Below, one piece after another: positions 1 through 64,000 of a stretch of 64,000 nt of DNA (its first letter is position 1; each line of letters begins with the position of its first letter). Location: contig JALORN010000005.1 in assembly GCA_025458905.1 (NCBI GenBank), positions 62,001-126,000 of the forward strand, read 5' to 3'. The notes beneath the pieces were generated by a model, which made no database searches, was not told the DNA's origin, and saw only the letters and a list, made by a program, of their open reading frames with translations. The position numbers and the translations under genes are program-made. Origin of the DNA: Steroidobacteraceae bacterium (GTDB taxonomy: Bacteria; Pseudomonadota; Gammaproteobacteria; Steroidobacterales; Steroidobacteraceae).

Positions 1-330
1 GAACACGATCCCGTACTTCTCCTGCACCGGGTAGGAGTCGACCCGGGCGCGCGGCGGCGGCTTGGTCTTGGAGCCGATCGAGGGGATGCGCGTGCAGACA
101 CCCTTCGAGTTGAAGCGCCAGCCGTGGTAGGGGCACTGCACCGTGCCGTCTTCCTTGCACTTGCCCGCCGACAGCGAGGCACCGCGGTGGATGCAGGTGT
201 CGGACAGGACCGCCGGCTTGCCCGCCTCGTCGCGGAACACGACGAAGTCGTGCGCGAGGATGCGGACCTTCTGCGGCGTCTTGCCGAGGTCTTCCGAACG
301 GACGACGGGATACCAGAAATTGATGTACAT
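1..330 (-). CDS. Rieske-domain aromatic ring-hydroxylating oxygenase, alpha-subunit type (partial, N-terminal 110 aa)
   Basis: The first 110 codons of a gene that runs off the left edge. A Rieske [2Fe-2S] site is plain: Cys46-x-His48 in CIHRGAS and Cys66-x2-His69 in CPYHGW, opening an N-terminal Rieske domain as in phenylpropionate/vanillate-type oxygenases, where it passes electrons to a mononuclear iron centre (that part lies outside the window). The ATG at 330 is preceded by AAGGAG (complement of 339-344) at about 8 nt, which fixes the start. The gene is divergent from the next one. The substrate cannot be read from this fragment; an aromatic or steroid-like ring would suit the neighbouring catabolic genes, which is inference. 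Confidence 0.9.
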   Translation of the reverse strand, partial: MYINFWYPVVRSEDLGKTPQKVRILAHDFVVFRDEAGKPAVLSDTCIHRGASLSAGKCKEDGTVQCPYHGWRFNSKGVCTRIPSIGSKTKPPPRARVDSYPVQEKYGIVF

Positions 331-521
331 GGACCGAACTCCTTTTCAATCCGGCGACTTCTACGCGAACCCCGATTGTTAGCCTAGTGCGCGGTCCCCG
401 CGCTGTCCACCGATCGGACGCGGGCCGAGGCGGTCGATGCCGCCGACGCGGCGGTGGCGTGTATAAGGCTCTTCCGGCGCGCCCGGCAGGGCGGGTCGAT
501 TCATCCACAGCGAGGTTCGTC

Positions 522-1223
522 ATGGCTGAGACAGCACAGGCCGCAGGGGAAGCGATCCGGGCCGGCGGGCCGCCGCCGGGGGCAGGGGGCGCGGGCGGGC
601 CGCCGCCGGGGGTCGGGGCCGGGGGGCCTCCGCCGGGCGTCGCAGCCGGCGGGCCGCCGCCCGGCGCCGGACGGCACGGTGGGCCCGGCGGGATGGAGGG
701 GACCGCCAGCGGCTTCGAGGGCCGCGAGGAGATGCTCGGCCGGGCGGTCGCGATGGCGATCCGCACGCTCAAGGATTCCATGCCCTACCAGCACGAGATG
801 AACGACGCGCTGGTCAAGATGCACCTGAACTCGGTGCAGTTCGCCAAGAACAAGGGGGTGCTGAAGGAATACGTGCAGCACGACGTCAAGACCATGATGC
901 CGATGCTGACCCGCATGAAGGGCATCATCGAGCGCACCGGCAACCGCGAGACCGCCCTGGTCGGCATGTTCGAGCGCACGCCCTGCCTCTACCAGCTGTG
1001 CCTCGACCTCGAGGTCGCGCCGGGCAAGCGCACGTTCACGTTCCCGTTCAGCAACGTGCTGGACGTGTCGCGCAAGATCGGCCAGTTCGACCTCACGAAC
1101 GAGGAGGTGCACGAGGCCTGGCTGAAGCCCCGGCTGTACGGCTACGCCGAAGTCATGGGCGTGCGCATCCACGTGTCTGATATTGGCCCCGACCACAAGG
1201 TCACGGTGTCGCTCGTCGACTGA
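522..1223 (+). CDS. Unknown protein with GGPPPG-repeat N-terminus
   Basis: A 233-residue protein I do not recognise. The first 13 residues are polar. Four copies of GGPPPG follow (residues 15-20, 25-30, 34-39, 43-48) in a Gly/Pro/Ala stretch ending about residue 57. The remaining 175 residues look like an ordinary folded domain rich in Met, Lys and charged residues, with motifs MPYQHEMNDALVKMHLNS and CLYQLCLDLE. There is no signal peptide or membrane segment. The ATG at 522 is chosen because the reading frame upstream (387-521) has no protein character; no strong ribosome site is visible. The gene stands alone between a divergent Rieske gene and a TonB receptor and ends in a strong GC hairpin. 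Confidence 0.75.
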   Translation: MAETAQAAGEAIRAGGPPPGAGGAGGPPPGVGAGGPPPGVAAGGPPPGAGRHGGPGGMEGTASGFEGREEMLGRAVAMAIRTLKDSMPYQHEMNDALVKMHLNSVQFAKNKGVLKEYVQHDVKTMMPMLTRMKGIIERTGNRETALVGMFERTPCLYQLCLDLEVAPGKRTFTFPFSNVLDVSRKIGQFDLTNEEVHEAWLKPRLYGYAEVMGVRIHVSDIGPDHKVTVSLVD

Positions 1224-1228
1224 TCGTG

Positions 1229-1265
1229 GCGCGCGCACCGGGCCGCACGGGCCCGGTGCGCGCGC
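1229..1265 (+). terminator. Strong GC hairpin after the GGPPPG-protein gene
   Basis: Perfect 15-bp arms, 1229-1243 and 1251-1265, with a 7-nt loop, starting 6 nt past the stop codon at 1223. No T-run follows, so it is either a non-canonical terminator or an mRNA 3'-end stabiliser. Confidence 0.5.
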
Positions 1266-1274
1266 TGCCGTACG

Positions 1275-1288
1275 TGACCGACCGGTCA
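1275..1288. promoter_or_regulatory. TGAC-N6-GTCA palindrome, candidate TetR-type operator
   Basis: TGACCGACCGGTCA is a perfect inverted repeat of typical TetR-operator size. The same TGAC-N6-GTCA pattern occurs at 6392-6405 between tetR and the second receptor gene. Distance to the receptor ATG is about 357 bp, which is long, so the role is tentative. Confidence 0.4.
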
Positions 1289-1386
1289 ACTACGGCGCCG
1301 CGGACGACCCGCTCCGCGCGACTCATCCCCAGCAGCATCAATCGCGTACGGTTGCGTCGTCCACGTGTTGGGCGAGGTACCCGCTT

Positions 1387-1416
1387 TTGCACTGCCGCCC
1401 GGAAACACGGTGATAA
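1387..1416 (+). promoter_or_regulatory. Possible sigma70 promoter for the first TonB receptor
   Basis: TTGCAC and TGATAA separated by 18 nt. It sits in one of the few less GC-rich patches of this intergenic region and would give a leader of about 220 nt. Confidence 0.3.
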
Positions 1417-1644
1417 GAAGCATTACAGGCGGCGGAGATGCGCCGTTCGAGTGTCCCGGATTCGTGTTGCCCCGATGCAACGCGGGGTCGGGCGCGGGGG
1501 TCTGACAACACAGCCAGCCGGCGTCGACCGGCGCGCGTTCCTCGCCGGGCAGAGCGCTCCGGCGCAGGCCGTGGCGGTGCCCCGTGCGGCTCTTCAGGCC
1601 GCGTCCGGCGATCGGGCGCGAAACCAGTCAAGCAGGGGGTCTAC

Positions 1645-4548
1645 ATGTCGAGCAATAACGGTTGGCGTCACTGCCTGTGGATGGCACCACTGACGTTCGC
1701 GATGGCGTCGCCGGTCCACGGGCAGTCCGCGGGCGTCGATGAGGAGCTGGTCCTCGACGAGGTCGTCGTCACGGCCCGCAAGCGCGAGGAGAACCTCCAG
1801 GACGTGCCCATCGTGGTCACGGCCGTGTCCGCGGAACAGCTCGCGCGCGAGGGCATCCAGAACGTCGAGGACCTCGTGGCCCGCGACCCCAGCCTGGCGT
1901 TCGACCTCGGCATCGCCCCGTACGACACCCGCATCGTCATCCGCGGGCTGTCACCGACGCGCGGCCGCCCCAACGTCGCCACGCTGATCGACGGCATCGA
2001 CGTCTCGAGCGAGGCGGTCGGCGTCGCCGGCGGATCGCTGCTGATCAATCCCCGGCTGGTCGACATCGCGCGCATCGAGATCGTCAAGGGCCCGCAGAGC
2101 GCGCTCTACGGGCGCAGCGCGTTCGCCGGTGCCATCAGCTACGTCACGGCCGACCCGGACGACGAGCTCACCGGCAGCTTCGCGGTCGACGCGAACCACG
2201 AGGAGCAGAAGGAACTGCGCGCCAGCATTTCCCTGCCGCTCACCGACACGCTCGGCGTTCGCCTCAACGGCTACCTGTTCGACGACCGCGGCTTCTTCAA
2301 GAACTCCACCACGGGCGCCTGGGTCGGCGGCGGCAACGGCGTCGGCGGCTCGATGACGGTGAAGTGGCAGCCGAACGAGGTGTACTCGGTCAAGTTCCGC
2401 TCCGAGTACGCGGACGACAACTTCGACCCGCCCGCGCAGGCGTCGGTGCCGTTCAACACCATCAAGGCGGTGCCGTCGCAGGCGTCGAGCTGCCGCACGT
2501 ACTCGATCGCCAACCCGGGTCCGACGCCGAACCCGGCGCTCGTTCCGAACCTCGTGGCGACCGGGCCGGTGCTCGACGCGTCCTGCCAGAACCTGGATGC
2601 AAACCCGAACTTCCGCACCGCGGCCGGCGTGCCGATCACGGGCGCAGTACGCAACCCGGCCTTCCTGCTCGAGTCGGCCACCGGGTTCCGCGGCATCTAC
2701 GACGACATGGGGGTGCCGTCCTATCGCGGTGTCCTGCCGGATGCCAGCGGCCTGCGGGTCACCTACAACCCCGACTACACGCGCTCGACCGACAACGGCG
2801 TCACGGCGCCGGAGTTCTCCGGTACCAACCGCCAGGTCACGCGCCTCTCGGCGGTGCAGTCGCTCGACTTCGATTTCGGCAGCTTCAGCTCGCTGACCGG
2901 CTACACCCGGGCGCTGGTCTCGACCTCGCAGGACTTCGACAAGCTCGACCTGCTGAGCGTCCAGCAGACCCTCAAGACCGACAACACCACGGAGCAGTTC
3001 AGCCAGGAGCTGCGCTTCACCTCGGACTTCGACGGTCCGTTGCAGTTCATCACCGGCCTGCAGTACTGGACCGAGCGCGCCGACCAGTTCGACCGCAACA
3101 ACACCGTGTTCGGCGCGGGTTCCACCTGCGTACTGGTGGCGGTGGTCCCCGGCGCGACGCCGATGGGGGTCTGCGCCGGCGCACCCGGCACCACCGGCTT
3201 CACCAGCACCAGCGTCGCGCCGTTCATGGACGATGTCGCGAACGCCCGCAGGCCGTCGTTCGTCCGGCGCCTCGTCGAGCACCAGTCCGCCTACCTCGAG
3301 CTGGAGTGGACGATCGCCGAACGCTTGAGCTTCATCGCCGAGGCCCGCTACGTCGACGAGACGAACGAGATCGCTGCCAGTCCCACCGCAGGCAACCAGG
3401 GCCCGGGCACCGCGATCCTCTGCGGCGCGACCGGTAACTGCAACAACCTCGCGGCGATCCCCTATCCCGCCGCGCCGGGCGCTCCTGGCACGTTCGCGGG
3501 TCCGACGCAGTTCCCGGTGGCCGGATATTCGCGCAGCGAGTCCTACGTGACCCCGAAGGGCACGATCCAGTGGCGGGCGCGCGATAACCTGAACGTCTAC
3601 GCCTCGTACTCCGAAGGCCGCAAGCCCGGTGGGTTCGCCACGCTGACGACGGGCGCGTTCGGCCTGCCGGCACGATCGGACGTCGAGTTCGAGTCCGAGA
3701 AGATCGCCGTCTACGAGCTCGGCTCCAAGTGGACGTCCGAGAACCGCCGGCTGCAGCTGAACGGCGCCTACTTCTTCCAGGACTTCACGGACAAGCAGGT
3801 CAGCACCCAGGTGATCGTCGGCACCACGCTCGGCAACCGCGTGACCAACGCCGGTGGCGCCGAGTTGCAGGGCCTCGAACTGGCCGCCACCTGGCGCGCC
3901 ACGGAGAACCTAAACGTCGGCCTGGGCGTCACGCACTTCCTGCAGTACGAGTACACGGACTTCAATACCCTGACGAGCGGCGCCGCCGAGATCGCGCGCG
4001 TCAACAACTGCGAGATCGTGACCACGGTGGTGCAGCAGGTGGTGGCCGGCGTGCCCACCAACGTCGCGCAGACGACCTGCCGCGTCTCGCGTACCGGCAA
4101 CAAGCTCGAGGACACTCCCGAGACGTCGGTCGCACTCAACCTCGGCTGGCGGCAGCCGCTCGGCGCCTCGGGCAACAGCCTGTTCGTGGACTTCGACACG
4201 TTCTGGCTGGACGAGCGCTTCGCCGAGGACGACAACGCGGTGATCCTGGACTCGTACTACCTGTCGAACCTGCGCATCGGCGTGGAGAACGAGCGCTGGA
4301 GCGCCCAGCTGTACGTCGACAATCTCTTCGACGACGACACCATCCGCTCGGGTGGCACCGGGCCGGGCAACGCGATCGCGGACGTCAGGCAGGCGACCAT
4401 CACCGGGGCGGTGCAGCTTGCGACGCCGACCACGCCGGTGAACCTGCGCCAGCCGGTGCCGGCGTTCGGCCTCGCGATCCCGACGGCCGTGTTCGCGCAA
4501 CTGCCGAATCCGCGGCTGTTCGGCGTGCGCTTCAACTACAAGTTCTGA
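1645..4548 (+). CDS. TonB-dependent outer-membrane receptor 1
   Basis: A 967-residue TonB-dependent receptor. A signal peptide spans about residues 1-26 (cleavage after SPVHG). A TonB-box-like DEVVVTA at 38-44 leads into ARKREENLQDVP, then a plug domain (IRGLSPTRGRPNVATLIDG, then IVKGPQSALYGR) and a long 22-strand-type barrel ending in the aromatic C-terminus FGVRFNYKF needed for barrel assembly. It actively imports an unknown ligand across the outer membrane using TonB-ExbB-ExbD energy. The plug and C-terminus closely match receptor 2 at 6493-9216, so the two are paralogues from local duplication. The ATG at 1645 follows AGGGGGTCTAC, a leader also seen before the other receptors. A rho-independent terminator follows at 4584. 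Confidence 0.93.
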   Translation: MSSNNGWRHCLWMAPLTFAMASPVHGQSAGVDEELVLDEVVVTARKREENLQDVPIVVTAVSAEQLAREGIQNVEDLVARDPSLAFDLGIAPYDTRIVIRGLSPTRGRPNVATLIDGIDVSSEAVGVAGGSLLINPRLVDIARIEIVKGPQSALYGRSAFAGAISYVTADPDDELTGSFAVDANHEEQKELRASISLPLTDTLGVRLNGYLFDDRGFFKNSTTGAWVGGGNGVGGSMTVKWQPNEVYSVKFRSEYADDNFDPPAQASVPFNTIKAVPSQASSCRTYSIANPGPTPNPALVPNLVATGPVLDASCQNLDANPNFRTAAGVPITGAVRNPAFLLESATGFRGIYDDMGVPSYRGVLPDASGLRVTYNPDYTRSTDNGVTAPEFSGTNRQVTRLSAVQSLDFDFGSFSSLTGYTRALVSTSQDFDKLDLLSVQQTLKTDNTTEQFSQELRFTSDFDGPLQFITGLQYWTERADQFDRNNTVFGAGSTCVLVAVVPGATPMGVCAGAPGTTGFTSTSVAPFMDDVANARRPSFVRRLVEHQSAYLELEWTIAERLSFIAEARYVDETNEIAASPTAGNQGPGTAILCGATGNCNNLAAIPYPAAPGAPGTFAGPTQFPVAGYSRSESYVTPKGTIQWRARDNLNVYASYSEGRKPGGFATLTTGAFGLPARSDVEFESEKIAVYELGSKWTSENRRLQLNGAYFFQDFTDKQVSTQVIVGTTLGNRVTNAGGAELQGLELAATWRATENLNVGLGVTHFLQYEYTDFNTLTSGAAEIARVNNCEIVTTVVQQVVAGVPTNVAQTTCRVSRTGNKLEDTPETSVALNLGWRQPLGASGNSLFVDFDTFWLDERFAEDDNAVILDSYYLSNLRIGVENERWSAQLYVDNLFDDDTIRSGGTGPGNAIADVRQATITGAVQLATPTTPVNLRQPVPAFGLAIPTAVFAQLPNPRLFGVRFNYKF

Positions 4549-4583
4549 GGCACGCCACGCCCGGCTCGCGCCGGGGACCATCC

Positions 4584-4620
4584 GCCGCCCGCTCCGCCTG
4601 CCGGAGCGGGCGGCTTCCTT
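4584..4620 (+). terminator. Rho-independent terminator after TonB receptor 1
   Basis: 13-bp perfect stem (4584-4596 and 4602-4614), 5-nt loop, then TTCCTTT. It lies 36 nt past the receptor stop and just before the ribosome site of the next gene. Confidence 0.75.
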
Positions 4621-4636
4621 TGGGGAGGGAGCACGC

Positions 4637-5500
4637 GTGAAGACCTACCATCCGCCGGGTCCGGCGGGGTTCAGCCGGCGCGACACACTGGGTGGCGCGC
4701 TGCTCCTGGGGCTCGCCGGCGGCGGCGTCAGCTGGGACGCGTCCGCGGCGGATGCGACCATCGCGGGCCTCCCCGCGACGCCGGAGGAGCACCTGCGGGA
4801 CATCGTGCGCATGCAGGGCAGCCTGCGCGAGGAAGACGTGCCCTGGTGGTTCAACGGGGTGATCTTCGCCGTCACCGGCGAGCGCGAGACGCCACGTCCT
4901 CTGGTGCGATTCGAGGGCCTCGAGATCTACTGGTTCCGGCACCTCGCCGACGGCTACCTGCTCGGCGGCAACACGGTCACTTTCTTCAGGGACTTCGAGA
5001 CGCGCGAATACCTCCGTGAGTTCCGCAATCCCTGGACGGGGCGCGTGGAGGAAGTGAAGCCGGCGGTGCAGGGCGGCAACCTCGGCTTCAAGTACTCTGC
5101 CGAAGGCATCTGGCCGGTGCGGCTCGATGCGACCCCGATCGGCGAGCCGCGGCGCGCGCCGCTCTGGGTGCAGTGGCACGGCATGGGGGAGCACGTCTGG
5201 CTGCAGCACCAGACGGTGTATCCGCCGGGCATGCCGCCGATGCACGGCCAGCGCCAGACCATGTTCGCGTCGCGCCGTGACTTCGCCAACCGGCGCCTCG
5301 CGCGCCTGCCCGCGACCTTCTCCTCGACCGTCTTCATGGGCTGGCTGAAGTGGATGGACATGAAGGACGTGCCTGGGCACGTCGTCTGGCACGCCAGCGG
5401 CGCCAAGCTGCGCGACGTCGGCGAACTGCCGCGGGAATACCTCGAGCGCGCGCAGCGCGAGTACCCCGAGCGCCTGAGCGCGCGCCCGAAGCCAGCCTGA
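4637..5500 (+). CDS. DUF1838-like exported protein
   Basis: A 287-residue protein with a Tat-like signal peptide (FSRRDTLGGALLLGLAGGG, twin Arg near residue 14), so probably folded before export to the periplasm. The mature part has many Trp/Tyr/His motifs (EDVPWWFNGVIF, WVQWHGMGEHVWLQHQ, TVFMGWLKWMDM) that I associate with the DUF1838 family. No catalytic function is known to me. GGGGAGGGA sits 6-14 nt before the ATG. It lies between two paralogous TonB receptors and converges on a TetR gene 16 bp away, so it may act on the ligand these receptors import (inference). Confidence 0.75.
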   Translation: MKTYHPPGPAGFSRRDTLGGALLLGLAGGGVSWDASAADATIAGLPATPEEHLRDIVRMQGSLREEDVPWWFNGVIFAVTGERETPRPLVRFEGLEIYWFRHLADGYLLGGNTVTFFRDFETREYLREFRNPWTGRVEEVKPAVQGGNLGFKYSAEGIWPVRLDATPIGEPRRAPLWVQWHGMGEHVWLQHQTVYPPGMPPMHGQRQTMFASRRDFANRRLARLPATFSSTVFMGWLKWMDMKDVPGHVVWHASGAKLRDVGELPREYLERAQREYPERLSARPKPA

Positions 5501-5516
5501 CGGCGCCGGCCCGCGG

Positions 5517-6281
5517 CTAGGCGCGGCTGCGCTGCACGCCGCGGGGCCTGCCGGCACGGCGAGCGCCCGGCTTTTTCCCCGCGCGCGCGGCCGGACGGCT
5601 TGCCGGCGCCGCGTCGGCGCTGGGCCCCGGCGTGGGGGGCGACCTCCGGCTGCCTTCCGGTGCGGCCAGGCCGAACGCATGGAACGCGTCCATCGCCGCC
5701 TGCCACCCTTGCTGGCTCGCGAGGTCGATGCCGTTGTAGTCCGGGGCGAAGCGGGCGCGCATCGCGAGGTAGGTCGCCGCGGCGTGCAGGATCAGCGCCG
5801 CCTGCACGGCTTCGCGCTGGTCGAAGGCCCGGCTGTCGATCAGCAGCTTCTCGTAGCCGCGGCCGAGCTCGCGGCGGATCTCGCGCATCGCGTTCCCCAG
5901 CGTCGAGGGCTGCGCGAGCTCGGCGAGCAGCACCTGCGCCGCCCAGGGGTGGACGCGCAACTGCTCCGCGTAGTCGGCGAGCACGACGGCGAGGACCTCG
6001 GCCGGAGGCCGGCCCTCGACCCGGCGCAGGATCGCGGCGGCCCGCGACTCGAGGTCCAGGGGATCCGTGCGCTCGCGCGACCAGGCCGCGGCGAGACCCT
6101 CGAGGTCGCCGAAGTACTCGTAGAGCAGGCGCTTGCCGACCTTGGCCGAGTCGAGCACGGCGTTGACCCCGAGGCCGTTCGGCCCGTGTCGCGCCAGCAG
6201 GGCCTCGAACGAGTCGAGCAGGGCCTTCTCGGAGGTCTGCCGGCGGGAGAGCCCGCGGCCGCGTGTGGGGATGCCTCGCAT
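5517..6281 (-). CDS. TetR/AcrR family transcriptional regulator with basic C-terminal tail
   Basis: A 254-residue regulator. The N-terminal helix-turn-helix domain (about residues 15-65) shows the TetR pattern: LLDSFEALLARHGPNGLGVN, then VGKRLLYEYFGDLEGL. An all-helical ligand domain follows to about residue 205. The last 40-45 residues are Pro/Ala then Arg/Lys rich ([18 protein letters not shown]), an unusual disordered basic extension for this family. The ATG at 6281 is the natural start; longer frames run into the intergenic region. It is divergent from TonB receptor 2 across 211 bp that contain palindromes and repeats, so it probably controls that receptor and itself. Confidence 0.85.
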   Translation of the reverse strand: MRGIPTRGRGLSRRQTSEKALLDSFEALLARHGPNGLGVNAVLDSAKVGKRLLYEYFGDLEGLAAAWSRERTDPLDLESRAAAILRRVEGRPPAEVLAVVLADYAEQLRVHPWAAQVLLAELAQPSTLGNAMREIRRELGRGYEKLLIDSRAFDQREAVQAALILHAAATYLAMRARFAPDYNGIDLASQQGWQAAMDAFHAFGLAAPEGSRRSPPTPGPSADAAPASRPAARAGKKPGARRAGRPRGVQRSRA

Positions 6282-6322
6282 TCGTGTTCGTCGACGGTGA
6301 TCGATCGGGGGCGGGCAAAGGT

Positions 6323-6379
6323 ACGGTGCACGCAGTGGACACCACAAGCTGAACAAAGCTTGTACGCCACACGGTGCAC
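6323..6379. promoter_or_regulatory. Operator-like array between tetR and TonB receptor 2
   Basis: ACAAGCT-gaacaa-AGCTTGT (6344-6363) is a 7-6-7 inverted repeat. It is flanked by two identical direct copies of ACGGTGCAC (6323-6331 and 6371-6379), themselves built on the palindrome GTGCAC. It lies 42-98 nt upstream of the tetR start and is the best candidate for the regulator's binding region. Confidence 0.5.
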
Positions 6380-6391
6380 CCACGCTCCAGT

Positions 6392-6405
6392 TGACTGCGC
6401 GGTCA
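6392..6405. promoter_or_regulatory. TGAC-N6-GTCA palindrome upstream of TonB receptor 2
   Basis: TGACTGCGCGGTCA has the same half-sites and spacing as the palindrome at 1275-1288 before receptor 1. Its first bases form TTGACT, which could double as a -35 box, although no good -10 is seen 16-18 nt downstream. Confidence 0.45.
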
Positions 6406-6492
6406 CCTTTACTGCAGGCTCGATCGCAGCCGGTTTTTCGCGTTCTCGTTGCGCGGCTTCCCGGCGTCAACACAACGTAGACCGGGGGGTCC

Positions 6493-9216
6493 ATGTCAAT
6501 CGATCGTCTGCTCGCCCGCGGCGGCCTCGCGCTCGCCACGGGAACCATCGTCGCGTCGCTCGCCGCGCCCGTGCTGGCCCAGGAGGTCCTCGGGCTGGAG
6601 GAGGTCGTGGTCACGGCGCGCAAGCGCGAGGAGAACCTGCAGGACGTGTCCATGTCGATCACCGCGATCTCCGCGGTCGACATCGACAAGTTCGGCATCC
6701 GGGACATCGACGACATCTCGCGGCTCGACGCCTCGCTGATCTACGACAAGGGCTATTCCGCCACCGACAACCGCATCTCGATCCGCGGCCTCTCGCCGAC
6801 CCGGGGCCGGGTCAACGTCGCGGTGCTGATCGACGGCATCGACACCTCGACCGAGAGCATCGGCTTCGGCGGTGGCTCGCTGCTCGCCACCAACCGGTTG
6901 CTCGACCTGCAGGCCGTCGAGATCGTCAAGGGTCCGCAGTCGGCCCTCTACGGCCGCGCGGCCTTCGCCGGCGCCGTGCAATACGTCACCAAGGATCCCT
7001 CGCGCGAGCCGGAGGCCAGCGTCCGCGGCGAGTTCGGCGACTTCGGTCGATACGAGGTCGGGACGACGCTCAGCGGCCCGGTGTCCGAGACGCTCGGGCT
7101 GCGCTTCAACGGCCTCTACTGGAACCAGGACGGCATCTACCGGAACCAGGTCACCGGCAACAAGGTCGGCGACGGCGACGGCTGGGGCGCGGCCCTGACG
7201 GCCAAGTGGACCCCGACCGACGCCTTCGATGCCAAGCTGCGGCTCGAGTTCACCGACGACCAGTTCGGCCAGTTCCCGACCGCCCAGCTGCCCATCAACA
7301 ACATCGGGGTCCGGCCCGTCGGCGGTTCGACCTGCCTCACGGCCACCGGGTCCGCCGTCGCCGCGGTCATGGGCGCCTGCCCGTCGGGCAGCGCGCGCGT
7401 CTACTCGCCGACGTCGACGTTCGGTGTGTTCCCGGGCAGCAACCACGTCTACTCCTGGCGCGGCACCGTGCCGGGCGCGGACGAGCTGCCGATCCGGCTC
7501 GATCCGAACCCGACCACCGGCCGGGACTATGCCGGCAGCAACCGCGAGATCAGCCGTGCCACGCTGGTGATGAACTGGAACTTCGAGAAAGGCACGCTGA
7601 CCTCGCTGACCGGGTTCACCGACGCGGCCTTCTCGTTCGACGAGGACGGCGACTTCGACTCGGGCGTGGGCGCGAACGGCGTCGACCGGGCGCTGCGTGC
7701 GGCGCGCTTCGACTACGACAACGACACCCAGCAGATCAGCCAGGAGCTGCGCTTCCGCTCCGATTTCGACGGTCCCTTCAACTTCATGCTGGGCGGACTC
7801 TACTGGAACGACGACGCCAAGCAGATCGCCCGCTCCATCAACATCTTCTGCCTCGGCCCGGTGCCGGCCAACTCGTTCTTCCCGGGCCAGCCGCCGATCC
7901 CCCCGAGCTGCGGCAACCAGGGCCCGAACCAGGTGCTCGGCCAGCTGAACGCGATCCCGCGCCTCAACGGCCGCGAGGTCGAGCACACCTCGGTGTTCGG
8001 CCTGGTCGAGTATCAGTTCAACGACACCTGGAAGCTGACGGTCGAGGGCCGCTACGCCGACGAGACCGAGACCATCCTCGGCGTCAACTGCTCGCCGACG
8101 CTGGACGCTGCGGCCTTCCCGGGCGGCCCGATCGCCAAGTGCCAGGACCCGACCTTCCCGGGCTTCGCCGTGTTCGGGCCGTCGATCAACTACCTGTACC
8201 CGTTCTTCAACCCGTTCGCGCCGATGGCGCCCGCGCTCGGCGTGCGCCAGGCGCCCGACGTGCCGGTCCGGCTGCAGACCGACTCGACCTATGCGACCCC
8301 GCGCGTGACCCTCGAGGCCAAGCCGACGGATTCGAGCCTGGTCTACCTGAGCTGGGCGCGCGGCATCAAGCCGGGCGGCATCTCGGCAACCACCGCCGGT
8401 TCGTGGCAGGACGCGGACTACGACGGTGCGTACGACGAGTTCTCGTTCAAGCAGGAGAAGATCCAGGAATACGAACTCGGCGCCAAGACCACCTTCGCCG
8501 ACGGACGCCTGCGCTTGAACCCGGCAGTGTTCTTCATCAAGTACGACGACAAGCAGACCGGCGCGCAGCTCATCACGCCCTCCGGGATCGCCGTCGGCCG
8601 CCTGCTCAACGCCGGCAAGGCGGAGGTTCGCGGCCTGGAGCTCGACGCGCAGTGGGCGCCGACCGACAACTGGCAGTTTGCGCTGAACTACGCCTACCTC
8701 GATGCCGAGTTCACCGACTTTCCGTTCACCTCCACCTCGGCCACCGACGCGGACCGCTTCGGGTCCTGCCCGCGGGGCCCGGATCCGCGGCTCTGCTACA
8801 TCAACCTGAAGGGCAACAAGCTCGAGCGGGCGCCGGAGCACTCGGTGGTGGCGCAGGCGCGCTGGTCGACCGCGATCGCCGACCTGTTCGGGTCGGACAA
8901 CGCGCGGTTCTTCATCGAAGGCGACGTCCAGGCCCAGAGCAGCCGCTACGTCGACATCTGGAACACCTCCGACCTCGACAGCTACGTGCTCGGCAACCTG
9001 CGGATCGGCGTGACCTCCGCCCGCTGGGACGCGCTGGTCTACGTGAACAACGTCGCCGACAACGATGCCGTGCTGACGGCCAACAGCAACCCGGGCGACG
9101 TGGCCCAGTCGATCGCGGACCCGACGAACTTCTCGCCGGCCGACACGATCGGCGCGACGCTGCCGGATCCGCGGATCGTCGGCGTGCGGTTCAACTACCG
9201 CTTCGCCGGCAACTGA
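6493..9216 (+). CDS. TonB-dependent outer-membrane receptor 2
   Basis: A 907-residue receptor with signal peptide (cleaved near AQ30), TonB-box-like EEVVVTA at residues 36-42, plug domain motifs IRGLSPTRGRVNVAVLIDG and IVKGPQSALYGR, and a long barrel. The barrel ends in FNYRFAGN, so three residues follow the usual terminal aromatic. It is a clear paralogue of receptor 1 (1645-4548), sharing plug motifs nearly residue for residue. The ATG at 6493 is preceded by CGGGGGGTCC, matching the leaders of the other receptors. It is probably regulated by the divergent TetR protein and terminated at 9257-9288. Confidence 0.93.
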   Translation: MSIDRLLARGGLALATGTIVASLAAPVLAQEVLGLEEVVVTARKREENLQDVSMSITAISAVDIDKFGIRDIDDISRLDASLIYDKGYSATDNRISIRGLSPTRGRVNVAVLIDGIDTSTESIGFGGGSLLATNRLLDLQAVEIVKGPQSALYGRAAFAGAVQYVTKDPSREPEASVRGEFGDFGRYEVGTTLSGPVSETLGLRFNGLYWNQDGIYRNQVTGNKVGDGDGWGAALTAKWTPTDAFDAKLRLEFTDDQFGQFPTAQLPINNIGVRPVGGSTCLTATGSAVAAVMGACPSGSARVYSPTSTFGVFPGSNHVYSWRGTVPGADELPIRLDPNPTTGRDYAGSNREISRATLVMNWNFEKGTLTSLTGFTDAAFSFDEDGDFDSGVGANGVDRALRAARFDYDNDTQQISQELRFRSDFDGPFNFMLGGLYWNDDAKQIARSINIFCLGPVPANSFFPGQPPIPPSCGNQGPNQVLGQLNAIPRLNGREVEHTSVFGLVEYQFNDTWKLTVEGRYADETETILGVNCSPTLDAAAFPGGPIAKCQDPTFPGFAVFGPSINYLYPFFNPFAPMAPALGVRQAPDVPVRLQTDSTYATPRVTLEAKPTDSSLVYLSWARGIKPGGISATTAGSWQDADYDGAYDEFSFKQEKIQEYELGAKTTFADGRLRLNPAVFFIKYDDKQTGAQLITPSGIAVGRLLNAGKAEVRGLELDAQWAPTDNWQFALNYAYLDAEFTDFPFTSTSATDADRFGSCPRGPDPRLCYINLKGNKLERAPEHSVVAQARWSTAIADLFGSDNARFFIEGDVQAQSSRYVDIWNTSDLDSYVLGNLRIGVTSARWDALVYVNNVADNDAVLTANSNPGDVAQSIADPTNFSPADTIGATLPDPRIVGVRFNYRFAGN

Positions 9217-9256
9217 GGGCAGGGCGGCCGCCGGGAACGGCGGCGCGCCGCGAGAG

Positions 9257-9288
9257 GGCCGCGACCACGCAGTGGGACGCGGCCTTTT
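9257..9288 (+). terminator. Rho-independent terminator after TonB receptor 2
   Basis: GGCCGCG (9257-9263) pairs with CGCGGCC (9278-9284) and is followed directly by TTTT. It lies about 40 nt past the receptor stop. Confidence 0.65.
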
Positions 9289-9351
9289 CGTTTCCGGATC
9301 CGTCGCACCGCGGCTCGCTAGAATCGGTCGCTACACAGGGAGGTGCGAACG

Positions 9352-11097
9352 ATGCGCGGACTCGGTCGTGTTCTGCGGTTCTGGGGTGGCGGCCGTCCCG
9401 ACGGGGCAGGGCGCAGGCGCCTGCCGCGGGCGCTCGCTGCCGCGGGTGCCTGCCTGGTCCTCACGGGCGGCGCCGATGCGGCGCAGCCCCCCGCGATCCG
9501 CTTCGTCGACGAAGCACGGAAGCGCGGCGTCGAGGACCTCGCGGTGAACTCCACCGGTCCCACCTTCGGCGACTACGATGGCGACGGCGACCTCGACCTG
9601 TTCGTGCCGGTCGAGGATCTCGCTCCGGGGCTCGCCGACCGGCTCTACGAGAACGACGGCCGCGGCATGTTCCGCGACGTCGCCGCCGAGCGCGGCGTGC
9701 AGAACCCCGGCAGCATCAACCGGGGAGCCGTGTTCTGCGACTTCGACAACGACGGCGACCTCGACCTGCTCGCGGCCAACCTGCCCCCGGGGCAGCCGAG
9801 GGAGCGCCACGTCCCGACGACGCTGTTCCGCAACCAGCTCAAGGAGTCCGGCCAGGCGCGCTTCGAGAACGTGACCCGGGCGGCGAAGCTGATGCGCGCG
9901 GGGAACGCCAACGACGAGAAGATCGGTGGCATCGGCGACACGGCGGGCGGCGTGGGCTGCGCCGACTACGACCGCGACGGCGACCTCGACGTGTTCTGGA
10001 AGAACGCCGACCCCGAGATCGAGAACGCGCTGTTCCGCAACGAGGGCAACTGGACCTTCACCGACGTGACGGCCAGCGCCGGCGTCGCGGTGCAGGCCAA
10101 GCTGCGCGAGTCGAACGCGCAGGGCTCGCCCAACTGGACGGACGTCGACCAGGACGGCTGGATCGACCTGCTGGTCACCAACGAGGGCGACAGCAAGGTC
10201 CTGCTGCGCAACAAGGGCGACGGCACCTTCGAGGACATCACCCGCGGCCGCCGCCCGCCGAGCGGCCTGCCGTTCCTGAACCCCGGCAACGCCGAGGGTG
10301 CCTGCATCGCCGACTTCGACAACGACGGCGACATGGACTTCTACCTGCCGCTGGCCGACCAGGCGAACCGCCTGATCCTGAGCCGCCTGAAGGAGAAGGG
10401 CACGCTGACCTTCGAGGACGTCACGCTGAAGTCCGGCGCCGGCGACACCGGCGGCGCGCGCGGCTGCGCGGTGGCCGACTTCGACAACGACGGCCACGTC
10501 GACCTCTACGTCAACAACGGCGGACCGTCGAACACGCTGATCAACGACGTGATCGCTGGCTTCCCGCCGTTCGTGCAGTTCTACATCGCCTGGGAACCGG
10601 CGCAGAACGCGCTGCTGCGCAACAACGGTGACGGCACGTTCAGCGACGTCACCCGCGGCTCCGGCGCCGAGGGCCTCGGCATCGGCTCTGGGGTCGGTGC
10701 GGCCGACGTCGACGGCGACGGCTTCGTCGACCTGTTCGTCGCCAATCGCACCTACTACGCCGAGGGCAAGCAGGTCAGCCCGCAGCCCGGCCAGAACCGG
10801 CTCTACGTCAACCGAGGCAACCGCAACAACTGGATCAAGGTGAAGCTGGTCGGGACGCGCAGCAACCGCAATGCCTATGGCGCGATGATCAAGGTGACCG
10901 CCGGCGACCTCGTCCAGTACCACGAGACCCAGAGCGCGCACGGCTACAACTCGACCAGCGACCCGGTGATCACCTTCGGCCTCGGCGCGCGCAAGGCCGT
11001 GGACGCCATCGAAGTGCGCTGGCCGAGCGGCAGCACGCAGGTCGTGCAGGCCCCGAAGGTCCGCGGCGTCGTCGAGATCGTCGAGGCGGCGCCTTGA
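9352..11097 (+). CDS. Secreted CRTAC1-type protein with VCBS/FG-GAP repeats and ASPIC/UnbV domain
   Basis: A 581-residue exported protein. After a signal peptide (about residues 1-43, hydrophobic LAAAGACLVLTGGADA) come seven repeats with the calcium-loop pattern DxDxDGDxD (for example YDGDGDLDLF, FDNDGDLDLL, VDGDGFVDLF) that should fold as a beta-propeller. The C-terminal about 100 residues (GNRNNWIKVKLVGTRSNRN to IEVRWPSGS) are an ASPIC/UnbV domain. Such proteins are extracellular or surface proteins of unclear role. ATG 9352 is preferred over GTG 9343 because AGGGAGG (9337-9343) lies 8 nt upstream of the ATG. The TTGA overlap with the next gene implies translational coupling. Confidence 0.88.
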   Translation: MRGLGRVLRFWGGGRPDGAGRRRLPRALAAAGACLVLTGGADAAQPPAIRFVDEARKRGVEDLAVNSTGPTFGDYDGDGDLDLFVPVEDLAPGLADRLYENDGRGMFRDVAAERGVQNPGSINRGAVFCDFDNDGDLDLLAANLPPGQPRERHVPTTLFRNQLKESGQARFENVTRAAKLMRAGNANDEKIGGIGDTAGGVGCADYDRDGDLDVFWKNADPEIENALFRNEGNWTFTDVTASAGVAVQAKLRESNAQGSPNWTDVDQDGWIDLLVTNEGDSKVLLRNKGDGTFEDITRGRRPPSGLPFLNPGNAEGACIADFDNDGDMDFYLPLADQANRLILSRLKEKGTLTFEDVTLKSGAGDTGGARGCAVADFDNDGHVDLYVNNGGPSNTLINDVIAGFPPFVQFYIAWEPAQNALLRNNGDGTFSDVTRGSGAEGLGIGSGVGAADVDGDGFVDLFVANRTYYAEGKQVSPQPGQNRLYVNRGNRNNWIKVKLVGTRSNRNAYGAMIKVTAGDLVQYHETQSAHGYNSTSDPVITFGLGARKAVDAIEVRWPSGSTQVVQAPKVRGVVEIVEAAP

Positions 11098-11528
11098 CGG
11101 CCGGGCGCTGGCTCGCGTCGCTGCTGCTCGGGTTCGTGTTCACCAGTGGGCTCAACTGGTTCGTTGCCGAGAAGCTGCTGAACCCGATGATCCGCCCGGG
11201 TCTCGGCCCGCTGATGCGTACCGCGGGCGACACCCAGGTCGGCGTGCTCAGCGGGGGCTTCGCGCTGATCGTGGCCGTGCTCGCCGTGCTGCTCGCGATC
11301 GTGCGCGTGCCGCACGGCTGGCTGGCGCGCGGCGTCGCCGTCGGCGGCCTCCTGTCGGTCGCGGCGTTCTTCGGCACCTACACCTTCCTGTCCGGCTGGA
11401 CGGTGCTGCCGACGGCCGAGATGTGCCGCACGGCGCTCGCCGACACGGCCACCGTGATCGCCGGTGCCGTCGTGATCTCGTTCGTCCAGGGCTACGGGCG
11501 GGCGGGCGGCGCCGGCACGGGTGGCTGA
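11094..11528 (+). CDS. Small membrane protein of unknown function
   Basis: A 144-residue protein beginning at TTG 11094, which overlaps the TGA of the preceding gene (TTGA). It has four likely membrane helices: RWLASLLLGFVFTSGL, GGFALIVAVLAVLLAIV, GVAVGGLLSVAAFFGTYTFL and ADTATVIAGAVVISFV. I do not recognise the family. It also overlaps the next gene's GTG start by 8 nt, so the CRTAC1 protein, this protein and the MFS transporter form one coupled operon, and it may be a membrane partner of one of them. Confidence 0.7.
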   Translation: MTAGRWLASLLLGFVFTSGLNWFVAEKLLNPMIRPGLGPLMRTAGDTQVGVLSGGFALIVAVLAVLLAIVRVPHGWLARGVAVGGLLSVAAFFGTYTFLSGWTVLPTAEMCRTALADTATVIAGAVVISFVQGYGRAGGAGTGG

Positions 11529-13005
11529 AGCCCCGCTGCCCGCGGCGGCCGCCCTCGGTGGCCGCCTGCCACTGCCGACCCGCGTCGCCTGGACCTTCTG
11601 CTCGGTCCCCGAGAACATCAAGAACGCGTCCTGGGACACGTTCGTCCTGTTCTACTACCGGCAGGTGCTGGGTCTCGACGGCAGCCTGATCGCGCTGGCG
11701 CTGGCGCTGATCCTGGTGACCGACGCCCTCGTCGACCCCTACGTCGGCAGCCTCTCCGACGGGCTGCGGCGCGCGCCGCTCGGTCGCCGGCACACCCTGA
11801 TGAGCGCGGCGATCCTGCCTTTCGGCATCGGTCTCGCGGCACTGTTCGCGCCACCCGACGGTCTGTCGCAGGCCAGCCTGTTCGCCTGGCTGCTCGGCTT
11901 CGGCTTGCTGGCGCGCGTCGGCATCTCGTTCTACACCGTGCCGGCGTTCGCGGTCGGGGTCGAGCTGACCCGCGACCCCGCCGAGCGCCCGCTGGTGGTC
12001 GCGCTGCGCAACGTCGGCGCCACCCTGGGTACGATGCTGGTGCCGATCCTCGCGTTCCGGCTGTTCTTCGTGCCCACCGCGGAACATCCGCGCGGCCAGC
12101 TCGACCCCGGGCCCTACCCGGGCTTCGGCGTCACGCTCGCGGTGTTCGGGATGCTCGCGATGTCGGTCGCGGTCGCCGGGACGATGCGCCGCATCCGGTC
12201 GTTCGAGGCGCTCGAATCGGGTCGCGGCCCGGCCGAGCCCCAGTCCTCGCTGGTCAAGCTGGTGCGCGAGCTGCGCGATGCGTTCCGGGTCACGCCCAAC
12301 GTGCGCCGCATCCTCGCGCTGTCGTTCCTGGTCTTCATCATCAACGCGACCCTCAACACCCTCACGCTGTACCTCACGACCTATTTCTGGCAGCTCGGGC
12401 CGCGGGAGACGGAGCGCCTGCTGGTGTTCTCCACGGTCGGGACCTTCGTCGGGCTGCTCGTGGCACGCTGGCCGATGTCGCGCCTCGAGAAGAAGAACCT
12501 GATGGTGATCTCGATCCTCGGCTATTTCGGCTGCGCGCTGGTGGCGATCGCGCTGCCGCTCGCGGGTCTCGCCCCGGCCGCTGCCAGCGCCGCGCTCGCC
12601 CTGCTGGTGGTCGCGCTGAGGTTCGCGGGCGGCGTGTGCTACGGCTGCTACCTGGTCGCCGCCGGCACCGTCACGCTCGACGTCAGCGACGAGCACGAGG
12701 TGAACACCGGCAGGCCGCAGCAGGGCCTCGTGATGTCCTTCGTTTTCCTCGGGCAGCAGGCCGCCGGTGCGGTCGCCGGGGTGCTCGCAGGCGTCTGCCT
12801 GGACGTCATCGACCTGCCGCGCGGCGTGCCGCTCGAGCAGATGCCGCAGGACAAGGTGTCGGCGCTCGCGGCCTTCGTCTGCGCGATCATCGTCGCCGGG
12901 GGCTCGCTGCTCGCCGTCGCGATCCGTCGCTTCGAGGTGTCGCGGGAGAAGCAGGCCCGGCTGACGGCGCGGCTGGCGGCGCTCAAGGCGGGACGCGGCG
13001 GCTAG
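11521..13005 (+). CDS. MFS transporter of the GPH (MelB-like) type
   Basis: A 494-residue polytopic protein, about 12 membrane helices. It matches the glycoside-pentoside-hexuronide:cation symporter layout: an N-terminal helix with SVPENIKNASWDTFVLFYY, then the loop DALVDPYVGSLSDGLRRAPLGRRH, with the Asp and basic residues typical of the cation/sugar coupling region. Start GTG 11521 overlaps the previous gene's end. The substrate is unknown; the gene ends the CRTAC1 operon, so it may import or export what that surface protein binds (inference). Confidence 0.85.
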   Translation: MAEAPLPAAAALGGRLPLPTRVAWTFCSVPENIKNASWDTFVLFYYRQVLGLDGSLIALALALILVTDALVDPYVGSLSDGLRRAPLGRRHTLMSAAILPFGIGLAALFAPPDGLSQASLFAWLLGFGLLARVGISFYTVPAFAVGVELTRDPAERPLVVALRNVGATLGTMLVPILAFRLFFVPTAEHPRGQLDPGPYPGFGVTLAVFGMLAMSVAVAGTMRRIRSFEALESGRGPAEPQSSLVKLVRELRDAFRVTPNVRRILALSFLVFIINATLNTLTLYLTTYFWQLGPRETERLLVFSTVGTFVGLLVARWPMSRLEKKNLMVISILGYFGCALVAIALPLAGLAPAAASAALALLVVALRFAGGVCYGCYLVAAGTVTLDVSDEHEVNTGRPQQGLVMSFVFLGQQAAGAVAGVLAGVCLDVIDLPRGVPLEQMPQDKVSALAAFVCAIIVAGGSLLAVAIRRFEVSREKQARLTARLAALKAGRGG

Positions 13006-13206
13006 GGCACGCCGGAGCCCCTGCAGGCCAGGCGCTCCCGCTGTCGGTGGGCGACTACAGGTGGCCCGGGTGACGCGCCATGGTGTCGCACCGCTCGCGG
13101 CGCGAGGCTGGGCGCGGCAACCGAACTGCCTTAACCTCGAATGCCGCGGATCCGGGCGTCCGGCCGCGACCCCCGTGGCCTGGTGCCACGTCGTCCACGG
13201 GCTCCG

Positions 13207-15075
13207 ATGACGCTGCAGTCCGGTCTGTTCCTGCTGATCCTCGTGACCGCACTCGCCCTCTTCATCCAGGGGCGCGTGCGTGTCGACCTGGTGGCGATGC
13301 TGCTGGTGCTGGCGCTCGCGCTGAGCGGGATCCTCGGGCTGGAGGCGGCACTCGCCGGCTTCGGCAGCGAGCCGGCGATCATCGTCGCGGCGGCCTTCGT
13401 GATCTCCGGCGGGTTGAGCGCGACCGGTGTCACCGACCGCATCGGCCAGGCGATCGGCCGCGCGGCCGGGGCCAGCGAATGGCGTGCGGTCGCGGTGGTG
13501 ATGCCGGCGGTCGCGGCGCTGGCCGCGTTCTCGCACCACCTGATGGTGACCGCGATGATGCTGCCCATCCTGCTGCGCCTCGCGCGCGACCAGGGCCTGC
13601 CCGCCTCGCGACTGCTGATGCCGATGGCACTGGCGGCCTCGCTCGGCACGACGCTGACGCTGTTCAGCGCGCCCGCCTTCCTGCTCGCGCGCGACCTGCT
13701 GGAGCGCAGCGGCACCGGCAGCCTGGGCATCTTCTCGATCACGCCGATCGGCGCGTTGCTGGTGCTGCTCGGCATGGCCTACATGCTGGTCGCGCGCTGG
13801 CTGCTGCCCAAGCGTGCCGGCGGCACCCCCGAGGGCGAGTACCTGCGCCTCGACCGCTACTACACCGAGCTCGTGGTGGAGCAGGAGTCGCCGTGGATCG
13901 GTCGCTCGATCGCGGAGTTCGAGGCGCGTTTCGTCGAGCGCCTGCAGGTGGTGGACTGGCTGCGCGACGGCGCACGCCAGCCGCGCCGGGGCGACGACGA
14001 GCGGCTGCACGCGGGCGACGTGCTGCTGGTGCGGGCCTCGCCCGACGAGATCGCCTCGATCGCCGGCGAGCCGGGCCTCGACCTGCACGCCGTGGCGAAG
14101 TACGGCGACGACGAGGATGAGCCCGGGGAGCGGCCCGCCGCACGTCGCGCCAGGTCCCGGGCCGCGGATGTCGACAAGCAGCTGGTGCAGGCCGTGGTGG
14201 CGCCGAACTCCGTGTTCATCGGTCGCACCGTCGGCGACATCGACTTCCTGCGCACCCTCGGCGTGATCGTCGTCGGGATGTGGCGCAAGGAAGGCTTCCT
14301 CGGCGACGAGGTGGCGCAGGTGCGGCTGCGCGAGGGCGACCTGCTGGTGCTCTGGGGTCGCCAGCGGACCTTCGCGGACCTCGCCGCGCACCGCGGCTTC
14401 CTGATGATGGTGCCGTTCGTGGCGCGCCGCCGCGACCGCCAGCGGGCGCCGGTCGCGCTCGGCATCGTCGCCGCGGTGATCCTCGCCTCGGCGAGCGGCG
14501 CGCTGCCGGTGCAACTCGCCTTCCTCGCCGGCGCCGTCGCGATGGTGCTGGGACGCTGCGTCAGCATCGAGCAGGCCTATCGCGAGATCGACGTGCGGAT
14601 CTACGTGATGATCGCCGGCGTGATCCCGCTCGGCGCGGCGATGCAGCAGACCGGCACCGCGGAACTGCTGGCGCGCCAGCTGCTGCAGGTGGCCGCGGAG
14701 TGGAGCCCGTTCGCGGTGCTGCTGCTGGTGTTCGCGGCCGCGTCCCTGCTCACCCAGGTGCTGTCGGACGCCGCCACCGTGGTGCTGCTGGCGCCGGTCG
14801 CGATCTCGCTCGCGCAGGCGCTCGGCCTGCCGCCCGAGCCGCTGGTGGTCTGCACCGCGCTCGGGGCGGTGGCGTCATTCCTCGTGCCGATCGGCCACCA
14901 TGGCAACCTGCTGATCCTGAATCCCGGCCAATACACCTTCGGCGACTTCATCCGTGTCGGCGCGCCGCTGACCGTGCTGATCGGCGTCAGCAGCGCCTGG
15001 CTGGCGCGCTACCTGTGGCTGGGTGGCCCGCTCTGGCCGGATGGGGCGGTACTGCGCGCGCTGTTCGCCACCTGA
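13207..15075 (+). CDS. SLC13-family permease with central RCK_C domains
   Basis: A 622-residue membrane protein. Membrane helices at residues 1-200 and 400-622 resemble divalent anion:sodium symporters of the SLC13/CitT-like group. Between them lie two cytosolic RCK_C (TrkA-C) modules: ESPWIGRSIAEFEARF to GDVLLVRASPDE, and NSVFIGRTVGDIDFL to EGDLLVLWG, which are expected to bind a regulatory ligand. The family transports dicarboxylates, sulfate or similar anions. ATG 13207 begins MTLQSGLFLLILVTALALF, the first membrane helix; the frame upstream is Arg/Pro rich and is excluded. The gene stands alone, and 200 bp without a clear promoter precede it. Confidence 0.88.
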   Translation: MTLQSGLFLLILVTALALFIQGRVRVDLVAMLLVLALALSGILGLEAALAGFGSEPAIIVAAAFVISGGLSATGVTDRIGQAIGRAAGASEWRAVAVVMPAVAALAAFSHHLMVTAMMLPILLRLARDQGLPASRLLMPMALAASLGTTLTLFSAPAFLLARDLLERSGTGSLGIFSITPIGALLVLLGMAYMLVARWLLPKRAGGTPEGEYLRLDRYYTELVVEQESPWIGRSIAEFEARFVERLQVVDWLRDGARQPRRGDDERLHAGDVLLVRASPDEIASIAGEPGLDLHAVAKYGDDEDEPGERPAARRARSRAADVDKQLVQAVVAPNSVFIGRTVGDIDFLRTLGVIVVGMWRKEGFLGDEVAQVRLREGDLLVLWGRQRTFADLAAHRGFLMMVPFVARRRDRQRAPVALGIVAAVILASASGALPVQLAFLAGAVAMVLGRCVSIEQAYREIDVRIYVMIAGVIPLGAAMQQTGTAELLARQLLQVAAEWSPFAVLLLVFAAASLLTQVLSDAATVVLLAPVAISLAQALGLPPEPLVVCTALGAVASFLVPIGHHGNLLILNPGQYTFGDFIRVGAPLTVLIGVSSAWLARYLWLGGPLWPDGAVLRALFAT

Positions 15076-15084
15076 GCGCTCCCG

Positions 15085-15109
15085 CCGTCCGGCGAGCGGT
15101 TTCGGACGG
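15085..15109 (+). terminator. Weak hairpin after the SLC13 permease
   Basis: CCGTCCG (15085-15091) and CGGACGG (15103-15109) form a 7-bp stem with an 11-nt loop just past the stop at 15075. No T-run follows. Confidence 0.3.
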
Positions 15110-15192
15110 TCGCACTCGCGGGCCGGGCGAGGCCCCGGTTCGCGCCGCTAGACTGCCGGCCGGTAGCGAGACGGGCGGAGCGCGCGGGCGAC

Positions 15193-16644
15193 ATGGACAG
15201 CACGAAGTTCGAGGGGCGGATGCTGATCGGCGGCGAGATGGTCGCGGGCTCGGGCGGGGCCTGGATCGACTCGGAGAACCCGGCGACCGAGCAGCCGCTC
15301 GGGCGCGTGCCGGCCGGCACCGCGGAAGACGTGCGCCGCGCGGTCGATGCCGCCGCAGCGGCGCAGCCGGACTGGGCCGGCAAGTCGGTGTGGGAGCGCG
15401 CGGCGCTGCTGCGCCGCCTCGCCGGTGCGATCCGCGCACGCGGACCGGAGATCCTCCAGCTGGAGGCGCGCGACACCGGCAACACGATCGCCAAGCTCAC
15501 CGCCGACGTGCAGATCGCCGCGGGCTACCTGGAGTACTTCGCCGGGCTCGCGTCCGAGATGAAGGGCGAGACCGTGCCCGCCTCGGCGCAGGGCCTGCAC
15601 CTCACGCTGCGCGAGCCATGGGGCGTGGTGGCACGCATCGTGCCGTTCAACCACCCTTTCATGTTCGCCGCTGCGCACCTCGCGGCACCGCTGATGGCCG
15701 GCAACGCCGTGGTGGTCAAGACGCCCGAGACCAGCCCGCTCTCCGGCTCGCTGCTCGGTGAACTGTGCCGGGAGTGCCTGCCGGCCGGGTTGGTGAACAT
15801 CGTCCACGGGCTAGGCCTGCCGGTCGGCGATACGCTGGTGCGCCACCCGCGGGTTCGCCGCATCGGCTTCACGGGCTCGGTGCCGACCGGCCTCGCGATC
15901 CAGCGCGCCGCGGCGGAATCCGGCGTCAAGCACGTGTCGCTCGAGCTCGGAGGCAAGAATCCCTTCATCGTCTTCCCGGACGCCGATCTCGACAAGGCGG
16001 TCGACATGGCGGTGGCCGGCATGAACTTCTCGTGGGCCGGCCAGTCCTGCGGCTCGACCAGCCGCCTCCTGCTGCACGAGTCGATCCACGAAGAGTTCGT
16101 CGAGCGCGTCGCGGCGCGCCTGCGCGCGTTGCGCCTCGGCGACCCGCTGGACCCGGCGTCGGAGATGGGCCCGGTGAACTCGCGACGCCAGCACGAGCGG
16201 GTGATGGGCTTCGTCGAGTCGGCGCGCGCCGAAGGCGCGCGCCTGGTCACCGGCGGCCGGCGCCCGCCGGGCGAGGCGTTCCGTCGCGGCTACTGGGTGG
16301 AGCCGACGCTGTACGACCGGGTCGACCCGTCGATGCGCGTCGCGCGCGAGGAAGTGTTCGGGCCGATCGTCTGCGCGTTGCGCTGGTCGAGCGAGGACGA
16401 GGCCGTCGCTCTCGCCAATGGCACCGAGTACGGCCTGACCGCGGCCGTCTGGACGCGGGACCTGAGCACCGCGATGCGCATGATGCGCCGGGTCGAGGCG
16501 GGCACCGTCTGGATCAACTTCGCCGGCCAGCACTTCGTCGGCACCCCGTTCGGCGGCTGGAAGGACAGCGGCCTGGGCGGCGAGGAATGCCTCGAGGAGC
16601 TGTTGAGCTACACCCAGGTCAAGGCCGTGCACGTGCTGCCCTGA
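15193..16644 (+). CDS. NAD(P)-dependent aldehyde dehydrogenase
   Basis: A 483-residue ALDH-superfamily enzyme that oxidises an aldehyde to the acid. The general base Glu251 sits in LELGGKNPF and the catalytic Cys286 in GQSCGSTSR; the proline and phenylalanine signature EEVFGPIV and the C-terminal NFAGQHFVGTPFGGWKDSG are typical of betaine-aldehyde or vanillin-type dehydrogenases. Length is normal. The substrate is not predictable; the location among catabolic genes suggests breakdown of an imported compound. Its 3' end overlaps the convergent MFS gene by 26 bp. Confidence 0.93.
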   Translation: MDSTKFEGRMLIGGEMVAGSGGAWIDSENPATEQPLGRVPAGTAEDVRRAVDAAAAAQPDWAGKSVWERAALLRRLAGAIRARGPEILQLEARDTGNTIAKLTADVQIAAGYLEYFAGLASEMKGETVPASAQGLHLTLREPWGVVARIVPFNHPFMFAAAHLAAPLMAGNAVVVKTPETSPLSGSLLGELCRECLPAGLVNIVHGLGLPVGDTLVRHPRVRRIGFTGSVPTGLAIQRAAAESGVKHVSLELGGKNPFIVFPDADLDKAVDMAVAGMNFSWAGQSCGSTSRLLLHESIHEEFVERVAARLRALRLGDPLDPASEMGPVNSRRQHERVMGFVESARAEGARLVTGGRRPPGEAFRRGYWVEPTLYDRVDPSMRVAREEVFGPIVCALRWSSEDEAVALANGTEYGLTAAVWTRDLSTAMRMMRRVEAGTVWINFAGQHFVGTPFGGWKDSGLGGEECLEELLSYTQVKAVHVLP

Positions 16645-17995
16645 GGGCGAGCCACAGCACGAGCGCCGCGATCGGGTTCGCGACCGCCGAGACGAGCGCC
16701 ATCGACAGCCCGAGGCGCTGCTCGTCGGCGAACACCTGGTCGGTGACGAACCCGACCGCGAACGGCCCGACGGTCGCGCCGACCAGGGTCAGCGACAGCT
16801 GGTACGCGGCGCCGAACTGCGCGCGCATCCGGTCGGGCGTGATCTGCTGGATGTAGGCGCCGCCCGGCCCGGTGGCCGCGCTGCCGAACAGGAAGGTGAA
16901 GAAGATCAGCGCCGCATGGCCGGCCATCGTCGGCATCAGCGGCGCGACCACCGACGGCAGCAGCAGCCCGAGGCCGCAGCCGCAGAGCACGCGCAGCTTC
17001 GCGTGCGGGTCGCCGCGCTGCTCGAGGTGGTCGGCGAGCGCGCCGCCGGCGAACGAGCCGAGCAGGCCGCCGAGCAGCGCGACGACGCCGAGCGTGGCGG
17101 CGGCCTCGGGGATGCTCGCGCCGTACTGGCGCTGGTAGAGCGCCGGGGTCCAGGTCATCACCGAGAACGCCGTGATCGAGGTCGTGCCGTAGCCGGCGAA
17201 CACCAGTGCGTACGAACGCCACTGGTCGACGAAGTGGCGGCGCACCTCGACGAGGCTTGCGGGACGGAAGCCGGGCGCACGCGGCGGCTCGCGCACCAGC
17301 AGCATCAACAGCGCCACCGGCAGCCCGAGCAGGCCGACCGCCACCATCACCAGTCGCCAGCCGGAGAGTTCGCCGAGCAGCGGCAGCGGCACGCTGCCGA
17401 TCCCCACCAGCCAGGCGATCAGCGCGCCGCCGAGCAGGAAGGCGAGCCCGGTGCCGGCGGTCACGCCGGCGCTGAACACGCCGATCGCCAGCGACAGCCG
17501 GCGCGGTGGGAAGTACCCCGCCAGCATCGAGTAGGCGGACGGGGAGAGCGTGGCCTCGCCGACCCCGACGCCGACCCGAAACAGGAAGAGCTGCCCGAAG
17601 CTGCGCGCGGTGCCGGCGAGCGCCGTCATCAGGCACCAGAGCGTGACGCCGCTGGTGATGATCCACTTGCGGCTGTAGCGGTCGGCCCAGCGGGCGACCA
17701 GCAGGCCGACGGCGCAGTAGAAGATCGCGAACGCGGCGCCGGCCAGCAGCGCGAACGCCGTGTCGGAGATGCCAAGGTCCGCCTTGATCGGCTGCACCAG
17801 CAGCGACAGGATCAGCCGGTCGATGAAGGACACGGCGTTGGCGAGCGCCAGCACCCCCACCACGAACCACGCCCGCAAGGGGCCCGAAGAGGCGACATCG
17901 CCGGCCGCGACGGGCGAGGGTGGGGAAGATGCGGGCAGGGGTTCTGGCAAGCGAGGCCTTCTCGGCGCGCGCAGGGCGCCCCGCAGTATAGCCAC
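16619..17995 (-). CDS. MFS transporter, spinster-like
   Basis: A 458-residue MFS protein with about 12 helices beginning near residue 41 (LRAWFVVGVLALANAVSFIDR). The loop 2-3 motif reads ARWADRYSRKWIITSG and a later motif RVGVGVGEATLSPSAYSMLAGY is typical of spinster-like permeases found in catabolic islands. The start is GTG at 17995; the first ATG in frame falls inside the transmembrane region, so a GTG or TTG start is required. It overlaps the aldehyde dehydrogenase 3' end. A perfect palindrome at 18057-18078 upstream is a likely operator for it. Confidence 0.87.
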   Translation of the reverse strand: MAILRGALRAPRRPRLPEPLPASSPPSPVAAGDVASSGPLRAWFVVGVLALANAVSFIDRLILSLLVQPIKADLGISDTAFALLAGAAFAIFYCAVGLLVARWADRYSRKWIITSGVTLWCLMTALAGTARSFGQLFLFRVGVGVGEATLSPSAYSMLAGYFPPRRLSLAIGVFSAGVTAGTGLAFLLGGALIAWLVGIGSVPLPLLGELSGWRLVMVAVGLLGLPVALLMLLVREPPRAPGFRPASLVEVRRHFVDQWRSYALVFAGYGTTSITAFSVMTWTPALYQRQYGASIPEAAATLGVVALLGGLLGSFAGGALADHLEQRGDPHAKLRVLCGCGLGLLLPSVVAPLMPTMAGHAALIFFTFLFGSAATGPGGAYIQQITPDRMRAQFGAAYQLSLTLVGATVGPFAVGFVTDQVFADEQRLGLSMALVSAVANPIAALVLWLALRAARARP

Positions 17996-18056
17996 GCGCC
18001 GCGCTTCCGCAGCGTCGCCGGAGCTTTGCGCGGCGCTGCGAAAGGACCTTCAATTG

Positions 18057-18078
18057 ATCACTCAAAGCATTGAGTGAT
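18057..18078. promoter_or_regulatory. 22-bp palindrome upstream of the MFS gene
   Basis: ATCACTCAA-agca-TTGAGTGAT, perfect 9-bp arms in an AT-rich patch. It lies 62-83 nt upstream of the MFS start and downstream of the enoyl-CoA hydratase stop, in a position suited to repressor control of the transporter. No T-run follows, so a terminator is less likely. Confidence 0.55.
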
Positions 18079-18140
18079 ATGCGATTTTCAGGCGTATTCC
18101 GAGCGCCAGTCGAGGCCAGCCGAGACCGGCGGCCGGGAGC

Positions 18141-18914
18141 TCAACGGAACCGCGGGGCACGCTTCTCGAGGAAGGCGCGGGCGCCTTCGGCGAACTCCGC
18201 GGAATTGAACGCCTCGTCGAACATCGCCCGGGTCGCGGGCGTCTCGGCGCGGGTGCCGTCCATGATCAGGTTCACGACGTGCTTGGCCGCGGCGATCGAG
18301 TTGCCGGCATTGCCGGCGATGACGGCGGCCAGTTCGAGCGCGCGCGCCTCGAGGTCGGCCGCGGGCACGACCTCGTTGACGAGCCCGAGGTCGAGCGCCT
18401 CGCGGGCCGCGATGCGACGGCCGGTGAAGAGGATCTCCTTGGCGCGCGCCGGGCCGACCAGGTCCACGAGCCGCCGCGTGTCGTCGAGCGCGTAGACCAG
18501 CCCGAGTCGCGCGGGCGGGATCGCGAAGAAGCTGTCGTCGGCCGCGAGCCGCAGGTCGCAGGCGAGCGCGAGGCCGCAGCCGCCGCCGGTGCAGGCGCCG
18601 CGGATCACGGCGATCGTGGGGATCGCGAGCCGCGCCCAGGCGAGCTGGCCCTCGAGCACGGCCTGCTGCATCGCGCGCATGCGCTCCGGGTGCGCGACGT
18701 TCTGCGTCATCTCGACGATGTCGGCGCCGGCGCTGAACGCCTCGTGGCCGGCGCCGCGCACCAGCGCGACGCGGATCGCAGGGTCGGCGGCGAGCTGCGC
18801 CGCGAGACCGGGCAGCGCGGCCCACATCTGCGCGGTCACGGCATTGCGCCGCTCGGGACGGTTCAGCACGACCCACGCGAGCGGTGGGTGGAGTTCGGTC
18901 TGGATGTCGCTCAT
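18141..18914 (-). CDS. Enoyl-CoA hydratase/isomerase family protein
   Basis: A 257-residue crotonase-fold protein. It has the CoA-binding FSAGADIVEM stretch near residues 60-70 and the oxyanion region RGACTGGGCGLALACDLRLAA near residues 100-120. In the region of the classical second catalytic Glu it reads FFAIPPARLGLVYALDDT, where a hydratase would have PE-LGLIPG-GGT, so the catalytic acid looks replaced and this may be a specialised crotonase rather than a classical hydratase. It is divergent from the SDR gene across 75 bp. Confidence 0.88.
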   Translation of the reverse strand: MSDIQTELHPPLAWVVLNRPERRNAVTAQMWAALPGLAAQLAADPAIRVALVRGAGHEAFSAGADIVEMTQNVAHPERMRAMQQAVLEGQLAWARLAIPTIAVIRGACTGGGCGLALACDLRLAADDSFFAIPPARLGLVYALDDTRRLVDLVGPARAKEILFTGRRIAAREALDLGLVNEVVPAADLEARALELAAVIAGNAGNSIAAAKHVVNLIMDGTRAETPATRAMFDEAFNSAEFAEGARAFLEKRAPRFR

Positions 18915-18922
18915 GGCTCTCG

Positions 18923-18952
18923 TTGACACTCTCGATGCGCTGGTGATGTTAT
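18923..18952 (+). promoter_or_regulatory. Promoter of the SDR-deacetylase operon
   Basis: TTGACA (18923-18928), 18-nt spacer, TGTTAT (18947-18952). This is the best sigma70-like match among the intergenic regions and lies 37 nt before the ATG at 18990. Confidence 0.55.
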
Positions 18953-18989
18953 CAGCGCCCCGCAGGTGGTGCCGACGGAGAGCCTTGGA

Positions 18990-19832
18990 ATGCCGACGTA
19001 TCCGGATCTGAAGGGCAAGGTCGCGATCGTGACCGGCTCGGGCCGCGCGAAGGGCCTCGGCGAGGCGATGGTCAAGCGCCTCGCGGCCGAGGGCTGCCGC
19101 GTGGTCGTCAGCGACATCGGCGCGCCGCGCGGCGCCGAGATCCCGGCCGATGCGATCGGCACCGCCTCGGGCATCGACCAGGTGGTCGCGGAGATCCGCG
19201 CCGCCGGCGGCGAGGCGATCGGAATCGCCTGCGACGTGCTCGAGGAGACGAGCGTGAAGGCGCTGGTGGACCAGGCCGTGGCCCACTTCGGCCGGCTGGA
19301 CATCATGGTCAACAACGCCGGCATCGGCTACCTGATGAAGCCGCTGGTCGAGATGGACCAGGCCAGCTGGGACGCGGTGCTCGGCGTGAACCTGCGCGGC
19401 GTGTTCTTCGGCGTCAAGCACGCCGCGATACGCATGATCGCTCAGGGCGAGGGCGGGCGCATCATCAACATCGGCAGCCAGGCCTCGAAGTCCGGCTTCC
19501 CGTTCGCCGCCCCCTACGTGTCCTCCAAGCACGGCGTCGTCGGCCTGACGCGCACCGCGGCCATCGAGCTCGGGCCGCACCGCATCACCGTCAACACGAT
19601 CTGCCCGAACCACGTCACCACCGGCCTCGGCGCGTGGCAGAACAAGTACTTCAGCGCCGCCACGGGCCGCAACGAAGACACCTACCTCAAGGACATGCGC
19701 GCCCGCATCCCGCTCGGCCGCCCCGGCCTGCAGGACGACATCGCGAAGGCCTGCGCCTTCCTTGCGTCCTCGCAGGCGGACTACGTCACCGGCGAGGCGA
19801 TGAACGTCTCGGGCGGAGAGGAGTACCACTGA
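18990..19832 (+). CDS. Short-chain dehydrogenase/reductase (SDR)
   Basis: A 280-residue classical SDR that oxidises or reduces an alcohol/ketone with NAD(P). Cofactor motif: TGSGRAKGLGEAM. NNAG (VNNAGIG) stabilises the sheet, and the catalytic Tyr176-x3-Lys180 is in PYVSSKHGV with Ser in NIGSQAS. The C-terminal YVTGEAMNVSGGEEYH is typical. An insert of about 15 residues after the first strand (SDIGAPRGAEIPADAIGTAS) is seen in SDRs that use CoA esters or steroids. ATG 18990 is chosen for the GGAGAG about 8 nt upstream. Its TGA overlaps the next ATG by one base. Confidence 0.9.
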   Translation: MPTYPDLKGKVAIVTGSGRAKGLGEAMVKRLAAEGCRVVVSDIGAPRGAEIPADAIGTASGIDQVVAEIRAAGGEAIGIACDVLEETSVKALVDQAVAHFGRLDIMVNNAGIGYLMKPLVEMDQASWDAVLGVNLRGVFFGVKHAAIRMIAQGEGGRIINIGSQASKSGFPFAAPYVSSKHGVVGLTRTAAIELGPHRITVNTICPNHVTTGLGAWQNKYFSAATGRNEDTYLKDMRARIPLGRPGLQDDIAKACAFLASSQADYVTGEAMNVSGGEEYH

Positions 19833-20683
19833 TGGCCGGATGGACCTGGCCGAACGGCGCGCGCCTCGCGCTCTCGCTGGTCGTCAACGTGGAGGAGGGC
19901 GCCGAGTTCAACGTCCGCGACGGCGACCGCGGGCCCGACCCGGTCGACGAGCTCGGCATCGTGCTGAAGAAGCCGGTGCGCAACTTCGGCAACGAGAGCA
20001 ACTACGAGTACGGCATCAACGAGGGCGCGCCGCGGGTGCTGCGCCTGCTCGCCAAGTACCAGCTAAAGGCGACCTTCACCGCCGCGGCGGTCGCGCTGGA
20101 GCGCGCGCCGCAGGTCGCCGCCGGCATCGTCGAGGGCGGCCACGAGGCCTGCGCCCACGGCCATCGCTGGGCCCACCAGATGGGCATGGACGAGGAGAAG
20201 GAACGGGCCTTCATCCGCGCGGCCGCCGACAGCATCGAGAAGACCACCGGTACGCGCCCGGTCGGCTGGCTGTCGCGCTACCTGCACACGCCGGACACGC
20301 GCCGCATCCTCGCCGAGGAGGGCTTCCGCTACCACATGGACGACTTCAGCCGCGACCTGCCGTTCGTCGACCGCAGCGTCTCGCCGGCGATGGTCGTCGT
20401 GCCCTATGCGCTCGACTCCAACGACATGAAGATGTGGAACGCGCCGGCGTTCATGCCGCGCGACTGGCTGGGCTACTGCAAGGACAGCTTCGACTGGCTG
20501 TACGCGGAAGGCGCGCAGGGGCCGCGGATGATGTCCCTCGGCGTGCACCTGCGCATCATCGGCCGTCCCGGTCGCATCGGCGCCTACGAGGAGTTCCTGC
20601 GGCACGCCGCCGCCACCCGCCACGTCTGGATCGCGACGCGTCGCGAGATCGCCGAGCACTACGCCCGGGTCGCCGCGGGCTGA
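19832..20683 (+). CDS. Polysaccharide-deacetylase-superfamily protein, PuuE-like
   Basis: A 283-residue NodB-fold metal-dependent amidohydrolase. The pattern LSLVVNVEEGAEF, the CAHGHRWAHQMGMDEE region (HxxxH-type metal ligands) and LHTPDTRRILAEEGFRYHMDD resemble PuuE allantoinase and related cyclic imide/amide hydrolases rather than chitin deacetylases. Expected reaction: hydrolysis of a C-N bond in a small cyclic amide or N-acyl group. The start overlaps the SDR stop by one base (TGATG), so the two are coupled and probably act on the same substrate. Confidence 0.85.
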   Translation: MAGWTWPNGARLALSLVVNVEEGAEFNVRDGDRGPDPVDELGIVLKKPVRNFGNESNYEYGINEGAPRVLRLLAKYQLKATFTAAAVALERAPQVAAGIVEGGHEACAHGHRWAHQMGMDEEKERAFIRAAADSIEKTTGTRPVGWLSRYLHTPDTRRILAEEGFRYHMDDFSRDLPFVDRSVSPAMVVVPYALDSNDMKMWNAPAFMPRDWLGYCKDSFDWLYAEGAQGPRMMSLGVHLRIIGRPGRIGAYEEFLRHAAATRHVWIATRREIAEHYARVAAG

Positions 20684-20741
20684 TCGCGCCGCGCGGGCGC
20701 GCCCGGCCCCGCAGCCTCGCGCCACCGCGCGTGGCGCCTGC

Positions 20742-22121
20742 TCAGCGCTCGAACGCGAGCTGCGCCTCGACCGCGGCCGCGAGCTGGCAGAGCCGCAGGT
20801 CGTGGCCGGCGCGCCCGACCAGCTGCAACCCGACCGGCAGCACGCCCGTCGGTACGGGCAGGGGGATCGACGCGGCAGGCGCGCCGCTCGCGCTCGCGAT
20901 CGCGGTCAGGTCGGCAGTGTTGTGCGGGTGTCGTTCGCCGTGTGGGAACGCGGTGCAGGCGACGGTCGGCATCACGATCGCCTCGTACGGCGCAGTGGTC
21001 GAGTTCCATTCGCCGACGAAGGCCGCGATGCGCTGCTCGGCCGCAGCGAGGTCCTCGTCCGAGAGCCTGCCGCCGTAGCGGATGAAGGCCCTCAGCCCGT
21101 CGGAGAAGTCGTCCGGGGTGTCGACGACGCGCTGGTGGTGCACCCGCCACATCTCGCGTTCGCAGAGCGCGAGGATCGCGCGCCGCACGCGTGCGAGGTC
21201 CCAGCGGCGCAGGTCCACCGGCACCAGCTGCGCGCCGAGCGCACGCAGCGCCGAGATGCCGCGGTTGTACGCCGCCACCACCTCGGGACCGACCGCGAAC
21301 TCGCCGAGGCCGACGGCGTATCCGAGGGTCACCCGCGCAGGGTCGGCAGCCCGAGGCGGCGCCAGCTGCACGGGGAAGGAGACGCGGCAGGCCGGGTCGT
21401 GGCCCGCGATGGCTTGCAGCAGCGGCGACAGGTCGCGGGCGGTGCGCACGATGGGCCCGACGTGGTCGAAGCGCAGGTGCACCGGCACGACACCCGAGAG
21501 GCTGACGAGGCCCGAGGTCGGCTTGAGCGAGGCCGTGCCGCAGAACGCCGCCGGGATGCGCAGCGAGCCGATGGTGTCGGAGCCGAGTGCCAGGGTGCAG
21601 TGCCGGGCCGCGATCGCGGCGGCCGAGCCGCTGCTGGAGCCGCCCGCGGAGTGCCCGGCACGTTGCGGGTTGTGCGTGACGCCGTACCACGGGTTCATGC
21701 CTTCGGCCCCGAGGGCGCCCTCGTCCATGTTGGTGGCCCCGAGCAGCACGACCCCCGCGGCCCGCAGCCGCGCGACGGCGAACGCGTCCTCGGCCGCGAA
21801 ATCCGCGGCACGGAAACGCAGCCCAGCGGTGTGCGGCCAGCCGGCCACCGCCAGGTTGGCCTTGATCGCGGCCGGCAGGCCGTCGAGCGCGCCGCGCAAG
21901 GCGCCGCGTGCGCGACGCTCGTCCGCAGCACGTGCCGCAGCGCGCGCGCCGGCGGCGTCGACGAAGGTCCAGGCGCCGAGCGCGGGGTTGTCGCGCGACA
22001 GTGCACCGAGGCAGTCCTCGACCAGCTCCAGTGAGCTGAACTCGCCGCGTCGCAGCGCGGCGGCCGCGTCTGCAGCGTCGAACTCGCGGGGCGAGGCGGG
22101 CGGGCGGGCCTGCGGTGTCAT
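20742..22121 (-). CDS. Amidase (amidase-signature family)
   Basis: A 459-residue AS-family amidohydrolase. The Ser-cisSer-Lys triad region is visible: Lys in PAAIKANLAVAG, the Gly/Ser signature GHSAGGSSSGSAAAIAA, and the nucleophile region GSDTIGSLRIPAAFCG, giving hydrolysis of an amide to acid and ammonia or amine. Length is normal. It is in line with the PaaK-like ligase and PrpD-like genes (same strand, 72-bp gap) but may have its own promoter. Relatives include GatA-like and aryl/acyl amidases; the substrate is unknown. Confidence 0.9.
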   Translation of the reverse strand: MTPQARPPASPREFDAADAAAALRRGEFSSLELVEDCLGALSRDNPALGAWTFVDAAGARAAARAADERRARGALRGALDGLPAAIKANLAVAGWPHTAGLRFRAADFAAEDAFAVARLRAAGVVLLGATNMDEGALGAEGMNPWYGVTHNPQRAGHSAGGSSSGSAAAIAARHCTLALGSDTIGSLRIPAAFCGTASLKPTSGLVSLSGVVPVHLRFDHVGPIVRTARDLSPLLQAIAGHDPACRVSFPVQLAPPRAADPARVTLGYAVGLGEFAVGPEVVAAYNRGISALRALGAQLVPVDLRRWDLARVRRAILALCEREMWRVHHQRVVDTPDDFSDGLRAFIRYGGRLSDEDLAAAEQRIAAFVGEWNSTTAPYEAIVMPTVACTAFPHGERHPHNTADLTAIASASGAPAASIPLPVPTGVLPVGLQLVGRAGHDLRLCQLAAAVEAQLAFER

Positions 22122-22192
22122 GGTCCCATTCTCTCACGGCGCCATCGGTGGACGCGGGCCGTCCCCCACGCGCGGCGCGGTGCCGCGCGGCT

Positions 22193-23608
22193 TCAACGAC
22201 CGCCGGCCTTGGGCCGCTCGTCGATCAGCCGGATCGGCTTCTGCCGGCTCTCGATCTGCGTCAGCGGGGCGGTACCGCCCGCCGCGACCAGCTCCACCTT
22301 CAATTCGACTCCGACCCGGCGAGTCAGCAGGTCGGCGAACGCCTTGGCGAGCGCGTCGTTGCGCTCGAAGGCCGGACGGGTCTCGACGATCACGGTGAGG
22401 TCGTCGCGACCGGTCGGCAGGTCGCGCGTCGCGCGGCAGACGTACTCGCCGGCGAACTCGGGACGGTCGTTGAGGATCGCCGCGAGCGCCAGCGGATAGA
22501 CGTTGATGCCGCGCAGCTTGACCATGTTGTCGCTGCGACCGAGCACGCCGACCACCCGCCGCAGGTTGTAGCCGAGCGCGGAGCGCCCGTCCTTCCACGC
22601 GGACATGTCGTGCGTGTTGAAGCGGATCAGCGGGTAGACGTCGTCGCGGTACAGCGAGGTGACGACCATGTCGCCCGGCGTGTCGCCCGCGACCGGGCGG
22701 CCGCTCCCCTCGTCGACGATCTCGAGGTACTGCGCGTCCTCCATCACGTACATGCCGTCCTGGTCCGGCCCTTCCGCTGCGATCGGGCCAGTGTCGGCGA
22801 CGCCGTACCAGTCACTGACCTGGGCGCCGCCCCAGGCGCGCGACAATGCGGCGCGCGACTCCCGGCCGACGTGGCCGAGGATCGCGCGCACCGGCAGATC
22901 GCGCCCGGGTTCGAGGCCCATCTCGCGCGCCGTCTCGGCGAGCTGGCGGATGTAGTCCACGAAGCCTACGAGCACCGTCACCCGCAGGTCGCGCATCAGC
23001 TCGACCTGCGTCACCGAGCGCGTCTCCTTGCCGGTGCCCGCGGACAGGAACAGGCAGTTGGTGTAGTGCAGCGCCGCCTCCCGCACGAAATGCCCGCCGT
23101 TGATCATGCCGTGGCCGTAGACCGAATGGACCACGTCGCCCGGGCGCAGGCCCTGCATGCGCCAGATCCGCGCGACCAGCAGCGCCTGCACCTCGCGCGA
23201 CTTGGGGCTGAACAGCACGACCTGCGGGCGCCCGGTGGTGCCGCTGGTGGTGTGGATCACGGTGACGGGGCGGTGCTCGGGCGTCCACTTGTCCCAGCCG
23301 TGGTAGTCGCCGTAGGGCGGGTGCTCGGCGAGGCTCTTCATGAGCTCGGACTTGCCGAAGATCGGCAGCCGGCCGAGGTCGTCGAGGCCGCGAACGTCGC
23401 CCGGCTCGATCCCGGCCCCGCGCCACAGCCGCTGGTAGAAGGGGATCTCCCAGGCGCGCGCGACGCAGCGACGGAACAGAGCGTCCTGGCGCGCGCGGAT
23501 CTCGTCGGCGGAGAGCCGGGCGTAGCGCTCGGTGAAGTCGTCGCCGACGGGGAAGTCGCGCAGCATCTGCGCGTAGTCGAAGGATTCGTAGTAGTGCGGG
23601 AAGCTCAT
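22193..23608 (-). CDS. PaaK-like AMP-forming acyl-CoA ligase
   Basis: A 471-residue adenylate-forming enzyme related to phenylacetate-CoA ligase. Motifs in order: FYQRLWRGAGIEPGDV near the N-terminus, P-loop TTSGTTGRPQVVLFSP (about residue 115), YGVADTGPIAAEG (A5-type motif), YPLIRFNTHDMS, and the hinge LGRSDNMVKLRGINVYPLA followed by a small C-terminal lid. It activates an aromatic or aliphatic carboxylate to its CoA thioester. ATG 23608 overlaps the stop of the MmgE/PrpD gene by 4 nt (ATGA), so the two are co-translated. Confidence 0.9.
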   Translation of the reverse strand: MSFPHYYESFDYAQMLRDFPVGDDFTERYARLSADEIRARQDALFRRCVARAWEIPFYQRLWRGAGIEPGDVRGLDDLGRLPIFGKSELMKSLAEHPPYGDYHGWDKWTPEHRPVTVIHTTSGTTGRPQVVLFSPKSREVQALLVARIWRMQGLRPGDVVHSVYGHGMINGGHFVREAALHYTNCLFLSAGTGKETRSVTQVELMRDLRVTVLVGFVDYIRQLAETAREMGLEPGRDLPVRAILGHVGRESRAALSRAWGGAQVSDWYGVADTGPIAAEGPDQDGMYVMEDAQYLEIVDEGSGRPVAGDTPGDMVVTSLYRDDVYPLIRFNTHDMSAWKDGRSALGYNLRRVVGVLGRSDNMVKLRGINVYPLALAAILNDRPEFAGEYVCRATRDLPTGRDDLTVIVETRPAFERNDALAKAFADLLTRRVGVELKVELVAAGGTAPLTQIESRQKPIRLIDERPKAGGR

Positions 23609-24996
23609 GCGCGCGTGTGATCCGGGAAGACGAGCAGGTCGACGAGGGCGCGCACGTCGGGCAGCTCCTCGAGCCGCCCGACGAGCGCGATCAGGGATTC
23701 GATGCGCGCCGGCGGCAGCGGCACGAGGCCCGAGGCCGCGGCGGTGCGGAACTTCGCGAGGTGCCGCTCGCGCCCGAGCGGCCGCCCCGGTGCGCCGAGC
23801 ACGGCCGGCAGGTCGAGCGCGAGGCGCCGGCCGTCGCGCAGGTCGACCTCGACGCGCTGCGGCGCGAGCGCGTTCAGCGAAGGGTTGCCGTCGTGCTGCA
23901 CGCGGATGCGCGCGGCGAGCGCGTGGCGCGCCGTGTCGCGCAGCGCCGCCGCGTCGAAGTCCTCCACCGACACCGTGCCGCGCAGCAGCGCCGTCGCGGC
24001 GACGTAGGGCAGGCAGAGGCGGGCGTAGGAGGGCGCCATCTGCGGCGATGGCGGCCGGTCGACGAGCTGGATCACGAGCGGCGGCGCGAGCACGCGGATC
24101 GCCTCGATGTCGTCGGTCGCGAAGCCGTGCTGCTGCTGCAGCGAGAGCGCGCCGTCGACGCCGCCGTGGGTGGCGCGTCCGCTCGGGAACGGCTTGTGCG
24201 ACAGCTCGGCGACCCGGTGCACCCGGCCGAGCCCGGCGAACGGTGCCGGGTCCCAGTCGTGGTCCATCAGCGCGAAGTAGCCGAAGGGACCCTCGAGGAA
24301 CTCGCCGGGCCCGACGATGCCGCGGCAGGCCATGTCGACCGCCACCAGCGCAGCTCGGGTGTTGAAGCCGATCTGCATCGGCAGCACCGGCGAGCCCTCG
24401 ACGTGCGCCTGCATGGTGCCGGAGAGCTGGCTGTAGGCGAGGCCGAGCGCGCTGCGGGTGGTCGCCGCGTCGAGCCGCAGCATCGCCGCGATGCCGGCGG
24501 TGGCGCCGAGCGCGCCGCACATCGCGGGCCGGAAGAAACGCAGCTTGTTGCGCGCCGCGGCGCCGATGGTCGCGGCGACGTCGACTGCTACCGAGCAGCC
24601 GAGGACCAGGTCGCGGCCGTCGACGCCGCCGCGCGCCTCCGCCCAGGCGAGCAGCGTCGAGAGCACCACGGCCATCGGGTGCACGACCGCCGGTTCGTGG
24701 ACGCAGTCCCACTCCTGGTTGTGGATCTGGTAGCCGTTGACGAACGCGGCGCTCGCGGCGGGCACGCGCTCGCCGGTGCCCCAGATCCTGCAGTCCTCGC
24801 CGCGGCCCCAGGCGGCGGCCACCGCCTTGAGCTCCGCGACCATCGGCACGCGCGTGCCCGACAGCGCGACGCCGAGGCTGTCGAGCACGAAGGTGCGGAC
24901 CGCTTCGAGCGCTTGCGGTGGCAGGCCGTCGAAGCGCTGCGAGGTCACGTGGGCGATCAGCGCATCGGTGACCGAGCCGGTGTGGCGGGTGCTCAT
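23605..24996 (-). CDS. MmgE/PrpD family protein
   Basis: A 463-residue member of the 2-methylcitrate dehydratase/immune-responsive gene 1 superfamily. Characteristic stretches: DSLGVALSG near residue 40, VNGYQIHNQEWDCVH, a Gly/Ala helical bundle with GALGATAGIAAMLRLD, and SHKPFPSGRATHGGVDGAL. Family members dehydrate 2-methylcitrate or decarboxylate cis-aconitate to itaconate; distant homologues act on other hydroxy acids. No prpB/prpC is nearby, so propionate use via methylcitrate is not supported here. It is upstream in the same operon as the PaaK-like ligase (ATGA overlap). Confidence 0.87.
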   Translation of the reverse strand: MSTRHTGSVTDALIAHVTSQRFDGLPPQALEAVRTFVLDSLGVALSGTRVPMVAELKAVAAAWGRGEDCRIWGTGERVPAASAAFVNGYQIHNQEWDCVHEPAVVHPMAVVLSTLLAWAEARGGVDGRDLVLGCSVAVDVAATIGAAARNKLRFFRPAMCGALGATAGIAAMLRLDAATTRSALGLAYSQLSGTMQAHVEGSPVLPMQIGFNTRAALVAVDMACRGIVGPGEFLEGPFGYFALMDHDWDPAPFAGLGRVHRVAELSHKPFPSGRATHGGVDGALSLQQQHGFATDDIEAIRVLAPPLVIQLVDRPPSPQMAPSYARLCLPYVAATALLRGTVSVEDFDAAALRDTARHALAARIRVQHDGNPSLNALAPQRVEVDLRDGRRLALDLPAVLGAPGRPLGRERHLAKFRTAAASGLVPLPPARIESLIALVGRLEELPDVRALVDLLVFPDHTRA

Positions 24997-25163
24997 GGGA
25001 TGAAGAGGAGGTCCTGTCCGCGGGCGCGCGCCATGCTATCAACGGCCATGGAACTGCGTTCCCGAGGCCGGCACCCGACCACCTAGCGGAGCGCGCGAAC
25101 CGGTGTGGGGGGCGGTGCGCGGCAGTGGCTTGTCTCCCGCGCGATCGGGGCGAGAATGCAGCC

Positions 25164-26420
25164 ATGAGCACACCCCGGATCGATTGCGCTCCGCCCTGGA
25201 GCGACGTTGGCCGGCACGCGATGTCGCCCGAGGCGGGCCACGACGACGTTGCGCGCTTCAACTTCCTCGCGAACTTCAACAAGTACATGTCGTCGGTCGT
25301 GGTCGGCGGCAACGCGGTGGCCTACGAGTCGCGGGTGCGCCCCCGCTGGGAAGCCGAGCACGGCCGGCCGCCGCGCGACCGGCGCGAGATCCGCGCGGCG
25401 ATGTCCTCCGACCCGTACTACCGCATGTGGAGCTCGCTGAGGCGCTCCGCGATGGAGATGCGCCAGCAGGCCGGGCGCTCCCTGGTGCTGCGCCAGGCCG
25501 AGTCGCTGCGCGACCGTGCGGCCGCGCTCAATGCCGGCGCCGACACGCTGCGCCTCGATGCCTCGCTGGAGGTGCCGCGCTACCAGGCGGCGATCGACAA
25601 CCACTGCATGCCCGGGAGCTACTTCGCCGAGTACCTGCCGGGGGACGTGTCGGCCGCGGCCAACTACGACGCCGGCATGTTCGCGACGACGACCGGGTTG
25701 TTCGGCCGCTTCCTCGACGGCGCCGGCCGCGGCGTCGCGGAGTGGCTGGCGCGCGTGCGCCCGGGCTGGTCGCCGCGGCGCATCCTCGACCTCGGCTGCG
25801 GCCTGGGACACAACACCGTGCCGGTGGCGCGCGCTTACCCACGGGCCGAGGTGGTCGCGATCGACCTCGCCGCGCCGATGCTGCGCTACGGGCACGCCCG
25901 GGCGCGCGGCATGGGGGTGGAGAACGTCACGTTCATGCAGGGCAACGTCGAGCGCCTGCCGTTCGCCGACGGTCACTTCGACTTCGTGTACTCGACGATG
26001 TTCTTCCACGAGACCTCGCACGGCGCGCTGCGGCGGATCCTGCGCGAGGCAGATCGGGTGCTGGCGGGCGGCGGGCTGCACATCCACCTCGAGCAGCCTC
26101 CGTACCGAGGCATGGACGAGTTCGAGAAGTTCCTGCGCGACTGGGACTGCTACCACAACAACGAGCCATTCTGGACGACGCTGCACGACACGCACCTGCC
26201 GACCCTGCTCGGCGAGCTCGGCTTCCGCGGCGACCGGGTGTTCGAGACCCAGATCCACGCCATCGTCGAGGACGAGATGCCCAAGGTCGCCGGCGAGGTC
26301 GAGGACTACGGTCGCGGCGGCATGTGGTATGCCGTCGGCTCCGAGCGTGCCCCGTTCGACGCGTGGCGGGGCGATGCCGCCGGCGCAGATGGGCCGGCGC
26401 CTGGCGGGCCCGCGCGATGA
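25164..26420 (+). CDS. Class I SAM-dependent methyltransferase
   Basis: A 418-residue protein. The SAM-binding core begins about residue 210: ILDLGCGLGHNTVPVA (motif I), VVAIDLAAPMLRYG (acidic loop), FMQGNVERLPFADGHFDFVYS (motif II/III). The first about 200 residues form a separate helical region (FNFLANFNKYMSSVVVGG, PYYRMWSSLRRSAMEMRQ) that I cannot name. ATG 25164 is chosen because the frame upstream lacks protein character. It ends ATGA-coupled to the small coiled-coil gene and then to the dehydrogenase, so the methyl acceptor is probably part of the same pathway. Confidence 0.88.
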   Translation: MSTPRIDCAPPWSDVGRHAMSPEAGHDDVARFNFLANFNKYMSSVVVGGNAVAYESRVRPRWEAEHGRPPRDRREIRAAMSSDPYYRMWSSLRRSAMEMRQQAGRSLVLRQAESLRDRAAALNAGADTLRLDASLEVPRYQAAIDNHCMPGSYFAEYLPGDVSAAANYDAGMFATTTGLFGRFLDGAGRGVAEWLARVRPGWSPRRILDLGCGLGHNTVPVARAYPRAEVVAIDLAAPMLRYGHARARGMGVENVTFMQGNVERLPFADGHFDFVYSTMFFHETSHGALRRILREADRVLAGGGLHIHLEQPPYRGMDEFEKFLRDWDCYHNNEPFWTTLHDTHLPTLLGELGFRGDRVFETQIHAIVEDEMPKVAGEVEDYGRGGMWYAVGSERAPFDAWRGDAAGADGPAPGGPAR

Positions 26421-26776
26421 ACCCGGACGACGTGCTGCGACTCGCCAACGCAGCGCCCTCGGGCAAGCGGCCGCACTTCTTCGCCGATGCCGACGTCGAC
26501 CGACTGCTGGCGATCGTGTGGGCGATGGCCGGCGAACTGGCGGTGACCCGCGAGCGGCTCGACACCGTCGAGCGGCTGCTGGACGCGAAGCAGACCCTGG
26601 CCCGCGCCGAGATCGAGGCCTACCGCCCCGACCCGCAGGCGGCGCGCGAGCGTGGGCAGATGCAGCTCGAGTACATCGCGCGACTGCTGCGCGTGTTGCA
26701 GCAGCAGGTCGAGGCGATGCAGCGCGGCATCAGCGAGTCGGCCGAGGACGTGGCGCGCGAGGTCGGGGCGAAGTGA
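26417..26776 (+). CDS. Small predicted coiled-coil protein of unknown function
   Basis: A 119-residue protein starting inside the methyltransferase stop (ATGA) and ending inside the next start (GTGA). Residues 16-30 hold GKRPHFFADADVDRLL; the rest is helical with heptad-like Leu/Val (WAMAGELAVTRERLDTVERLL and YIARLLRVLQQQVEAM). There is no signal peptide or catalytic motif. Tight coupling on both sides suggests a subunit or chaperone of the flanking enzymes. I cannot name the family. Confidence 0.75.
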   Translation: MNPDDVLRLANAAPSGKRPHFFADADVDRLLAIVWAMAGELAVTRERLDTVERLLDAKQTLARAEIEAYRPDPQAARERGQMQLEYIARLLRVLQQQVEAMQRGISESAEDVAREVGAK

Positions 26777-27432
26777 ACGCGCTGGGCACGCGCCTCGACC
26801 AGGCGGAGGCCCTGGTCGGCGAGGCCTTTCGCCACCTGAAATCCCGCTGCAGCCGCGACGGTCGGCTCGATGCCGCCGCGCTGGACGCGGTGCAGGTGCC
26901 GAGCTACGACCTCGCGTTCTGCGCCGCCGAGCTGGCGGCGGCGCGGGCCGTGCAGTCCTGGGCCGGCGACGAGTCGCCGCGCGACCCGTACGCGGCGACG
27001 CTCGCCGGGGTGTTCACGGTGGAGGTGCTGGCCGCGATCGCGGGCCGGCTCCTGCTGCGTCCCGCCGACTTCGGTCTTGCGCCCGGCAGGGTCGCTGCGA
27101 TGCATCCGTCGTCCGGGGAGGCGTTGCAGGCCATGGTCTCCGGGGAGGCGCTCGCGGCCGCCGGTCGTACGCTGCTCGAGCGCGACGGCCGCCTGCCTTC
27201 GCCGCGGCTCGGCGACGACAAGGACCTGATGCGCGAGTCCTTCGCGCAGTTCGGCGCCGAGGTCGTCGCGCCGCAGGCCCAGGCGATCCACCGCGGCGAC
27301 ACCGACATCCCCGAGCACATCATCGCCGGCGCGGCGGAACTCGGCCTCTTCGGCGTCTCGATCCGCTGGCGATGCTGGTGGTCACCGAGGCCCTGTCGGC
27401 GGCCTCGCTCGGCGCCGCAGGCAGCCTCGTGA
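26773..27432 (+). pseudogene. Methylsuccinyl-CoA-dehydrogenase-like acyl-CoA dehydrogenase, N-terminal part (frameshifted)
   Basis: The frame opens at GTG 26773 (GTGA overlap with the previous gene) and is homologous to acyl-CoA dehydrogenases up to FGVSI at about 27363, after which 23 unrelated residues lead to a stop at 27432. The long N-terminal domain (about 150 residues, with YDLAFCAAELAAARAVQ and LRPADFGL) before the dehydrogenase core matches what I recall of (2S)-methylsuccinyl-CoA dehydrogenase (Mcd), which is longer than ordinary family members. The core then reads FAQFGAEVVAPQA and AAELGLFGVSI, where the family continues PE-x-YGG. That motif is missing: about 9-12 codons are deleted and the frame changes. 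The rest of the gene is 27372-28364. Confidence 0.7.
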
Positions 27433-28364
27433 CGCGGCCCGAGATCATGGCGCGCGCCCTGCTCGCCGGCGGCACCGAGGCGCAGCGCGGGTACTGGCTG
27501 CCGCGCCTCGCCTCGGGCGAGGCGCTGTGCGCGATCTCCATCACCGAGCCGGACCACGGCTCCGACGTCGCCAACCTGAAGCTGCGGGCCACGCGCCGTG
27601 ACGGCGGCTGGGTGCTCGACGGCGCCAAGACCTGGTGCACCTGCGCCGGGCGCGCCGACGTGATCCTGGTCGTCGCCCGGACGCGGCCGGACCCGGCGCT
27701 CGGCCACCGCGGACTGTCGCTGTTCATCGTCGGCAAGCCGCGCTTCGCGGGGCACGAGTTCGAGCATGCGGGCCCCGGCGGCGGTCGGCTCACCGCGCGT
27801 GCGATCCCGACCATCGGCTATCGCGGCATGCACTCGTTCGACCTCTTCTTCGAGGAGTTCTTCGTGCCCGATGCCGCGCTGGTCGGTGGGCCGGAAGGCG
27901 AGGGCCGCGGGTTCTACCTGACGATGGCCGGCCTCGCCGGCGGCCGAGTGCAGACCTCGGCGCGCGCCAACGGCGTGATGCAGGCGGCGCTCGATGCGGC
28001 GCTGCGCTACGCGCAGTCGCGCCGCGTGTTCGGCCAGCCGATCGCCGCCTACCCGCTGACGCAGGCGCGCCTGGCGCGGATCGCCGCCTGGCTGACGGCG
28101 TCGCGACAGTTCTCGTACGCGGTGGCACGGCAGATGGACGAGGGCGGCGGCGAGATGGAAGCGAGCCTCGTCAAGCTCTTCGCCTGTCGGGCCGCGGAGT
28201 GGGTCACCCGCGACGCGATGCAGGTGCACGGCGGCCTCGGCTACGCCGAGGAGACCGCGGCGAGCCGCTATTTCGTCGACGCCCGCGTGCTGTCGATCTT
28301 CGAGGGCGCCGAGGAGACGCTCGCCCTCAAGGTGATCGCACGGGAGCTGATCGCAAAGGCCTGA
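27372..28364 (+). pseudogene. Methylsuccinyl-CoA-dehydrogenase-like acyl-CoA dehydrogenase, C-terminal catalytic part
   Basis: This continues the gene above in another frame; homology resumes at DPLAMLVVTEALSAASLG around 27363 and the first ATG is 27372 (330 residues). Flavin and substrate motifs are intact: SITEPDHGSDVANLKL (FAD-binding), GAKTWCTCAGRADVILVV, AIPTIGYRGMHSFDL, MQVHGGLGYAEE, and the Glu region SIFEGAEETLALKVIA where family members carry the catalytic base. As it stands the enzyme would lack its N-terminal half unless the shift is a sequencing error or is bypassed. The TGA stop (28362-28364) is the second to fourth base of a 69-bp inverted-repeat arm. Confidence 0.75.
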
Positions 28365-28531
28365 CCCCACGAAAGAGGAAGAAAGGGAAAAAAGAAAAAA
28401 GGGGACAGATTTATTTTCGCGAAAAAGGGTCTGGGAACAGGATTGCGAAAACAAAATCTGTCCCCTTTTTCGCGAAAATAAATCTGTCCCCTTTTTTCTT
28501 TTTTCCCTTTCTTCCTCTTTCGTGGGGTCAG
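28361..28531. repeat. 69-bp perfect inverted repeat, AT-rich, REPIN/MITE-like element
   Basis: The arm 28361-28429 is the exact reverse complement of 28463-28531, with a 33-nt centre. Arms begin CTGACCCCACGAAAGAGG, run through A-rich sequence, then GGGGACAGATTTATTTTC and the small palindrome TTTTCGCGAAAA. Two further near copies of AATCTGTCCCC lie in the right half and centre. Motifs of this GGGGACAGATTTAT kind are, as I recall, scattered in many proteobacterial genomes, often linked to REP-associated tyrosine transposases; no transposase is present here. AT content contrasts sharply with the rest of the window. Both outer ends contain TGA, which is the stop codon of the gene on each side. 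It may also serve as a two-way terminator. Confidence 0.9.
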
Positions 28532-29556
28532 GGGCTCCAGGCCCAGAACTTCCAGTCGAGGACCAGGGACTCCGGCTCCGGGCTGCCGGGGACGATCGGG
28601 CCGCGGGCGGCGAAGCAGGTGACGTGCAGGCGCAGCAGCGCGCCGCCCGCGTCGCGAGGCGCAGGGCGGATGTCGGTGACGGTGAACTCGGTGCGGAGGC
28701 GGTCGCTCTCGACGACCGGCGCGGTGTGGTCGCAGCTCTCCCAGGCGAGGAGGGTAAGCAGGTTCGGCAGGGCACGGGTCACCTGCGCGAAGCTCATGAA
28801 GATCGTGTGGCCGCCGTAGACGAGCCGCTCGCCGAGGTAGGAGAAGCGCGCGTCGGTGTGGGCCATCGCCATGTTCAGCGAGGTCCGGACCAGTTCCGGC
28901 GCACTGGTGACGGTGTCCCGCGACTCGATGCGAAAGACGTCCCCTGGGCGCAGGTCGGCGGCGCAGCGGCCGAGCCAGCGGCCGGCCGGCCCGAGCGACC
29001 AGCCGCGCGGCACTGCGGCCTGCAGCGCCGCCTCGTCGGTGGCCCGCCCGATCGCGTCGAGGTCGTCCGCATGGCCCGTGTCTGCCGCAGGGTCGCGGCA
29101 GGGGATCATCGGGCAGCGCCAGAAGTGCAGCACGGTCTCCCCGCGCTGGTTCGTCGTGGCCATCTCGAGCGCGACGATGCCGGTGGCCGCACGACCTGCC
29201 TTGGCGGCGTTCTGCCGCAGGCCCACGACGCGGGTGCGCGTGTGCAGCGTGTCGCCGAGGAGCACGGGCCGCTGCAGCACGAGCCCGCGGTAGAAGAGAT
29301 TGGCCTTGACGCGCTGCGATGCCCAGGTCGACTGGCCGATCGCGACGTTGATCGCGAGCAGCGGATGGGCGAGCGGCATCGCCGCGCCGACGATCGCTCG
29401 GCTCGCGTGATGGTCGAGTGGCAGTCGCAGCCGGTCGCCGAACAGCGCCTGGTACTGCGCCGCCATCCCCTCCGTCAGCGTGACCGCGGGCGCGTCGAAC
29501 TCGAGCCCTTGGTGGAAGTCCTCGAACCAGGGTCCGCCGATGTCCAAGATCCGCAT
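28528..29556 (-). CDS. MaoC-type dehydratase resembling 2-methylfumaryl-CoA hydratase (Mch)
   Basis: A 342-residue tandem hot-dog protein. The N-terminal half opens PWFEDFHQGLEFDAPAVTLTEG and continues NLFYRGLVLQRPVLLGDTLHTRTRVVGLRQN; the C-terminal half has HTDARFSYLGERLVYGGHTIF, placing Asp and His as in MaoC hydratases. Length and the ALFGDRLRLPLDHH / VYGGH segments match what I remember of mesaconyl-C1-CoA hydratase (beta-methylmalyl-CoA dehydratase), which interconverts mesaconyl-C1-CoA and beta-methylmalyl-CoA. ATG 29556 has AGGAG 6 nt upstream. The stop lies in the right arm of the palindrome. It follows the Mct-like gene by 40 bp in the same operon. Confidence 0.8.
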   Translation of the reverse strand: MRILDIGGPWFEDFHQGLEFDAPAVTLTEGMAAQYQALFGDRLRLPLDHHASRAIVGAAMPLAHPLLAINVAIGQSTWASQRVKANLFYRGLVLQRPVLLGDTLHTRTRVVGLRQNAAKAGRAATGIVALEMATTNQRGETVLHFWRCPMIPCRDPAADTGHADDLDAIGRATDEAALQAAVPRGWSLGPAGRWLGRCAADLRPGDVFRIESRDTVTSAPELVRTSLNMAMAHTDARFSYLGERLVYGGHTIFMSFAQVTRALPNLLTLLAWESCDHTAPVVESDRLRTEFTVTDIRPAPRDAGGALLRLHVTCFAARGPIVPGSPEPESLVLDWKFWAWSP

Positions 29557-29596
29557 CCATGTCTCCTGCGATCCGATGTCCGGCCCGTCGCTCGCG

Positions 29597-30814
29597 TCAC
29601 GGCCCCGCGACCAGCCCGGCGTCGTGCAACCGGCCGATCTCGGCCGCCGGCAGGCGCAGCACCTCGGCGAGGACCTGGTCGGTATGCTCGCCGAGCCGCG
29701 GTGCGGGACGCGCGTCGAGGTGCGCGGCGCGCGAGAAATAAAGCGGCGAGCCCGGCATCCGGTAGCGCCCGATGCCCGGCTGCTCCTGCACCGTCAGCAG
29801 CGGGTTCGCCGTCGAGGCCTCCGGGTCGCGCTCGAGCAGTTCGCGAACCGTCTGGTAGGGGCCGTAGCAGACGCCGGCGGCATCGAAGGCCGCGGCGACC
29901 TCGGCGTAGTCGCGCGCGCCGATCCACGGCCCGAGCAGCGCAGCGATCGCCTCGCGGCCGAGGAAGCGGTCACGCTCGCGCGCGAAGTCCAGGCCCCGGG
30001 CCCGGCCGGCCGCGGCGAGCGCCGCGGCGAGGCCGGTCGCCTTGCCGAGCCCCGACCACTGGCGCGCGGTCAGCCCGACGACCATCACGCGTCGGCCGTC
30101 GCGGGTCGGGAAGTCGCGGCCGAAGGCGCCGTAGAGGTCGTTGCCGTGGCGCGCACGCTCCTCGCCGTTGACCTCCACCTCGGCGAGCATGCCGAGGTGG
30201 CCGAGCGTCGCCAGCGCGACGTCGAGCAGGGCGAGCTTCACGTACTGGCCCTCGCCGGTGCGCGTGCGGTGGCGCTCGGCGGCGAGCAGGCCGACCGCGG
30301 CCATCTGCCCGCAGATGTTGTCCCAGGCCGGCAGCACGTGGTTGACCGGTCGTGGGTCGTCCGCCGGCCCGGTCAAGGCCGGCAGCCCGACGCGCGGATT
30401 GACGGTGTAGTCGACCTCGGAGCCGCCGTGCCGGTCACCGAGCACGTTGACGTGGATCAGGTCGGGCCGGCGGCGGCAGAGCGCCTCGTACGCCAGCCAG
30501 CCGCGCGCCGGGAAGTTCGTCAGGAACAGCCCCGACTGCCCACCCGGCGCGGTGATCAGCGCAGTGGCGAGTTCCTGGCCCTCGGGCCGCGCGATGTCGA
30601 TCGCGATCGACTTCTTGCCCTTGTTGAGCCCGGCCCAGAAGAGACTGCGGCCCTCCGCCGTCACGGGCAGGCGCTGCGCGTCGAGGCCGCCGCCGGGCGG
30701 GTCGAACCGGATCACCTCGGCGCCGAGCTGCGCCAGCGTCATGCCGCCGAGCGGCGCCGCGACGAAGGCCGAGCCCTCGACGATGCGCAGGCCGTCAAGG
30801 ATGCCGGGCGTCAT
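29597..30814 (-). CDS. CaiB/BaiF CoA-transferase resembling 2-methylfumaryl-CoA isomerase (Mct)
   Basis: A 405-residue family III CoA-transferase. The opening LDGLRIVEGSAFVAAPLGG then MTLAQLGAEVIRFDPPGGG, with GLNKGKKSIAIDI, GDRHGGSEVDYTVNPRVGLP and NDLYGAFGRDF, closely resembles what I remember of Chloroflexus mesaconyl-CoA C1-C4 CoA transferase, which moves CoA within mesaconate. The catalytic Asp position is not assigned with confidence. Start ATG 30814 has GGGAGG 5 nt upstream. The adjacent Mch-like gene strengthens the assignment, but family III members are easily misassigned and another branched C5 or C6 acid is possible. Confidence 0.8.
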   Translation of the reverse strand: MTPGILDGLRIVEGSAFVAAPLGGMTLAQLGAEVIRFDPPGGGLDAQRLPVTAEGRSLFWAGLNKGKKSIAIDIARPEGQELATALITAPGGQSGLFLTNFPARGWLAYEALCRRRPDLIHVNVLGDRHGGSEVDYTVNPRVGLPALTGPADDPRPVNHVLPAWDNICGQMAAVGLLAAERHRTRTGEGQYVKLALLDVALATLGHLGMLAEVEVNGEERARHGNDLYGAFGRDFPTRDGRRVMVVGLTARQWSGLGKATGLAAALAAAGRARGLDFARERDRFLGREAIAALLGPWIGARDYAEVAAAFDAAGVCYGPYQTVRELLERDPEASTANPLLTVQEQPGIGRYRMPGSPLYFSRAAHLDARPAPRLGEHTDQVLAEVLRLPAAEIGRLHDAGLVAGP

Positions 30815-30836
30815 CGCAGCCTCCCGTGCCCGCGCG

Positions 30837-31658
30837 TCATTGCGGCGCCATGCTGCGCCACAGCATCCGCGCCGCGACCACGAACAGGAACATCCCGAAC
30901 AGCCGCGACAGTGCGCGCTTGGAGAGCGCATGCGCGAGTCGCGCCCCGAGCGGCGCCGTCAGCATCGAGCCCGGCGCGATCAGTGCCACGCCGACCAGGC
31001 TCACGAGGCCGACCGTCGCCCACGGCAGGTCGGCCTTCGGCTGCGCCAGCAGGTAGCCGGCGGTGCCGGGCACGCTGATCAGCAGCCCGAACAACGCCCC
31101 GGTGCCCACGGCGCGATGGATCGGCTCGGCGAGCAGCGTCATCGCCGGCACCGAGATCGTGCCGCCGCCGATGCCCATCATCGCCGACACGGCGCCGATC
31201 GCGCCGCTGATCGCGCCGCCGGCGGCGCCCGTGGGCACGCGTCCGGCGAGTCGCAGGTGATCGAGCGGCAGGAACATCTTCACTGCGACCACCAGCGCCA
31301 CCACGCCGAACACCGACGTCAGCACCCGGGCCTGCACCTGCGAGGCGAGCAGGCTGCCGGCGAGTGCGCCGAGCAGCATGCCGGGCCCCCAGGCGCGGGC
31401 CAGCGGCAGGTCCACCGCGCCGCGCGCGTGATGCGCACGCGCCGAGGCGACCGAGGTGGGGATGATGGTCGCGAGCGAGGTCGCGACCGCGACGTGCATC
31501 CGCCACTGCGCCGGCACGCCCGCGAACTGCAGGGCGTACTCGAGGGCCGGCACGATGATGATGCCCCCGCCGACCCCGAGCAGGCCTGCGACCACGCCCG
31601 AGAACAGCGCGGTGCCGAGCATCGCCAGCGCCACCGGCCAGAGGGTCGGGAAATCCAT
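30837..31658 (-). CDS. TauE/SafE family permease
   Basis: A 273-residue membrane protein with about eight helices in two homologous halves. It has the repeated signatures GVVAGLLGVGGGIIIVPAL (residues 17-35) and GAVSAMMGIGGGTISVPAM, which mark the TauE/SafE family of sulfite, sulfoacetate or organosulfonate exporters. ATG 31658 is preferred because the upstream frame is low-complexity. It lies 22 bp upstream of the Mct-like gene on the same strand, so it probably heads that operon, and is divergent from the molybdoenzyme gene. Confidence 0.9.
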   Translation of the reverse strand: MDFPTLWPVALAMLGTALFSGVVAGLLGVGGGIIIVPALEYALQFAGVPAQWRMHVAVATSLATIIPTSVASARAHHARGAVDLPLARAWGPGMLLGALAGSLLASQVQARVLTSVFGVVALVVAVKMFLPLDHLRLAGRVPTGAAGGAISGAIGAVSAMMGIGGGTISVPAMTLLAEPIHRAVGTGALFGLLISVPGTAGYLLAQPKADLPWATVGLVSLVGVALIAPGSMLTAPLGARLAHALSKRALSRLFGMFLFVVAARMLWRSMAPQ

Positions 31659-31749
31659 GCGATCCGTGAACGACGGCGCCCGATGCGCGCCGCGGCGCAG
31701 TCTACGCGAGGCTTCCGCGCCGCCCGCAACACGCCGTAAGCTCGCCACC

Positions 31750-33969
31750 ATGGAGCGGCGTCGATTCCTGCTGGTCTCCGGCCTCGCCGGCTCGTCGTCG
31801 CTGCTCGGGCTGGTCTGGGGCTGCGCGCCGCTGCCTGCGCGGGCGCCCGCCACCTCGAGGGCGCCGGCCGCCGGCGGGATGCCTGCGGGTGCCGCCGCGC
31901 CGCTCGAGGTCGGTGCCTGGCTCGCGCTGGAGCCGGGCGGGCGCGTGCTCGTCCAGGTGCACAAGTCCGAGATGGGTCAGGGGGTGCTGACCGCGCTGCC
32001 GATGCTGGTCGCCGAGGAACTCGACGTGCCGTTCGCGCGCGTCGAGGCGCGGCTGGCGCCGGGCGCGCTGCGCTTCCGCGACGCGCGCGGCAACCAGACC
32101 ACCGGCTACTCGAGCAGCGTCAGCAGCAGCTGGCTGCCGTTCCGTACGCTGGGCGCAGCGGCGCGGGCCATGCTGCTGCAGGCGGCCGCGCTGCGCTGGG
32201 CGGTGCCGGTGGCGCGGCTGCGCACCGAACGCGGCGAGGTGGTCGACGACGGCGACGCCTCGTCGCCGCAGGGCGCCGGCAGGTCGATCGCGGCCGGCGT
32301 CGCGACGCCGCGGCGGCTGCCCTACGCAGCGCTGCTCGAGGACGCGCGCCGGCTGCCCGTGCCGGATGCGCCGCCGCTGAAGGCAGCGGGGCGCTTCGAA
32401 CTGATCGGCTCGCGCGTGCCGCGGGTCGACACGCCGTCCAAGGTGGACGGCAGCGCCTGCTTCGGCATCGACGTGCGCCTGCCCAGCATGAAGACCGCGG
32501 TGGTCGCGCGCTGCCCGCACCTCGGGGGTCGTGCGCGCGGCCACGATCCTGCGCCGGCGCTGCGCGTGCCCGGCGTCGAGCGCGTGGTGCCGATCGGCAG
32601 CGGCATCGCCGTGGTGGCGCGCGACTTCTGGTCCGCCAGCCGCGGCCGCGACGCGCTGGTCGTCGACTGGGACCCGGGTCCCGCGGCCGGCCGCGATTCG
32701 CCGGCCCACGAGCGCGAGCTCGTCGCGCGGCTGGGCCTGCCCGGCCGGGACGCACGGCGCGAGGGCGATCCTGCGGCGCTCGCCGCCGCCGCGGGTGGCC
32801 GCTGGGTGCGCGCGGACTACCACACGCCGTTCCTGGCGCATGCGGCGATGGAGCCGCTGGCCGCCACCGCGAGCGTCGGCGCCGGCCGTTGCGACCTCTG
32901 GCTCGGCACGCAGGCGCCGAGCCGCGCGCAGGACTGGGCGGCGAAGGTCACCGGGCTCGCGCGCGAGCAGGTGTTCGTGCACACGCTGCCGCTCGGCGGC
33001 GCCTTCGGTCGCCGCGGCGAGTGGGACTTCGCCGTCGAGGCGGTGGAACTCGCGCTCGCCTGCGGCGTGCCGGTCAAGGTGGTCTGGAGCCGCGCCGACG
33101 ACATGCGGCACGATTTCTATCGCCCGGCGACCGCGAACCGCCTCGCCGCGCGGCTCGACGACACCGGTGCACTGCGGCTGCTGACGCATCGCGTCGCCGC
33201 GCCGTCGATCGCGCGCCGTCGCAGCCCCGAGGCGCTCGAGCGCGGCCACGACTTCCTGATGACCCAGGGCAGCGCCGACCATCCGTACTCGATCGAGCAC
33301 CAGCTGGTGGATTACCACGAGGTCGACCTCGGGGTGCCGGTGGGTTTCTGGCGCTCGGTCGGTCACTCGCACAATGGCTTCGCGCTCGAGTGCTTCGTCG
33401 ACGAGATCGCGGAGGCCGCCGGGGCCGACCCCTTCGAATGGCGCCGCGCCCGGCTCGATGGCGACCCGCGGCTGCGGGCGGTGCTGGAACTGGCGGCGCG
33501 CGAGTCCGGCTGGGGCGGCGCGTTGCCGCGCGGCAGCGGGCGCGGCATCGCCTGCATGGAGAGCTATGGCACGCGCGTCGCCCTGGTCGCGGAGGTGCGG
33601 GTCGCGGAGGGCGAGGTCGCCGTCCGGCGCATCACCTGTGCAGTCGACTGCGGGCAGGTGGTGCACCCGGGCATCGTCGAGCAGCAGATGGAGAGTGGCA
33701 TCGTGTTCGGGCTCTCGGCTGCGCTGCACGGCGAGGTGACGTTCGCCGACGGCGCCGTGCGCCAGTCGAACTTCCACGACTACCCGGTGCTGCGACTCCC
33801 GGAGATGCCGCGCATCGACGTGCACCGCATCGCGAGCGATGCCGCGCCCGGCGGCTGCGGCGAACCCTCCACCCCGGTGGTGGCCCCGGCCGTCTGCAAC
33901 GCGATCCATGCCGCCACCGGGCAGCGGATCCGGCGGCTGCCGATCCGGCTCGCAACGCGCCCGGCCTGA
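31750..33969 (+). CDS. Molybdopterin-binding xanthine-oxidase-family subunit, IorB-like
   Basis: A 739-residue large subunit of the isoquinoline 1-oxidoreductase/aldehyde oxidase type. It starts with a twin-arginine-like [14 protein letters not shown] and a Cys at residue 26 (LVWGC), suggesting Tat export, perhaps as a lipoprotein. Cofactor stretches visible: [56 protein letters not shown], and [19 protein letters not shown] carrying the catalytic Glu. The usual partner, a [2Fe-2S] IorA-type subunit, is absent on both sides: the neighbours are divergent TauE and a convergent SUMF1 gene. Expected chemistry is hydroxylation of an N-heterocycle or aldehyde using water. Confidence 0.9.
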
Positions 33970-34017
33970 CCCCGGGCGTCGCGCCACGCCACGGGCCGAC
34001 GCGCCGCCTCGCGTCCG

Positions 34018-34977
34018 TCAGCGGCGCGCGAGCGTGGCCGCCTCTGTCTCGTCGAGGTCGCGGGCGAGGCGGAACCCGACATCCTGCAGCGCGTCGGCGC
34101 CAGCGTCGGCGGCGACGTGGTCGCGCGCGGCGCTGCGCGCCATCCACGGCCGCGACAGCCAGGAGCCACCGCGTACGACACGGTGGCTGCACCCCGACCA
34201 CGTCCAGGCGCGTTCGTCCGGCGGGCGGCCCTTGTAGCTGCGCGTGTAGCAGTCGGCGAGCAGTTCGCGCACGTTGCCCACCAGGTCGTGCAGCCCCCAC
34301 GGGTTGGGCGCGAACGAGCCGACCGGCGCCGGCCCGGCGTAGTGGTCCGTGCAACGCGCGTGCGGGACGGGCAGGGCGAGCCCGCGCGCGGCGACGTCGT
34401 AGACGTTGGCGTAGTCGCAGGCGCGCGAGATCGAGACGCCCTCGTGCGAGTCACGATTGCTCCAGAAGCGTGCTCCGCCGGTGCCGGCGCGCGTCGCGTA
34501 CTCCCACTCGGCCTCCGAGGGCAGCCGATAGGCGCGGCCGGTGCGCTGCCCCAGCCAGGCGGCGTAGGCTGCCGCATCCGCCGGGGCGATGCAGCGCGCG
34601 GGAGCGGCCGGCGGTGACGGCGGATCGAGCGCGCAGGCCAGCGCCGGGCGATGGCCCGACTCGGCGACGAAGCGCGCGAACTCGCCCACCTGTACCTCGA
34701 AGCGTCCGAGCGCGAACGGCCGCCGGATCTTCACCGCCAGCGGCGGCGTCTCGCCCGAGCGCTCGTCGTGCTCGTAGGCGTCTGCGGCGGTGCCTAGGGA
34801 GAACCCGCCGGCAGCGACCGCGACCAGTTCGGGGCAGTCCGCGCAGTCGCGCAGGATCGTCGGCGCCGCCCCGTCGGCGCCGCGGGCGAGGGATGCCATG
34901 CCCAGCAGCGCCGTGAGCATCGACGCCTCTGCCAGCCGCGCCAGCCGCCCGCGACCGCGCCGCGCCACGCCGCTCAC
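34018..34977 (-). CDS. SUMF1/FGE-sulfatase-domain protein 2
   Basis: A 319-residue exported protein; GTG 34977 overlaps the stop of the upstream SUMF1 gene (GTGA), and ATG 34920 is the alternative (300 residues). A basic N-terminus then [15 protein letters not shown] is a signal peptide. It then carries [68 protein letters not shown] and HRVVRGGSW: the formylglycine-generating-enzyme-like fold. The reactive Cys pair that true FGEs carry after RGGSW is missing (here [10 protein letters not shown]), so sulfatase activation is unlikely. Similar non-enzymatic members bind ligands or assist surface complexes. Confidence 0.87.
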
Positions 34978-35933
34978 GGCACGTCCCGCGCGACGCGGAA
35001 GCCCGCGAAGTCGGCGCGGTCCTCGTCGTCGCCGTCGCCGTGGAACCCTGGCCGGCTGCGCTCCGGCCCGGTGCTCCAGCCGCCGCCGCGCTGGATGCGG
35101 CGCTTGCAGCCGCCGTCCCAGACCCATGCGCGCTGGTCGGTCGGCCGCCCGAAATAGCTGAGGCTGGCGCAGTCCTCGATCCACTCCCAGACGTTGCCGA
35201 TCATGTCGTACAGGCCGAAGGCGTTGGGGCGCAGGCTCCCGACGGGCGCGACGTCCGGGAAGCCGTCGTCGCAGTCCACCGCGCGCCACGCGAGCGGATA
35301 GCGCGCCATCGTCGAACGGTCGTTGGAGTTCGCGTGGGCACAGTGACGCCGCGGCGACGCGCCCCAGGACTGCAGTGCGCGGCTGCCGGCCTTGGCGGCG
35401 TACTCCCACTCGGCCTCGCTCGGCAGGCGATAGGGCTGGCCGGTGCGCGCCGCGAGCCAGGCGGCATAGGCCCGCGCATCGTGCCAGTCGATGCAGGTCG
35501 CCGGATGGTCGGGACGCGGTGTGGCGGGGACGTTGGGCGCGTCCCAGGCGATCTGCAGGTCCGCGAAACCCTGGCGCGACTCGACCCAGGTGCGGCAGCG
35601 AACGGTGCGCCGGTCGCGTCCGGTGGCGCGCGCGAACTCGGCGTACTCGGCGCGCGTCACTTCGTGGCGGCCGAGCGCGAAACGGCGTTCGATCCGCACC
35701 TCGACGGGATCGAGTTCGGCGGGCACTTCCGTCGGGACCTGCAGCGGCTTCGCGGTCCCCATCAGGAAGCGCCCGGTCGGCACGACCACCATCTCGGGAC
35801 AGGACCCGCAATCGCGGAACGGGGCGCCCGGCCCGATGCCCGGCGCGGCGAGCGCCGTGGATGCGATCAGCCACGCGGCCAGCGTCTGCGCCACTCGCAA
35901 TGTGTGGCAGGGAACGATCCGTGGGCAATTCAT
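34974..35933 (-). CDS. SUMF1/FGE-sulfatase-domain protein 1
   Basis: A 319-residue paralogue directly upstream of, and translation-coupled to, SUMF1 protein 2. Signal peptide about residues 1-30 (VAQTLAAWLIASTALAAPG). It shares the order [81 protein letters not shown] and ADFAGFRVARD. It too lacks the FGE Cys pair after RGGGW. ATG 35933 is chosen for the signal peptide; a longer frame up to 36074 is unlikely. It is divergent from TonB receptor 3 across 205 bp. Confidence 0.88.
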   Translation of the reverse strand: MNCPRIVPCHTLRVAQTLAAWLIASTALAAPGIGPGAPFRDCGSCPEMVVVPTGRFLMGTAKPLQVPTEVPAELDPVEVRIERRFALGRHEVTRAEYAEFARATGRDRRTVRCRTWVESRQGFADLQIAWDAPNVPATPRPDHPATCIDWHDARAYAAWLAARTGQPYRLPSEAEWEYAAKAGSRALQSWGASPRRHCAHANSNDRSTMARYPLAWRAVDCDDGFPDVAPVGSLRPNAFGLYDMIGNVWEWIEDCASLSYFGRPTDQRAWVWDGGCKRRIQRGGGWSTGPERSRPGFHGDGDDEDRADFAGFRVARDVP

Positions 35934-36138
35934 TGCGTCTTGCGTCGCCGCGGGCCCCGTTCCTTGCGCGCGCTGCACGCAGCGCGAGCGGGCGCGTAGC
36001 CACGCCGCAACAGAGGCTTTCGCGTCGGCGAACAGTCTCACCACGTCGTCCGGCGCTGGATATATTGGCATCGTGATCGCTTCTTTCCGCCGCGGCACGC
36101 CGCGTTGCAACGTAGAACGTACACAAGGGGGTCCTGAC

Positions 36139-38691
36139 ATGTCCAAGCTCAAGGTGATGTTCGCGGGCGCCGCCTGCGTGCTCGCGCCAGCGATGCCGCT
36201 CGCGGTGGCCCAGGAGGAACCTGCCGCCCAAGGCGGTGTCGAGGAGGTCGTCGTCACGGCGCGCAAGCGCGAGGAAAGCCTGCAGGAGATCCCGATCGCG
36301 ATCTCCGCGCTCAGCGGCGAGCAGATCGAGGCGCGCGGCATCACTCGGCTCGAAGAGCTGACCCTGCAGGTCGCGGGCGTGCAGTTCCACTCGCTGGGCC
36401 TCGCGATCCCGGGCCGGGTCAACAGCTCGATCCGCTTCCGCGGCATGGACGTCAACAGCCAGGTGCCGACGTTCCAGCTCGGCACGCTGTTCGTCGACGG
36501 CATCTACGTGCTCGGGGGCGTGCACTCGATCCCGCTCGACGACATCGAGCGCGTCGAGGTGGTCAAGGGGCCACAGTCGGCCTACTTCGGCCGCAACACC
36601 TTCGGCGGGGCGATCAACTACATCTCCAAGCAGCCGCAGATGGAGGAATTCGGCGTCGAGGGGCGGGTGCTCGGCGCGGAGTACGAAGAGTACGAGTTGT
36701 CGGGCGCGGTCACCGGGCCGATCATCCCCGGCAAGCTCGCGTTCCGCGTCGGCGGCCGCATCTACGAGACGGGCGGCATGTGGACTGCGACCGACGGCGG
36801 CCGGCTCGGCGAGCAGAGCACGAAGTCGTACCAGGCCGCGCTCAAGGCCACGCCGGTCGAGGGGCTGACGCTCAACCTGCGCTACTTCACGGCCACCGAC
36901 GAGGACGGCCCCGCGGCAGGCGGTGCCATTCCGGGCCGACTGAACGACAGCTGCAACCGCGCGCCGGTGACGATCGGCGGCCAGACGGTGCGCGTCGGCT
37001 GGTTCTGCGGCGACGTGCCGGAGCAGGGCCGCGCGATCTCCGCGATCGGCACGACGCGGATCGTCGACAGCAACACGCTGACCGTCTCGCCGCGCGCGCT
37101 GCCCGCGACCGGCAACGCCAATTTTCTCCTCGAGCAGCTGATCCAGCGTCCGCTGCCGGCGGTGCTCGCCGGCAAGGTGCCGACGCTCGACGGGCTCGAC
37201 CTCGAGCGCGAGGTCGAGCGTTTCTCGGCAACCGTGGGCTACGAGTTCGGCGATGGCTGGAACGTGGAGGCCGTCTACGGCGACAACACGCTGCGTGCCA
37301 ACTGGGTGCGCGACTTCAACTTCACGGCCTTCGACAACGCCTACTCTCGCGATCCGCAGTACAGCACCGACGAGTCCTGGGAGCTGCGCCTCACCTCGCC
37401 ACAGGACCGGCGGCTGCGCTGGCAGGTCGGGTACAACCGCTACGAGCAGCGATTCGTCTCGTCGGCGACCGGCGGCGACGCGCTGTTCCTGTGCATAGAC
37501 TCGGTGCCCGGCGTAACCATCGGCGGCTGCCGGCCGAACACGCCGCCGGGCGCGGGATTCTTCTTCTCGCCGAACGGCCTCGCCAACACGGACCAGGTCG
37601 AGACCGAGGGGTATTTCGCCGGTGCGACCTTCGACTTCACGGACCAGTGGTCCGTCAGCGCCGAGGGCCGCTACCAGAAGGACAGTTTCCGTCGCGGTCT
37701 CACGACGTTCCAGGACGTCGCCGACGACCGCTTCCTGCCGCGCGTGATCCTGCAGTGGAAGCCCACCGAGGGCACGAACCTGTACGCCTCCTATGCACTC
37801 GGGCTGCTGCAGGGCGAGATCAACCAGCTGGTCGTCGACGCCGACGCGCGCGAGCGCGCTGCGTTCGACGCGTTCGGCGCCGCCGGATCGGTGCCGCCCG
37901 AGGAGCTCGCCAGCTACGAGATCGGCTGGAAGCAGGAGTTCCTGGACCGCCGCCTGCTGCTCAACACCGCGTTCTACTACGGCGACTGGACCAACAAGAA
38001 GGTGCGCCAGGTCGTCGCCGTGCAGTTCACCTGCGGCGATTTCCCGGTACCGATCGGCACGCAGGGCTGCCGCCCGGGGCTCGGCGAGGGCAACGTCGGC
38101 GAGCCGGCCCGCAACCCCAATGGGACGCCGGTGTTCAACAACTCCAACGTGGTCTCGGCCTTCGACGCGAGGATCTGGGGTGCCGAGTTCGAATGGACGG
38201 CGGCCCCGACCGAGCGGCTGCGGCTCGGTGGTGCGCTGACCTGGGCGCGCAGCGAGATGAAGGAGGGCCTGTTCCTCACCATCGAGCGGATCGCCGGCTC
38301 GGCCGACATCAAGGGCAAGCAGAACCCACGCTTCCCGGAGTGGTCGGGTTCGGTCAACGCCGAGTACAGCGCGCCACTCGCGGGCGAGTGGTCGTGGTTC
38401 GTCCGCGGCGACGCGAACTACTTCGGCGAGACCTTCGTCGACCTCGACAACCTCGCGACCTGCAAGGCCTACACCCTCGCCAACGGCGGAGTCGGCGTGA
38501 GCCGCGGCGGCACGCGCATCGAGCTGTTCGCGCGCAACCTGTTCGACGATGACAGCTGGGCGGCCTGCGCGCGCTTCCTCGAGTTCGACATCCCGCAGGA
38601 CGGCGCCGGGAATCCCAACACCTACATGACGACGATCGTCGCGCCGCAGATGAAGCGCCAGCTCGGCCTGCGCGCCTCGTTCCGGTTCTGA
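36139..38691 (+). CDS. TonB-dependent outer-membrane receptor 3
   Basis: An 850-residue receptor. Signal peptide about residues 1-25 (AMPLAVAQ), TonB-box-like EEVVVTA at 35-41 then RKREESLQEIPIAIS, plug with IRFRGMDVNSQVP and VEVVKGPQSAYFGRNTFGGAINY, barrel, and C-terminus QLGLRASFRF. It is less similar to receptors 1 and 2 than those are to each other and probably has another ligand. The ATG follows AAGGGGGTCCTGAC, and CAACGTAGA upstream also occurs before receptor 2. TATATT at 36061-36066 could be a -10 box, but no matching -35 was found. A GC hairpin follows the stop. Confidence 0.93.
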   Translation: MSKLKVMFAGAACVLAPAMPLAVAQEEPAAQGGVEEVVVTARKREESLQEIPIAISALSGEQIEARGITRLEELTLQVAGVQFHSLGLAIPGRVNSSIRFRGMDVNSQVPTFQLGTLFVDGIYVLGGVHSIPLDDIERVEVVKGPQSAYFGRNTFGGAINYISKQPQMEEFGVEGRVLGAEYEEYELSGAVTGPIIPGKLAFRVGGRIYETGGMWTATDGGRLGEQSTKSYQAALKATPVEGLTLNLRYFTATDEDGPAAGGAIPGRLNDSCNRAPVTIGGQTVRVGWFCGDVPEQGRAISAIGTTRIVDSNTLTVSPRALPATGNANFLLEQLIQRPLPAVLAGKVPTLDGLDLEREVERFSATVGYEFGDGWNVEAVYGDNTLRANWVRDFNFTAFDNAYSRDPQYSTDESWELRLTSPQDRRLRWQVGYNRYEQRFVSSATGGDALFLCIDSVPGVTIGGCRPNTPPGAGFFFSPNGLANTDQVETEGYFAGATFDFTDQWSVSAEGRYQKDSFRRGLTTFQDVADDRFLPRVILQWKPTEGTNLYASYALGLLQGEINQLVVDADARERAAFDAFGAAGSVPPEELASYEIGWKQEFLDRRLLLNTAFYYGDWTNKKVRQVVAVQFTCGDFPVPIGTQGCRPGLGEGNVGEPARNPNGTPVFNNSNVVSAFDARIWGAEFEWTAAPTERLRLGGALTWARSEMKEGLFLTIERIAGSADIKGKQNPRFPEWSGSVNAEYSAPLAGEWSWFVRGDANYFGETFVDLDNLATCKAYTLANGGVGVSRGGTRIELFARNLFDDDSWAACARFLEFDIPQDGAGNPNTYMTTIVAPQMKRQLGLRASFRF

Positions 38692-38697
38692 AGGCCC

Positions 38698-38730
38698 GCG
38701 GCGGGCGCCCCTCCCGGGGGTGCCCGCCGC
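38698..38730 (+). terminator. GC hairpin after TonB receptor 3
   Basis: GCGGCGGGC (38698-38706) pairs with GCCCGCCGC (38722-38730), starting 7 nt past the stop. It has no T-run and lies between convergent genes, so it could act on either strand. Confidence 0.45.
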
Positions 38731-38754
38731 GACGCGAGGCCGCGGACGACGCGA

Positions 38755-39162
38755 TCAGCCGGCCTTGCGGCCGGCATTCGGGCCGTACTTCATGTCGACG
38801 TGGCAGATGTGCGAGCGCAGCCACAGCGACAGGAAGTCGAAGAAGGCCTTCTCGACCCGGCCGTCCCCCGCCTCGAAGCGCGCGACGTGCGCCGTGAAGT
38901 CGGCGAGCAGCTTGGCGTGTATCGCCTTGTGGGTCCGCAGGTCTGCATAGCCGATCGACTCGAGGTAGGCCTCCTCGCCCTTGAAGTGCCGGACGGTGGC
39001 GTCGGCGAGCTTCCTGAACAGCCCCTGCAGCTCGGCCTTGCCGGCGCCCGCTCCGGCGCGGTCGTGGATGTCGTTCATCAGGCCGACCAGCACACGGTGC
39101 TCGTCGTTCATCCGTGCGACCCCGACGTCGAAGCGGATCGGATCCCAGGCAAGTACGGTCAT
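38755..39162 (-). CDS. Bacteriohemerythrin
   Basis: A 135-residue single-domain hemerythrin, a di-iron O2-binding four-helix protein. Ligand pattern: WDPIRFDVGVARMNDEH, then RHFKGEEAYLES, THKAIHAKLL and LRSHICHVDMKYG, giving the His/Glu/Asp set of the family. The start at 39162 (MTVLAW) matches family N-termini; an ATG at 39198 would add 12 unlikely residues. It could supply oxygen to oxygenases or act in O2 sensing; the neighbours give no direct hint. It is divergent from thrA. Confidence 0.9.
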   Translation of the reverse strand: MTVLAWDPIRFDVGVARMNDEHRVLVGLMNDIHDRAGAGAGKAELQGLFRKLADATVRHFKGEEAYLESIGYADLRTHKAIHAKLLADFTAHVARFEAGDGRVEKAFFDFLSLWLRSHICHVDMKYGPNAGRKAG

Positions 39163-39256
39163 GGCGCGCGTACCGAGTGGTGGTTCCCAGCGGCTCATCG
39201 GCCGCGGCGCGCCCCGCTGGATGAGGGCTTGTACCTAGCGCCTCGCAGGGCACGGA

Positions 39257-39274
39257 GCGTGACGGGCGTCACGC
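39257..39274. promoter_or_regulatory. 18-bp palindrome between hemerythrin and thrA
   Basis: GCGTGACG-gg-CGTCACGC, perfect 8-bp arms, 95-112 nt upstream of the hemerythrin start and about 145 nt before thrA. A candidate operator of either gene; the regulator is unknown. Confidence 0.4.
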
Positions 39275-39353
39275 GCGATGCGCGCGGGCACGCCCGGTGC
39301 CGTCGCCGGCTGGCGACGCGCTGCACCCGCCAGGGCGAACGCACGGGACGCGC

Positions 39354-39381
39354 TTGCGCCGGGGCGTAGCGCACCTATAGA
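39354..39381 (+). promoter_or_regulatory. Probable thrABC promoter
   Basis: TTGCGC (39354-39359), 16-nt spacer, TATAGA (39376-39381), 37 nt before the thrA ATG. No leader peptide rich in Thr/Ile codons was found, so classical attenuation is not supported. Confidence 0.45.
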
Positions 39382-39418
39382 GTCCCACGGTTTGATACCC
39401 CTGGGTCCGTCGAAATCC

Positions 39419-41905
39419 ATGCCTGCCCCGTCCACCGCCTGGGTCGTCCACAAGTTCGGCGGCTCCAGCGTCGCCGATGCCGAGTGCTTCCGGCGCGTCG
39501 CCGCGATCCTCGAATCCCAGCCCGCCGGCCGCCTCGGCGTGGTGCTGTCCGCCTGCAAGGGCGTGACCGACGCGCTGCTCGGGCTGGTGGCGCAGGCCGA
39601 GGCCCAGGACCCGGCCTACCGTGGCGGGCTCGAGGCGCTGCGGGCGCGTCACGCGGCGATCGCCGAGGCGCTGCTGCCGCCCGAGGCGTCGCGCCTCTAC
39701 ATGGCGGCGTTCGATCGTGACTGCCACGACCTCGAGGGCATCCTGCACACCGTACGGCTGACGCGCTCGGCGGCGCGCAACGTGGTCGACTTGATCGCCG
39801 GCTATGGCGAGATCTGGTCGACGCGCCTGTTCCGCGAGTTCTACGAGCGCCAGTCGCGTCGCCCCGGCGAGGTCCGCTGGGTCGATGCGCGCGAGGTCGT
39901 CGTGGTCGAGTGGGGGCCGCTCGGCCCGGCAGTGGAGTGGACGGGCTCGCGCGAGCGGCTGCAGCGCCTCGTGCCCGCCGGTTTCGACGGCACGCTGGTG
40001 ATCACCGGCTTCATCGCCTCCGATCGCCGCGGGGTGCAGACCACGCTCGGCCGCAACGGCAGCGACTTCTCGGGCTCGATCTTCGGCGCGCTGCTCGATG
40101 CCGCGGCCATCCACATCTGGACCGACGTCGACGGCGTGCTGTCGGCCGATCCGCGCCGCGTGCCCGACGCGCAGGTCATCGATTCCCTCTCCTACAGCGA
40201 GGCGATGGAACTCGCCTACTTCGGCGCCAAGGTGATCCATCCGCAGACCATGGCCCCGGCCGTCGGCCGCGAGATCCCGATCTGGATCCGCAACACCTTC
40301 GCGCCCGACCACCCGGCGACGCTGATCTGCGCCCGGCCGGAGTCGCGGCTCGCGGTCAAGGGCATCACCACGATCGAGAACGTCGCCCTGATCAACCTCG
40401 AGGGGGCCGGCATGATCGGCGTGCCGGGCACGGCGCACCGCCTGTTCGGCGCCCTGCGCGAGGAGGGTGTCTCGGTCATCCTGATCTCCCAGGGCAGCTC
40501 GGAGCACTCGATCTGCTGCGCCGTGCCACTCGAGCAGGCGCAGCGCGCCGCCGAAGTCGTGCGTGCCGCGTTCGCGCGCGAGCTCGACGGCGGCCAGATC
40601 CAGTCGGTCGAACTCGACCCGGACCTCGCGATCCTCGCGGTCGTCGGCGACGGGATGGCGGGCATCCCGGGCATCGCCGGCAAGGTCTTCAATGCCCTCG
40701 GCAGCGCCGCGGTCAACGTGCGGGCCATCGCCCAGGGCGCCTCGGAGCGCAACATCTCGGTGGTCGTGCCGCGCAAGGCCACCACTCGCGCGCTGCGTGC
40801 CGTGCATGCGAGCTTCTATCTCTCGCCGCACACGCTCTCGATAGGCGTGATCGGGCCGGGTACGGTCGGGCGCGTCCTGCTCGACCAGATCGCCTCGCAG
40901 AGCGAGCGGCTGCGGCGCGACTTCAAGCTCGACCTGCGGGTTCGCGGCATCCTCTCATCGCGCAAGATGCTGCTGTCGGAGAAGGGCGTGAACCTCGCGG
41001 CCTGGCAGGACGAATTCGGGCGCGCCGCCGCGCCGTCGGACCTCGCACGCTTCGTCGAGCACGTCGGCGCCGACTACCTGCCGCACCGCGTGATCATCGA
41101 CTGCACCGCGAGCGGCGAGGTCGCGCGGCACTACGCCACCTGGCTCGCGGCGGGCATCCACGTCGTCACCCCGAACAAGAAGGCCAACAGTGCCGACCTG
41201 CCGTCCTGGCGGGCGTTGCAGGAGGCGCGTCGTGCCGGGGGCAGCCACTACCTCTACGAGGCGACCGTCGGCGCCGGACTGCCGGTGATCCAGACGGTGC
41301 GCGACCTGCGCGAGACCGGTGACGAGGTGACCAGCATCGAGGGCATCTTCTCGGGCACGCTCGCCTACCTCTTCAACGTCTACGACGGCAGCCGCGAGTT
41401 CAGCGACATCGTCCGCGAGGCCAAGCAGCGCGGCTACACCGAGCCGGACCCGCGTGACGACCTTTCCGGCACCGACGTGGCCCGCAAGCTCATCATCCTC
41501 GGCCGCGAGATCGGCATGGAGCTCGAGCTCGGCGACGTGCGCGTCGAGAGTCTGGTGCCTGCGGGGCTCGAGAACTGCTCGATCGACGAGTTCATGTCGC
41601 GCCTCCCGGAGCACGATGCGGCGATGCGCCGGCGCTTCGAGGCCGCGCGCGCCGCCGGCAAGGTGCTGCGCTACGTCGGCCGGCTCGGCGCCGATGGCGC
41701 GGCGACCGTGGGCGTGGTCGAGCTCGAGGCGAAGCACGCCTTCGCCAACATCGCGCTCACCGACAACGTGGTGCGCTTCGCGACCGCGCGCTACTGCAAC
41801 AACCCGCTGATCGTGCAGGGACCCGGGGCGGGTCCCGAGGTCACCGCCGGCGGCATCTTCGGCGACCTGCTGCGCCTCTCGGCCTACCTCGGGGCGCGCC
41901 TGTGA
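39419..41905 (+). CDS. thrA: Bifunctional aspartate kinase / homoserine dehydrogenase I
   Basis: An 828-residue fusion catalysing the first and third steps from aspartate to threonine and methionine. The kinase domain (about 1-290) begins VVHKFGGSSVADAE and carries GFIASDRRGVQTTLGRNGSDFSG. Two ACT domains (about 310-460; SVILISQGSSEHSICCAV, VNVRAIAQGASERNISVVV) are expected to sense threonine. The homoserine dehydrogenase domain (about 470-828) starts SIGVIGPGTVGRVLLDQ (NAD(P) fold) and has GIFSGTLAYLFN and REAKQRGYTEPDPRDDLSG. Length is like E. coli ThrA. Its stop overlaps thrB (GTGA). Confidence 0.95.
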   Translation: MPAPSTAWVVHKFGGSSVADAECFRRVAAILESQPAGRLGVVLSACKGVTDALLGLVAQAEAQDPAYRGGLEALRARHAAIAEALLPPEASRLYMAAFDRDCHDLEGILHTVRLTRSAARNVVDLIAGYGEIWSTRLFREFYERQSRRPGEVRWVDAREVVVVEWGPLGPAVEWTGSRERLQRLVPAGFDGTLVITGFIASDRRGVQTTLGRNGSDFSGSIFGALLDAAAIHIWTDVDGVLSADPRRVPDAQVIDSLSYSEAMELAYFGAKVIHPQTMAPAVGREIPIWIRNTFAPDHPATLICARPESRLAVKGITTIENVALINLEGAGMIGVPGTAHRLFGALREEGVSVILISQGSSEHSICCAVPLEQAQRAAEVVRAAFARELDGGQIQSVELDPDLAILAVVGDGMAGIPGIAGKVFNALGSAAVNVRAIAQGASERNISVVVPRKATTRALRAVHASFYLSPHTLSIGVIGPGTVGRVLLDQIASQSERLRRDFKLDLRVRGILSSRKMLLSEKGVNLAAWQDEFGRAAAPSDLARFVEHVGADYLPHRVIIDCTASGEVARHYATWLAAGIHVVTPNKKANSADLPSWRALQEARRAGGSHYLYEATVGAGLPVIQTVRDLRETGDEVTSIEGIFSGTLAYLFNVYDGSREFSDIVREAKQRGYTEPDPRDDLSGTDVARKLIILGREIGMELELGDVRVESLVPAGLENCSIDEFMSRLPEHDAAMRRRFEAARAAGKVLRYVGRLGADGAATVGVVELEAKHAFANIALTDNVVRFATARYCNNPLIVQGPGAGPEVTAGGIFGDLLRLSAYLGARL

Positions 41906-42837
41906 ACCTGGCGCGCGCCACGGCCTTCGCGCCGGCCTCGGTCGGCAACGTCGCGATCGGCTTCGACATCCTCGGCTTCGCGGTCGACGCGCTGGGCGAC
42001 CGCATCACGGTCTCGCGTTCCGCGACGCCCGGGGTGCGGATCAGCGGCTGCTCGGGCCTGCCGGTCGAACTGCCGACCGAACCCGAGCGCAACACCGCAG
42101 GACGCGCGCTGCTCGCGCTGAACGTCGCGGTGAAGCCTGACTTCGGCTTCGAGATGCACATCGAGAAGGGGATCCCGCTCGGCTCCGGTCTCGGTGGCTC
42201 GGCGGCCTCGGCGGTGGGGGCGGTGGTGGCCGCGAACGCGCTGCTGCCTCGGCCGCTGCCGAAGATCGAACTGCTGAAGTTCGCGATGCAGGGCGAGGCG
42301 GTCGCGAGCGGCTCGCTGCACGTCGACAACATCGCGCCCTCGCTGTTCGGTGGCCTCGTGCTGACGGTCGGCATCGACCAGCCGCGCGTCAAGCAGATCC
42401 CGGTCCCGGCCGGGGTGATGGCGGTGATCGCGCATCCGCACATGTTCCTCTCCACCAAGCAGGCGCGGGCGATCCTCAAGCGCGAGGTCGCGATGTCGGA
42501 CTTCGTCTGGCAGACCGCCAACCTCGCGGGCTTCATCTCCGGGTGCTACACCAACGACCTCGACCTGATCCGCGAGGGCCTGAACGACGTCGTGATCGAG
42601 CCGCAGCGGCGGCAGCTGATCCCGGGCTTCTCCGCGGTGCGCAGCGCCGCCATCGCTGCCGGTGCGCTCGGCTGCTCGATCTCGGGAGCCGGCCCCACGA
42701 TGTTCGCCTGGGTGCCACAGGCGCAGGCCGAGACGGTCCGCCAGGCCATGGTCGCCGAGTTCGCCCGCAACGGCGTCGAGACCGACCACTGGGTCGTGCC
42801 CGTGCAGTCGGCGGGCGCGCGCGTCGTCGAGGACTGA
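41902..42837 (+). CDS. thrB: Homoserine kinase
   Basis: A 311-residue GHMP kinase that phosphorylates homoserine. The ATP loop PLGSGLGGSAASAVGAVVAAN (about residues 92-112) is the family signature. The N-terminal ATAFAPASVGNVAIGFDILGFA and C-terminal GCSISGAGPTMFAW (third GHMP motif) are complete. Start GTG 41902 lies inside the thrA stop; thrC begins 9 nt after its own stop. Confidence 0.95.
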   Translation: MNLARATAFAPASVGNVAIGFDILGFAVDALGDRITVSRSATPGVRISGCSGLPVELPTEPERNTAGRALLALNVAVKPDFGFEMHIEKGIPLGSGLGGSAASAVGAVVAANALLPRPLPKIELLKFAMQGEAVASGSLHVDNIAPSLFGGLVLTVGIDQPRVKQIPVPAGVMAVIAHPHMFLSTKQARAILKREVAMSDFVWQTANLAGFISGCYTNDLDLIREGLNDVVIEPQRRQLIPGFSAVRSAAIAAGALGCSISGAGPTMFAWVPQAQAETVRQAMVAEFARNGVETDHWVVPVQSAGARVVED

Positions 42838-42846
42838 CGCCCGCCG

Positions 42847-44151
42847 ATGCAGTACCTCAGCACACGCGGCGACGTGCGCGGCGCCCTCGGCTTCGGCGAG
42901 GCACTGCGCCGCGGGCTCGCGCCCGACGGCGGCCTCTACGTGCCGGCCTCCTGGCCTGTGCTGCATCCGCAGGACTTCGGCGACGAGCTCTCGCTGCCGG
43001 CGGTGGCTGCGCGGCTGATCGCGCCGTTCGCGGCCGGCGATGCCGTGCTCGCGCCGGCGCTCGGCGGGATCGTCCGCGACGCGTTCGACTTCCCGGCCCC
43101 GGTCGTGCCGATCGGCGGCGATCCCGACCACGCCGTGCTGGAGCTGTTCCACGGGCCGACGGCCGCCTTCAAGGACTTTGGCGCGCGGTTCCTCGCCGCC
43201 TGCTTCCAGCGGCTGCGGCAGCCGTCGGACCTGCCGGTGAACATCCTCGTCGCCACCTCCGGCGACACCGGCGGCGCCGTCGCGGCCGCTTTCCACCGCC
43301 GTCCGGGGATGCAGGTTACTGTGCTGTTCCCGAAGGGGCTGGTGTCGCCCCTGCAGCAGCAGCAACTCACCTGCTGGGGCGACAACGTCCGCTCGCTCGC
43401 GGTGCGCGGCACGTTCGACGACTGCCAGGCGCTGGTCAAGCAAGCCTTCGTCGATCCGGGGATGCAGGCGCGATTCCAGCTCTCCTCCGCCAACAGCATC
43501 AACCTCGGCCGCCTGCTGCCGCAGGCGGTCTACTTCGCGGCGAGCAGCCTGGCGGCCTGGCGCCGCACCGGCCGGCCACTGTCGTTCATCGTGCCGAGCG
43601 GCAACCTCGGCCATGCCGTCGCCTGTTGCTGGACGCGTACCGTCGGCCTGCCGGTCGGGCAGGTGATCCTCGCGCACAACGCCAATCGCACGGTGCCGGA
43701 CTACCTCGACAGCGGCGAATGGCGCCCCCGCCCGAGCGTCGCGACGCTCGCCTCGGCGATGGACGTCGGCAACCCCTCCAACATGGAGCGGCTGCGGGCG
43801 CTGTATCCGGACGTCGGCGCGATGCGCGGCGCGCTCTCGGCCTGCAGCGTCGACGATGCCACCATCGCCGCGCGCATCCGTGCCGACTTCGAGCGCTACG
43901 GGCAGGTGTGGTGCCCGCACACCGCGATCGCGGCCGAGGCCTGGGCCCGCCTCCCGGACGAGGCGCGCGGCGGCGGGCCGTGGTGCATCGTCGCGACCGC
44001 GCATCCGGCCAAGTTCGCCGAGATCGTCGAGCCGCTGGTCGGCCGCAAGGTCGAGGTCCCGCCGTCGCTGCGGGCGCTGTACGAGCGGCCGTCGAGCTTC
44101 GCCGAGATCGACCCCGACCTGGCGGCGCTGCGCGCCGCGCTCGCCGGCTGA
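42847..44151 (+). CDS. thrC: Threonine synthase
   Basis: A 434-residue PLP enzyme that converts O-phosphohomoserine to threonine. The PLP lysine is Lys109 in FHGPTAAFKDFGARF; the phosphate loop is ATSGDTGGAVAAAF; the N-terminus MQYLSTRG matches E. coli-type ThrC. It is the last gene of thrABC, followed 32 bp later by an unrelated NERD-domain gene on the same strand. Confidence 0.95.
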   Translation: MQYLSTRGDVRGALGFGEALRRGLAPDGGLYVPASWPVLHPQDFGDELSLPAVAARLIAPFAAGDAVLAPALGGIVRDAFDFPAPVVPIGGDPDHAVLELFHGPTAAFKDFGARFLAACFQRLRQPSDLPVNILVATSGDTGGAVAAAFHRRPGMQVTVLFPKGLVSPLQQQQLTCWGDNVRSLAVRGTFDDCQALVKQAFVDPGMQARFQLSSANSINLGRLLPQAVYFAASSLAAWRRTGRPLSFIVPSGNLGHAVACCWTRTVGLPVGQVILAHNANRTVPDYLDSGEWRPRPSVATLASAMDVGNPSNMERLRALYPDVGAMRGALSACSVDDATIAARIRADFERYGQVWCPHTAIAAEAWARLPDEARGGGPWCIVATAHPAKFAEIVEPLVGRKVEVPPSLRALYERPSSFAEIDPDLAALRAALAG

Positions 44152-44183
44152 ATGGCGTCGGCCTCCCGCACGTGGATCCCTCG

Positions 44184-44765
44184 ATGACCCACCTCGTCGT
44201 CGCCGTCGTCGCAGTGCTCTCGGGGATCGGCATCGGGCTGCTGATCGCCTGGGGCTGGCGGCGCTATCGGCTGCGTCGCCAGCGCCTGGCGCTGGTGGCG
44301 CGCATCACCTCGGTGTCGGTGGACCATGTCCGCGACGTGCTCGTGCCCGACGGCAACGGTGGCGTGCTGCACCTCGACTTCGTGCTGCTGACGCCGCGCG
44401 GCATCCTGGTGATCGACCTGCGCGACGTCTCGGGCAACGTCTTCGGCTCCGACCAGATGAGCGACTGGACCGTGATGGACGGCGCGCAACGCTTCACGTT
44501 CACCAACCCGCAGAGCGCGCTGTACGACCGGGTCGCCGCGGTGCGCACGATCGCCGGCAGCGTGCCGGTCGAGGGCCGCATCGTGTTCACGCGGCGCGCC
44601 GTGTTCCCGAAGGGCCTGCCGCGCTTCACGCTCGGCGAGGACTCGATGCTCAGCGACTACCCGCTCGGCGACCGCGCCGTCGCCGAGCAGGCGGCGCGGC
44701 CGTTCCGTGCCGACTGGGACACGCTGAAGGCGCAGCTGGCGCCGAGCCCGCTCGCCAAGGCCTGA
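44184..44765 (+). CDS. Membrane-anchored NERD-domain protein
   Basis: A 193-residue protein with an N-terminal membrane helix (residues 2-22, HLVVAVVAVLSGIGIGLLIAW), then basic RRYRLRRQR, then a nuclease-related domain (NERD): HLDFVLLTPRGILVIDLRDVSG, FTNPQSALYDRVAAV and GRIVFTRRAVF. NERD is a PD-(D/E)xK-like fold of unproven activity; the Asp and Asp/Glu-x-Lys positions look degenerate (VIDLRD). It is downstream of thrC and possibly co-transcribed, but has no link to threonine synthesis. Confidence 0.82.
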   Translation: MTHLVVAVVAVLSGIGIGLLIAWGWRRYRLRRQRLALVARITSVSVDHVRDVLVPDGNGGVLHLDFVLLTPRGILVIDLRDVSGNVFGSDQMSDWTVMDGAQRFTFTNPQSALYDRVAAVRTIAGSVPVEGRIVFTRRAVFPKGLPRFTLGEDSMLSDYPLGDRAVAEQAARPFRADWDTLKAQLAPSPLAKA

Positions 44766-44839
44766 GCCCGCAGCGCTTGCCGGGCGGTTTTCTCCGTCCC
44801 TAAAAAGCAGCCATTTATCAGTATCTTAAGGGTTAAATC

Positions 44840-45670
44840 TCAGGCGGTTTCGCCGGTGCGTGCGGACGGCCCGGGGCCGCCCGCAGGCAACCCGAAGAAG
44901 CGGCATGCCGTCGCCGTCGTGTGTGCCGCCAGCGCCTCGAGGGCTTCCCCGCGCTCGGCCGCGATCACGGCCGCGACGTGCGGCAGGAAAGCCGGCTCGT
45001 TGCGCCGCGACGCAGGCCTGGGGTGCAGGTCGCGCGGCAGCAGGTAGGGGCCGTCGGTCTCGACCATCAGCCTGTCGGACGGCACCCAACGCACCAGCTC
45101 GCGCAGGTGGTGGCCGCGCCGCTCGTCGCAGATCCAGCCGGTGATGCCGACGTGCAGCCCGAGATCGAGGTATTCGCGCAGCTCGTCGCGGTTGCCGGTG
45201 AAGCAGTGGGCGACCCCCCGCACGAGGCCCCCGAGGTGATCGCGCAGGATCGCGACGAAGTCCGGGTGCGCGTCGCGCTGGTGCAGGAACACCGGCTTGC
45301 CGAGGTCCACCGCGAGCGCGAGCTGCCGGTCGAAGGCGGCACGCTGCGCCTGCGGGGGCGAGAAGTTGCGATGGTAGTCGAGGCCGCATTCGCCGACCGC
45401 CACCACCTCGGGCGAGGCCGCCAGTGCGCGCAGCTCGGCTTCGGCCGCGGCGTCGAGGCTGGCCGCCTGGTGCGGATGCACGCCGGCCGTGGCCCGCAGC
45501 ACCGAGGGCAGGGCGCGCGCCAGCGCGATCGCCGCGCGCGTGCTCTCCAGCGAAGCCCCGGTCACCACCATCCGCGTGACGCCGGCAGCGAGGGCGCGGC
45601 GAACCACGGCCTCGCGGTCGCGGTCGTAGCTCTCGTGGGCGAGATTGATGCCGATGTCGACGAACTGCAT
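44840..45670 (-). CDS. tatD: TatD-family metal-dependent deoxyribonuclease
   Basis: A 276-residue TIM-barrel metallohydrolase. Metal ligands in order: FVDIGINLAH near the N-terminus, AGVHPHQA, VGECGLDYHRNFS, PVFLHQRDAH, VAHCFTGN and VETDGPYL. The DIGINL start fits TatD proper (3'-5' DNA exonuclease, oxidative damage repair) rather than YcfH, which starts DSHCH. ATG 45670; an extension to 45769 is unlikely. It is divergent from the efflux adaptor gene. Confidence 0.92.
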   Translation of the reverse strand: MQFVDIGINLAHESYDRDREAVVRRALAAGVTRMVVTGASLESTRAAIALARALPSVLRATAGVHPHQAASLDAAAEAELRALAASPEVVAVGECGLDYHRNFSPPQAQRAAFDRQLALAVDLGKPVFLHQRDAHPDFVAILRDHLGGLVRGVAHCFTGNRDELREYLDLGLHVGITGWICDERRGHHLRELVRWVPSDRLMVETDGPYLLPRDLHPRPASRRNEPAFLPHVAAVIAAERGEALEALAAHTTATACRFFGLPAGGPGPSARTGETA

Positions 45671-45783
45671 GCAGCGGCCCCGGACGTGGCCGGGGCGGGG
45701 CGCCGTGCTATGTTGCGGACGCCGGGCCACCGACCCGCGGATTCTACGGGACCCGCCCGCGCCCTCCACGAGCAGATCCCCGC

Positions 45784-47025
45784 ATGAACCTCGACACGCG
45801 CTCGCTCGAGTCCCTGCGCATCGACCGCGGTGCAGCCGCCGATCGCTACCGCGACCCGCCGCGCCGGCGGCGCCTCGTGGTCGGCGTCGCCGCGGGCCTC
45901 GGCGTCGCCGCGGTCGCCGCCTACCTCCTGCTGCGCGGGAGCGGCACCGAGGTGGACACGGTCGCGGTGTCGTCGCCCGGCGCCGCCGGCGCGGCGGCGG
46001 TGCTGAACGCGTCCGGCTACGTGGTCGCGCGACGCGTCGCCACCGTGTCCTCGAAGGTCACGGGCCGCATCGCCGAGGTCCTGGTCGAGGAGGGGGCACG
46101 GGTCGAGAAGGACCAGCTGCTCGCGCGGCTCGACGCGACCACCGGCGAAGCCGAGGCCGAGCTCGCGCGCCGCCAGCTCGAGGCGACGCTCGGCAACCTG
46201 GCGGAGGTCGAGGCGCGGCTCGCCGAGTCGCGCCGCACGCTGCAGCGGACCACGGCGCTGCGCGAGCGCGGGCTGGTGGCCGAGGGCGCGCTGGATGCGG
46301 CGCGCGCCGAGACGCAGGCCCTCGAGGCGCGGCTCGCGGCCGCCCGGGCGCAGCGGCGCGTCGCCGAGAGCGGCGTGCGGCTGCGCGAGCGCGACCTCGC
46401 CGACCACCAGATCCGCGCGCCGTTCGCCGGGGTCGTGATCTCCAAGGACGCCCAGCCGGGCGAGATGGTCTCGCCGATGTCGGCCGGCGGCGGCTTCACG
46501 CGCACCGGCATCGCGACCATCGTCGACATGGACTCGCGCGAGATCGAGGTGGACGTGAACGAGGCGTTCCTGAACCGCGTGAGCGACGGGCAGCCGGTCG
46601 AGGCGGTGCTCGATGCCTATCCGGAGTGGCGCATCCCGGCGCGCGTGATCAACATCGTGCCGACCGCCGACCGCACCAAGGCGAGCGTGCGGGTGCGGAT
46701 CGGCTTCGAGTCGCTCGATCCACGGATCCTCCCCGACATGGGCATCAAGGTGCGCTTCCTGGAGCCGCCCGGCGCCGGCATCGGGGCGAGCACGAAGCCG
46801 CCCCTGCCGCGGGTGCCGGCCGCCGCGCTCGAGCGGCTCCCGGGTGGCGCGGCGGTGGCCTGGGTCGTGGTCGAGGGGCGCGCGCGCCGGCGCGAGCTGC
46901 GCGCGGGCGGCGAGCGCGACGGCCTGGTCGAGGTCGTGTCGGGCCTCGCTCCCGGCGAGGTCGTCGTCTCGCCGCGCGTCGAGGGCTTGCGCGACGGCGC
47001 CCGCGTCGTGCGCCGCGAGCCATGA
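45784..47025 (+). CDS. Periplasmic adaptor (MFP/HlyD type) of an ABC efflux system
   Basis: A 413-residue membrane-fusion protein. One N-terminal helix (about 34-50, LVVGVAAGLGVAAVAAYLLL) anchors it. Then come a biotinyl-lipoyl-like half motif (VSSKVTGRIAEVLVEEGARVEKDQLLARLDATT), a long coiled-coil hairpin (residues 120-210, with RTLQRTTALRERGLVAEGALDAA), the second lipoyl half (IRAPFAGVVISKDAQPGEMV) and beta-barrel domains. It links an inner-membrane pump to the outer membrane. It is coupled (ATGA) to an ATPase and two permeases downstream, which is a MacA-MacB-like arrangement. Confidence 0.9.
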   Translation: MNLDTRSLESLRIDRGAAADRYRDPPRRRRLVVGVAAGLGVAAVAAYLLLRGSGTEVDTVAVSSPGAAGAAAVLNASGYVVARRVATVSSKVTGRIAEVLVEEGARVEKDQLLARLDATTGEAEAELARRQLEATLGNLAEVEARLAESRRTLQRTTALRERGLVAEGALDAARAETQALEARLAAARAQRRVAESGVRLRERDLADHQIRAPFAGVVISKDAQPGEMVSPMSAGGGFTRTGIATIVDMDSREIEVDVNEAFLNRVSDGQPVEAVLDAYPEWRIPARVINIVPTADRTKASVRVRIGFESLDPRILPDMGIKVRFLEPPGAGIGASTKPPLPRVPAAALERLPGGAAVAWVVVEGRARRRELRAGGERDGLVEVVSGLAPGEVVVSPRVEGLRDGARVVRREP

Positions 47026-47723
47026 ACGATGGCGGCGGCGCCGGCGTCGTCGAGCTGCGCGGGGTCTGCAAGAGCTACTCCCGCGGTGGCGAGACCGTGC
47101 ACGTGCTGGACGAGCTGACCCTGTCGATCCCGCGCGGCGACTTCGTCGCGCTGATGGGACCGTCCGGCTCCGGCAAGACGACGCTGCTCAACCTGATCGG
47201 CGGGCTCGACCGGCCCACCGGTGGCAGCATCGAGGTCGAGGGGCTCGCGATCGACCGGCTCTCGGAGGCGGCGCTGGCGCGCTGGCGCGCCGACCACGTG
47301 GGGTTCGTGTTCCAGGCCTACAACCTGCTGCCGGTGCTGAGTGCCGAGCGCAACGTCGAGCTGCCCCTGCTGCTGACTCGCCTGCCGGCCCCGGAGCGGC
47401 TGCGGCGTGCGCGCACGGCGCTGGCACTGGTGGGCCTCGCGGACCGCGCCAGGCACCGGCCGCGCGAGCTCTCGGGCGGCCAGGAGCAGCGCGTCGGGAT
47501 CGCCCGGGCGATCGTCACCGACCCCACGCTGCTGCTCTGCGACGAGCCGACCGGCGACCTCGACCGCCGCTCCGGCGACGAGGTGCTCGACCTCCTGGGT
47601 GCCCTCAACCGCGAGTTCGGCAAGACCATCGTCATGGTCACGCACGACCCGCGCGCCGCGCAGCGCGCCCGCCGCACCCTGCACCTCGACAAGGGGCGCC
47701 TCGAGCGGGAGACGCGCGCGTGA
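47022..47723 (+). CDS. ABC transporter ATP-binding protein (MacB/LolD type)
   Basis: A 233-residue ATPase of the MacB/LolD/FtsE class. Walker [10 protein letters not shown] (about residues 46-54), Q-loop [20 protein letters not shown], signature [15 protein letters not shown] (Glu replaces the common Gln at the third Q position), Walker [13 protein letters not shown], and H-loop VTHD. It powers the FtsX-like permeases that follow. It overlaps the adaptor (ATGA) and the first permease (GTGA). Confidence 0.94.
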
Positions 47724-48883
47724 GGTGGTTGCCGCTGCTGCTCGCGAACCTCCGGCGCCGGCCGTTGCGGCTGGTGTTCACGCTCGGCTCGATCGTGGTC
47801 GCGTTCTGGCTGTTCGCGCTGCTCGAGGCGCTGCGTAGCGGCTTCGCGACCTCGATCTCGATGGTCGGCGTCGACCGGCTGATGACGCTCAACAAGACCT
47901 CGATCATCCAGCCCTTGCCGGTCGCCTACTTCGAGCGCGTCAAGGCGCTGCCGGGCGTCGCCGAGGTGTCGTTCTTCCACTGGTTCGGCGGCGTGTTCCG
48001 CGACGGCCGCACCCAGATCCCGGTCTACGTCTGCGACCCCGAGAGCTTCCTGCGCGTCTATCCCGAGCTGCTGCTGCAGCCCGGCGTGCGCGAGGCCTGG
48101 CTCGCCGATCGCCAGGGCGTGCTGGTCGGCTCCGGCGTCGCCGCCCGCTACGGCATACGCGCCGGCGACCGCATCCCGATGCGCTCGGCGATCTACCGCC
48201 AGCGCGACGGCAGCGACGTCTGGGAGATGAACGTCACCGGCATCTACGACATCGCCGAGGGCGCGGCGACCCTCGACCGGCAGAGCTTCTTCTTCCACTA
48301 CGACTACTTCAACGAGTCGGTGGGCGCCGGCCGCGACCGCATCGGCTGGATGGTGGTCCGCGTCGCGGACCCGGGCCGCTCCACCGAGACGGCCGCGCGC
48401 ATCGACGCGGCGTTCGAGAACTCCTCGTTCGAGACCAAGACCTCGACCGAGAAGGCGATGGCGCGCCAGTTCGCCGACCAGGTCGGCAACATCGGCGCGA
48501 TCCTGGTCGCGGTCGTCGGCGCGGTGTTCTTCACCATGATGCTCGTCACCGCCAACACCATGGCTCAGGCGGTGCGCGAGCGCACGCCGGAGATCGCGGT
48601 GCTGAAGACCCTCGGGTTCCCCTCGGCGCAGGTGATGTGGCTGGTGCTCGCCGAGTCGCTGCTGGTCACCGCCCTCGGCGGGCTGCTCGGCCTCGCGCTC
48701 GGGGCCGCGTCGATCGCGGCCATCGGTCCCGGGATCCGCCAGTTCATCCCGGTGTTCGAGATGACCTGGCGCACCGTCGCCCTGGCGGCGCTGCTGATGC
48801 TGGCGTTCGGCACGGCCGCGGGCGCGTGGCCGGCGGCTGGCGCGATGCGGCTGCGGATCACGGAGGCGTTGCGGCACACGTGA
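47720..48883 (+). CDS. FtsX-like ABC permease 1 (MacB/LolC type)
   Basis: A 387-residue permease. One N-terminal helix ([21 protein letters not shown], about 17-37), a large periplasmic domain (about 45-255), then three C-terminal helices starting [26 protein letters not shown] with the FtsX signature [20 protein letters not shown] and ending [15 protein letters not shown] 47720 overlaps the ATPase stop; its own stop overlaps permease 2 (GTGA). Confidence 0.92.
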
Positions 48884-50070
48884 GCCTGCTTTCCCAGGTC
48901 GGGGCCGTCACCGCGATGAACCTGCGCAACCTGCCGCAGCGCGCCGCGTCCTCGGCGGTCGCCGTGGTCGGTGTCGCCGGCGTCACGCTGGTGCTGGTGG
49001 CGGTGCTGTCCATTGCCGAGGGGTTTCGTGCCGCGCTCGAGCTGTCGGGTTCCGAGGACGTCGCGATCGTGCTGCGCAGCGGCTCGACCGACGAGCTGAC
49101 CAGCGGCCTGCAGCAGGGGAGCGTGCCGGTGATCGCGGACGCGCCGGGAGTCGCGCGCCTGCCGGACGGCGCGCCGGTGGTCTCGCCGGAGCTGTACGTG
49201 GTCGTCGACGTGCCGATCCGGGGCAAGGGCAGCGCCGCCAACGCGCCGTTGCGAGGCGTGGGACCGCTCGCGGCGCAGATCCGGCGCGAGCTGCGCGTCG
49301 TCGAGGGACGGATGTTCCAGCCGGGCACCAGCGAGGTGATCGTCGGCGACGGGGCTGCGCAGCAGTACGCCGGCCTGGAGGTGGGGCGCACGGTGCGCTG
49401 GGGCACGACCACCTGGACGATCGTCGGGCGCTTCACCGACGGTGGCGGGGTCGCCGAGTCCGAGATCTGGTCCGACGCGCGCGTGCTGCAGCAGGCCTAC
49501 AACCGCGGCTCGCTGTTCCAGTCGTTGCGCGTACGGCTCGAGTCGGCCGCGGCGTTCGGCCGGTTCCGCGATGCGCTCGCGGCCGACCCGCGGCTCTCGG
49601 TACGGGTCGAGCGCGAGCAGGCCTTCTACGCGGAGCAGTCGGCGTTCCTGCGCTCGCTGGTGACCTCGGCCGGCTGGACGATCGCGGCGATGATGGGCGT
49701 GGGCGCCGTGTTCGCCGCGCTCAACACCCTGTACAACGCGGTGTCGTCGCGGGTGCGCGAGATCGCGACGCTGCGCGCGATCGGCTTCGGCGCGATGCCG
49801 GTGCTGGTGTCGGTGCTGGTCGAGGCGATGCTGCTCGGGCTCGCGGGCGGGCTCATCGGCGGCCTCGCGGCCTACCTCACCCTGAACGGCCTGCGCTCCT
49901 CGACGCTGAACTGGCAGAACTTCAGCCAGATCACCTTCGCGTTCACCGTCACGCCGCGGCTGGTCGCGAGCGGCATGCTCTATGGCCTGTTGCTGACCCT
50001 GCTGGGCGGCCTGCTGCCGGGGTGGCGCGCGGCACGCGCGCCGATCACGGCCGGCCTGCGCGCGACGTGA
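48880..50070 (+). CDS. FtsX-like ABC permease 2
   Basis: A 396-residue permease with the same architecture as permease 1: a helix at 19-45 ([20 protein letters not shown]), a periplasmic domain with [18 protein letters not shown], and C-terminal helices with [33 protein letters not shown] and [21 protein letters not shown] heteromeric pair of permeases with one ATPase and one adaptor is expected to form an extrusion pump for lipids, peptides or drugs; the substrate is unknown. The last 26 bp overlap the convergent threonine aldolase gene. Confidence 0.92.
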
Positions 50071-51118
50071 CTGCTGGCACGCGGCCGGCGCCCGTCGCCG
50101 CACATCCGGCCAAGGCCTGCTCGAGCGCCTCGACGTCCGCCTCGGGCTGGTCCCAGCCGACGACCAGGCGTGCCTCGCCCGAGCCCTCCGCGCCCCAGTC
50201 GTAGAACTCGAAGCCGGCGGCACGCAGGCGGGCGATGCGCTCATCGCCGGCCGCGAGGAACACCTCGTTCGCCTCGACCGGATGGCGCAGCATCGGGCCG
50301 GCCGCCGCGCCGAGCCGCCTCGCCAGCGCGTTGGCGCGGGCCGCGTTCTGCAGCCACAGACCGTCCTCGACGTAGGCGAGCAGCTGCGCGGAGACGTAGC
50401 GCATCTTGGACACGAGGTGGCCCGCGCGCTTGCGGCGCAGCTCGAAGTCGGCGACGCGCGCGGGGTCGAAGAACACCACCGCCTCGGCCGCGAGCGCACC
50501 GTTCTTGGTGGCACCGAACGACAGCACGTCGACGCCGGCGCGCCAGGTCACGTCCGCCGGCGGGCAGCCGAGGAAGGCGAGGGCATTGGCGAGGCGTGCC
50601 CCGTCGAGGTGCACGGCGAGGCCGCGTTCGCGGGCGAGCGCGGCCAGCGCGACGATCTCGGCCGGGCGATAGCTCGTGCCGAGCTCGGTGGCCTGGGTCA
50701 GCGTCAGGGCGCGCGGCTGGACGGTGTGCACCGTCGGCGGGTTGTCGCGCAGTGCCGCCTCGACCGCCGCCGGCGTCACCTTGCCGCCCGCGCCAGGCAG
50801 CAGCAGCAACCGTGCGCCGCCCGACATGAACTCCGGCGCACCGCACTCGTCGCGCACCACGTGCGCGCCCTCGTGCGCGAGGATCGCGCCCCAGGGCGGC
50901 ACCAGCGTCGCGAGCGCAAGGGAGTTCGCCGCGGTGCCGGTGGCGACCGGGAACACGCGCACCTCGTGGTCGAACAGGCGCGCGAACGCGGACTCGAGCC
51001 GCCGCGTCCACTCGTCGTCGCCGTAGGCGCGCGCCGGACCGCGGTTCGCTTCCACCAGTGCCTCGAGGATCCGCGGGCTCGCCGTCGCGGTGTTGTCGCT
51101 CTTGAAGTACCGGGCCAT
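50045..51118 (-). CDS. L-threonine aldolase / beta-eliminating lyase family
   Basis: A 357-residue fold-type I PLP enzyme. It opens FKSDNTATASPRILEALVEAN (family: D-x-x-T start), with AYGDDEWTRRLE, FPVATGTAANSLAL, LAVHLDGARLANAL and the PLP lysine in SFGATKNGALAAEAVV. It cleaves threonine or allo-threonine to glycine and acetaldehyde, or a related beta-hydroxy amino acid. The lysine context and Asp-Gly-Ala-Arg fit low-specificity aldolases. Its 3' end overlaps the permease gene; the 5' side is divergent from fadH. Confidence 0.9.
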   Translation of the reverse strand: MARYFKSDNTATASPRILEALVEANRGPARAYGDDEWTRRLESAFARLFDHEVRVFPVATGTAANSLALATLVPPWGAILAHEGAHVVRDECGAPEFMSGGARLLLLPGAGGKVTPAAVEAALRDNPPTVHTVQPRALTLTQATELGTSYRPAEIVALAALARERGLAVHLDGARLANALAFLGCPPADVTWRAGVDVLSFGATKNGALAAEAVVFFDPARVADFELRRKRAGHLVSKMRYVSAQLLAYVEDGLWLQNAARANALARRLGAAAGPMLRHPVEANEVFLAAGDERIARLRAAGFEFYDWGAEGSGEARLVVGWDQPEADVEALEQALAGCAATGAGRVPAVTSRAGRP

Positions 51119-51160
51119 CGGCGCCGAATGCTACCCGATCGGCGGTATCATTCTCGCTCC

Positions 51161-53182
51161 ATGCCCTACCCGAAGCTGCTCGAGCCGATCTGCGTCTCGG
51201 GCATCACGCTGCGAAACCGTGTCGTCATGGGGTCGATGCACACCGGCCTCGAGGACCGCGCGCGCGACTACCCCAGGCTGGCCGAGTATTTCCGCGAGCG
51301 CGCCCGCGGCGGCGTCGGCCTGGTCGTCACGGGCGGCATCGCGCCGAACCGCAGCGGCTGGGTGGCGCCGTTCGCCGGCAAGCTCGCGAGCCGCCGTGAG
51401 GTCGCGCGGCATCGCCTGGTCACTGCCGCCGTGCACGAGGAAGGTGCACGGGTCTGCCTGCAGGTGCTGCACACCGGCCGCTACGGCTACCACCCGCTGA
51501 TCGTCGCGCCGTCGCCGCTGCGGGCGCCGATCAACCGCTTCACCCCGCGCGCCCTAGGCGTGGCGGGCATCGAGCGGCAGCTCGGCGACTTCGTGCGCAC
51601 GGCGACGCTGGCGCGGGAGGCGGGCTACGACGGCATCGAGGTGATGGGGTCCGAGGGTTACCTCGTCAACCAGTTCCTCGCGCCGCGCACCAACCGCCGC
51701 AGCGACGAGTGGGGCGGCTCGCGCGAGGCACGTGCGCGCTTCGCGATCGAGGTCGTGCGGCGCACGCGTGCCGCGGTCGGTGCCGACTTCATCCTGATGT
51801 TCCGCATCTCCGGCCTCGACCTGGTCGAGGAGGGCAGCACCCTCGAGGACACCCTGTGGCTCGCAGGCGAGCTCGAGCGCGCCGGCGTGAGCCTGTTCGA
51901 CACGGGCATCGGCTGGCACGAGGCACGCGTGCCCACCATCGCCGGCGTGGTGCCGCGGGCCGCGTTCGCCTGGGTCACGCGGCGGCTCAAGGCGGCGACC
52001 CGGGTGCCGGTGGTCGCGACCAACCGCATCAACGACCCGTCGGTAGCCGAGGACCTGCTCGCTGCGGGGGTCGCCGACCTCGTCTCGCTGGCACGACCTC
52101 TGCTGGCCGATCCGCAGTGGGTCGCGAAGGCCGCGGCGGGGCGCGCCGACGAGATCAACACCTGCATCGCCTGCAACCAGTCCTGCCTCGATCGCGTCTT
52201 CGAAGGGCGGCGCGCGAGCTGCCTCGTGAACCCGCGCGCCGCGCGCGAGACGGAGCTCGTGGTCGCAGCGGCGCGGACGCGGCGGCGCGTCGCCGTGGTC
52301 GGCGCGGGGCCGGCCGGCCTCGCCGCGGCCGTGACCGCGGCGGAGCGCGGCCACGAGGTCACGCTGTTCGAGCGCGAGGCGGAGATCGGTGGCCAGTTCC
52401 GCTTCGCCCGGGAGGTGCCGGGCAAGGAAGAGTTCCACGAGACGCTGCGCTACTTCCGCGTGCGTCTCGCGCGCCTCGGCGTGCGGCTGCGGCTCGGCAG
52501 CGCGCCCGGCGTGGAGGAGCTGGCCGGGCAGGGCTTCGACGCGATCGTCGTCGCCACCGGCGTCAGGCCGCGGGCGCCGGCGATACCCGGCCTCGACCAT
52601 CCGTCGGTGATCTCCTACCCGGACCTGCTCGCGGGCCGTCGCGACGCAGGCCGGCGCGTGGCGGTGATCGGCGCCGGCGGCATCGGCTTCGACGTCGCGA
52701 CCTTCCTCACGGCCCGGCGTGCCACGGGCAAGGAGGACGCGCTCGGCCAGTTCGCCGCCGAGTGGGGCATCGACCTCGACATCCGCGCGCCCGGTGGCCT
52801 CGTGCCGCCCTCGGCGCCGCCGGCGCGGCGCCAGGTCTGGGTGCTGCAGCGCAAGCCGGGTCGTCCCGGCGCGTCGCTCGGCGCCACCACCGGCTGGATC
52901 CACCGTCACGCGCTGCGCCAGCGCGGTGTCACCTTCCTCGCCGGCGTGCAGTACCGCGGCGTCGACGACCGCGGGCTGCACCTCGATGCGCAGGACGGGC
53001 CGACGTGCCTCGAGGTCGATTCGATCGTGGTCTGTGCAGGGCAGGAGTCCGAGAGCGCGTTCGGCGAGGCATTGCGCTCGCGCGGGCTGCCGGCCGAGTC
53101 GATCGGCGGTGCGCGCCTCGCGGCCGAGCTCGACGCGGAGCGCGCGATCCGCGAAGGCACCGAGCTGGCGGCCCGGTTGTGA
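51161..53182 (+). CDS. fadH: 2,4-dienoyl-CoA reductase (NADPH), FadH type
   Basis: A 673-residue iron-sulfur flavoenzyme, the same length as E. coli FadH, that reduces 2,4-dienoyl-CoA in the breakdown of polyunsaturated fatty acids. The N-terminal old-yellow-enzyme barrel (1-360: LRNRVVMGSMHTGLED, GSEGYLVNQFLAPRTNRR) is followed by the 4Fe-4S Cys set CIACNQSCLDRVFEGRRASC. Then come an FAD fold (VAVVGAGPAGLAAAVTAAERGHEV) and an NADPH fold (VAVIGAGGIGFDVATFL). ATG 51161 is chosen by family N-terminus PYPKLLEPI. The stop overlaps the next start (GTGA). Confidence 0.92.
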   Translation: MPYPKLLEPICVSGITLRNRVVMGSMHTGLEDRARDYPRLAEYFRERARGGVGLVVTGGIAPNRSGWVAPFAGKLASRREVARHRLVTAAVHEEGARVCLQVLHTGRYGYHPLIVAPSPLRAPINRFTPRALGVAGIERQLGDFVRTATLAREAGYDGIEVMGSEGYLVNQFLAPRTNRRSDEWGGSREARARFAIEVVRRTRAAVGADFILMFRISGLDLVEEGSTLEDTLWLAGELERAGVSLFDTGIGWHEARVPTIAGVVPRAAFAWVTRRLKAATRVPVVATNRINDPSVAEDLLAAGVADLVSLARPLLADPQWVAKAAAGRADEINTCIACNQSCLDRVFEGRRASCLVNPRAARETELVVAAARTRRRVAVVGAGPAGLAAAVTAAERGHEVTLFEREAEIGGQFRFAREVPGKEEFHETLRYFRVRLARLGVRLRLGSAPGVEELAGQGFDAIVVATGVRPRAPAIPGLDHPSVISYPDLLAGRRDAGRRVAVIGAGGIGFDVATFLTARRATGKEDALGQFAAEWGIDLDIRAPGGLVPPSAPPARRQVWVLQRKPGRPGASLGATTGWIHRHALRQRGVTFLAGVQYRGVDDRGLHLDAQDGPTCLEVDSIVVCAGQESESAFGEALRSRGLPAESIGGARLAAELDAERAIREGTELAARL

Positions 53183-53958
53183 GCGTCGCCGCCCACGCCA
53201 GCCTGCCGATGGACGGCGGCCCGGGTGCGCGCCAGCTCGCCCTGCCCGGCATCGGCGATGCGGAGGCCGACTGGTCGGTGCGCCGCAGCCCGCGGGCGAG
53301 GCGCGTCAGTGCGCGCGTGTTCCACAGCGGTCGCGTCGAGATCGTCGCGCCGCTGCGTGCCTCGGACCGCCGGATCGCAGACTTCGTCGCGCGCCACCGC
53401 GAGTGGATCGAGCGCAAGAGCCTCGAGGGGCGGCGGCGCTCCACGACGCTCGATGCGGCCTTCCCGCCGTCGCAGCTGCGGCTGGCGGCCTTCGGCGAGT
53501 TCTGGCGGCTGCACTTCGCCGGCGGGCACGGCGCGCCGCGGGTGCTCGAGGGGCCGGCGGGCCTGCTCACCATCGTCGGAGACGCCGGCGACCGGCCGCG
53601 CCTGCGCCGCGCCCTGCTCGGCTGGCTGACCGAGCGCGCACGCACCCAGCTCGGGAGCTGGCTCGCGGCGGTCGCCGCCGATTGCGGCTTCCATTACGGC
53701 AAGCTGCAGATGCGCCTGCAGCGCACGCGCTGGGGCTCCTGCTCGACCCGCGGCACCATCAGCCTCAACGTCTGCCTCGCGTTCCAGCGGCCAGAGGTGG
53801 TGCGCTACCTGCTGGTGCACGAGCTCGCCCACACCCTCCACATGAACCATTCTTCGCGATTCTGGGACTGCGTCGCGCAGCACTGCCCGCAGTGGCGTAC
53901 GCTCGACCAGGAGCTCCTCGACGGCTGGCGGCAAGTGCCGCCCTGGATGTTCCCATGA
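53179..53958 (+). CDS. YgjP/DUF45-type M48-like metallopeptidase
   Basis: A 259-residue protein of the YgjP-like family. The zinc motif HELAHTLHMNHSSRFW (HExxH with a downstream His) lies near residue 214, preceded by LQRTRWGSCSTRGTISLN, the conserved family stretch, and an N-terminal basic domain SPRARRVSARVFHSGRVEIV. Start GTG 53179 is inside the fadH stop, and its stop overlaps kynA (ATGA). The physiological substrate is unknown. Confidence 0.9.
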   Translation: MSVAAHASLPMDGGPGARQLALPGIGDAEADWSVRRSPRARRVSARVFHSGRVEIVAPLRASDRRIADFVARHREWIERKSLEGRRRSTTLDAAFPPSQLRLAAFGEFWRLHFAGGHGAPRVLEGPAGLLTIVGDAGDRPRLRRALLGWLTERARTQLGSWLAAVAADCGFHYGKLQMRLQRTRWGSCSTRGTISLNVCLAFQRPEVVRYLLVHELAHTLHMNHSSRFWDCVAQHCPQWRTLDQELLDGWRQVPPWMFP

Positions 53959-54809
53959 CCGACCCGACCCCGCGGCCGCAGAAGGTCGACCTCTCCGACG
54001 AGAAGGTCCACTGGGACCTCGGTGCCTCGCAGTCCTACGCCGAGTACCTGCAGCTCGACAAGCTGCTCGACGCGCAGAAGCCCAACTCCTTCGAGCACGA
54101 CGAGATGCTGTTCATCGTCGTGCACCAGGCGTCCGAGCTCTGGATGCGGCTCTTCCTGCACGAGCTGGAGACGGTGTTCGAGTTCGTGCGGCGCGACGAC
54201 CTCGACCCCTCGTTCAAGCGCCTGTCGCGGATCTCCCAGGTGCAGGACCAGCTGCTGGCGGTCTGGGGCGTGCTGTCGACGATGACGCCCTCCGACTTCT
54301 CGGCGTTCCGCAATGCGCTCGGCCGCTCCTCGGGGTTCCAGTCGCCGCAGTACCGGATTCTCGAGTTCCAGCTCGGCAACAAGAACGCCGACATGGTCGC
54401 CGTCCACCGGCGCGACGCGCGCCACCACGAGGCGCTGCGCCGCGCGCTGGCCGCGCCCTCGCTCTACGACGAGGTGCTGCGGCTGCTGTCGCGCCGCGGC
54501 TACGGCGTGCCCGAGGGCTACCTGTCGCGCGACTTCAGCCAGCCCTACGTCGCGAGCAAGCAGGTGGCGGGGGCCTGGCTCGGCGTGTACCACAATGCCG
54601 AGAAGGACTGGGACCTCTACGAGCTGGCCGAGCGGCTGGTCGACCTCGACCACAAGTTCCAGCTCTGGCGCTTCCACCACCTGAAGACGGTCGAACGAGT
54701 GATCGGCTACAAGGCCGGCACCGGTGGCACCGGCGGTGTCTCCTACCTCGGCAAGGCGCTGCAGCTCAAGTTCTTCCCGGAGCTGTGGACGATCCGGACG
54801 TCGATGTGA
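53955..54809 (+). CDS. kynA: Tryptophan 2,3-dioxygenase
   Basis: A 284-residue heme dioxygenase that opens the indole ring of tryptophan to N-formylkynurenine. Clear family motifs: SYAEYLQLDKLLDAQKP, HDEMLFIVVHQASELWM, SGFQSPQYRILEFQLGN, FQLWRFHHLKTVERVIG (heme-ligand His region) and GTGGTGGVSYL. Length and order are standard. It is coupled to the DUF45 gene upstream. No kynureninase or formamidase gene is in the window. The 3' end overlaps the convergent msrQ by 44 bp. Confidence 0.95.
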   Translation: MTDPTPRPQKVDLSDEKVHWDLGASQSYAEYLQLDKLLDAQKPNSFEHDEMLFIVVHQASELWMRLFLHELETVFEFVRRDDLDPSFKRLSRISQVQDQLLAVWGVLSTMTPSDFSAFRNALGRSSGFQSPQYRILEFQLGNKNADMVAVHRRDARHHEALRRALAAPSLYDEVLRLLSRRGYGVPEGYLSRDFSQPYVASKQVAGAWLGVYHNAEKDWDLYELAERLVDLDHKFQLWRFHHLKTVERVIGYKAGTGGTGGVSYLGKALQLKFFPELWTIRTSM

Positions 54810-55407
54810 GCGCCGCGCGGCGCTTCCACAGGCGCCAGCCCAGCAGCAGCGCGAGGATGCCCGCGTAGACCAGCGGCTCGCGCAGGTCCGCCTTGACCTG
54901 CCACCCGTAGTGCCAGACGCCGAGCACGGCTGCAGGGTAGATGCCCCAGTGCAGGCGCTGCCAGCGCCGCCCGAGGCGGCGCATCGCACGCTGCGTCGAG
55001 GTGGCCGCGAGCGCGGCGAGCAGTGCCACCGCGACGAAGCCGATCGTGATGTATGGTCGCTTGGCGACGTCCTCGCCGAGCATCGGCCAGTCGAACTGCA
55101 GCTCGAGCACGACGTAGGCGACTAGGTGCAGCATGGCATGGAAGAACGCGAACAGACCGAGCAGGCGGCGCAGCCGCAGCAGCTGCGGCGCGCGCGCGAT
55201 CTGGCGCAGCGGCGTCACCGCCAGCGTCAACAGCAGCAGGTTCAGCGCGGTCTTGCCGCAGGTGCGCAGGATCTCCTCGGCCGGGTCCGCGCCGAGCGAG
55301 CCGCCGCCCACGCCGAAACCGCGGCCGAGCAGCCAGGCGAGCGGCAGCAGGCTGCCGATCCAGACCAGCGGCTTGTAGATCCGGCGATAGCGCTGCTCGA
55401 CGGTCAT
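54766..55407 (-). CDS. msrQ: Heme-binding membrane subunit MsrQ
   Basis: A 213-residue six-helix b-type heme protein that feeds quinol or flavin electrons to the periplasmic methionine sulfoxide reductase MsrP. Conserved residues: TALNLLLLTLAVTPLRQ, LRRLLGLFAFFHAMLHLVAYV (His ligands), RPYITIGFVA, RRLGRRWQRLHWGIYPAAV and WHYGWQVK. ATG 55407; the longer frame to 55524 is not membrane-like. It lies 61 bp downstream of msrP on the same strand. Confidence 0.92.
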   Translation of the reverse strand: MTVEQRYRRIYKPLVWIGSLLPLAWLLGRGFGVGGGSLGADPAEEILRTCGKTALNLLLLTLAVTPLRQIARAPQLLRLRRLLGLFAFFHAMLHLVAYVVLELQFDWPMLGEDVAKRPYITIGFVAVALLAALAATSTQRAMRRLGRRWQRLHWGIYPAAVLGVWHYGWQVKADLREPLVYAGILALLLGWRLWKRRAALTSTSGSSTAPGRT

Positions 55408-55468
55408 CGCGGGTCGGGCGGGGCGGCAGGCGCACGCGCGGTTCGCGCGCGTGCGGCCGGAGACCGCG

Positions 55469-56443
<975 letters not shown>

Positions 56444-56552
56444 AGGTCCTTCCATGCGCGGTACTCCATGCGCCGGCGACGCCGGCATGCCGGCCCGGGC
56501 GAAGCGCGCTCCGTCGCACGGGGTCCCTCGATGGACCGGGCCTCGGGCAGAT

Positions 56553-58232
56553 TCATTGCAAAGCAAGGTAGCGGCTCAGGTGGATGTCGCCCGGGTTGTC
56601 CACCCAGCCACGCACCCGCCGTGCCACCAGGTTCCGCGCGACCTCCTGGTAGAGCGGCACCACGGCGTGATCATGCATCAGCACGCGTTCGGCGGCGAGC
56701 ATGCCCTGGGCGCGGGCAGCGGGGTCGGGCAGCCGCAGCGCAGCGTCCAGCGCCGTCACGAACGCCGGATTCTCCCAGCGCCCGGTGTTGTAGCTCGAGT
56801 CCGGCCGGAAGCGCTCGAGGTAGGACTCGGTGGCCGGCGTGTCCTGCGCGCCGGTCAGCGCGACGTCGAAGCTGCCGCGGCGCAGGTCGGCGATCATCGA
56901 CTTGATCTCGCTCTGCTCCGGGCGTGCGGGCGCACCGGCGGCAGTCCACATCGCGGCGATCGCCAGGCAAAGTTCCTCGCCGTTGCCGGACGGCACGCGC
57001 AGCCTGATCTGCGAGGGCAGGCGCGCCCGGATCGACGGCGTCGCGAGAAGGGCGCGCGCCTCCGCGGTCCGCGCGGCCTGCGTGCCGGCTGCCAGTGGAT
57101 TGTCGGCCGGTGCCCGGTCGGCGGCGAGCCCGTCCGGCACCGCGCGCAGCGCGGCGCGCTCGCCGCCGCCGAGCACGCGACGCGCCAGCACCTCGCGGTC
57201 GACCGCCAGCGACAGCGCGCGACGCACCCGCACGTCGTCGAACGGCGCCTGCGCGACGTTGAACCGCAGGTAGCGCACGCTCTGCAGCGGGCCGACGCGG
57301 ACCTGTTCGCCGAGTTCGCGGCGCAGGGCGTCGGCCTGGCGCGCCTGGAAGCCCGGCCAGCCGTTGACCTCGAGGCTGCCGGCGCGGAACCGCGCCACCA
57401 TCGACTGCAGGTCGTCCGAAGGCAGGTACTGCACCGTGTCCAGCGCCACCTCGCCGGCGGCGTGGAAGTGGGGATTCCGCTGCAGCAGGATGGCGCCGCG
57501 GGCGCGCCGCTCGGCGAGCCGGAACGCGCCGTTGCCGACGTGGTTGCCGGGCCGCGTCCACGCCGCCCGGTGGCGCTCGATCGCATGGCGCGGCAGCGGG
57601 AAGCCCTCCTCCCCGGCGAACAGCAGGGGCAGCGAGGGCAGCGGGTATTCGAGCTCGACGACCAGGGTGCGCGCATCCGGCGTCGCGACGCCGAGCCGCG
57701 AGGAGGGATCGCGGCCCGCGTGGATCGCCCGTGCGCCGCGGATGACGTACAGGCGGGTGGCGCGCGCGGCCGCGTTGGCGGGCTCCAGCGAGTACCGCCA
57801 GCCCCAGGCAAAGTCCTGCGCCGTCAGCGGCTGCCCATCGGACCACTTCAACCCGGGGCGCAGTCGGAAGGTGTAGCGCCGCCCGTCGGGCGACATCTCC
57901 CAGGACTCGGCCGATCCCGGGCGGACCGCGCCATCCGGTCCGTGGGTCGAGAGTCCCTCGAACAGGTCCCGCAGGATCACCTGCTCGCTCGCGACGCCGG
58001 ACTCGCGTGGCACCAGCGATTCGGGCTCGCCGTAGGCGCCGCGTCGCAAGGTGGCGGCGGACGCGACCTCGAGCGTGCCGAGCATCGCCAGGCCGAGGAG
58101 GACGAGGCGGGGCGGCGCGAGGCGCAACAGGGCGAGGCGGAACGGGGCGGGCCGTGCGGTGCGCAGGCGGCCGCACGCGGTGGTCCACCGCATCCGCGGA
58201 CGACGCGATCCGGGGGCGGACGGGCGCAACAT
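56553..58232 (-). CDS. Family 5 (oligopeptide-type) extracellular solute-binding protein
   Basis: A 559-residue periplasmic binding protein of the OppA class. A basic N-terminus, then [17 protein letters not shown] (signal, about residues 43-59). Family motifs: [65 protein letters not shown], and a C-terminal [18 protein letters not shown]. No permease or ATPase genes lie nearby, so its partner is elsewhere. Start 58232 (or ATG 58193). It is divergent from the RraA-like gene across 23 bp. Confidence 0.9.
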
Positions 58233-58255
58233 GGTCGGGGACTATACTCGGTGAG
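58233..58255. promoter_or_regulatory. 23-bp divergent promoter region with overlapping -10 boxes
   Basis: The near-symmetric ACTATACT at 58241-58248 gives TATACT on the + strand (7 nt before the RraA-like ATG) and TATAGT on the - strand (8 nt before the binding-protein ATG). If used, both mRNAs would be leaderless or nearly so. Confidence 0.35.
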
Positions 58256-58933
58256 ATGCGCTACCAGATCCGCACTGATTTTCCGCGGCCCGATCCCGAC
58301 CTGGTCGCACGGGTGGCCGCGACCCACGTCGGCGTCACCGGCGTCCATGCGGGGCCGCGGCAGGTCATGGACGTCGGCATCAAGCCGTTGCGTTCGGACT
58401 GGCGGATCTGCGGCCCGGCCTTCACCGTCCGGCCGGAGCACACCGACGACCTGCTGATGGGTGAACTCGCGGGCAAGTACGCCCGACCCGGCGACGTCAT
58501 CGTCGTCGACGCCGCGGGGCGCGTCGACCGCGCCTGCTGGGGCATGGGCATGTCGATGGCGGCCCGGGAGGCAGGCTGCGCCGGCGTGGTGCTCGACGGC
58601 TACTGCATGAACGGCGCGCTGCTGACGCGCGAACGCGTCCAGTTGCCGGTCTTCGGCCGCGGCTTCGTGGCCTGCGCGGGCGGCGCGGAGCGGCCGGGCT
58701 GGCTCAACGTGCCGGTGGTCTGCGGTGGCGTGATCGTGCGCCCCGGGGACATCGTGCTCGCCGACTGCGATGGAGTGGTGGTCTTGCCGTGCGAGCGCGC
58801 GGGCGAGATCGTGGCGGCCTCCAGCGGTTACCAGGCGCAGGCCTCGGAGCAGAACGCGGCCGCCGTCCCGTACTACGTCCGGCGGCGCAGCGAGGAGAAG
58901 GCTCGCGCACTGGACGGCATTGAATGGCTTTGA
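58256..58933 (+). CDS. RraA-like / 4-hydroxy-4-methyl-2-oxoglutarate aldolase family protein
   Basis: A 225-residue protein of the RraA/HMG-aldolase fold. Family stretches: ICGPAFTVRPEHTDDLL, GKYARPGDVIVVDAAGRVDRACWGMGMS, AGVVLDGYCMNGALL (Arg/Asp of the aldolase metal site) and VVCGGVIVRPGDIVLADCDGVVVLP. The GD-x-D-GVVV motif at the end fits aldolase-type members, which cleave 4-hydroxy-4-methyl-2-oxoglutarate or decarboxylate oxaloacetate, rather than the RNase E inhibitor RraA. It is a single gene divergent from the binding protein. Confidence 0.87.
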   Translation: MRYQIRTDFPRPDPDLVARVAATHVGVTGVHAGPRQVMDVGIKPLRSDWRICGPAFTVRPEHTDDLLMGELAGKYARPGDVIVVDAAGRVDRACWGMGMSMAAREAGCAGVVLDGYCMNGALLTRERVQLPVFGRGFVACAGGAERPGWLNVPVVCGGVIVRPGDIVLADCDGVVVLPCERAGEIVAASSGYQAQASEQNAAAVPYYVRRRSEEKARALDGIEWL

Positions 58934-58981
58934 AAAACAACAGGTTATAGGTACTTTCTCGGAAGCTTCGAAGCCGCATCC

Positions 58982-59629
58982 TCACCACCGGACGGTCTCG
59001 ATCCCCACCGCCTCGCATCGCGTCCGCAGTGTCTTCGACGGATTGACCATCACCGCCCGGTCGGCGAGCCGCATGTGCGGCAGGTCCGATTCGGTGTTGC
59101 CATAGGCGACCGTCGGGAGGCCGGGATGGCGCGCCGCGACCTCGCGGAAGCAGCGGGCCTTCTCCTCGTCACGCCGGTTCGGCGTCGCGAGGTGCCCGTC
59201 CAGGGCGCCGGACTGCCAGCGCACGCCGCTGCACACCGTCTCGTCGAAGCCCAGGCGGCGCGCGATCTCGGGTACGTAGAGATCCACCGAGGCCGACATC
59301 AGGACCAGGTGGTCACCGGCCCGCCGGTGGGCGTCGATCGCGGCGACGGCGTCCGGGTGGAGCCCCCGGGCGAACAGCCTCGGCAGGAAGGCCTCGGTCC
59401 AGCGGGCGACCTCGTCGGCCGAGGCGCCGCCCATCCCGGCGTGAACCAGTTCGCCCTTCAGGATGCCGCGATCGCCGCGGCCGGCGACGAAGGCCGCCAG
59501 GTGCGGCAGCAGGACCAGCAGGCGCCACGCCCGCCAGGGACGGCGCAGCAGGAAACCCGTGACGTAAGGCAGCAAGGTATCCCGACGGGAGATCGTCCCG
59601 TCGAGATCGAAGAACACGAGGCGCGACAC
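58982..59629 (-). CDS. HAD-IB family phosphatase (SerB-like)
   Basis: A 215-residue HAD hydrolase. Nucleophile Asp8 and Asp10 in FFDLDGTISRRD, motif II LVLMSASVDLYV, motif III Lys in EEKARC, motif IV AYGNTESDLPHM. The insertion DTLLPYVTGFLLRRPWRAWR is the HAD-IB subfamily cap, as in YfhB-like phosphatidylglycerophosphatase C and SerB relatives. It probably dephosphorylates a small metabolite or lipid. It converges with the RraA-like gene and lies 47 bp downstream of acnA on the same strand. Confidence 0.9.
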   Translation of the reverse strand: MSRLVFFDLDGTISRRDTLLPYVTGFLLRRPWRAWRLLVLLPHLAAFVAGRGDRGILKGELVHAGMGGASADEVARWTEAFLPRLFARGLHPDAVAAIDAHRRAGDHLVLMSASVDLYVPEIARRLGFDETVCSGVRWQSGALDGHLATPNRRDEEKARCFREVAARHPGLPTVAYGNTESDLPHMRLADRAVMVNPSKTLRTRCEAVGIETVRW

Positions 59630-59676
59630 GGTGGCTCCCGGACGCGAACGTCGAGAGGTCGGGCCCGCCGTCGCCC

Positions 59677-62745
<3,069 letters not shown>

Positions 62746-62771
62746 GAGGCCTCCCGGCAGTGGTCACTGTC

Positions 62772-62829
62772 GCCGGCCGCGGGCCGGCACGAATGTGGCT
62801 CGCGCGCGCCGCGGGGACGGGCGCGAGCC
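62772..62829 (-). promoter_or_regulatory. Two stable hairpins in the acnA leader
   Basis: Read on the - strand, GGCTCGCGC / GCGCGAGCC (62821-62829 with 62797-62805, 15-nt loop) begins right after the predicted transcription start. A second stem (62782-62788 with 62772-62778, 3-nt loop) follows. There is no T-run, and both lie before the acnA ATG at 62745. Confidence 0.45.
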
Positions 62830-62837
62830 ATCGCGAC

Positions 62838-62843
62838 ATTATA
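62838..62843 (-). promoter_or_regulatory. acnA promoter -10 box
   Basis: A perfect TATAAT on the - strand, 92 nt before the acnA start, in a short AT patch after the mnmA stop. A matching -35 (it would lie in the mnmA 3' end) is not evident. Confidence 0.45.
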
Positions 62844-62860
62844 ACGCAGCCCGTCGTGGC

Positions 62861-63991
62861 TCAGGCGGCCTCGCCAGCGCCGTGCGCGGCCGCGAGAGGC
62901 CGTACCGCATCGATCACCGCGCCGCCGAGGCAGCGCGCGCCGCAATACAGCACGCAGGACTGTCCCGGGGTCACCGCACGCTGTGGACGCTCGAAGCGCA
63001 CCCGCAGCCCACCGCCATCGAGCGGCTCGATCCGCGCGGCCTGGTCCGCCTGCCGGTAGCGCACCTTCACCTGGGCGTCGAAGGGCCCGTGGGGCGGATC
63101 GACCAGCCAGTGTGCCGGCCCCGTGACCAGGGCCGACGAGAGCAGCAGCGGATGGTCGTGGCCCTGCACCACGACCAGCGCGTTGCGCGACGCGTCCTTC
63201 GATGCCACGTACCACGGCGCATCCGCGAAGCCGGCGCGCCCGCCGATCTCGAGGCCGCCCCGCTGGCCCAGGGTGTAGAACGCGACGCCCCGGTGCTCGC
63301 CGATGACCCGGCCATCGGGCGTCTCGATCGGCCCTGGCTGCGGCTGCAGCCAGCCCGCCAGGAACTCGCGGAACGGGCGTTCGCCGATGAAGCAGATCCC
63401 GGTGCTGTCGGGCTTGTCGTGGACCTCGAGCCCGGCGCCGCGTGCGAGCGCCCGCACCTCGGGCTTGGTGAGCTCGCCGAGCGGGAAGCGGGTCGCGGCC
63501 AGTGCCGGCCGCTCGATCGCATGCAGGAAGTAGGACTGGTCCTTCGCGAGGTCCCGCGCTTTAAGCAGATGCGGTCCGTCCACGCCGTCGCCGCGGCGCG
63601 CGTAGTGTCCGGTCGCGAAGGCGCCGGCACCGAGCCGGCGGGCGTGCGCCAGGCAGGCGCCGAACTTGATCTCCCGGTTGCAGGCGACGTCGGGGTTCGG
63701 CGTGCGGCCCGCGCGCTGCTCGGCGAGGAACGCGGCGAACACCCGTTCGCGATACTCCGCCGCGAAGCTGACCCGGTGCAGCGGGATGCCGAGGCGCTCG
63801 CAGCTGCGACGCGCGTCCTGGAAATCCGCGGCGGCGGTGCAGTAGGCGTCGTCCTCGTCCCAGTTGCTCATGAACAGCGCGTGGACGTCGTGGCCTGCGC
63901 GCTTCAGCAGCAGCGCGGCGACGGCCGAGTCGACGCCGCCGGAGACGCCGACGACGATGCGGTCACGCGAGGGCGGGGAAGGGGCGGCCAT
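62861..63991 (-). CDS. mnmA: tRNA-specific 2-thiouridylase MnmA
   Basis: A 376-residue enzyme that thiolates uridine 34 in tRNA for Lys, Glu and Gln. PP-loop SGGVDS (residues 17-22), catalytic Cys104 in PDVACNREIKFG and Cys200 in DSTGICFIGER (the family pair), and NWDEDDAYCTAAADF near the N-terminus. The C-terminal beta-barrel is intact (VRFERPQRAVTPGQSCVLYCG). The start at 63991 is within 10 bases of the window edge, so an upstream operon partner cannot be judged. acnA follows 115 bp downstream. Confidence 0.96.
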   Translation of the reverse strand: MAAPSPPSRDRIVVGVSGGVDSAVAALLLKRAGHDVHALFMSNWDEDDAYCTAAADFQDARRSCERLGIPLHRVSFAAEYRERVFAAFLAEQRAGRTPNPDVACNREIKFGACLAHARRLGAGAFATGHYARRGDGVDGPHLLKARDLAKDQSYFLHAIERPALAATRFPLGELTKPEVRALARGAGLEVHDKPDSTGICFIGERPFREFLAGWLQPQPGPIETPDGRVIGEHRGVAFYTLGQRGGLEIGGRAGFADAPWYVASKDASRNALVVVQGHDHPLLLSSALVTGPAHWLVDPPHGPFDAQVKVRYRQADQAARIEPLDGGGLRVRFERPQRAVTPGQSCVLYCGARCLGGAVIDAVRPLAAAHGAGEAA

Positions 63992-64000
63992 GGCGCGCAG

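Follow-up and report, generated by a model that had tools for sequence, protein, structure and literature searches.

A dispersed family of gene-end inverted repeats that shares its ends with a Y1 transposase gene in a Steroidobacteraceae genome

The 64,000-nucleotide stretch of DNA from a Steroidobacteraceae bacterium analysed here (the window) contains a long inverted repeat between two convergent genes, which belongs to a family dispersed through the genome. A transposase gene in the same genome carries the same ends, empty sites are found in congeners, members of the family lie at gene 3' ends, and their arms are nearly perfect. The repeat is probably a REPIN-like copy of TIRYT-type ends, mobilised by the transposase, kept at gene ends as a two-way terminator, and made symmetrical by template switching between its arms.

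In the proposed mechanism, the repeat would consist of two inverted copies of the end (AAAAA-GGGGACRGATTTATTTT) of an HUH Y1 transposon of TIRYT type, the transposase gene of which is located elsewhere in the genome. The transposase would mobilise these ends as single-stranded DNA, and copies landing at the ends of transcription units would persist because they disturb little at such sites and act as two-way intrinsic terminators, with an A-tract, a stem, and a T-tract. Template switching between the hairpin arms during replication may then keep the arms identical and extend them outward to the stop codons, the expected outcome for each copy being a perfect hairpin with a sequence of its own.

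Architecture of the repeat and its flanking genes

The perfect inverted repeat described in the first-pass annotation was confirmed, with arms of 70 nt each (one base more than the 69 reported) that are exact reverse complements separated by 33 nt. The repeat and the genes on either side of it comprise the following features.

26652-28364, plus strand: open reading frame covering the greater part of an acyl-CoA dehydrogenase gene, the 5' portion of which is read in a different frame
28360-28429, plus strand: left arm, 70 nt, perfect complement of 28463-28532
28362-28364, plus strand: TGA stop of the acyl-CoA dehydrogenase-type reading frame, within the left arm tip
28395-28400: A-tract ahead of the stem and T-tract for minus-strand transcripts, as read from the sequence
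28401-28417, plus strand: TIR-type core GGGGACAGATTTATTTT, the family motif
28430-28462: 33-nt loop, which includes the larger part of an additional inner copy of the motif with no counterpart on the left side
28454-28465, minus strand: this additional inner copy of the motif, confined to the right side
28463-28532, minus strand: right arm, 70 nt, perfect complement of 28360-28429
28475-28491, minus strand: mirror core GGGGACAGATTTATTTT, the family motif, mirrored
28492-28497: T-tract behind the stem for plus-strand transcripts, as read from the sequence
28528-28530, minus strand: TGA stop of the MaoC-like hydratase reading frame, within the right arm tip; its end position is as in congeners
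28528-29556, minus strand: MaoC-like/RipB-Ich-like hydratase gene

The element had been called AT-rich, and positions 28365-28528 indeed contain 41% GC compared with 72% for the window. Repeated units within the element were also verified: GGGGACAGATTT occurs at 28401 (plus strand), with its complement at 28454 and 28480, and TTTTCGCGAAAA occurs at 28414 and 28467. Only a single other inverted match of at least 20 identical bases is present in the window, 25 nt long, from 34050 and 56093. Folding of 28355-28540 as RNA gives -132.4 kcal/mol (z -16.6, with none of 200 shuffles equally low), and the DNA fold of 28360-28532 gives -89 (z -19.2). This fold, together with the A6-stem-T6 arrangement at a gene end, agrees with the two-way terminator suggested previously, a function predicted here from shape. 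A simple terminator scan of 20001-40000 returned 1 site compared with 4.4 in shuffles, and it is blind to the element because its loop length is restricted to 3-8 nt. An outward-facing GGGGTCAG at the tip of the element in the window is probably a coincidence.

Both outer tips read CCTGACCCCAC and contain the TGA of the two convergent genes. The earlier suggestion that the element itself carries a TGA at either tip was not supported, as tip sequences vary between copies; among the arms listed, only those of the window and of C33:92598 start with CCTGA. Moreover, the hydratase ends at an identical position in all 20 congener loci with a visible end. Since its stop is located as in congeners and the tips are private, the TGA-tip reading is rejected for the window. 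Other copies do create or carry a stop: in the source genome, the gltB stop is a TAA beside the A-tract of an element, whereas 15 of the 16 congener loci have TGA. At C57:159171 and C84:3305, predicted genes extend into the element.

The dehydrogenase was sought beside the hydratase in congeners, and none of the 21 loci matched within about 1.5 kb of flank (cut in some loci), so the junction in the window looks like a new adjacency. At 27340-27375, the dehydrogenase is spread over two frames, with GLFGVSI in one and AMLVVTEALS in the next, and a frameshift, a small deletion, or an assembly error is therefore indicated.

Dispersal, placement and the transposase gene

The source genome (4.28 Mb, 109 contigs, 85.8% complete) was searched as a whole, and uniqueness of the sequence is excluded. 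GGGGACAGATTT occurs 75 times, with 0 matches to the reversed-pattern control, and the variant GGGGACSGATTTRTTTT (GGGGACSG) occurs 50 times, also with a control of 0, which bears out the proposal of a dispersed REPIN/MITE-like family. Merging all listed motif places, including that of the window, gave 69 clusters, 12 of them at contig ends. REPIN-like dimers account for 38 of the 57 complete clusters, in the form of 27 palindromes with loops of up to 10 nt and 11 inverted pairs with longer loops, one of which is the window element; the other 19 have no inverted partner. Some of the contig-end clusters are probably halves of one element. By eye, contig ends C27/C67, C41/C90, C49/C80, and C39/C77 have half a palindrome in common, suggesting that the assembly probably breaks at palindrome centres.

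When insertion sites were listed against stop codons, as the first-pass annotation had recommended, 65 of the 82 stops facing an element proved to lie within 20 bp of an arm or motif, with genes called by a simple composition score. The complete clusters comprise 26 in convergent, 30 in codirectional, and 1 in divergent settings, and a gene 3' end faces 10 of the 12 at contig ends. In G033, a genome of the same family assembled as one 4.65-Mb contig, 17 of 31 elements are convergent, 11 codirectional, and 3 divergent. The elements are thus mostly located at gene ends and have the shape of two-way terminators; termination itself is predicted from sequence.

The first-pass annotation had anticipated a Y1 transposase gene flanked in the same way, and the genome contains one Y1_Tnp match with copies of GGGGACAG at both ends. 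The protein scores 51.6 bits against Pfam Y1_Tnp (cut-off 23), contains the motifs NHVH, WEGRYK, and YVELNP, and has a C-terminal extension past the Y1 domain. It missed the cut-off of NCBIfam REP_Tyr_transpos (NF047646; 65.8 bits vs 80) and gave zero matches to PDB chains at E 0.01. Downstream of the gene, an inverted variant, GGGGACGG, falls outside the strict GGGGWSAS consensus. At L060 4548-5408 (G000:C84), the reading frame of the transposase enters the flanking motif, which thereby encodes the C-terminal KGTDLI. The gene lies after gltD, a position at which 9 of 16 congener loci (L249-L264) have an ordinary terminator of A-tract, C-rich stem, and T-tract.

The distribution of motif and transposase was followed through congeners and the phylum. 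None of the 23 congeners has the transposase at E 1e-10, and the motif occurs in 2 of them, as one copy each. In a phylum sample of 299 genomes, the motif was found in 60 and a relative of the transposase at E 1e-20 in 111, both counts including the source genome; outside it, the maximum number of motifs is 11. Two genomes of the group f10/g23 have 5 and 9 motifs, with no transposase detected. A scan of named genomes with the transposase returned one distant relative. GGGG[AT]CAGA is present in 27 of 30 fetched transposase loci, again including the source genome, and a crude count based on approximate gene ends found the motif on both flanks in 11, on one in 4, and on none in 5, with 10 not scored. 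The closest relative of the transposase among the 60 motif-bearing genomes is encoded in G033; it is 54% identical, has one in-frame stop, and is bordered by GGGGACAGATCTATTT on either side. Six matches to the transposase are present in G033.

Two sites occupied in the source genome are empty in congeners. The first is the interval between the stops of the citrate synthase gene gltA and its convergent neighbour, where the source genome has an 81-bp palindrome. Citrate synthase was searched in 22 congeners, yielding a usable locus in 19; in all 19, the two genes stand together and no element follows the gltA stop, with a single 9-base motif match in one locus. Compared with congeners, gltA of the source genome ends no more than one residue away, and the alignment of its neighbour extends to residues 193-204 of 204. 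The second site is the gltB-gltD gap, which measures 1-2 nt in all but one of 16 congener loci (the exception has 14 nt), compared with 76 nt, with the motif inside, in the source genome.

Arm symmetry and competing explanations

The arms of this family are nearly perfect and mostly private to each copy. The 27 short-loop palindromes of the source genome hold 8 mismatches in 1239 paired positions, all of them transitions, and 19 are perfect. In G033, dimers make up 31 of the 34 clusters; 28 dimers are perfect, and 5 mismatches were counted in 1330 positions. When 16 centres of the source genome were compared, 2 of 120 pairs scored higher than the top pair in every one of 100 shuffles, a cut-off under which at least one related pair went undetected (C36:19192 and C102:3861, which differ by one mirrored change). 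Among 25 loops of G033, 7 of 300 pairs scored 11 or more compared with 1.4 expected, indicating recognisable relatedness for a small number of copies but not for the majority. Centres of 29-34 nt are mostly palindromes in the source genome; in G033, 21 of 31 loops have this length and most loops are not palindromic. A CRISPR-like reading of these loop lengths was set aside and no guide function is proposed, since the available text on REPINs already describes variable spacers of fixed length (PMC3116915). Orthologous elements were looked for in nine loci from relatives of G033: one (L348) matched two G033 loci, over 77-83 bases within the repeat, and eight gave no match to G033 loci. Outside the main motif, GGGGACATGCCTATTT or a shorter form of it is present in both arms of 10 of the 31 G033 dimers (L298, L300, L301, L306-L308, L316, L319, L324, and L326).

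Among eight related pairs selected by hand, both arms agree in their differences between copies in 6, indels included, which leaves 5 when the count is limited to the 7 pairs showing any difference; in 2 pairs, the differences are not fully mirrored. Such likeness of changes in the two arms suggests copying or homogenisation, and these sequence comparisons point to homogenisation of arms within each copy. An established route to this is template switching, in which hairpin arms are copied from each other, as outlined in the excerpts available of PMC8794818 and PMC8604942. Identical stop codons in convergent pairs of the source genome (12 of 16 vs 7.6 expected, permutation p 0.014) lend weak support to arm copying there; in G033, the count is 8 of 14. 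Long, perfect, private arms are not general, since G121 has ordinary dimers with imperfect centres common to the copies and G153 has short palindromes, with arms of 18-20 bp in 8 of 8 fetched stretches. Other observations that weigh against the proposed mechanism are the 19 clusters lacking an inverted partner, the score of the transposase below the NCBIfam cut-off and its lack of PDB matches, the in-frame stop in the G033 relative, the two f10/g23 genomes having motifs but no detected transposase, and the 3 divergent elements of G033. It is conceivable, and can be advanced only tentatively, that TIRYT ends settle in gene-end hairpins and are then symmetrised copy by copy through template switching, even across both stops.

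Private outer arms might also be older than the insertion. According to this possible but doubtful account, a dimer enters the centre of an existing palindrome, such as a terminator or an RNA stem; the outer arms are then the old stem, nested shells are insertions into earlier copies, and copying between arms becomes unnecessary. Terminators are located at gene ends, where the elements lie, and nested, centred shells (++--) were found. In G381, one element occupies 65 nt at the tip of the variable stem of an FMN riboswitch (RF00050, 88 bits; L343, G381:C39, 1389-1584), and a second dimer sits in the middle of a 14-bp hairpin immediately 3' of this riboswitch. Copies in G360 and G363 (L340, L342) have private outer flanks of 7-8 bp that are mirrored. 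However, the empty gltA site of congeners shows, by eye, no palindrome like the outer arms of the source genome, which amount to a few bases there, and the outer arm of the window (28360-28400), a 41-nt A/G-rich mirror, is unlike a usual terminator. Insertion into hairpin tips also leaves unexplained why the two arms of related copies have the same indels and substitutions. Because of the G381 elements, it may account, together with arm copying, for part of the private outer arms.

A less probable account does without mobility and treats the elements as host terminators with a conserved protein-binding motif, the arms of which are kept paired by compensatory mutation under selection on RNA. 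Terminator shape and gene-end placement would be expected from it, and compensatory evolution of terminators is described for Bacillus cereus in the accessible part of PMC5381666. This is nevertheless unlikely, given that congeners are almost without copies, that the transposase gene has the same ends, and that empty sites exist. In addition, the 8 arm mismatches would be wobbles for one strand in 3 cases and for the opposite strand in 5, and so give no sign of pairing in RNA from one strand. An assembly or fold-back artefact, a risk raised by the first-pass annotation and suggested by the 109 contigs and the 12 of 69 clusters at contig ends, is very improbable, since the same kind of element is present in the single-contig G033 and the arms adjoin different genes.

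If the more tentative reading, in which ends settle in gene-end hairpins and are then symmetrised, is true, a transposon family makes perfect two-way terminators to order, the sequence differing from copy to copy around a spacer of near-constant length. The family also provides a concrete REPIN-like population for the TIRYT/subclass 2.1 group. With near-perfect private arms present in two genomes, it can be asked in a natural setting whether bacterial hairpins are kept perfect by template switching rather than by selection on RNA, and how mobile repeats turn into terminators.

Relation to known mobile repeats

On sequence grounds, the element is a REPIN-like dimer of a TIRYT end and not a canonical GTAG REP, because the transposase fits TnpAY1 subclass 2.1/TIRYT, for which GGGGWSAS terminal repeats have been published. 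TIRYT, or TIRtron (Di Nocera 2013, PMC3733652), is probably the same group as TnpAY1 subclass 2.1 (Quentin 2018, PMC6006769). In the available portions of both papers, the group is defined by NHVH or NH[YF]H, W[EQ], and a YIELNP-type motif, by inverted GGGGWSAS ends, and by a C-terminal HTH-like domain; the protein studied here has the transposase motifs, and its gene has the flanking ends. Next to subclass 2.1 genes, Quentin 2018 found no REP-like structures, as far as the accessible text extends (PMC6006769). By inspection, each end in the present family is GGGGACAGATTTATTTT without a stem of its own, which differs from the GTAG or CGTC type of REP/RAYT. A literature text search with GGGGACAGATTT and AAATCTGTCCCC returned no related work, judged by title.

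With TIRYT/subclass 2.1 as presented in those portions, the family shares a Y1 transposase (NHVH, WE, YVELNP), inverted GGGG[AT][CG]A[CG] ends, and dispersed copies, many of them dimeric. It differs in its 38 inverted pairs, with 31 more in G033, the arms and centres of which are mostly private, near-perfectly mirrored, and in many cases flush with stops; no description of such arms was found in the consulted sections of PMC3733652 and PMC6006769. REPINs (Bertels and Rainey 2011) are similar in having two inverted conserved ends and a spacer, and the excerpted text states that spacer length and pairing count more than sequence and that compensatory changes are common (PMC3116915), so that a variable spacer of constant length is not new. 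Unlike REPINs, the present elements have no GTAG-type tag and no hairpin at each end, and their arms reach past the conserved end into private flank. Finally, the excerpts on template-switch hairpins (PMC8794818, PMC8604942) describe perfect arms that are made and kept by copying from arm to arm, a property resembling that seen here, where it is joined, unlike in those hairpins, with a transposase-associated repeat family.
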